Virus record (IMG/VR): IMGVR_UViG_3300030060_006852
Location: 1,352-29,667 of that record
DNA: 28,316 bases
Reading direction: 5' to 3' (one strand)
Source of the DNA: a virus
Part shown: positions 1-28,316 of the stretch, one piece after another
How positions within the stretch are numbered: the stretch's first letter is position 1
Layout of the letters: every line of letters starts with the position of its first letter
Position numbers and translations under genes: made by a program
The notes under the pieces: generated by a model
What the model was told of the DNA's origin: nothing
The model's database searches: none
Seen by the model: the letters and a program-made list of their open reading frames with translations, nothing else

Positions 1-3000
1 CGAATGAGTAGGAACCAAGGACGCTACTTCCTACACTCGCTACCACTCCATGACCAGATGAAAGTTCAGTGTGAACACGGAATGTTTGTGTTGATCCAAC
101 TCTGGTTATATGACTTACTTGATACACACCATCAAGACACGTGGTTGCAATTCCTACAACAGCAGAACCGTTGCTTGTTCTGGCAGTCAGAATACCCCCA
201 CTGGATACATTAGATCTACTTACAACAAAATAATCACCAGTGCCTATACCAGTCTCTACGATACCACCAAGATTATTTTCTCTTAGCGGTGAATTAGATG
301 GTATTGAGAAATCTAATTGCAATCCTTTTGATGTGACACCAACTCCAACTATGTCACCATGATCGCCTACCATTGTTACACCAGAGATTGATTTATATGG
401 GTTAGTGAACGTAGTCGTGCCGAAACCACTATTGTCTTTATCGGTATCAATAATCTTTACACCAAAAGTTGAGGTGTTTGGATCTTCTGTTTTTGTAAAT
501 CCTATTATTCCTGATTGTCCATACACCACGGTGTCACTTGTAGCAACGTCAGCTATAATTCTTGTGGCAGGGAAAATTTGTCCTGCGTATAATCCTCGTG
601 CTTTGCTTACAATAGCACCATCAACAACTTTATCATGTTCTTGTTTTCTCCATGTAACTGGTCTAAGAGTGCTCTTCGTTGCACTTATACCCTGAGCTTT
701 ATAAATTGTTGTTTGTAAAGTATCTCTTGATACGGTCTCTCTTATAGTTCTTGGATTCTGTTTAAGTATTGATCTGTCTTCGGGTGGACTTTGTAATGTA
801 ATTATGTCACCCTTAGTTATTGTTTCAACTGCTGATGCTTCAGTTACATCAGCGTCTGTGCCACGATAGAATAAAACTTGTAATGATGATCCAAATGCAG
901 GTGCCTCTGTGAATTCAATTTGTGTGCCACCATTGAAATTATATGCAACACCAGGTTTTTGAAGCACATCATTTATAAAAATTAAGATTACATCATCAAG
1001 ACTTATAAGATTACCTGTTGCCTTTTCGATACTAACTGGTGTGTTATTTTCTGTGATTGTAAATATTTTTTTACTTCCATTGAATTCATTTGAAAAATCA
1101 TCTAATATTTGAAACTTACCTAACACCCAACCTGAAAATTTATCATCACTTGTTTCAGTTACGGTAAAGGTTGCAGGTTGAAAATTCGTGCCAGCACTTA
1201 TATTTGTAGGAATACCTGCCACTGTAAGTTGTTCACCAACTGTAAAACCATATCCTGTGTTTATTATCTCTGATTTTGAAATACTGTCCCCCACACCAAT
1301 TGTGATTGACACTGATGCACCAATACCAGTGTTAGCACTTATCAATTTTATATCATCATAACCATATGGTGAATCAAATTCAAGCAAGGGAACATTGGTA
1401 AATGTATAACCCACACCTGGCGTTCCATCCATGAAAACTTTTTTAATTCTACCATCTTGCACTGAGAATGTGCCTGCTGCAGCAGTTGTTGGATTACCAC
1501 CTAATACTCTAACTCTAAATTGAGTGCCAGCTTCCCTATAACCTGAACCAGTATATCCCATCGCCACTGTTATAGTACCAAAACCAGAAACAACTGCTGT
1601 TCCAAAACCAGTAATTGTTTGTTGATATCCAAAACCTTGAGAGTTGCCAAGACCAGATATTACACCTCTCCTTGGTAATCTATTAGCATTGACATCAGAG
1701 GTTGAGTATACCTCAGTTTGGCCTTCAATATCATTACCAGTAAATCTTATTGATGTAATACCAGAATTACTTAAATACTCATAATCGGTTTCTGGTTTTT
1801 GAAATACATTATTAATCAAGACAACACCAAAATCAGTATTGATTCCTGTTATATTTGATCCACCACTTGTCATTGTAAATGTTTTTGCTATGCCTGTAAA
1901 ATTTGGTGCTAAATCATCAAGCAAAAAGTTACCACTATAATCTGATCTTGTAAATACCCTTCCTTGAAACTCACTTCCTTGCACTACGTCAGCAACAAGT
2001 AACTTGTGTGTTCCTATACCTGCAGATGTAAGTGTTATGCCAACACCAGTAAGAGCATCTCCCTTAGTTTCTGCAAATGAAAAGTTATTGTTGTCATTTT
2101 TTATTATAAAATAATCTCTATTACCCACTAGAGGTGATGGTGGAGTGATTGATCTAAGTTTTACTTGTGTGCCAGTATCAAATTGTTCAGTCAACGCAGT
2201 AAACCTATTTGTTACTACATCAACATTAAAAGATGAGACTCCTACAAATTGTCTCGTACCACCAAAAGGCACATCGGAAAAATGAATTTTATCTTGTCTG
2301 ATATTATAATCACCTTTTAACAAGGTAATGGTAGAATTATTAGAGTGTGCCTCTTCTGTGGTTCCCATCCATGCTCTATCTAAAAGAACATTATTTGACA
2401 TGGTGCCAAAACCAATTACTTGTATCCTTAATATCTCATTACCTATCTGAATCAGATCATATTGTTTGAATCCTCTTATATCTGCAAATCTCACCTCACG
2501 ATTCAACATTGTATTCTCAGTCGTAGTCGCTGTGCCTGTGACGCTTAGAAGAGGTGATTGTATGACATTATCAATTGATATAATGCACTTGGTGTCTAAT
2601 TTTTGTGCAGTAAACCTATGTGTTGTCCCTACCCCCACCGTGGTCAATCCGATTGGATCGTTTGAAAGAGCAAATGCTTTCGTAGCTGCTAGTTTGAATT
2701 TATCCTCATTTAATTTTATGACAAATACAGATGATGGTAATAATGTGGCACCACCCACACCACTGCTTGTATGATCTATACCTACTGCTCTCCCACCTCC
2801 AGTATCATACGTCAATTCCTCACCAGTGGTATAAAAATGATTTTTTATAACAAACGTATCAGCACCTAGTAAAACTTTTGTGCTTGAACTACCATCAAAC
2901 TCTTGTGAAAATATCGGGTCACCTTGATGAGTAAGGTTGAATGACCTTTGAAAACTCTCACTTTGTCTATTGAATTGTTTATTGACTGATGCTAATTGAA

Positions 3001-3007
3001 AAGACAT
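1..3007 (-). CDS. giant virion structural protein, C-terminus cut by window edge
   Basis: The ATG at 3005-3007 overlaps the TAA of the upstream gene by one base (TAATG), and the frame stays open to base 2, so about 1002 residues are visible and the true end lies outside the window. The protein begins MSFQLASVNKQFNRQ and is Gly/Ser/Thr/Ile/Val-rich, without signal peptide or membrane segments, as expected of a beta-rich phage tail or baseplate protein. Residues about 45-125 hold a module (GEELTYDTGG, then a short VFVIKLNEDKFKL-type strand) that closely resembles modules in the upstream 2757-residue protein. Further in there are repeats of the type GxGYxxxPxxxxxxxG. It is the fourth gene of the gp25-gp6 operon, so a baseplate, tail-fibre or neck role is likely, but I do not recognise a named T4 equivalent. 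It could correspond by position to a wedge protein such as gp7, gp8 or gp10; the sequence does not prove this. Confidence 0.8.
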   Translation of the reverse strand, partial: MSFQLASVNKQFNRQSESFQRSFNLTHQGDPIFSQEFDGSSSTKVLLGADTFVIKNHFYTTGEELTYDTGGGRAVGIDHTSSGVGGATLLPSSVFVIKLNEDKFKLAATKAFALSNDPIGLTTVGVGTTHRFTAQKLDTKCIISIDNVIQSPLLSVTGTATTTENTMLNREVRFADIRGFKQYDLIQIGNEILRIQVIGFGTMSNNVLLDRAWMGTTEEAHSNNSTITLLKGDYNIRQDKIHFSDVPFGGTRQFVGVSSFNVDVVTNRFTALTEQFDTGTQVKLRSITPPSPLVGNRDYFIIKNDNNNFSFAETKGDALTGVGITLTSAGIGTHKLLVADVVQGSEFQGRVFTRSDYSGNFLLDDLAPNFTGIAKTFTMTSGGSNITGINTDFGVVLINNVFQKPETDYEYLSNSGITSIRFTGNDIEGQTEVYSTSDVNANRLPRRGVISGLGNSQGFGYQQTITGFGTAVVSGFGTITVAMGYTGSGYREAGTQFRVRVLGGNPTTAAAGTFSVQDGRIKKVFMDGTPGVGYTFTNVPLLEFDSPYGYDDIKLISANTGIGASVSITIGVGDSISKSEIINTGYGFTVGEQLTVAGIPTNISAGTNFQPATFTVTETSDDKFSGWVLGKFQILDDFSNEFNGSKKIFTITENNTPVSIEKATGNLISLDDVILIFINDVLQKPGVAYNFNGGTQIEFTEAPAFGSSLQVLFYRGTDADVTEASAVETITKGDIITLQSPPEDRSILKQNPRTIRETVSRDTLQTTIYKAQGISATKSTLRPVTWRKQEHDKVVDGAIVSKARGLYAGQIFPATRIIADVATSDTVVYGQSGIIGFTKTEDPNTSTFGVKIIDTDKDNSGFGTTTFTNPYKSISGVTMVGDHGDIVGVGVTSKGLQLDFSIPSNSPLRENNLGGIVETGIGTGDYFVVSRSNVSSGGILTARTSNGSAVVGIATTCLDGVYQVSHITRVGSTQTFRVHTELSSGHGVVASVGSSVLGSYSF

Positions 3008-6000
3008 TATAGGTTGTAGGTTTGATCGCTTGCTACTGAATCTGGTTTGTCAATTTTGAGTTCAGCTACTCTTACTGTATACGCTTTATTTGCAACTGGT
3101 AAGAATCGTAATTGAGTATTAGTTCCTGTAATATGTATGTCAGTATTTGCCATATTACGTTTTTCACTATCATCTGTGAATAAGTTATTGTACTTATTAA
3201 ACGCTGCATTACCACCAAATGAATTTGCACCCACTACAAATACCGAATATCTATCATCAGTGGTGTTGTGTATCTCTACGTGGAATCTACAAGTCGTATA
3301 ATTTGCGTATGCTTTTGTTGATATAACTTGTTGTGTAGGTGACCCACTTGCAACAATATTTGTAAATGTGCCATCTAACTCAGTATCACCAACAACATAT
3401 GACCCTGTGATATCAGTGTTACCATGAGTTTGTGCGACTCCCACTGATCTTGAGAATGCTGTTACGGTGACCGCCATTCCCACTGGTGACGTGTGTCTAA
3501 GTTTCAATACGTTACTCAACATATTGATTTGGAATTGACCAATATCCGTATCAGCATCCATCTTACCAAAATTAGTGAAAACAACATTATTAGAACCCTT
3601 CGCTAACCACGTAAATTCATCTATTTCCTTCTCAGCAAGAGGACCTCTTGCTGCAACAAGTATGCTGCCAGATTTGTATAGTGTGGCATCAATCGCATCA
3701 ACTTCCTGTACCACTGATGATCCAAATACATTCAGTGCAAGTGTTTTACCTTTATATTCTTGGAATCCAAATGAAGTAGAACCTACGCCAACACCGTTAG
3801 TCAATATTTCTTTATGAAATGTGACATCATAACTAAATGCTGTATTATTTGGAACAAACGAGACACTCGCAAGAGGACCGTTTGTTTCTGTAATAAATTC
3901 TCCCAAATCATCTGCATCGCTAAGTTCTGAATAGTTATTGATGTATGCATCAGTGCCATCATGGAACACAACAAATTCAGTATATTGAGTCATATTGAAA
4001 GATGTATCTTGTGTCGTATCAAGCACAACCTGTGCGTAGTATTTGATAGCATTGATACCATCACCACCAGGTCCTCCTGAGATCATGTCAAAGGTATCAA
4101 GTTCCACAGATCTGACAAGGTTTGGGTCTGAGTAGAATTGAGGACTCAAATCATCTATACTCAATACTCTGTTAGTTGAACAAATTATTGCATCACCAAA
4201 TCTACCTGATTTGAATCTTACTTCATCTGAAATATTCTCATCAAGATTTGTATTCTCGCTCACCAAATCAAAATTAGGTGTCTCTAGTAATGATGCTTCC
4301 TCATCTATAATAATTACATTACCTGTGCCTGATGATATACCAGACGGTTGAGGTGCAACAACAGGGACAGAATTTATAAGTAAATCTGAATGTTTTTTGA
4401 AACCTGCTATGTGTGCAAGAGAGTCAACAGGTTCACTCCAACTATTAATTCCAACGGTGCTCTTGAGTGAGTATGAGAAATGTTGATAATAGTCATTATC
4501 TTGAACCCTTTGATAGAAATCATTGAGTTTACCTGTATCTCTCTCCCAACCAAATGATTTTTCTGTAGACGTATCAAGAGTAAAATGACCCGTGTATTCT
4601 ACCGTTGAATCTATAGTGCCACCTGCTTTAGAGAATTTACCAGTGATAACATCACCAGTATTAAAACCAACTAGAGTGTCAACTCTTAAGACATTTTTTG
4701 TTTTACCTTTACCTTTGACAACATTTGCTTCTCTTCCTGATGATGATACGACTGGTTCACCATTTAGGAATGTGCTTTCTATAAGTTTTACCTTGAACTT
4801 GGCAATATCTTTATCCTTAGTAACTGTTCCAAATTTTCCAAAATCATGTAAACCAGGATCTTTGTCAACAACGTAAGTGATTGTTGCTCCATTCAAATTA
4901 CCAAAAGCAGTATCTATTCCTGTGAGCGTAAATGTTTTATATCCAAAATCAGATGAATTATATCCATTTCCTGTACTTACACCCACATTCTCCACAAATA
5001 CCTTATCACCAACATCAAATGGCATTGGCACATCTGTATTGAAACCTGTAAGAGGTGTTTGTAATCTAAGTGTTACATTAGGATCGCTGTATGTGGCACT
5101 GATGATACCAACACCGTTTGTATTATTAATTGCAAGTAGTTCAACATCACCAGTGCTTAGATTACCGCCACCAGTAATTACCTTGACATTTGAGACTGAT
5201 CCACCCTTTATTTCTGCTTCAAATTTTGCATTTTCATTTATAGTATTTGTTTTGCTGTTATAAACTACAAAATTTGGAGGTGTAAGGTAATTTTTTCCTG
5301 TTGATGTTATTGCCACACTGTCAACAGCAAAATTGTCCTTCAAATTAATCAATTGTTGAACAGAAGCTTGTGGTTGTAATGTCAGATCAGAAGGATAATC
5401 ATACCCTGTATCAATCATTGATACTTTATCAATTTTACCTATATCATTTCCGAATGCTTTTAGATTAACAGAGGATCCTGTTGTTGATGCTACAGAAACT
5501 TGAGGTATATCTTTGTAATTAGTGCCACCACCTTGTAATAGAACTCTTGCAACACCACCTCTGACATTTTTTGAATTAGTGATGTATGATAAACTCGATG
5601 CACTTGAGTATCCCACACGTTCAGGGACTGTAAATAAATTCCAACTAAAAGTATTTGTATCCTTTGATAGGATTGTATGTGTGCCAGTAAATTTGCTCTT
5701 GTTTACAAATATTTTAGAATAATTGTTTATCTCATTATTGACCTCAATTATTTTTGTGTTTTGAAGTGGTAAGAATTTATAATAAAGTACGTCAGGAACT
5801 TTATTAGTAAAATGAATAGATGTTTTAGACCCTGCATTGCCAGGTATGCCACTATTGACAACTTCAATCGCAGATTTGCCAGTGCCGACAAAAGGTTTAT
5901 TATAATCTTGATCCAAGAAAAATAATAATTTTGTATTCTCAAGAGATACACTTGAAGTGTCTATCTCCAATGTATCGCCTAATGTCAATGATATGGGTGG

Positions 6001-9000
6001 ATTGACTGAAGAACCAATGCTAACAAACCTTGTGCCAGGATCATACACTGCTGTTACTGAACTTGTTGCAGACGACACCACGGTGAGATTTATTATATCA
6101 TTCCTCTCAAATGTATGATTACTTGAAGTTGCGGTTACTTCTATAATTCTTAGGGTTCCTGTAACCACATCTTTTTTAGTCTTGAAGAAGTGCGTATTTC
6201 CTATACCTGCATTTGCACTAAGCATAACCCTTTGTAAGTCAGATCCTATGCCAGTTCTTGTAGTTACGACTCCAACTAAATTTGTGTCAATTACTTGTAA
6301 AAATACCTCAGGTGGCATCGGAGCAGTAAATGATGTGTTGACACGTTTCATTGCATCTGTTTGATATCTTATCGATGTGCCAGCTCCAGGATTGTACTCC
6401 ACCTTATCTCCAGTCTTGAAAGGATGATTTGGTAGGTAGAATGATCTTGTAGGTATGAATATGTTTTTTGTTTCGTTCCCAAAGAATGATGTAGTTTGAT
6501 TACCACCCCTTCCAGCTACTGTAACTGTGGTGCCGATTCCTACACCAAAAGTACTACCTGTTCCTACAGAAGATTCAGCATTGAAATAGTAAATTTCATC
6601 TTCTGGTGTGTTTAGACTGACAGGATTTTCAAGTGAATAGGTAAATTCATTCTCTATTCTAGTAAGTTCTGTTCCAAATGAATGAGCGACACCAGTTGTA
6701 CCATTTTGTGCTCTTATAAATTCAACTCTGTTATTGTTGAAATCGAAATTATAAATCTTGAGTTGTTCATTTTCAATTTGAACTAAATCATTAATTTTAA
6801 ATTTATAATCCTTTATAACATCAGGCAACCACTCATTTAATAAAACACTTGTAGTCAAACCAGTCGCAGCACTGGTGCCCATACTCATTCCGATTCCAGA
6901 TCTTACAGTCTTGACGCTTATTCTTGATTGTGTTGTGAGATTGGTGTGTGTTGAAGTAGATATACCTATTATTTCTACGAATGCATTGTTGGCAAGATTG
7001 TGAGGTCCTGTGTGTATTCCAGTCACAGTAAGACCATTTGACACCAATACAATATCATCAATCTCGGTGATAGTGGATGTGATAGTGCTTATGCCAGGTC
7101 CTTCTACAAAATTTACCTGACCTATGGCATTGAAACCGCCAGTATTACTATTATTAAATACTAACTTATCTCCTACATTATAGTCTTTACCTGCTGTTAC
7201 AACTTGAATAGCATCGATTGTGCCATTTTTAGTTCTAAGTATTTTTGAAATAATATTTGTATTCTTATTTGCGTTAGGAACAAAGTCATATTCATTGATA
7301 TTATATGCTTGAGTGTTCCTTACAAAACTCATGGATATTGGATCTAAATCTTGAGAAGATTCGTATGCAGTATTGAATTTTTGAAGTTTTGAATAGTATG
7401 AATCACCAATTATATAAGGGAATAGAGGTGTTCTAACGCCATCAAAAGGACTGTTAGCGTTATTTACTTGTATGGGTTCTACCGTGGTGTAGTAAGCATA
7501 TACACCATTTGGATACTCAGGTGTAGGAGCAAATCGACCATTATGCTCATCAAGATCACCCGTACCTTCAACATATGTAAAGTCTTCTATGAAAAATCCA
7601 GCAGGGTAGATATTGATATTAGGTCCGTCAACTCGTTGACCTGCTAACTTACGATAACTTGATTCAATATACTTCTTATTACCGTCAACTATGGCGAAAG
7701 GTCCGTAAATTGGATTACCGTCATACGCCCACCCTACAATCGGTGAATGATCTTGTCCCACATCACCTATAAAGTTTCTTAGGTTTCTTGGAACATAATA
7801 ATTTACATATGGATTTCCTAAATCTTTGTCTCTTGGTGTCTCAAGAAAACCATCATCGTCCTTTACGTCACCAAACTTAGCATATCTCTCTACTTGATTT
7901 ATTGTCCATGACTTAATTACACTAGAAAATATCGCTCCCTCGCCAGGTGCTTCTGCTCTTGCTGTCGTTGTAAGTTGATTATATCCTTTTCCTTTTTCAA
8001 TTATATCAATACTTATTATCTTACCATTTGACACATTTGCCTTTACTTTACTTCCCTCACCATCTCCAGTGATAATAATGTCAGGAGTGCTAAAGAAATT
8101 TTCTCCTCCATCTTTTACAATCACCTGATCTATGCCACCATCAACAATAAACGGTTGCAGAAATGCTTTTTTACCAACCACTGTGTTTATGAATGGTTTG
8201 TAATTATCATTTATTACTGTTGATCCAAAATCACTACCCTTTTCATTTACATGCACTGCAATAATGTTTCCACGTATGATTGGAGTTGCACTCGCATTAT
8301 CAGTAGATATTCCTTGTCTACCAGTAATGTCTAAAGATATTGGTGGATCTTGAAAAGTATGTGTTCCTAATCCGTCGTTCTTCAAGGATATGTATGAAGA
8401 TAATTTTTTATCTTCTGATAGTCTAAAACTATTATCATCAATTTTATCAACAAAATATTCACCCCCATTAGTAAGTCCACCGATAACTGAAGTATCTGAT
8501 GAATATTTTACTATCTCTGAATTTTCAAATCCATGCGAAGTTATATTGATAGTATCTCTGAATGTATTGATACCAGAGATAGTACGGAGTTCTCTATTTT
8601 TAAAGAAACCTTGATTCTCAACTAAAATTTTATCAACTTTACTTCTTATAGCAGTTGTTCTAAATTTATGTAATCCACCACCATTTAGAGTCAAATCTAT
8701 TGTACCAATACCAGCGAGTGCTTTTACTTTTGATTCTGATAGATGTATTTGAAAATCATCTATCTTTACAACAAAATATGGGGCAGTGTCTACTAAAGTG
8801 CCAGGTGTAACTCCTATTCCTATCGGATTACTTCCACCTGTATCATAAATTATTTCTTCACCATCTTTGAATCCATGAGGTTTTGCAAATACAAATCTAT
8901 CAGTCGCAGTGTTTACAACACTACCCGATGATGTAGCATCAAATTCAACAATATGATGAGATTGTTTCATCTTTGCCTTCGCTACAGCTGTGGTATCATT

Positions 9001-11280
9001 TCCTCCTACAATTTTTACAATTGGTATATCTTCATAATCAAGTCCTCCATTATCAACTAAAATCTCTTGTAACGTGCCCTCGACTTGTGCAATAACCGAT
9101 GCTCCCACACCAGTATGTCCGTCTTGTGTGACCGATAATCTTGGTGGATTTACAATGTCATAATTGGTGCCTTTATTCAATACCTCAACACTCTGCAAAG
9201 GTCCAAAATACACTATATCAGATGATTTGTATGAGTATGCCTCAACACCATTTACGAATAAACCTACCCCTCCTTGTACAGTTCTCTCGTTATCACCAAA
9301 TTCAGGCTTATCAAATTTCCTAAGTAATTTTTGTCCACCCATCTCATTACCAAAGATAGAAAATGGAGTAAGTGTATGTGAAGTTGTCACTCCAATATCA
9401 TTACCAAAAAATGCTGTTATGAATTGACCTCTCCTTACGTTCTCTCCTGTGTAAGCAAGTTTTACAGTGCTACTATCAACTTTCTTGATATAATACGCTT
9501 CACCCTCATTTAAATTTGTGAGTGTGCCGATACCCAAAGATGAGTATACTACTAAATCACCATCATGTAAATTATGATCAGGTAAATTTATTTCAACTTG
9601 AGTGGTTGATATACCTGAATTTGAGAATGTCCTAACTCTTTTTTGCGGATCAATAGGCCAGTGAGGGAGACTGTTTGAAGCAACATGGGGCACTCCAAAT
9701 TGAGAGTAAGTGTTTTGAACATCAGCTGTAATATCACCTTGCAATTTTAATATTCTTCTTATAAAGTATTTTCTCTTATCATCAAGTGTGGGGACGTTTA
9801 CAGATATTGAGAATTCATTATCATCATCATATACAAAGGTTATACTACCTACAAAAATGTTAGACGATTCAACTGTATCGATGACTTCAATCTGATCTCC
9901 AACATATAATGAAAATTCTTTTGCAGATAATGTAATGTCATAATTATTTGTGTCACGTAAAAAGAATGTGTCTATAGCATAGGTTGAAGCAGTATTGTAT
10001 ATCCAAGTTTTATATTCCAACTCTCTTTCTATTTTACCTAGTTGACTTACGTTTATATTTGAATCTTCCTGTTGATTAATCGGACTTCCAACAAATTCAT
10101 TCAAGACACCTAACACACTAAATGTGACAGGTAGATTAATGTCACCGTTTTCATATGAAGTAGCGACTATGCCTGATTTCACTGTTGATCCAATCCCACA
10201 TGGCGATGTTAGTGGTGAAATGTCTCTAAATTGAGTTAGAGATTTTGAATTATAAGTAAGAATTCTATCTTCAAAATCTATTGAACCAGTTGCAGCAAAT
10301 CCTACTGTTGAATCCACATTCAATACTGTTGACCCAATAGGTGATGATTTTGTAAGAAAAGTTTTCCCTACTTGTTTGAATTTACCTATTGTAGTGCCTT
10401 TTGATATTGCAATTTTGTAATATGTTTTTCCACCTATGATTGACCTCTCAACACTGTAAATAGAACCACTTGTTTGGAGTGGTGTTGTCTCTTGTACGAG
10501 ACTTTGCCCAAATATTTTGAGTGGATTGCCTGATATCACTTCACACAGCAAGACATCATTTACAATATAATCAGCATCTGATGGACTAATGATATATTTT
10601 GATGGTTGAATCATCTCAACCTTTTCACCATACAATGCACCAAATAATATTTTGAATGCTTCCTCTGTACCCTTTGACTTATAAAAATCTTTTGCTTGTC
10701 TTATAAAATTAGATTGATCTAACTTCTCATCTAATTTTCTCTCAGCAAAACCAGGCAATACTTGTTTTTTTAGTTTCTTTAGAAACTCTTGTAAAAATAC
10801 ATTACTAAGGTTGTGAACTCTGGTGTCTACAGCATGAGTCGCTACTCCACTATTAGTAAATGTGAGATATTCTGGTTGATTAGTTCTATTATTATTTTCT
10901 ATTCCACTAAACCCTCTTACACATCCCTCAAATGACGTAGAACCGATGCCTGTGTATGTTATGACTTCATTATCAATCTTCAATAAACCATATTGACTTG
11001 GCCATCCATTTGTAGAGTCAACATATATTACGTCGTCATTCGCTCTTGTATATTGACTTACTGATGTAAAACCAATAAGATTTTCAGTGTTTAAAAAATC
11101 TAAACTTTTGTACTCAACAAGGTTTTCAGCAATATCTATAGCACCACCTTGATACTCTTGGGAGATATAATACTGTTTTAGAAAATCACCTAGAAGAGGA
11201 TTCTCCTCGTCAATTACCTGTGGTATTTGACTCTCAATTATTTCATTTATTTTGACTTTTGTTAATGATGTCTGTATCAT
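3007..11280 (-). CDS. giant YHYH-domain virion structural protein (2757 aa)
   Basis: This is one of the largest proteins one expects in a marine T4-like phage. The N-terminus (residues 1-240) is mostly helical and ends in a segment reading AKDFYKSKGTEEAFKILFG, a motif of a conserved N-terminal region of such baseplate-associated proteins as I remember them. The middle is a series of beta modules: several end in G-x-G-Y or G-x-D-Y turns, and several pair a 'HGF..GE.I.Y' strand with a 'YFV.KID...F.LSE' strand (about residues 540-1000). Residues about 1180-1275 form a recognisable YHYH domain: VGWAYDGNPIYGPF, then LDEHNGRF, then TPEYPNGVYAYYTT. The C-terminal 500 residues differ and may form an exposed domain. 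It starts at ATG 11278-11280, overlapping the gp6-like stop, and its own stop overlaps the next start. Virion location and baseplate/tail-fibre linkage are inferred from operon position; the exact role is unknown. Confidence 0.85.
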   Translation of the reverse strand: MIQTSLTKVKINEIIESQIPQVIDEENPLLGDFLKQYYISQEYQGGAIDIAENLVEYKSLDFLNTENLIGFTSVSQYTRANDDVIYVDSTNGWPSQYGLLKIDNEVITYTGIGSTSFEGCVRGFSGIENNNRTNQPEYLTFTNSGVATHAVDTRVHNLSNVFLQEFLKKLKKQVLPGFAERKLDEKLDQSNFIRQAKDFYKSKGTEEAFKILFGALYGEKVEMIQPSKYIISPSDADYIVNDVLLCEVISGNPLKIFGQSLVQETTPLQTSGSIYSVERSIIGGKTYYKIAISKGTTIGKFKQVGKTFLTKSSPIGSTVLNVDSTVGFAATGSIDFEDRILTYNSKSLTQFRDISPLTSPCGIGSTVKSGIVATSYENGDINLPVTFSVLGVLNEFVGSPINQQEDSNINVSQLGKIERELEYKTWIYNTASTYAIDTFFLRDTNNYDITLSAKEFSLYVGDQIEVIDTVESSNIFVGSITFVYDDDNEFSISVNVPTLDDKRKYFIRRILKLQGDITADVQNTYSQFGVPHVASNSLPHWPIDPQKRVRTFSNSGISTTQVEINLPDHNLHDGDLVVYSSLGIGTLTNLNEGEAYYIKKVDSSTVKLAYTGENVRRGQFITAFFGNDIGVTTSHTLTPFSIFGNEMGGQKLLRKFDKPEFGDNERTVQGGVGLFVNGVEAYSYKSSDIVYFGPLQSVEVLNKGTNYDIVNPPRLSVTQDGHTGVGASVIAQVEGTLQEILVDNGGLDYEDIPIVKIVGGNDTTAVAKAKMKQSHHIVEFDATSSGSVVNTATDRFVFAKPHGFKDGEEIIYDTGGSNPIGIGVTPGTLVDTAPYFVVKIDDFQIHLSESKVKALAGIGTIDLTLNGGGLHKFRTTAIRSKVDKILVENQGFFKNRELRTISGINTFRDTINITSHGFENSEIVKYSSDTSVIGGLTNGGEYFVDKIDDNSFRLSEDKKLSSYISLKNDGLGTHTFQDPPISLDITGRQGISTDNASATPIIRGNIIAVHVNEKGSDFGSTVINDNYKPFINTVVGKKAFLQPFIVDGGIDQVIVKDGGENFFSTPDIIITGDGEGSKVKANVSNGKIISIDIIEKGKGYNQLTTTARAEAPGEGAIFSSVIKSWTINQVERYAKFGDVKDDDGFLETPRDKDLGNPYVNYYVPRNLRNFIGDVGQDHSPIVGWAYDGNPIYGPFAIVDGNKKYIESSYRKLAGQRVDGPNINIYPAGFFIEDFTYVEGTGDLDEHNGRFAPTPEYPNGVYAYYTTVEPIQVNNANSPFDGVRTPLFPYIIGDSYYSKLQKFNTAYESSQDLDPISMSFVRNTQAYNINEYDFVPNANKNTNIISKILRTKNGTIDAIQVVTAGKDYNVGDKLVFNNSNTGGFNAIGQVNFVEGPGISTITSTITEIDDIVLVSNGLTVTGIHTGPHNLANNAFVEIIGISTSTHTNLTTQSRISVKTVRSGIGMSMGTSAATGLTTSVLLNEWLPDVIKDYKFKINDLVQIENEQLKIYNFDFNNNRVEFIRAQNGTTGVAHSFGTELTRIENEFTYSLENPVSLNTPEDEIYYFNAESSVGTGSTFGVGIGTTVTVAGRGGNQTTSFFGNETKNIFIPTRSFYLPNHPFKTGDKVEYNPGAGTSIRYQTDAMKRVNTSFTAPMPPEVFLQVIDTNLVGVVTTRTGIGSDLQRVMLSANAGIGNTHFFKTKKDVVTGTLRIIEVTATSSNHTFERNDIINLTVVSSATSSVTAVYDPGTRFVSIGSSVNPPISLTLGDTLEIDTSSVSLENTKLLFFLDQDYNKPFVGTGKSAIEVVNSGIPGNAGSKTSIHFTNKVPDVLYYKFLPLQNTKIIEVNNEINNYSKIFVNKSKFTGTHTILSKDTNTFSWNLFTVPERVGYSSASSLSYITNSKNVRGGVARVLLQGGGTNYKDIPQVSVASTTGSSVNLKAFGNDIGKIDKVSMIDTGYDYPSDLTLQPQASVQQLINLKDNFAVDSVAITSTGKNYLTPPNFVVYNSKTNTINENAKFEAEIKGGSVSNVKVITGGGNLSTGDVELLAINNTNGVGIISATYSDPNVTLRLQTPLTGFNTDVPMPFDVGDKVFVENVGVSTGNGYNSSDFGYKTFTLTGIDTAFGNLNGATITYVVDKDPGLHDFGKFGTVTKDKDIAKFKVKLIESTFLNGEPVVSSSGREANVVKGKGKTKNVLRVDTLVGFNTGDVITGKFSKAGGTIDSTVEYTGHFTLDTSTEKSFGWERDTGKLNDFYQRVQDNDYYQHFSYSLKSTVGINSWSEPVDSLAHIAGFKKHSDLLINSVPVVAPQPSGISSGTGNVIIIDEEASLLETPNFDLVSENTNLDENISDEVRFKSGRFGDAIICSTNRVLSIDDLSPQFYSDPNLVRSVELDTFDMISGGPGGDGINAIKYYAQVVLDTTQDTSFNMTQYTEFVVFHDGTDAYINNYSELSDADDLGEFITETNGPLASVSFVPNNTAFSYDVTFHKEILTNGVGVGSTSFGFQEYKGKTLALNVFGSSVVQEVDAIDATLYKSGSILVAARGPLAEKEIDEFTWLAKGSNNVVFTNFGKMDADTDIGQFQINMLSNVLKLRHTSPVGMAVTVTAFSRSVGVAQTHGNTDITGSYVVGDTELDGTFTNIVASGSPTQQVISTKAYANYTTCRFHVEIHNTTDDRYSVFVVGANSFGGNAAFNKYNNLFTDDSEKRNMANTDIHITGTNTQLRFLPVANKAYTVRVAELKIDKPDSVASDQTYNL

Positions 11281-13442
11281 TAGTACCCGTATCCACTACT
11301 ACTGCTTGAGGATGATGAAGATGATGAAGATGGTGTCGATGTCATTGATGTACTCGTTGACGAACTATCTATGGCAGCACTGTCAGCAGCAATTCCTAAA
11401 CTCTCTGCCTTGGTAGCGTATATCGTATCATGAGGGGTAGAAACATGGAACGCACCAACCATTTTCTTACCAGTGTTGGGGTGGAAGTGGAAAGGTCCGT
11501 AATATGGATTACCATTCACATACCCAACAAGATTTGAGGAACTAGCAGTGCTCGTAATGATAGCACCTCTAACTTTTGCACCATTACTGTAACTGGATTG
11601 TGGGTTATACCTTGTACCAGATGTATTTGCACCAGTAGATATAGGATCTTCTCTCATAAAGAAATTACTATTAGATACGTCAAATTGTAGATATAACTCT
11701 TTCCTTGCTAGTATGTCATTTGATTGTGGTATCGCCTGTATCTCGATAATATTATCGGATAAAACTGTACCTGTGATATTTACTGTGTCAATTATAACCT
11801 CACCCTTCTTATAATCAACAGATCCAAATGTTGAGGATAATATCTTGACATTAGTGTCAGAGTCAAGTTGAAATAAGAAAAGATTTCCTGTATCACCAGA
11901 TACATATTGATCAGAAAAGTAAACTGTGCCAGACACACCAGATACATTGAATCCAGTAGACTTGATATTATAAGAAGATTCATTTCTATGGAAGGTGTTG
12001 TCAAAACATATCTCATACTGACTAAACACATTCAATTGTGCTACTAAATTTCTTCTTATTCTAATAGTGGTAATATTAGACGTAATAGAGTCGCTCACTC
12101 TATCAATTAATGATAAGACTTTACTATACTTGAATCTACCACCAAATTTATTCAGTTCAGTGCCACTTGCAAATAAACTCATGGCATTTATGACATCAGT
12201 TCTTAGGTTTTGAGTATCACCAACAAAGTTTGAATTGTAATATACGTAAGAATCAAGCTCTACATATAAAAACTTTAAATCTATAATCTCTGGCACTATA
12301 CCTGCCACAGAGTAGTTCTTCAGAGATGATAGTATTTGTCTTTTAGTAAATTCTGATAAGAAAGATCCATTTTTAGGTTTAGCAGCAATATATACTCTAC
12401 CATACTTAGGAGGTGTCAATTCTTCACCACCAAAGGCACTTATTGATTCTATATTAGGATATACAGATGGCACTATCGCTTCATAATCATTCGCTGTAAC
12501 TGCTCTGTGTTGTGAGGAATATAATCTAGGTGCGTAGTACCTGACACTTCTAATATCTTCTATCTCATCACCATTTTGTGAGGGGAATTGAGGTGTTATA
12601 GATGCTGTGATATCTGTCTCTGTGGCAAGATTCTCATTTATAATTGTGCCTGAGAATAATAAATTTGATACACCATTACCATCTCTACCTTCAGTCTTGA
12701 TATAAGATATATCTATTACATTACCATTACTTAATTTTTGTCCGAATATACCATCACCAAACAACACCTCATACTTCTCATCTGTTGTCTCTTGTATGAG
12801 GTATATGTTTGATGTAGATGTTACACCTATTATATTATCTACTAATTTGTATTCTGTCTCAGTCGTGCTTGAATTGTTTTCTCTTACTTTGATTCTGATA
12901 GTAGATGTGTCTATACCATTATTAGGTAAAATGTATCTTTGATTTGGTAAAGAGTCATTTACAACAAATCTTGATTCAAGATATTGCCCTTGAAATACTT
13001 CTAAAGTGCCTGCAGATTCACCTCCCAAAGCAGTTCCAGTTACCTTCTCAGGTATGGAGAATAAGAAATTAACATTTGACACAACACCATTACCTATCAA
13101 ACCTGGTTGAAATGTGATAGTGTTAGTGCTTGTTGATATACCAGATATATTATAATCAACTATCATTCTCGCTGCTCTTTTTGAACGAGGAACATAACCT
13201 ATATTCCTTGCTAAAGATACAACGTTTTCTCTTAGTGTAGCACTGTCTATAAACGTCTCGTTTACAACTGCATTAGTATTATATGCTGTGGTGTATGAAT
13301 TATATGCAAGTAGATTTACAATGACAGAAAGGTTTGACCCCTCAAAATCCATATCACTGAAGTTTGAGTTTTGTCTAAGGTAATCTTTAATTGAGGTTTT
13401 GATGTCCTCAAAATTTAGATTGGTAAATTGTTGCAGTGCCAT
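11280..13442 (-). CDS. 6: gp6-like baseplate wedge subunit
   Basis: A 720-residue protein starting MALQQFTNLNFEDIKTSIKD and containing the gp6/gpJ-type (Baseplate_J-like) core: an early helical segment with 'NSYTTAYNTNAVVNETFIDSA', the 'NIGYVPRSKRAA' block (about residues 90-105), and a central 'SVRYYAPRLYSSQHRAVTAND' block (about 300-320) followed by YEAIVPSVYPNIESI. These are hallmark blocks of T4 gp6-family wedge proteins, which form the inner ring of the baseplate and clamp around gp25. The length is close to T4 gp6 (about 660 residues) plus a C-terminal extension. That extension carries VGYVNGNPYYGPFHF (about 637-652), a YHYH-like motif, and a Ser/Thr-rich tail ending in a run of serines and GYGY. 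The ATG overlaps the gp25-like stop (TAATG). I am confident of the family; the function of the tail extension is not known. Confidence 0.9.
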   Translation of the reverse strand: MALQQFTNLNFEDIKTSIKDYLRQNSNFSDMDFEGSNLSVIVNLLAYNSYTTAYNTNAVVNETFIDSATLRENVVSLARNIGYVPRSKRAARMIVDYNISGISTSTNTITFQPGLIGNGVVSNVNFLFSIPEKVTGTALGGESAGTLEVFQGQYLESRFVVNDSLPNQRYILPNNGIDTSTIRIKVRENNSSTTETEYKLVDNIIGVTSTSNIYLIQETTDEKYEVLFGDGIFGQKLSNGNVIDISYIKTEGRDGNGVSNLLFSGTIINENLATETDITASITPQFPSQNGDEIEDIRSVRYYAPRLYSSQHRAVTANDYEAIVPSVYPNIESISAFGGEELTPPKYGRVYIAAKPKNGSFLSEFTKRQILSSLKNYSVAGIVPEIIDLKFLYVELDSYVYYNSNFVGDTQNLRTDVINAMSLFASGTELNKFGGRFKYSKVLSLIDRVSDSITSNITTIRIRRNLVAQLNVFSQYEICFDNTFHRNESSYNIKSTGFNVSGVSGTVYFSDQYVSGDTGNLFLFQLDSDTNVKILSSTFGSVDYKKGEVIIDTVNITGTVLSDNIIEIQAIPQSNDILARKELYLQFDVSNSNFFMREDPISTGANTSGTRYNPQSSYSNGAKVRGAIITSTASSSNLVGYVNGNPYYGPFHFHPNTGKKMVGAFHVSTPHDTIYATKAESLGIAADSAAIDSSSTSTSMTSTPSSSSSSSSSSSSGYGY

Positions 13443-13846
13443 TATAACCTTGTTGGTTCTAGTATAAAGTTGACAGATTGTGTAGGAGCAGAGATTCCAA
13501 TAATGTCATAATTAATAATCACTTCTATGGCATTTTGATCAGGAAAAGATTTAAAATCTACATCTGTCAACTTCACCCTTGGTTCAAAATTTGAAATAAC
13601 AGTTTCTATCTCTGTTTTCATAGGATCGATATAATCACTATTTGCCAACTCAAAGAGCGATCCACTCAGTCTTGTGCCTATGAGTTCGTTGAAGAACACC
13701 TCACCTCGTATGATACGAACTAAATTTTGCACAGAACGTTTGATAGCATCCTCATTTTTTAGTGTGAGGATGTCTCGTGTTACTGGATGTTTTTTGAAGG
13801 ACAAAGAAATATCTTTGAAACCTTGCGAAAACTTCTGTGCTGGCAC
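13442..13846 (-). CDS. 25: gp25-like baseplate wedge subunit
   Basis: A 134-residue protein, the same size as T4 gp25 (132), with the family pattern: N-terminal 'FKDISLSFKKHPVTRDI', the conserved 'LKNEDAIKRSVQNLV' helix (about residues 28-42), 'GEVFFNELIGTRLSGSLFE' (about 49-67), and a C-terminal 'PRVKLTDVDFKSFPDQNAIEVIINY' strand pair. gp25 proteins resemble lysozyme-like baseplate components (GPW/gp25 family) and sit in the inner baseplate next to gp6, matching its position just before the gp6-like gene. The start codon is GTG at 13844-13846. I see no Shine-Dalgarno sequence there, which is common in marine T4-like phages. It is the first gene after the terminator, with T4-late-like motifs about 21-37 bases upstream, so it is probably the first gene of the late baseplate operon in this window. 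Confidence 0.92.
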   Translation of the reverse strand: MPAQKFSQGFKDISLSFKKHPVTRDILTLKNEDAIKRSVQNLVRIIRGEVFFNELIGTRLSGSLFELANSDYIDPMKTEIETVISNFEPRVKLTDVDFKSFPDQNAIEVIINYDIIGISAPTQSVNFILEPTRL

Positions 13847-13866
13847 TCGTTTTTATAGTCTGGGTA

Positions 13867-13883
13867 TATTTATCATTATTTAG
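13867..13883 (-). promoter_or_regulatory. T4-late-like promoter motifs upstream of gp25-like gene
   Basis: On the minus strand, CTAAATA (13877-13883) and GATAAATA (13867-13874) lie 21-37 bases upstream of the GTG start of the gp25-like gene and just after the terminator. The T4 late promoter consensus is TATAAATA, with no -35 element, recognised by the gp55 sigma. Marine T4-like phages use closely related motifs. Either motif could serve, and they may be a tandem pair. Location and sequence fit, but the region is AT-rich, so this remains a prediction. Confidence 0.6.
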
Positions 13884-13886
13884 AGA

Positions 13887-13913
13887 CAAAAAAAGACCCC
13901 TACTGGGGGTCTT
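13887..13913 (-). terminator. intrinsic terminator closing the glycosyltransferase unit
   Basis: On the minus strand a G/C-rich hairpin has stem AAGACCCC paired with GGGGTCTT (13893-13900 with 13906-13913 on the plus strand), a five-base loop (13901-13905), and is followed by a run of seven Ts. This is a textbook Rho-independent terminator. The 5' arm is also the coding end of the small protein upstream: its last codons, Asp-Pro-Gln and the TAG stop, lie in the stem and loop. It separates the glycosyltransferase unit from the late baseplate operon. Confidence 0.88.
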
Positions 13914-14088
13914 CTTCATGTCCGAGGTATCTTACCTCTATTTCATCTGGGTGAGGAAACCCTTCTTTATAATAATCATCTGCTAATTCTTGCGTTATAT
14001 CGAGCATCTCCTCCTCTGATATTTTACTAAACTCTTTACTCCCTTTGATGTAAATATCGTACAATTCCATAGCAGTTATATTGATCAT
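13900..14088 (-). CDS. small acidic conserved-type phage protein (62 aa)
   Basis: An acidic protein, mostly helical by composition, with no membrane segment or metal-binding cysteines. Its readable blocks are ELYDIYIKGSKEF, ISEEEMLDITQELADDYY and FPHPDEIEVRYLG. I do not recognise a named family. I place the start at ATG 14086-14088; a GTG one codon upstream (14089-14091) would add one residue, and an internal ATG at M6 is another option. The gene begins 9 bases after the glycosyltransferase stop, so the two are one transcript. It ends inside the terminator hairpin: the stop TAG is in the loop. The tight coupling to a sigma-70-type promoter and a terminator suggests early or constitutive expression, unlike the late baseplate genes next door. 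Function unknown. Confidence 0.75.
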   Translation of the reverse strand: MINITAMELYDIYIKGSKEFSKISEEEMLDITQELADDYYKEGFPHPDEIEVRYLGHEEDPQ

Positions 14089-14097
14089 CACCGCTAT

Positions 14098-14850
14098 CTA
14101 TATGATTCTAGTTTTCTCATGACCAACTCTGCATTGAGGATCTATCCATATCTCATAACCTGCTTTGATTGCATCAAGACAAAATGATACATCTTCACCA
14201 CACATATCTTGCACTTCACCTGAGTCAAATACTTGCATTTGTGGAGCGAACCAAGGATATTTCATATCTTTATGTTCAAACACACCCTTCTTTATAAGTA
14301 ACCAACCAAACCCAGAGTAATCGACAGTGAATGGTTTACGACGTTTTACGATACCATCTACCATCTCGTGATTCATCACACCTCCATTTTCTTTGAAATC
14401 ATCTTCCTCTAACCAATGTGCACATGAAGTGGTTCTACCGTCTTCTGTAGCATACCAACCACCTGCAATATCTTTATCCATTGCCACAACTCTATAAAAG
14501 TTTTCAAGGTTGAATACAATATCGCTGTCTATCCACAATTGATAGTCATAGTTTAGTTTACCATCCCAAGGTAATTGATCAGGTCCTCTAAGGACATTAG
14601 CACCTAAAACTTTGCATCTTGCAAAATTGACCATAGAGCTATAGTCTTGTGCAATCTGAATGTTTGCCCCATTCTGCACCAACTCAAAACAGAGTGATAC
14701 GAAGTTCTTTAGAAAAATGTATGATACACCTCTACCAGGTAAACAGAATACAACACTCTTACCCTTGATGAGTTGTTTTGCTGCTTCAATATCAAAAGCG
14801 TCTTCCTTCGCTGTAGGTGGTTTAGATACCACCTTAAATCCTTTAGCCAT
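14098..14850 (-). CDS. GT-A fold glycosyltransferase-like protein
   Basis: A 250-residue protein of GT2-like type. After an N-terminal KGKSVVFCLPGRGVS strand-loop (31-43), the central WIDSDIVF (107-113) supplies a DxD-type D-S-D (108-110) for metal and nucleotide-sugar binding, in the usual end-of-strand position. Further on, AGGWYATEDGR (129-139), CGEDVSFCLDAIKAGYEIWIDP (217-238) with E219-D220 as likely catalytic base, and H244 fit the layout of inverting GT-A enzymes. No membrane segment is visible, so it is probably cytoplasmic. It follows a strong sigma-70 promoter, with the small acidic protein downstream and a terminator after that. It probably transfers a sugar to a phage or host acceptor; donor and acceptor cannot be read. 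Marine T4-like phages often carry such genes, as I recall. The ATG at 14848-14850 is the only plausible start. Confidence 0.82.
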   Translation of the reverse strand: MAKGFKVVSKPPTAKEDAFDIEAAKQLIKGKSVVFCLPGRGVSYIFLKNFVSLCFELVQNGANIQIAQDYSSMVNFARCKVLGANVLRGPDQLPWDGKLNYDYQLWIDSDIVFNLENFYRVVAMDKDIAGGWYATEDGRTTSCAHWLEEDDFKENGGVMNHEMVDGIVKRRKPFTVDYSGFGWLLIKKGVFEHKDMKYPWFAPQMQVFDSGEVQDMCGEDVSFCLDAIKAGYEIWIDPQCRVGHEKTRII

Positions 14851-14871
14851 AATTAGAGTTCAGTCATAATC

Positions 14872-14900
14872 ATTATAACACTTTATATAGCGTCTATCAA
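14872..14900 (-). promoter_or_regulatory. sigma-70 promoter for the glycosyltransferase unit
   Basis: Minus strand: -35 TTGATA (14895-14900), a spacer of 17 bases, -10 TATAAT (14872-14877). That is 5/6 and 6/6 matches to consensus at the ideal spacing. The predicted start of transcription is near 14865, leaving about 15 bases before the ATG at 14850. The -35 lies in the last codons of the upstream SGNH-like gene. This is one of the two best promoters in the window and implies host-sigma-70 expression of the glycosyltransferase and the small acidic gene. Confidence 0.82.
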
Positions 14901-15527
14901 CTCAATAACTTTTTCTGCCATTATCTTGTGTCCTTCTGCACTAGGATGCCCACCATTTTTACCTTGAGCGTAATTTTCTGGATTATCCCTATCACCTCCT
15001 AATAAGTGAAATTGTATCAGAGATGGATTGTAATTTTTACATAGTTGTCTCCAATATCCTACATGCCCATTATAAAAATTTTGAGGTCTTAGAATACTAG
15101 GTTCAAAGTGATCTGCAATTAAAGAAACATACTTTTGACCAACACTCTTACAATATGAGTCAACTAAAAAAATATTTTTCCACATGTTTTCTACACCAAG
15201 TACATCATTGTATACCTTTGTGTAATAATCCTTTTGAGTATTAGTTCTTATCCATTGTGGTGTATACAATTGAGGATCTTTCTTTTTATCGTAATACTCG
15301 ATTCTAGATGTAACTGTAAATTGCACAACAGCAACATCGGTTGAAGTGTTCTGTAAGTGCTTGATTGTATTTCTTGCAATATAATCATTGCTAACACCGC
15401 ATTTAGAAATGTTGACGTGACCACATTTATAGTGATCGGAAACAAGAGTGCTATATCTTTCTTTTATTCTGTTTTGTAGTTCATCACCCCATGTGATACT
15501 ACAACCACTAAAACACAGTGACATCAT
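14883..15527 (-). CDS. SGNH-hydrolase-like protein, paralogue 1 (214 aa)
   Basis: A small protein with an SGNH/GDSL-like layout. Block I is FSGCSITWGDEL with the candidate nucleophile Ser10 (GCS in place of GDS). Block II is NISKCGVSND, with its Gly and Asn-Asp. A strand reads VAVVQFTVTSRIEYY where the classical block III (GxND) would be. The C-terminal block V is GGHPSAEGHKIMAE with His194 and His200. The Asp that normally sits three residues before the catalytic His is absent (an Asn is there), so a Ser-His dyad or an altered reaction is likely. Esterase/acyltransferase is the parsimonious guess, but substrate and activity are unproven. It overlaps the carbamoyltransferase 3' end by about 20 bases (a second ATG, M2, lies three bases in), so it is the downstream partner of that gene in one operon. 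It is one of six paralogues in the window. Confidence 0.78.
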   Translation of the reverse strand: MMSLCFSGCSITWGDELQNRIKERYSTLVSDHYKCGHVNISKCGVSNDYIARNTIKHLQNTSTDVAVVQFTVTSRIEYYDKKKDPQLYTPQWIRTNTQKDYYTKVYNDVLGVENMWKNIFLVDSYCKSVGQKYVSLIADHFEPSILRPQNFYNGHVGYWRQLCKNYNPSLIQFHLLGGDRDNPENYAQGKNGGHPSAEGHKIMAEKVIELIDAI

Positions 15528-16884
15528 ACCTCATCTCAAATAATTTTGCATCTCCGATTGTATTTACCATAGGTTTACCCTTGATGTTTAGAGATGTATT
15601 CAACAGCACTGGGCAACCCGTACGTGCGTACCATGCCTCCAGTATTGGTCTAAGTATGCTCTCTGAATCTAACGGTACCGTTTGTACCCTCGCACTATTA
15701 TCGACGTGTATACAAGCAGGTATCGCCTTAGGTTGCTTACACTTATAGACATAGGACATGTATCTCGAATTGGAAGGCATATCAAAGTAGTCCTGACAAT
15801 GCTCCTCCAAAATTGCAGGGGCGAATGGTCTGAATTTATCTCTTCGTTTGATTTCATTCACTAAGTCTTTTGTGCTAGCTTGCCTCGGATCCGCCAATAG
15901 ACTTCTATTACCAAGAGCACGAGGACCGAACTCAGCACGGCCATTCGCAACCCCCACGACTCTTTTTTCGAGGAGTGCATCAACAACTCTCCTTGGATCA
16001 CAGAACTTTTGTATATTATATCCTAGATATGGACTAAAGACAACCTTTTTACCATATGATAAACATGCTGCCCCTAGAGCACCCCCTGCGTCACCAGGAC
16101 AAGGCATAATCCAAAGGTTATACATTTCCCTTAGACCTGTGTTTACAACGCAATTCAAGGCAACACCACCCCCATAGCAAATATTCTTACTATATCGTGA
16201 TGCTATATCAAATATTTCATTGAGTTCTAATTGCAATATCCTCTCTGCACTTTTAGCGACATCACATTTATCATAATCACCCAGTCTAATTCCTTTATGA
16301 TTGTTTCTGCGTAATGCTCTCTCGACAACATTCAAGTGCACGGGATGACCATACGCTGCCATGCCCATGAAGATGTATTCTTCGTCTAATGGTCGCAGAC
16401 CTGCCCATTTTGTCAAGGCAGAATACCATAAACCAACAGATTGCGGATACCAGCGTGACCACACTTTTTTATAACACGCATGCCCCTTGACATACTTTGC
16501 TGTCCATATAGATGTGCAGTCCCACTCTCCAATACTGTCAACCACCACACATGCTGCTTGATCAAACGGTGATGTTTGAAACGCTGCTGCTGCGTGTGAT
16601 TTATGATGACTATGATACTCAGTGGGTTTGAGTGATAAGTGTCTCTGCCTATACCACGCTTTCTGACCTGCAAAAAATTGTCTGGTTCTTTTCAACCACG
16701 GTCTTTCGTAAAAAGCTATCTTACCATCAGTCGATAGCAATCTCGCTGTGGATGCTGCAGTGACATCAAGGTGTTTGTCATGTTTCTTTTTTGAATATCT
16801 CTCTGAGTGTGCTGCGTAGGGTATTCTGCCATTGTTTACCACAGCTACTGCTGCGTCATGAAACCCTTCACTGAATCCAATCAT
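15508..16884 (-). CDS. NodU/CmcH-type carbamoyltransferase
   Basis: A 458-residue member of the carbamoyltransferase family (NodU, TobZ, CmcH), which moves carbamoyl from carbamoyl phosphate, via carbamoyl-adenylate, to a sugar or other hydroxyl. The N-terminal Kae1-like domain shows HSHHKSHAAAAF (91-102) with the metal-binding histidines, then VVVDSIGEWD and GGGVALNCVVN (238-248). The C-terminal YrdC-like half carries NGRAEFGPRALGNRSLLADPR (314-334), RDKFRPFAPAIL (348-359), HVDNSARVQTV (393-403) and LLNTSLNIKGKPMVN (427-441). It is somewhat shorter than typical family members (about 550-600), mainly in the N-terminal part. The ATG at 16882-16884 overlaps the upstream stop (ATGA), and its own stop overlaps the start of an SGNH-like gene. 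Sampled lines of this gene are visibly richer in G+C than neighbours. The acceptor is probably the same glycan worked on by the other enzymes of the island. Confidence 0.93.
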   Translation of the reverse strand: MIGFSEGFHDAAVAVVNNGRIPYAAHSERYSKKKHDKHLDVTAASTARLLSTDGKIAFYERPWLKRTRQFFAGQKAWYRQRHLSLKPTEYHSHHKSHAAAAFQTSPFDQAACVVVDSIGEWDCTSIWTAKYVKGHACYKKVWSRWYPQSVGLWYSALTKWAGLRPLDEEYIFMGMAAYGHPVHLNVVERALRRNNHKGIRLGDYDKCDVAKSAERILQLELNEIFDIASRYSKNICYGGGVALNCVVNTGLREMYNLWIMPCPGDAGGALGAACLSYGKKVVFSPYLGYNIQKFCDPRRVVDALLEKRVVGVANGRAEFGPRALGNRSLLADPRQASTKDLVNEIKRRDKFRPFAPAILEEHCQDYFDMPSNSRYMSYVYKCKQPKAIPACIHVDNSARVQTVPLDSESILRPILEAWYARTGCPVLLNTSLNIKGKPMVNTIGDAKLFEMRYDVTVF

Positions 16885-18008
16885 TCTATAATACCATGTC
16901 TTATACTAATGGGACCTTCAGGACTACCCACTTCATATATTCTACCACGTCTTCTCATATCTTTCATACCTCTTTTATAGATATATTCTTTTGCTATCTT
17001 CTCATACCTTTCTCGTTCTGGATAATCGCCAGGATGAGTGTTTGTTCTTTCTAAAGGGTCTTCTTCAAAACCAAAAGTATCCTTGTAACTATCTCTGTCC
17101 ATATTGAAATAGTATGGTGTGATTTTATTTGTTGAGAAGTAATTCTCAATTCTTCTTACTTGTGAAACTACAATATCGAGATAATTCCACAATATGCCTC
17201 TTTTGATTGCATACAATTTATTTGCATTTTGAGTTCCAAACCTTCTCAATACATTTTTGTTAGTATATCTTTTTAATTTGCTTGCGAAACAATCAACCAA
17301 ATCTTCCTTGTATGGAATTATATTATGTCTTTGTTTATATTTTTTTATGACATATCTCTCTGCCTCAGTTTGAGGATGAAGTTGGTAATGTATGTTTGCA
17401 CCTAACATATGTCTCCCCATTATTGAGAATGGATCGAATACTATATCAACATCGCATAATTCATCTATCAAAGGCACTATGCCAGGATGCACTCCTTCAG
17501 GTTTGAGATATGGTTCTAAAAAAGTCTGAAGATAGTTTTGTCCTGCCGACACTGGAAAATGCTCTTGAAGTTCTTCAAAATACTTATCAGTGAAGAATAC
17601 CTCAACAGGGTCTTTGTCCTTCATCAAAATGTCGGGAGGTCTTCTATCATTTACATCGCCAAAATATTGAACCATCATATCTCCACCAATTTCACTCGTG
17701 TTTGAGTGTAATTTTGTAGCACTTATAGAACTTTTTGCTGTTTCATTTAAATATGGGTGTCGTTTTTTCGTGTGCACAAGAGGTTTCTGACCAAAAGTTG
17801 TTTTAGTCTTTATTGGTGTCTCTACTACAGATGATCCCTTTCTTACCACATATGTTTTTTCAATTCTTCTTCTGTAATCATTAGGATCATGCCACTGTGT
17901 GTAATAATAAAATGGGTGTTTGATTTTTGTATATCTTTTTTTATTGATTTCAATAAGTTGCATCAAGTGCATCTTACCCATGTTAGGTGTTGCCCAATAA
18001 TTAATCAT
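16881..18008 (-). CDS. unrecognised family protein, GKM/NIIPYK type (375 aa)
   Basis: I do not recognise this as a known family. The N-terminus MINYWATPNMGKMHLMQLIEINKK resembles the plus-strand 236-residue protein at 23930-24640 (shared YW, GKM, QL.EIN). Three more blocks also align: a strand-like VDIVFDPFSIMGRH; KQRHNIIPYK; and ITPYYFNMDRDSYKDTFGFEEDP near the C-terminus. These common blocks imply a homologous core, with about 130 extra residues here in the Lys/Thr-rich N-terminal part. GKM near the N-terminus recalls a degenerate P-loop, but the usual Ser/Thr is Met, so I do not claim nucleotide binding. The ATG at 18006-18008 has an AGGA/GAGG-type ribosome binding site in the end of the microprotein upstream. 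It overlaps the carbamoyltransferase start (ATGA), so the two are probably made together. A role in sugar or surface modification is inferred from location only. Confidence 0.7.
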   Translation of the reverse strand: MINYWATPNMGKMHLMQLIEINKKRYTKIKHPFYYYTQWHDPNDYRRRIEKTYVVRKGSSVVETPIKTKTTFGQKPLVHTKKRHPYLNETAKSSISATKLHSNTSEIGGDMMVQYFGDVNDRRPPDILMKDKDPVEVFFTDKYFEELQEHFPVSAGQNYLQTFLEPYLKPEGVHPGIVPLIDELCDVDIVFDPFSIMGRHMLGANIHYQLHPQTEAERYVIKKYKQRHNIIPYKEDLVDCFASKLKRYTNKNVLRRFGTQNANKLYAIKRGILWNYLDIVVSQVRRIENYFSTNKITPYYFNMDRDSYKDTFGFEEDPLERTNTHPGDYPERERYEKIAKEYIYKRGMKDMRRRGRIYEVGSPEGPISIRHGIIE

Positions 18009-18013
18009 GGATC

Positions 18014-18106
18014 TTATTCCTCATCATCCTCGTAGATGTATGGGTCTTGACGACGAAGTTTCCAGAGTTTGTACTCACCCTTGATCCAATTCCAAAGTCT
18101 TTTCAT
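18014..18106 (-). CDS. 30-residue microprotein with basic helix and acidic tail
   Basis: A short open frame filling the gap between a sulfotransferase gene and the 375-residue protein. It begins MKRLWNWIKGEYKLWKLRRQ and ends in an acidic tail (Tyr-Glu-Asp-Asp-Glu-Glu). The start is tight against the sulfotransferase end. An in-frame ATG at 18116-18118 would add four residues (MVIK) and overlap the sulfotransferase stop. The Trp/Lys-rich amphipathic N-terminal stretch with a terminal acidic patch is not random-looking, and very short conserved proteins of this kind exist in marine T4-like phages as I remember them. Its stop is five bases before the next ATG, and its end supplies that gene's GAGG/AGGA ribosome binding site. 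Function unknown; possibly membrane- or nucleic-acid-associated. Confidence 0.55.
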   Translation of the reverse strand: MKRLWNWIKGEYKLWKLRRQDPYIYEDDEE

Positions 18107-18108
18107 TT

Positions 18109-19038
18109 TTATAACCATGACTGAGGTATATATCCAAACTCTTTGTGCCACTTCTGGTATACATCTTTCAATTTATTTTTGCCCCAATTTATATCTTCAT
18201 CTGATAGTTTTTGCAGATCAGCAGGTGTATTGTCGTTATTTACGCCAATATACGGACAGTATACATTTGCATTGATTTGATTGATTTCACACCCTAGAAA
18301 GTCACAGAGACCACTTTGATCGTACCAAAACTCTTCCATAACAATTGGGTAGGTCTCAAACACTTTTTTATAATTGTTATAGATCTTGATATAGTCGCAA
18401 TTGTGATCCAATCTTTTTGATCGCCAGTATTCAATACTATCCTTATACTTAGATACATCTACTGTTTGATCTCTCCACTCCATCGGACGTTGACCAGTAT
18501 TATGTTTATACTCTACTGACGCTTCAGAATACCACCTTCTCACTGGATCACGAAATATTATCGTTGCCTTAACAGTGAAGTGTTTTTCTAATTCATTTTT
18601 GATAGATGCAAGAAAATCAGAGGGTAAAACTGCATTACTATTTGAAAAGTCTGATAGTCCAATATATCCTTTCTTTTTGTACCTTTCCCATAGATCAAGA
18701 TGATATTTTATGTAAGTATGAATCGTTGTTCGTTTTTTAAAGATATTTTGCCAATATGTCGAATCAAGTGGAGTATACATGCTACTTGATACAATCTTGT
18801 GCACTTTTTGATTAGCAATGGCAGATTGCACTCTATAATTGTGTTTTTCGTCAAAATACCGTTTTGCTTGTTTTTGATTGGTTTGTAGAAGGAAAAGATA
18901 GTATAATATGTTGTTTTCATGAACTATGCCATGATGTGCAATTCTTTGACGACTGTGTAAGGTTTTGCAATAAGGTTTAGTTCCAGACCAAGACACACCT
19001 GCGTTTATTAGTAATAATGGTTTATTTGTTCCACTCAT
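18109..19038 (-). CDS. sulfotransferase-like protein, paralogue 1 (309 aa)
   Basis: PAPS-dependent sulfotransferases move sulfate onto a hydroxyl or amine. Two PAPS-binding signatures are present: the N-terminal 5'-phosphosulfate loop LINAGVSWSGTKP (residues 10-22) and the 3'-phosphate motif IIFRDPVRRWYSE (about 160-172, with Arg163, Arg167/168, Ser171). Between them, SDFSNSNAVLPSDFL (about 129-143) is shared with three of the other four paralogues in this window. The C-terminus keeps VMEEFWYDQSGLCDFLG and NVYCPYIG. I place the start at ATG 19036-19038, 17 bases inside the upstream paralogue; an ATG at 19074 would add 12 residues that do not fit the family. Probably cytoplasmic; the acceptor is unknown. 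Confidence 0.85.
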   Translation of the reverse strand: MSGTNKPLLLINAGVSWSGTKPYCKTLHSRQRIAHHGIVHENNILYYLFLLQTNQKQAKRYFDEKHNYRVQSAIANQKVHKIVSSSMYTPLDSTYWQNIFKKRTTIHTYIKYHLDLWERYKKKGYIGLSDFSNSNAVLPSDFLASIKNELEKHFTVKATIIFRDPVRRWYSEASVEYKHNTGQRPMEWRDQTVDVSKYKDSIEYWRSKRLDHNCDYIKIYNNYKKVFETYPIVMEEFWYDQSGLCDFLGCEINQINANVYCPYIGVNNDNTPADLQKLSDEDINWGKNKLKDVYQKWHKEFGYIPQSWL

Positions 19039-19945
19039 CTGGTACATATCCAAAGGTTTTCTCAAATTCGGCATATACTGACTTCATAAGTCTTGCACAG
19101 GTTTTATATTCATCATTAGTAATATCTACTTTATCTGAACTGTATTGATCACTCAAATATTCATATTTTGGTGGATTAGAACCCATGTCTGGGTAATACA
19201 CATTTTCATGTACTTTTGTAAAATTATATCCCAAAAAATCCGACAAATATCCCAATTCTTCTTTTTGTGTTTCTGGATTCCATAATTCTTCCATTACTAT
19301 CGCTCTTACATTCTCTACCCCCCATATAAGTGCATGTCTTCGATATATTGATGAATAATAAGCGTTAGGTTCAAAAGCACCAGACAACCACTTGTACATT
19401 ACTTGTATTGGTGTCATATCCCCGTATTCATGATTCTTTACACATTTATTTGCTACAGAAAACAATCTTCTGACAGGATCTCTAAATTGCATGGTTACTT
19501 TGATGTCAAAGTGTTCTAATAAAGCATCTTTTATCTCCATCATGAAAGGAATCGATAAAAGAGCATTTTGATTAGAGAAATCACCTACCCACTCGTAATC
19601 ATGCTTACAATTATCCCAATGTTTCTTGTAATACCAAATATAATTTTCTATCGACAAAGAATCGTAAAAAAATCGATTTTCTTCTTCTTTAGTCCACTTA
19701 CCCAAGACGTATGGAGATAAGTGAGTGAGTAAGTCTGGTTTTTTACGTTTTTTCGCAACATTCGGTTTAGGTCTTTTACCATCCAAACGAATATTGTCTT
19801 CACCCTCCATCATATTGAAAAGGTACATGTGTTCCTTGGTATGACCCGTATAAACACACTTATGATCCCATGATACAGTGTAATGGAAGGGTGATGTCGC
19901 AGAAAAACAAGTTCCCGTGTTTAGAAGTAGTTTTATTTTTCCCAT
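19022..19945 (-). CDS. sulfotransferase-like protein, paralogue 2 (307 aa)
   Basis: The same family as its neighbours. 5'-PSB loop: LLNTGTCFSATSPFHYTV (residues about 8-25). 3'-PB: VTMQFRDPVRRLFSVANK (about 150-167; Arg155, Arg159, Ser163). The GDFSNQNALL block (about 122-131) is present with a Gln in place of the usual Ser. The C-terminal part keeps VMEELWNPETQKEELGYLSDFLG and NVYYPDMGSNPPKYEYL, the latter resembling the 'YxPxxGxxxP' turn in paralogues 3 and 5. A Lys/Arg-rich stretch (about 58-70, PKPNVAKKRKKP) is peculiar to this copy. I choose ATG 19943-19945; an in-frame TTG two codons further up (19949-19951) is possible. It overlaps both neighbours by 13 and 17 bases. Substrate unknown. 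Confidence 0.85.
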   Translation of the reverse strand: MGKIKLLLNTGTCFSATSPFHYTVSWDHKCVYTGHTKEHMYLFNMMEGEDNIRLDGKRPKPNVAKKRKKPDLLTHLSPYVLGKWTKEEENRFFYDSLSIENYIWYYKKHWDNCKHDYEWVGDFSNQNALLSIPFMMEIKDALLEHFDIKVTMQFRDPVRRLFSVANKCVKNHEYGDMTPIQVMYKWLSGAFEPNAYYSSIYRRHALIWGVENVRAIVMEELWNPETQKEELGYLSDFLGYNFTKVHENVYYPDMGSNPPKYEYLSDQYSSDKVDITNDEYKTCARLMKSVYAEFEKTFGYVPDEWNK

Positions 19946-20850
19946 TGACAAGGTATGTAATTGAAATACGATTTAAAATTGTTATAAACCCATGCTAACT
20001 TATTTCTACCATATTGTAAATCATCATCTGTCAAATCTTGCATATCTGAACTCCATTGATCTCTGAGACCCTCAATTTCTGGTCTCTTTGTTCCCCTTTC
20101 TGGAAAATACACATTATCATGCATTTTTTCTATCTTCATACCAAGAAAGTCAGACAAACCGCTAGGATCTTCCCACACCTCTTCCATGATAACAGGATAC
20201 ACCTTGTTGAAAGCAGATTTCCAATTTTTCAAGTTAGAAATGTAGTCAGGCACCAAATATGGATCTGGATTATTTAATTTTGATTTCCAAAAAGAAATAC
20301 TGTCAGGATACTGCTTCTTTATCATCTGCCAGTGAGCTAGTTTTGCTGGATCTCTTATTTTCCACCCTTCATACGCTTTATCATTTTCTGTGCTCATTTT
20401 ATACCATGCTGAAATTTGCGAATATGATCTACGAACAGGATGCCTCCAAATCATTGTAATTCTTACATCAAATTCTTCTTCTAATGCAGGTGCTATCTCT
20501 TTTAGGAAGTAATCTGGTAGATCACCGTTGCTATTTGAGAAATCACAAACACCTCTATGACTATCTTTTACTTTACTCTTCATATACTCAATATACCATG
20601 GCAATGTGGTATTTTTTCTAACAAAATCAAACTTTCTATGTTTATGATCAGTGTGCCAATAGTATCTCGCATGAACTGGTTTATATTTTCTCTCATACAA
20701 GTAATATAACATATTAGGTTCTGTTGTTGAACCTTTTTTATCACTTGTGAAGTTATGGTGGCAATAACCTATGTTATCTAGAGTGTAGCATAGTGGTTTA
20801 GTGGCAGACCACCCTACCCCTGCGTTTATGTGGAGGATTGGTTTAGTCAC
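19933..20850 (-). CDS. sulfotransferase-like protein, paralogue 3 (305 aa)
   Basis: Clear PAPS motifs: HINAGVGWSATKPL (residues 7-20) as the 5'-PSB loop and MIWRHPVRRSYSQ (about 133-145; Arg136, Arg140/141, Ser144) as the 3'-PB. The Asp of the RDP motif is His here, unlike the other copies. The CDFSNSNGDLPDYF block is at 102-115. The C-terminal third (NVYFPERGTKRPEIEGLRDQW, then SSDMQDLTDDDLQYGRNKL) is strikingly like the plus-strand paralogue at 22472-23386 (DQYESDLEDLTHDDLVYGRRYL), so those two are probably the closest pair. The start is GTG at 20848-20850, overlapping the end of the 2OG-oxygenase gene by 8 bases. Probably a soluble cytoplasmic enzyme. It sits directly after a hydroxylase, which could supply the hydroxyl acceptor. 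Confidence 0.86.
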   Translation of the reverse strand: MTKPILHINAGVGWSATKPLCYTLDNIGYCHHNFTSDKKGSTTEPNMLYYLYERKYKPVHARYYWHTDHKHRKFDFVRKNTTLPWYIEYMKSKVKDSHRGVCDFSNSNGDLPDYFLKEIAPALEEEFDVRITMIWRHPVRRSYSQISAWYKMSTENDKAYEGWKIRDPAKLAHWQMIKKQYPDSISFWKSKLNNPDPYLVPDYISNLKNWKSAFNKVYPVIMEEVWEDPSGLSDFLGMKIEKMHDNVYFPERGTKRPEIEGLRDQWSSDMQDLTDDDLQYGRNKLAWVYNNFKSYFNYIPCQWEK

Positions 20851-21439
20851 AGTCTATAAAATAATCAAAGTCTATTCTATCTGGTCTTATTTTATCAGGA
20901 TCAGCAAAAAAAGTTGCAATAACTATTCTTTCATTACTTGAGACATATCTATGCCATGTCTTAGGTCTTGGATTGTGAGCAAACAGTCTATTTGGTTTCC
21001 AATCTACTTGCACTTCTTTTTTTGATGATTGATCAGGTCCATTGCTATTTCCGTCATCATTAGTAGATGGATTATCACACAAAATAGTGCCCACATTCTT
21101 TTCTGGACTCACATACAATATGGATGTATGAATTCTTGAAATATTGTCGATATGACATGGATATTCTGTATTGGGTGCCATGATTGCCCAATGATTTAAT
21201 TTCACTAACTTATCATATTTTTTATGATACTGAAAATTCATGATATCTTTGTTTATCTCAGGTATCAAATCATCTTTTACATATCTCACATATTTTCCAC
21301 GAGGTGTATTAGATCCAACTGTTTTGAATTTTTCAGACTCTATTTTTGCTAAGTCATTGATAATTTTAAATCTTTCTGGTGATAAAAAATTATCAACGAT
21401 TCCGTATTGCCAAGGATCTGAATATATCTGTAAATTCAT
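20843..21439 (-). CDS. 2-oxoglutarate/Fe(II)-dependent oxygenase
   Basis: A 198-residue single-domain oxygenase. The metal triad is visible as H96-x-D98 (EYPCHIDN) and H163 (PKTWHRY), with Arg171 (SSNERIVIATFF) as the likely 2-oxoglutarate-carboxylate binder. These lie on a double-stranded beta-helix-type scaffold (LNHWAIMAPN, HTSILYVSPE, RLFAHNPRPK, IVIATFFADP). The family hydroxylates a carbon of a peptide, sugar, lipid or nucleobase; marine phages often carry such genes. The N-terminus (residues 10-40) is the usual helical start of prolyl-hydroxylase-like members. The gene starts ATG 21437-21439, overlapping the sulfotransferase stop (ATGA), and ends inside the next sulfotransferase. This sandwiches it between two sulfotransferases; the substrate is probably shared with that pathway, which is inference. 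Confidence 0.85.
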   Translation of the reverse strand: MNLQIYSDPWQYGIVDNFLSPERFKIINDLAKIESEKFKTVGSNTPRGKYVRYVKDDLIPEINKDIMNFQYHKKYDKLVKLNHWAIMAPNTEYPCHIDNISRIHTSILYVSPEKNVGTILCDNPSTNDDGNSNGPDQSSKKEVQVDWKPNRLFAHNPRPKTWHRYVSSNERIVIATFFADPDKIRPDRIDFDYFIDCD

Positions 21440-22461
21440 AATTTATAATCTAATGCTTCTCCCCAATGTAAAGGAAGAGATCCATAATAATCTTTCCATT
21501 CATCGTAAATGTATTGACATTGTTTTTTTAACAAATAATATGTATCAGGTTTCAACTCAAGATTTTGACCATATGCTTGACATGGGACATCTTTATCAAA
21601 TTCTACATGATGACCTATATCTGGTGAATAAAGATTTTTCCATAAGTTGTCTATGGGATGATCTAAAAAATTAGATAATCCTTTTTTTGCGGTGCCGTCA
21701 TCTTCCCATAAATCTTCCATTGCAACAGCATAAACATTGTCCTTTCCAAAAACTTGATCTGCAAGTTTAATTTTCTTCATATAATCCTTAAACATTATTT
21801 CAATAGGTCCTGCATAAACTATTTGAAAATCATCAGGAATCTCTCCATCAGGATTTCGAGCATCAGGTAAAAGGTCAAGAGTCACTGTCCCATCTGAGCA
21901 TAGCCTTTTCTTCTTTTCCAAGAGAAAAAGAAATTCTGAGTAGGCACGACGAACAGGATCTCTTGTTATAAAAAGAAACTTTACATCAAACTCAAACATG
22001 AGTAATTTACAGAATTCCCTTAAATCTTTTCTAAATGCTTTATACCCTATACGACAATCACCCACAGACTTATAACCTTTACTAACTACATGATCATGGA
22101 GTGCGTGAAAAAAATCTAGTTGCTTTCTTTCCGATCTTTCACCACTCATGAGTTTATCAAAATGTGAAATTGGAAAATCATAAAGAGGTTCAAGGTCAAT
22201 AGCAAGATTCATGTTATGAGTAGCTGGTTTATATCTTTGGTGATTTTCCCAAGTTCCGTTTCTTACTCTATCGTAAAGATGTTTTAACATAGGTGATAAA
22301 TTAGGATCACCCCTATAACTTGGGTTACGTTCAGCACCAAGATATCTAAATTGTTTCGTATAACCAAAGTGTGCGTACTTTGCATTACGTTGAAGAGTAT
22401 ATACAAGTGGAGAGGTTGCACACCAACCAAATCCACCTACTAGGAGAATTTTTGGTTTCAT
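21436..22461 (-). CDS. sulfotransferase-like protein, divergent paralogue 4 (341 aa)
   Basis: This copy is the outlier of the five. The 5'-PSB loop LVGGFGWCATSPLVYTL (residues 7-23) and 3'-PB LFITRDPVRRAYSEF (163-177; Arg167, Arg171, Ser175) are intact, but the DFSNSN block of the other copies is replaced by VGDCRIGYKAFRKD (133-146). An extra segment of about 50 residues is present (residues 41-120, with NPSYRGDPNLSP). The C-terminus keeps VAMEDLWEDDGTAKKGLSNFLD and NLYSPDIGHH. The start ATG (22459-22461) is only 10 bases from the start of the divergent plus-strand sulfotransferase, with no room for two normal promoters. It probably works on a different acceptor from the others. The family assignment is firm. 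Confidence 0.85.
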   Translation of the reverse strand: MKPKILLVGGFGWCATSPLVYTLQRNAKYAHFGYTKQFRYLGAERNPSYRGDPNLSPMLKHLYDRVRNGTWENHQRYKPATHNMNLAIDLEPLYDFPISHFDKLMSGERSERKQLDFFHALHDHVVSKGYKSVGDCRIGYKAFRKDLREFCKLLMFEFDVKFLFITRDPVRRAYSEFLFLLEKKKRLCSDGTVTLDLLPDARNPDGEIPDDFQIVYAGPIEIMFKDYMKKIKLADQVFGKDNVYAVAMEDLWEDDGTAKKGLSNFLDHPIDNLWKNLYSPDIGHHVEFDKDVPCQAYGQNLELKPDTYYLLKKQCQYIYDEWKDYYGSLPLHWGEALDYKL

Positions 22462-22471
22462 AACTATATCT

Positions 22472-23386
22472 ATGAAGATAAGAACTCCCCTTATTATTGG
22501 TGCAGGGACGGGTTGGAGTGCTACAAGTCCACTTTATATGACTTTACAGTGCTCAAACAAATGTGCTCACGTTGGATTGAAAAAAGAAGATCATTTGTTG
22601 TATCATGTTTATAGTAATGATGCTTGGGAGTGGAGAAAACCAGATTATCAGGATCTCATAAGAGATTCAATGAGTCCAGTCTGGAAATATGAGTGGGGAA
22701 GACAGAGTAAATATGCTTTTCATAAAAATTTAGATGAAATTCATGAATTATACACAAAACCAACTCTTGACACTTATATCAATTACTATATTCGACATTA
22801 TCAAAGAGTAAAACACGAATATTCTTATGTTGCTGACTTTTCTAATAGTAATGCACAATTACCACTTAGTTTTTTAGAAAAAATTGCTCCAGAACTAAAA
22901 AAACACTTTAAAATTAAGGTTTTGATGATTTTTAGAGATCCAGTTCGCAGATTATACAGTGAGTTATCTCACAAATATCAAAATGACGAAAATTTACGCA
23001 AAAAATACCCAACTTCCAAAGATTATTACTGGAGTTATCTTAAGATAGGCAATTATAGCATAAATTGTGAGTATGTCAAGCGAATAAAGTATTATAAATC
23101 AGTTTTTGATACCACAACTATCATTTCTGAGGATCTTTGGGGTGAAAAGAACGATGCTTTAGCAAAACTTAGTAATTTTTTACAGTTTGACATCAAAAAC
23201 CTGTGGCCTAATTGCTATTATCCTGAAATGGGAACAAAAGCACCTCACTATGAGAACCTTGCTGACCAGTATGAGTCGGATTTAGAGGATTTGACCCATG
23301 ATGACTTGGTTTATGGTAGGAGATACCTTGCAAAATACTATGATGAGTGGTATAATTATTTTGGGACAACGCCTTGGAGGTGTTGA
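22472..23386 (+). CDS. sulfotransferase-like protein, paralogue 5 on opposite strand (304 aa)
   Basis: The only sulfotransferase on the plus strand. Motifs are complete: LIIGAGTGWSATSPL (7-21) and LMIFRDPVRRLYSE (151-164; Arg156, Arg160, Ser163), plus ADFSNSNAQLPLSFL (121-135) and the acidic block DQYESDLEDLTHDDL near the C-terminus. Residues 120-165 and the C-terminus are nearest to the minus-strand paralogue at 19933-20850. The ATG (22472-22474) sits 10 bases from the start of the minus-strand gene. I see no convincing sigma-70 or late promoter in front of it, so its transcription is unclear. The 3' end overlaps the SGNH-like gene on the other strand by 31 bases. The 'ATG GAT' orientation switch suggests an inversion during island assembly. 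Function as for its relatives. Confidence 0.86.
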   Translation: MKIRTPLIIGAGTGWSATSPLYMTLQCSNKCAHVGLKKEDHLLYHVYSNDAWEWRKPDYQDLIRDSMSPVWKYEWGRQSKYAFHKNLDEIHELYTKPTLDTYINYYIRHYQRVKHEYSYVADFSNSNAQLPLSFLEKIAPELKKHFKIKVLMIFRDPVRRLYSELSHKYQNDENLRKKYPTSKDYYWSYLKIGNYSINCEYVKRIKYYKSVFDTTTIISEDLWGEKNDALAKLSNFLQFDIKNLWPNCYYPEMGTKAPHYENLADQYESDLEDLTHDDLVYGRRYLAKYYDEWYNYFGTTPWRC

Positions 23387-23931
23387 GCGATCAAATTGTG
23401 ACCTTCTTTGCTAGGGTGACCAGTAACATAGTGTTTGGGGTGTGTTTCTGGAGTGCCGATCAGGTCATATAAGGTCACCATGTCACTCCAAGGCACCAAT
23501 TTTTTAAAAATGCAGTCATTTTGCACATTTTTTTCGGATCCTTCACTTGCTCTCCAAAAATAATGCGGAGTGTTTTGCAAATATTGCTCTAAAATATACA
23601 CATTCTTCCATAAATTATACATTCTCATCTCTTGAGAGTCCAAATACTTAAAAAATACCCTTGATTCTGTGTTTTTAGTCCAAGGAGTAATGTTCTTCCA
23701 ACCATTTTTATAGTACATAACTCTTCTTGGCACTGTAAATTGAGTTATAACGTAGTCTACATCAGGATATTTCTCTATATACTCTATAGTTTTCATGACA
23801 ATCATGTCATTTGACATTCCACACTCAGCAATATTCACGTGTTGCTTATAAAACTTTGTAGAAAACCTATCTGCTATACGATTTTCTAACTCATCACCGT
23901 ATGTTAGACTACATCCAGAGAATAAAATCAT
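23356..23931 (-). CDS. SGNH-hydrolase-like protein, paralogue 2 (191 aa)
   Basis: Same layout as paralogue 1: FSGCSLTYGDEL (Ser8 as candidate nucleophile, GCS), NIAECGMSND (Gly-Asn-Asp block), strand VITQFTVPRRVMYY, and block V TGHPSKEGHNLIAQ, with no Asp three residues before the first His. I place the start at ATG 23929-23931, because it gives MILFSGCSLTYG like the others. An upstream in-frame ATG would add 67 residues that are antisense to the neighbouring plus-strand gene and look non-homologous, so I reject it. The start codon shares two bases with the divergent plus-strand start (CATG). Its 3' end overlaps the plus-strand sulfotransferase by 31 bases. Substrate unknown. Confidence 0.76.
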   Translation of the reverse strand: MILFSGCSLTYGDELENRIADRFSTKFYKQHVNIAECGMSNDMIVMKTIEYIEKYPDVDYVITQFTVPRRVMYYKNGWKNITPWTKNTESRVFFKYLDSQEMRMYNLWKNVYILEQYLQNTPHYFWRASEGSEKNVQNDCIFKKLVPWSDMVTLYDLIGTPETHPKHYVTGHPSKEGHNLIAQHLQGVVPK

Positions 23932-24640
23932 GAATAAATTTGCATATTGGGGTGGAGTAAGAAGCGGAAAGATGCAAGTTTGGCAATTGTTTGAAATTAA
24001 TGGTAAAAAAACTGCTGTCTTACCACAATCAGGGAAAAAATGGCCTGCATATGCGATTATATATGGCAAAGAATATATGCAAATATACCATGAAGTAAAC
24101 GGAAAAATAAAAACTAAAATATGTAAACCCACTGTGTTTGAAAATGGAGTTTACAAAAATAATTTTCAAACAAACGGAGTTGATAGATACAAAGATTGGT
24201 CAAGAGACCCTCAAGTTTTATATCAATGCTTTAATAAAGTATTTGAACAAGATCTTATTATATGTCCGTATTTGTTGTTTGGATATCATGGAAGTAAGTA
24301 TGGTAAAATGGGAAATGAGGAGTATAATGTAATGATAAAAAACAGAAAACCAGATATGATTGTTGATCTTGATTATTCAATCAAGATGCTCAAGAAAAGA
24401 CGCAATATCATACCATATAAAAGCAACAAATCACATGAGACTTACATTTTTACAATGTGTCACCCAGATCCTTTAGTATGTTTAGAAAGGCAAAAACACA
24501 GCGTAGAACTTATTGATTTGACTAAAGAATTACTAACAGAGTATGATATACCTTACGAAATGTTTGATTTAGATAATCCAGATTACTCGATATTTGGTTT
24601 TGACAAATCTATACCCAAAGAATTATTTGATCAAAACTAG
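23930..24640 (+). CDS. unrecognised family protein, GKM/NIIPYK type (236 aa)
   Basis: A plus-strand homologue of the 375-residue protein at 16881-18008. Shared blocks are NKFAYWGGVRSGKMQVWQLFEING at the N-terminus (versus NYWATPNMGKMHLMQLIEIN), then DLIICPYLLFGYHG (versus VDIVFDPFSIMGRH), KKRRNIIPYK (versus KQRHNIIPYK), and DIPYEMFDLDNPDYSIFGFD near the C-terminus (versus ITPYYFNMDRDSYKDTFGFE). GGVRSGKM resembles a P-loop with Met in place of the last Ser/Thr. There is a CxxxxxxC pair (TMCHPDPLVCLE) that could be redox or structural. I do not recognise a function. The start shares bases 23930-23931 with the minus-strand SGNH start, and the end shares a CTAG with the minus-strand epimerase stop. 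The insert is therefore fitted base-by-base between minus genes. I find no obvious promoter in front. Confidence 0.72.
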   Translation: MNKFAYWGGVRSGKMQVWQLFEINGKKTAVLPQSGKKWPAYAIIYGKEYMQIYHEVNGKIKTKICKPTVFENGVYKNNFQTNGVDRYKDWSRDPQVLYQCFNKVFEQDLIICPYLLFGYHGSKYGKMGNEEYNVMIKNRKPDMIVDLDYSIKMLKKRRNIIPYKSNKSHETYIFTMCHPDPLVCLERQKHSVELIDLTKELLTEYDIPYEMFDLDNPDYSIFGFDKSIPKELFDQN

Positions 24641-25485
24641 GTTTTAGAAATATAAGACAATATTCGATCTTTAGCAACATATCCAAGTAATACAAATGCT
24701 TTAGTCATATCAGCATTACACACATCTAAATCATCTGGTGTGGGGTGTGTATATCTGTATGGACAATTGAATTGTTTTACAATCTCATCAACAGTTCGAG
24801 GAACACCAGTTCCCATATTGATTATTTCGTATGGATTACCCTTATGGCGATTGACAGCAAGCATGATACCTTCTACTAGATCATCCACATGAATAAAATT
24901 GCGAACACGATTACCTCTACCTCTTACAATGATTTCACCACTCTCAACCATCGCCTCGTATATTGATATCATCCCTTGCTGCATATCATTTTTATCTTGA
25001 TTGTCACCATAGCAATTATATATTCTCAAAGTATTACAAACCACCGATGGGTTTCGTTTAGAGAATACTTCAAGTATCTGTTCCGCTTGTAATTTATGAA
25101 CTCCATACCATGAAAGAGGTTTAGGGATATCAGTCTCCTTTGCTTTACCATTATTACCATAAACCGTCATACTACTCGCAAGGGTTATACTTTTTACATC
25201 ATAGTGTTCGCAAGCACTCAATAACCTTTGAGTTGTCAATACATTTCTTATAAAATCATTTGTAGGATTTTTTGCTGAACGCTCACCAGAACTCTGACCG
25301 CATAAGTGTATTATATGTTGTGGTTTATGATAATTTACCCATGATGTAAATTGTTCTGATGAACAATCTATTTGTTCATCGCAATCAAATATACCCTTAC
25401 TAAAATCATCTACTCTATACCCACCATATTTTTTCCAAAGGTTATATCCGATAAAACCTGCTCCACCTGTAATAAGTTTATACAT
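24637..25485 (-). CDS. extended SDR, NAD-dependent epimerase/dehydratase
   Basis: A 282-residue extended short-chain dehydrogenase. It has the Rossmann motif GGAGFIG (7-13), an NAD-site loop HIIHLCGQSS (57-66), Ser104/105 in TLASSMTVYG, and the catalytic Y127-x-x-x-K131 (SWYGVHKLQAEQ). It continues with LRIYNCYGDNQ and RVRNFIHVDDLVEGI, the usual family blocks of UDP-glucose 4-epimerase/dTDP-glucose dehydratase-like enzymes. It probably makes or rearranges a nucleotide sugar for the island's glycan work; the exact sugar cannot be read. The length is slightly short of the usual 310-350. The start ATG 25483-25485 overlaps the upstream SGNH stop by 8 bases. Its stop is the CTAG shared with the convergent gene. 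Confidence 0.9.
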   Translation of the reverse strand: MYKLITGGAGFIGYNLWKKYGGYRVDDFSKGIFDCDEQIDCSSEQFTSWVNYHKPQHIIHLCGQSSGERSAKNPTNDFIRNVLTTQRLLSACEHYDVKSITLASSMTVYGNNGKAKETDIPKPLSWYGVHKLQAEQILEVFSKRNPSVVCNTLRIYNCYGDNQDKNDMQQGMISIYEAMVESGEIIVRGRGNRVRNFIHVDDLVEGIMLAVNRHKGNPYEIINMGTGVPRTVDEIVKQFNCPYRYTHPTPDDLDVCNADMTKAFVLLGYVAKDRILSYISKT

Positions 25486-26242
25486 CCATCATCTTCAGTA
25501 TGTGTTCTGCAATTTTTTTATGACCTTTTGCACTTGGATGTGATCCAGAAAATCTTTTGTTTAGATTATTGTCTAGCACTTCGCTTTCTAAATTACGAGT
25601 GAAATAAGGATTGAACCATTTCCATCTACCTCGATTCTCTTCTGAAATTTTGGTTTCAACAGGCAACTTTAAAAGAGTTTTCAATTCAAGTATCTCAACA
25701 TCGTGACCCACTGCACCATACCAAAAATTTTTAACGTTACCATACACTCGGTCTCTTGGTACTTCACCTAGGTTGATATGAATGATTTGACACTTATCTT
25801 TCAAGTAGTTGCGTAACATAAACATGTTTTTCCAGTAATTATCAACACAAAATTGATCGTTGATTGCCACATACTGAAAGTATGCCTTCTGTGCCTCTTC
25901 TTTCTCAGTGGTTGCATAAAGATAGGAATCTCTTTGTTTCCACTTTGCTGGCATGTGATGTTGCTTACCGTTTTTATCATACCATAACCACCTCTTCTCT
26001 TGACTGAACTGGATGACTGCAACATCGCAACTATTACCTTCTTCAAACCACTCAATAGTTTTTTTGACAATCCAATCATTACTTGTCCCACTGATTGAGA
26101 TATTTTCAGAAGTTTTACCTAAACTCTCTGACACTAAAGTTGAAAATCTTTCTTTTACTCTTCTAGTATGATTTTGTTCAGGTCCTTGTAACTCCTCTCC
26201 CCAAGTGTAACTATCACCACAGAAAAATAAATCTACTTTCAT
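25478..26242 (-). CDS. SGNH-hydrolase-like protein, paralogue 3, canonical GDS (254 aa)
   Basis: Starts MKVDLFFCGDSYTWGEEL and has a true GDS (9-11, Ser11), unlike most copies. It then shows NISISGTSND (Gly52, Asn55, Asp56), strand VAVIQFSQEKRWLWY, and C-terminal SHPSAKGHKKIAE (His235, His241). The Asp expected three residues before the catalytic His is absent. A central insertion (residues about 100-215, with many Trp/Lys residues) makes it longer than the others. It overlaps the epimerase start downstream by 8 bases and the next SGNH stop upstream by 4. As the best-preserved block I, it is the best candidate for hydrolytic activity in the set. Unproven. Confidence 0.78.
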   Translation of the reverse strand: MKVDLFFCGDSYTWGEELQGPEQNHTRRVKERFSTLVSESLGKTSENISISGTSNDWIVKKTIEWFEEGNSCDVAVIQFSQEKRWLWYDKNGKQHHMPAKWKQRDSYLYATTEKEEAQKAYFQYVAINDQFCVDNYWKNMFMLRNYLKDKCQIIHINLGEVPRDRVYGNVKNFWYGAVGHDVEILELKTLLKLPVETKISEENRGRWKWFNPYFTRNLESEVLDNNLNKRFSGSHPSAKGHKKIAEHILKMMDV

Positions 26243-26988
26243 TTGAGTTTCTCCATTGTATTTACAATACCTAAAAGGTGATCTGCTATCATACGATGAC
26301 CTTCTTTTGTAGGGTGACCATAACGATGCACTAGACTTCTATCTAGAATTGGTTTGCCATCGTCTTTTCTTTTGCTAGGGTGAGTTGTATTCATCATATA
26401 ATCAAACCTTAGTTTACTCCATGCATTGATAGAGCAAAGAATTAAGGGTACTCCTTTGATTTGACAATAGTTCTCAATTGTTTGTTTGTGTATGTTTTCC
26501 TTTGTATTAAAGAACTTCTCAGTTGTCACTACCTTATAATATTCTTTCCAGAAACGCTTATCATAGTGAAACTTCTCCTGTAGATTCTTGAATACCTCAT
26601 GCTCTTCTTCTTTTGACAATGAATCTTTAGTGCTCATATCTGCCCACTTGACACCTATCGCTTTTCTCAAATGCAAAAAGTAACTGAACTGGTACTTTGG
26701 GTTGACATTGATCCAACCTGATGGATGGACATCTTTGTCATATTCAACACCACTGTAATACTCAGTTCTAGCAGGGAAGGTCATCTGTATAATCGCCAAG
26801 TCATATTTTTCTATATCATTCTCCACCATTAGGTTTCTGACCATTCGATCATTTGATGCACCTGAAGTTGAAAAGTTGTCTAGTTTTGCACCCAGATCAT
26901 TTGCTATCAATTTAGAAAATCTTTGCTCTTTACGATTCTCTAACTCTTCACCACATGTCCAAGAACATCCATCAAAATAAATTTTCAT
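26239..26988 (-). CDS. SGNH-hydrolase-like protein, paralogue 4 (249 aa)
   Basis: Begins MKIYFDGCSWTCGEEL (Ser9, GCS), with NFSTSGASND, LAIIQMTFPARTEYY, and the C-terminal block GHPTKEGHRMIADHL. I take ATG 26986-26988 as start, because it matches its two neighbours' MKIYFDG-type start and lies 17 bases inside the upstream gene. A further ATG at 27024 would add 12 residues (MQMTLLKLLRIA) that only re-read the upstream gene. A stretch with SKEEEHEVFKNLQEKFHYD (about 145-165) suggests a helical lid insertion. The 4-base overlap with the next gene (ATGA) keeps it in one transcript. Function as for its paralogues, unproven. Confidence 0.78.
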   Translation of the reverse strand: MKIYFDGCSWTCGEELENRKEQRFSKLIANDLGAKLDNFSTSGASNDRMVRNLMVENDIEKYDLAIIQMTFPARTEYYSGVEYDKDVHPSGWINVNPKYQFSYFLHLRKAIGVKWADMSTKDSLSKEEEHEVFKNLQEKFHYDKRFWKEYYKVVTTEKFFNTKENIHKQTIENYCQIKGVPLILCSINAWSKLRFDYMMNTTHPSKRKDDGKPILDRSLVHRYGHPTKEGHRMIADHLLGIVNTMEKLK

Positions 26989-27532
26989 AGCGATCCTTAA
27001 TAATTTTAATAATGTCATCTGCAATCATACGGTGACCTGTTTCATTTGGATGACCATATTTTGCACGAGGATATTTATTTAGATTCAAATTAAAATTTAT
27101 TCTCTGGTCTGAATTTGCTTCCTCACTCTTATAAGACCTGTTTGTAGTAATGACTAATGGTATATTACGAAGTTTACAGTGATCTTTTATTGCTTTATAA
27201 TAAAGATACTCATAATCTTTACCAAATTGATCATGGTAAACATTGATCTTATAATATTCTCTCGCTAGTTTGTGTAACCTTTTATATTCTCTTCCATTAT
27301 AATATTCCGATCTAGATGGCAAGGACATCTGTATTATTGCTAAATCGTATCTTTTAATATTGTTCTCTACGATAAGTCTTCTTGCAATAGTCGAATTACC
27401 ACTTCCATTTACCGCAAAGTTACACTCTTCAGCATTATAATGATCTGATATCAAACGACTGAATCTACTTTCAGTATAGTCAAGAAGTTCGCATCCTCTG
27501 GTAAATGAATCGCCATCAAAGTATATTTTCAT
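26972..27532 (-). CDS. SGNH-hydrolase-like protein, paralogue 5 (186 aa)
   Basis: The shortest of the array. It begins MKIYFDGDSFTRGCELLD (true GDS, Ser9), has NFAVNGSGNSTIARRL in place of the GASND block (the usual Asp is Ser), LAIIQMSLPSRSEYY, and C-terminal GHPNETGHRMIADDI. It lacks the mid-protein insertion of paralogues 3 and 4. The ATG 27530-27532 overlaps the upstream paralogue's stop (ATGA), and its own stop overlaps the start of paralogue 4 by 17 bases. Paralogue 4's start region matches paralogue 5's, suggesting recent tandem duplication in this stretch. The DNA matches near the GHP...MIADD codons could support recombination between copies. Confidence 0.78.
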   Translation of the reverse strand: MKIYFDGDSFTRGCELLDYTESRFSRLISDHYNAEECNFAVNGSGNSTIARRLIVENNIKRYDLAIIQMSLPSRSEYYNGREYKRLHKLAREYYKINVYHDQFGKDYEYLYYKAIKDHCKLRNIPLVITTNRSYKSEEANSDQRINFNLNLNKYPRAKYGHPNETGHRMIADDIIKIIKDRYENLF

Positions 27533-28179
27533 TGTTTATGAGTAATACGATTGATGATCATACTATGAATGTCATCTGCAATCAGTTGACGAGTAATACG
27601 AGTAACAAATAAATTGTATATGTCATCTGCAATCATACGATGACCCTCTGGTGTGGGGTGACCTCCCCTTAATTTTGGATACTTTTCAAGTTCTAAACTT
27701 ATATCAAATTCTAAATTGGTGCTCCAATTATTGTTTGTCATTAGGATAAGAGGAACATTATTTACTTTGCAATGATCCTTTATAGTTTGATATACAATTT
27801 TTTCTCTTATGACACCTTGAATATCTGTGTATATGTTTTTATAATAGTGTTGCCAAAATTGCCTGTCTTCCTTCTTACTATTCTTTAATAAAAAAGTTTT
27901 ATTTGGTTGCACCTGATAAAATTTACTTTTCAACATATCATAATACTCAGTTCTACTTGGATATGACATTTGAATTATTGCAAAGTCATATTCACATATA
28001 TTATTTTCAACAAACAAATTTCTTAGTATTCGCTCATTACTTGCACCAGGTTGTGATTTATTGTGATCTCTAGCACCTATCTTCTCGCAAAATACTCTAC
28101 TGAATCTTTGTGATTCTCTGTGTTCCTCTTCAAGTTCTCCACCGAATGTGCGAGAACATCCATCAAAATATATTTCCAT
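27529..28179 (-). CDS. SGNH-hydrolase-like protein, paralogue 6, with duplicated tail (216 aa)
   Basis: The first gene of the minus-strand array in this window. It begins MEIYFDGCSRTFGGELEEEHR (GCS, Ser9), has NKSQPGASNERIL (Asp replaced by Glu), FAIIQMSYPSRTEYY, and GHPTPEGHRMIADDI. The C-terminus is odd: after MIADDIYNLFVTRITRQ comes a near-repeat LIADDIHSMIINRITHK, which ends the protein. A 51-base tandem duplication at 27540-27641 encodes it. The ATG at 28177-28179 lies just before a short region with no minus-strand promoter that I find convincing. Function as for its paralogues. Confidence 0.78.
   Translation of the reverse strand: MEIYFDGCSRTFGGELEEEHRESQRFSRVFCEKIGARDHNKSQPGASNERILRNLFVENNICEYDFAIIQMSYPSRTEYYDMLKSKFYQVQPNKTFLLKNSKKEDRQFWQHYYKNIYTDIQGVIREKIVYQTIKDHCKVNNVPLILMTNNNWSTNLEFDISLELEKYPKLRGGHPTPEGHRMIADDIYNLFVTRITRQLIADDIHSMIINRITHKQ
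27540..27641 (-). repeat. 51-base tandem duplication inside SGNH gene
   Basis: Two adjacent 51-base units (27540-27590 and 27591-27641) share GAGTAATACGA at one end and ATGTCATCTGCAATCA near the other (plus-strand reading), with divergence between. The unit is 17 codons, so the reading frame is kept and the protein gains a repeated MIADDI/LIADDI tail. It is probably a recent local duplication by slippage or recombination. Confidence 0.75.
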
Positions 28180-28316
28180 GTTGACAACTCATAATCAGTG
28201 TGTTATATTATCTATGTAGAGGAGCGACGGTTCCTTTACAGGGAGTGACTGAATAAACTTACTGGCATTTTGCTAGTTAAGGTGATGAGTCAGAGGTGGT
28301 GCTCGCTGTTGGCAAC
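28180..28316. other. non-coding edge region holding a rightward leader
   Basis: There is no convincing gene on the minus strand in this 137-base tail. On the plus strand it holds the promoter described separately, then a leader with an AGAGGAG-like stretch (28218-28224). An open frame begins at ATG 28285 (MSQRWCSLLA) and runs off the edge; only 10 codons are visible and the Shine-Dalgarno spacing is poor, so I do not call a gene. I also see no tRNA fold. Confidence 0.45.
28181..28209 (+). promoter_or_regulatory. strong sigma-70 promoter pointing right
   Basis: Plus strand: TTGACA (28181-28186), 17-base spacer, TATATT (28204-28209). That is a perfect -35 and a 5/6 -10 at ideal spacing. It lies directly beside the ATG of the leftmost-reading array (28179) and faces away from it. 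The transcript would start near 28216 and read out of the window. Confidence 0.75.

Follow-up and report, generated by a model that had tools for sequence, protein, structure and literature searches.

A stretch of 28,316 nucleotides from virus record IMGVR_UViG_3300030060_006852 (positions 1,352 to 29,667, hereafter the window) carries a dense group of enzyme genes in its variable gp25-side region. We read it, at about even odds (roughly 0.5), as a tailoring island whose soluble enzymes decorate a carbohydrate, more likely one borne by the virion than one on the host surface. An earlier note on this DNA had listed five sulfotransferase-like (ST) genes, six SGNH-like genes, single genes for a carbamoyltransferase, a 2OG oxygenase and an SDR, and two genes of an orphan family (WG) between 14883 and 28179, and all were confirmed (Table 1). 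The same note had these genes overlapping end to end, which holds for most of them but not strictly, the exceptions being two gaps (100 bp between WG and ST1, 32 bp between the GT-like and SGNH genes) and two divergent junctions (10 bp and about 0 bp). The end of the window is not the end of the island, which extends to about 30081 in window coordinates: beyond the window, the contig holds the complete manA RNA, then a third WG gene (WG3) and a seventh SGNH gene (SGNH7). Judged from the sequence, the start of SGNH2 lies at 23931 and that of SGNH4 close to 26988, in neither case the longest-ORF start.

Table 1. Features of the island and its flanks (window coordinates)
Feature	Position	Strand	Remarks
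GT-like protein, phrog_1574 / T4-GC 102, DxD in WIDSD	14098..14850	-	constant gp25 neighbour, backbone anchor
SGNH-like 1	14883..15527	-	weak GDSL match, Ser/His kept
Compact NodU/TobZ-type carbamoyltransferase	15508..16884	-	motifs HHxxHA, GPRALGxRS
WG family 1, orphan	16881..18008	-	Walker-A-like YW[AG]xxxxGK
ST1, sulfotransferase fold	18109..19074	-	W at P-loop Lys position
ST2, sulfotransferase fold	19022..19951	-	F at P-loop Lys position
ST3, structure modelled	19933..20850	-	fold matches HS 3-O-sulfotransferase, NDST1, TPST
2OG-Fe(II) oxygenase-like	20843..21439	-	HxD...H kept; PF13640 0.0068; PADLOC 2OG 5.9e-5
ST4	21436..22461	-	Sulfotransfer_1 0.005
ST5	22472..23386	+	Sulfotransfer_1 0.036
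SGNH-like 2, internal ATG start	23356..23931	-	alignment; start from sequence
WG family 2	23930..24640	+	paralogue of WG family 1
Extended SDR / NAD-dependent nucleotide-sugar epimerase-like	24637..25485	-	PF01370 1.2e-35, phrog_540 5e-41
SGNH-like 3	25478..26242	-	PF00657 1.6e-4
SGNH-like 4	26239..26988	-	alignment
SGNH-like 5	26972..27532	-	PF13472 1.5e-4; phrog_5240 tail fibre protein 9.6e-10
SGNH-like 6, first gene of baseplate-directed arm	27529..28179	-	alignment
manA RNA (RF01745), truncated by window end	28220..28316	+	complete on contig, L005:572-779

The island adjoins gp25 in a T4-like cyanophage hot-spot beside tail-baseplate genes. This is, on the gp25 side, the same genome position as hot-spot (ii) of Sullivan et al. 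(2010, PMC3037559), which lies between gp46 and gp25 and was described with small, mostly hypothetical genes, in contrast to the 14-kb enzyme island found here. Insertions are known to gather on this side (PMC3037559), so a place next to virion genes does not necessarily imply function. The GT-like protein matches phrog_1574 (3.7e-114) and, weakly, glycosyltransferase PHROGs (1.3e-4), and gave no PDB profile match for a GT-A fold; its assignment as a putative glycosyltransferase is weak. Because its gene also lies near gp25 in P-SSM2 and S-SSM7, both without the island, it was rejected as an island member and considered as ordinary cyanophage backbone. The gp6/gp25 order together with phrog_1574, the presence of psbA in relatives and the manA RNA place the source genome among the T4-like cyanophages (Kyanoviridae-like). 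The source contig itself lacks psbA; psbA/psbD are present in larger relatives and in the single-particle assembly AG-345-D19, the PsbA of which is 95% identical to that of Prochlorococcus. The carriers of the island are uncultured T4-like cyanophages, most likely with the marine bacterium Prochlorococcus as host.

The complete manA RNA on the contig scores 174 bits with the RF01745 covariance model (gathering threshold 55), and manA RNAs were found in nine islands, at the outer end. For the most part, the genes of the baseplate-directed arm are read in the same direction as the baseplate genes, and this arm is probably expressed late; the opposite arm is headed by the manA RNA. The T4-type late-promoter core TATAAATA has no exact match in the window and was dropped as support for late timing, so that we infer late expression from position only.

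As loci fetched with ST contain ST by construction (51/51), a circular recurrence, the carbamoyltransferase and the GT-like gene were used as independent anchors. All 53 carbamoyltransferase-anchored loci encode ST and/or SGNH-like proteins (ST in 47, SGNH in 47), with the GT-like gene in 53 and gp25 in 52. Among 32 GT-anchored loci, 21 have the carbamoyltransferase, all 21 with ST/SGNH-like genes, and 11 are devoid of any; ST never occurs in these loci without the carbamoyltransferase. The set thus recurs as a block in related phages (53/53 and 21/32 loci), and neither of the outcomes that the earlier note had named as refuting its proposal, missing fold matches or missing recurrence, was observed; the families, the fold and the multi-copy character also stand. 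The contents are combinatorial, not fixed, and a single linear pathway is conjectural. Carbamoyltransferase and GT-like genes are nearly constant and the ST/SGNH content varies from genome to genome: STs form 46 ortholog clusters (55% identity), in which only 6 of 187 genes have a cluster mate at the same locus, and SGNH genes form 31 clusters, with no such mate for any of 94. Island genes show dN/dS values of 0.04-0.27, indicating purifying selection.

Among 50,697 deposited phage records, the island was found only in AG-345-D19; tblastn with three STs and two SGNHs retrieved no other deposited phage, and tblastn with WG retrieved none. ST, WG and SGNH genes were also seen in further loci adjoining tail-fibre genes, one of which has a cytidylyltransferase gene. 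With the LPS/cell-wall clusters of P-SSM2, S-SSM7 and S-SCSM1, the island has in common a variable carbohydrate-enzyme content, nucleotide-sugar enzymes and, in some, carbamoyltransferases; it differs by its ST/SGNH/carbamoyltransferase/WG content and by its place beside gp25, the LPS clusters of large cyanophages lying near hli03 or phoH (PMC3037559).

The sulfotransferase fold was recovered both by profile and by predicted structure. A profile of 68 ST relatives matched PDB sulfotransferases (3rnl, E 2e-7; HS 3-OST-5, 3e-4), and the AlphaFold model of ST3 (pLDDT 91) gave 18 matches to PDB structures at E<=1e-3, every one a sulfotransferase, with an overall fold closest to the carbohydrate sulfotransferases. 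The PAPS motifs previously reported are kept in one half: at the 3'-phosphate site, Arg is conserved in 221/224 and Ser, eight residues apart, in 216/222 readable distinct STs, but the Lys of the 5' P-loop is replaced by an aromatic residue. W, F, Y or H occupies this catalytic position in 215 of 217 readable distinct phage STs (Lys in 2, Arg in 0), which hence lack the catalytic Lys or Arg of a 5'-PSB loop, whereas Lys is present in 6/6 picocyanobacterial host relatives. The ST tree has a single clean Lys/aromatic split (support 100/93), the aromatics swapping among themselves with no reversion to Lys. Compared with carbohydrate sulfotransferases (HS 3-OST, NDST) and picocyanobacterial ones, the fold and the 3'-phosphate motif RDPxxRxxS are common to all, while the phage proteins are distinguished by this substitution and by reaching nine paralogues per locus. 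A pattern scan of bacterial genome contigs found no close ST relatives; profile search of host-family genomes found canonical, Lys-bearing ones. The STs probably bind PAP(S) via the intact 3' site, with an unusual aromatic P-loop, which makes the transferred group uncertain.

SGNH relatives match DUF6071 (3e-11) and, at best with 2.6e-6, Pfam GDSL, and share with both Ser, His and the overall motif order. The nucleophile Ser (GxS, block I) and the block V catalytic His are present in 55/55, but the catalytic Asp three residues before this His in only 2/55; GCS often stands for GDS, and Q-x-T/S takes the place of a block III GxND that is not recognisable. With the P-loop Lys absent from nearly all STs and the block V Asp from most SGNH proteins, catalysis is not assured. 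The carbamoyltransferase (PF16861 7.9e-53, PF02543 6.6e-31, phrog_1601 3.5e-89) has both Pfam domains and the motifs of NodU/TobZ enzymes, its N- and C-terminal domains exceeding the cut-off (178.9 and 108.4 bits), but is compact (458 aa); it is about 30% identical to the carbamoyltransferases of cultured cyanophages. The window 2OG oxygenase match is weak (E 0.007), with the HxD...H residues present. In the paralogous WG proteins, the Lys of the Walker-A-like motif is conserved in 25/25 aligned sequences. The WG family 1 model (pLDDT 86) has no PDB or BFVD fold match at E<=1e-3, and a divergent sulfotransferase, suggested by the P-loop-like start and low-ranking Stf0 fold matches, was unsupported (hhalign probability 0.6%, no significant fold match). 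WG was not found in 300 host-family genomes, in a search without positive control.

Under the tailoring reading, the carbamoyltransferase would give a carbohydrate its constant carbamoyl mark, and the differing ST-fold, SGNH and 2OG enzymes would attach or remove other groups, each at a different position, giving each phage lineage its own pattern. The glycan would more likely be carried by tail fibres or baseplate than by the host, and phages may in this way vary charge, adsorption or recognition with the protein unchanged. PAPS would be supplied by the host: APS kinase is encoded by 7/7 host picocyanobacteria and was found in none of 18 phage records. Sulfation and (de)acylation are putative activities, and the choice of virion over host as the site of the glycan is tentative, the sequence data being compatible with either. 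An anti-phage defence island was rejected, as PADLOC gave only one generic 2OG match.

Remodelling of the host surface, in which the enzymes would modify LPS, O-antigen or exopolysaccharide precursors, for example against superinfection or phage loss on debris, is the usual reading of cyanophage LPS/cell-wall clusters (PMC9602691), and the SDR and cytidylyltransferase suggest nucleotide sugars; nucleotide- or lipid-linked precursors would also be accessible to soluble cytosolic enzymes. We nevertheless hold it to be less likely than the virion reading, as Pfam and PHROGs recognised no membrane initiating transferase, flippase (Wzx) or polymerase (Wzy) in the island, its proteins have no strongly hydrophobic or membrane-spanning segments and all look soluble, and the orientation and further loci adjoin tail and fibre genes. 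The same lack of membrane components speaks against a complete polysaccharide biosynthesis locus. NodU/NodH tailoring pairs a carbamoyltransferase with a sulfotransferase, and the island is reminiscent of it; picocyanobacteria, moreover, have sulfotransferases of their own. A small diffusible product, Nod-factor-like or glycolipid, with no macromolecule decorated, is however quite improbable, because a scaffold gene of the NodC, PKS or NRPS type was not recognised and the coupling to baseplate genes would be left without a reason. That the island is mere filler, serving no selected function in a large genome, an idea raised for cyanophage LPS genes (PMC3037559), would suit the hot-spot position and fast gene turnover, but is hardly credible given the low dN/dS, which already disfavours it, the strict all-or-none linkage, the non-redundant sets and the close gene packing.

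Compatible with either substrate is the possibility, which we entertain seriously but tentatively, that the viral ST-fold proteins are no longer sulfotransferases and use another donor, transfer another group or only bind. The lost residue is the counterpart of NDST1 Lys614, the proposed catalytic acid (PMC3733922), and its replacement, in a single tree split without return and under persisting purifying selection, argues for such repurposing; the retained 3'-phosphate residues and the fold nearest carbohydrate sulfotransferases argue against it, and a different residue could replace Lys in catalysis. It is more speculative, and in our view improbable, that the obligatory-aromatic family represents a new group-transfer chemistry, with non-redundant, reshuffled sets under manA-RNA control writing lineage-specific patterns on virion glycans.

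The function of phage sulfotransferases has been described as unclear (PMC10580990). The island, seen in a single-particle assembly and not in cultured phages by deposited-record searches, is the strongest genomic case that we found for such a function, being multi-copy, selected and tied to one carbamoyltransferase. The exchange of Lys for an aromatic residue poses a sharp biochemical question, and for the manA RNA, an orphan riboswitch candidate, the island supplies a concrete candidate regulon.

The enzyme island beside gp25 is almost wholly coding, with overlaps of 4-53 bp at most gene junctions. Gene starts diverge at 22461-22472 (10 bp between) and at 23929-23932 (about 0 bp, the start codons sharing CATG), and as neither junction leaves space for ordinary promoters, these must be intragenic. 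On the window's own contig past its right end (L005), a small gene (u36, L005:2651-2962), wHTH-like by eye, is a repeated marker of the island's outer boundary, and two adjoining DNA methyltransferase-like genes occupy the far contig end (L005:9984-11704); these genes recur (u20) in related loci.

Features flanking and delimiting the island in the window (G000:C1:1352-29667, within a 41,370-base IMG/VR contig)
Feature	Position	Location	Match or remark
Baseplate-wedge-like protein, 2757 aa	3007-11280	left of island	phrog_2885, E 0
gp6, T4-like baseplate	11280-13442	left of island	
gp25, T4-like baseplate	13442-13846	left of island	PF04965, 1.1e-8
63-aa ORF	13900-14091	between gp25 and GT	phrog_3252
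GT-like gene (GT)	14098-14850	between gp25 side and island	phrog_1574
Island right limit in window	28179		manA RNA beyond
manA RNA	28220-28316 (+); L005:572-779 (+)		RF01745, 174 bits for complete copy; divergent from island genes
Third WG (orphan family) gene and seventh SGNH gene		past window end, after manA RNA	

The earlier note was right in seeing an island of sulfotransferase-like, carbamoyltransferase and SGNH-like genes here, and the set recurs as a block. A scan with the five sulfotransferase-fold genes (ST) of the window gave 61 viral loci, repeatedly with the order gp7L-gp6-gp25-GT-SGNH-carbamoyltransferase-[WG]-ST(n) and up to nine STs. Since such loci contain ST by construction, carbamoyltransferase and GT were used as two independent anchors. 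Sufficient flank was available for 53 carbamoyltransferase-anchored loci, and every one of them has ST and/or SGNH-like genes (ST 47, SGNH 47) as well as GT (53/53). Carbamoyltransferase is present in 21/32 GT-anchored loci, which were drawn from the nearest 80 of more than 600 GT matches and do not give a frequency for all cyanophages; ST and/or SGNH accompany it in 21/21, the remaining 11 have neither, and ST without carbamoyltransferase occurs in 0/32. GT, also found near gp25 in P-SSM2 and S-SSM7 where the island is absent, is a backbone gene. In the islands of L031-L034, L041, L045 and L047, GT and SGNH are separated by a radical SAM gene (u26), and the u0 SGNH-like genes number up to five.

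Using tblastn with ST3, ST4, ST5 and two SGNH queries against 50,697 deposited phage records, the single-particle assembly AG-345-D19 was the sole match, and WG and u0 queries gave none in these records. The gate used in sorting plate AG-345 was an extracellular one (PMC6122165), which makes AG-345-D19 a probable virus particle. In open PMC papers we found no description of such ST/SGNH arrays. PsbA/PsbD genes identify the two largest contigs and AG-345-D19 as cyanophages, and the PsbA of the latter reaches 95% identity with the Prochlorococcus protein. Near psbA, AG-345-D19 also has tandem 'IIYTCITNGYDE..NYYDPDVRYVMF' domain repeats (L077:2253-6730), DUF616-like by eye, and another genome (G001) a single copy.

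Within the window, the first ST shares 25-41% identity with the other four. An ST profile (68 non-redundant relatives) matches PDB sulfotransferases, and the ST3 AlphaFold model (pLDDT 91.3) matches sulfotransferases alone at E<=1e-3, including heparan sulfate 3-OST, NDST1, a cyanobacterial olefin-synthase domain and tyrosylprotein sulfotransferase. Carbamoyltransferase and SDR identities are unambiguous. The SGNH assignment is supported through matches of relatives; Ser and His are kept and the block-V Asp is rare. A second SGNH-like family, u0, was seen in related islands only (hhalign to SGNH, 99.4%). WG fits no family, has no weighty sequence relative in the PDB and, although its model is good (pLDDT 85.7), matches no fold.

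We compared 235 distinct ST stretches of phage contigs at the P-loop site occupied by Lys or Arg in sulfotransferases; in the 217 where this site could be read, the residue was W in 145, F in 40, H in 18, Y in 12 and K in 2. Picocyanobacterial relatives have Lys in 6/6 examined (aligned motif GxGAQKxGT), and for the equivalent residue of NDST1, Lys614, a role as catalytic acid has been proposed (PMC3733922). A tree with several long branches, in which the position of the only Lys-bearing phage row is unsure, separates Lys from aromatic sequences in one clean split (support 100/93, 100% of bootstrap trees); on the aromatic side W, F, Y and H interchange without reversion to Lys, so that an aromatic residue is kept, beyond mere loss of Lys. 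The 3'-phosphate Arg and Ser are conserved. The pathway reading of the earlier note holds in part: a sulfotransferase fold that includes a 3' site of PAP type remains supported, and the case for sulfation is weakened by the aromatic P-loop. APS kinase is encoded in 7/7 picocyanobacterial genomes and 0/18 phage records, so PAPS, if used, would be host-derived.

Best hits compared with the window have a median identity of 82% for GT, 71% for gp25, 70% for carbamoyltransferase and 67% for gp6, and 27-36% for ST and 25-45% for SGNH. Orthologues, where present, have low dN/dS (ST 0.06-0.27, SGNH 0.08-0.27), which indicates replacement, not decay. Clustering at 55% identity gave 46 ST and 31 SGNH clusters, with same-cluster genes sharing one locus in 6/187 (ST) and 0/94 (SGNH) cases. 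Some loci are closely related to one another, which means that the counts do not represent independent events. Every island has its own non-redundant gene set, as expected if each enzyme has a separate position or substrate.

The island fills the gp25 side of the variable hot-spot between gp46 and gp25 described by Sullivan et al. 2010 (PMC3037559). The manA RNA lies at the end distal to the baseplate in nine islands looked at (L005, L009, L012, L014, L017, L019, L028, L036, L065; seven complete, two cut by locus ends), six bases upstream of an ST start codon in L065 and mostly preceding SGNH, ST or WG genes in the others (L036 downstream gene unclear). The available text of Weinberg et al. 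2010 (PMC2864571) lists as manA targets mannose/fructose metabolism, nucleotide synthesis, chaperones and photosynthesis, whereas ST, SGNH and WG genes are absent from that list.

The island proteins look soluble, and the island shows no recognisable gene for membrane export or polymerisation, which argues that its enzymes decorate a product made elsewhere; the constant carbamoyltransferase and variable ST, SGNH and 2OG-Fe(II) oxygenase-like genes would then add a constant mark plus variable marks to one carbohydrate. We favour a virion substrate over the host surface by about 3:2, from the position in the structural-gene region, the gene orientation and further ST, SGNH and WG loci next to genes for a tail-fibre protein (u17, phrog_32829, 1.4e-27) and for tail-fibre assembly. 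Insertion into the hot-spot could give the same adjacency to structural genes, which is therefore no proof of a virion substrate. In similar phages a second ST locus, also with ST-like family u8, stands beside tail-fibre and neck genes (L059-L062, L066, L008; L058 and L061 share a contig of origin). Near a tail-fibre gene, WG with SGNH (L071-L073), or with ST in its place (L006), adjoins a cytidylyltransferase (PF02348) and a SIS/HAD-like gene, and CMP-sugar synthesis is possible there. As a whole the system is a new form of cyanophage carbohydrate cluster, and what surprises most in it is the ST family with an aromatic P-loop.
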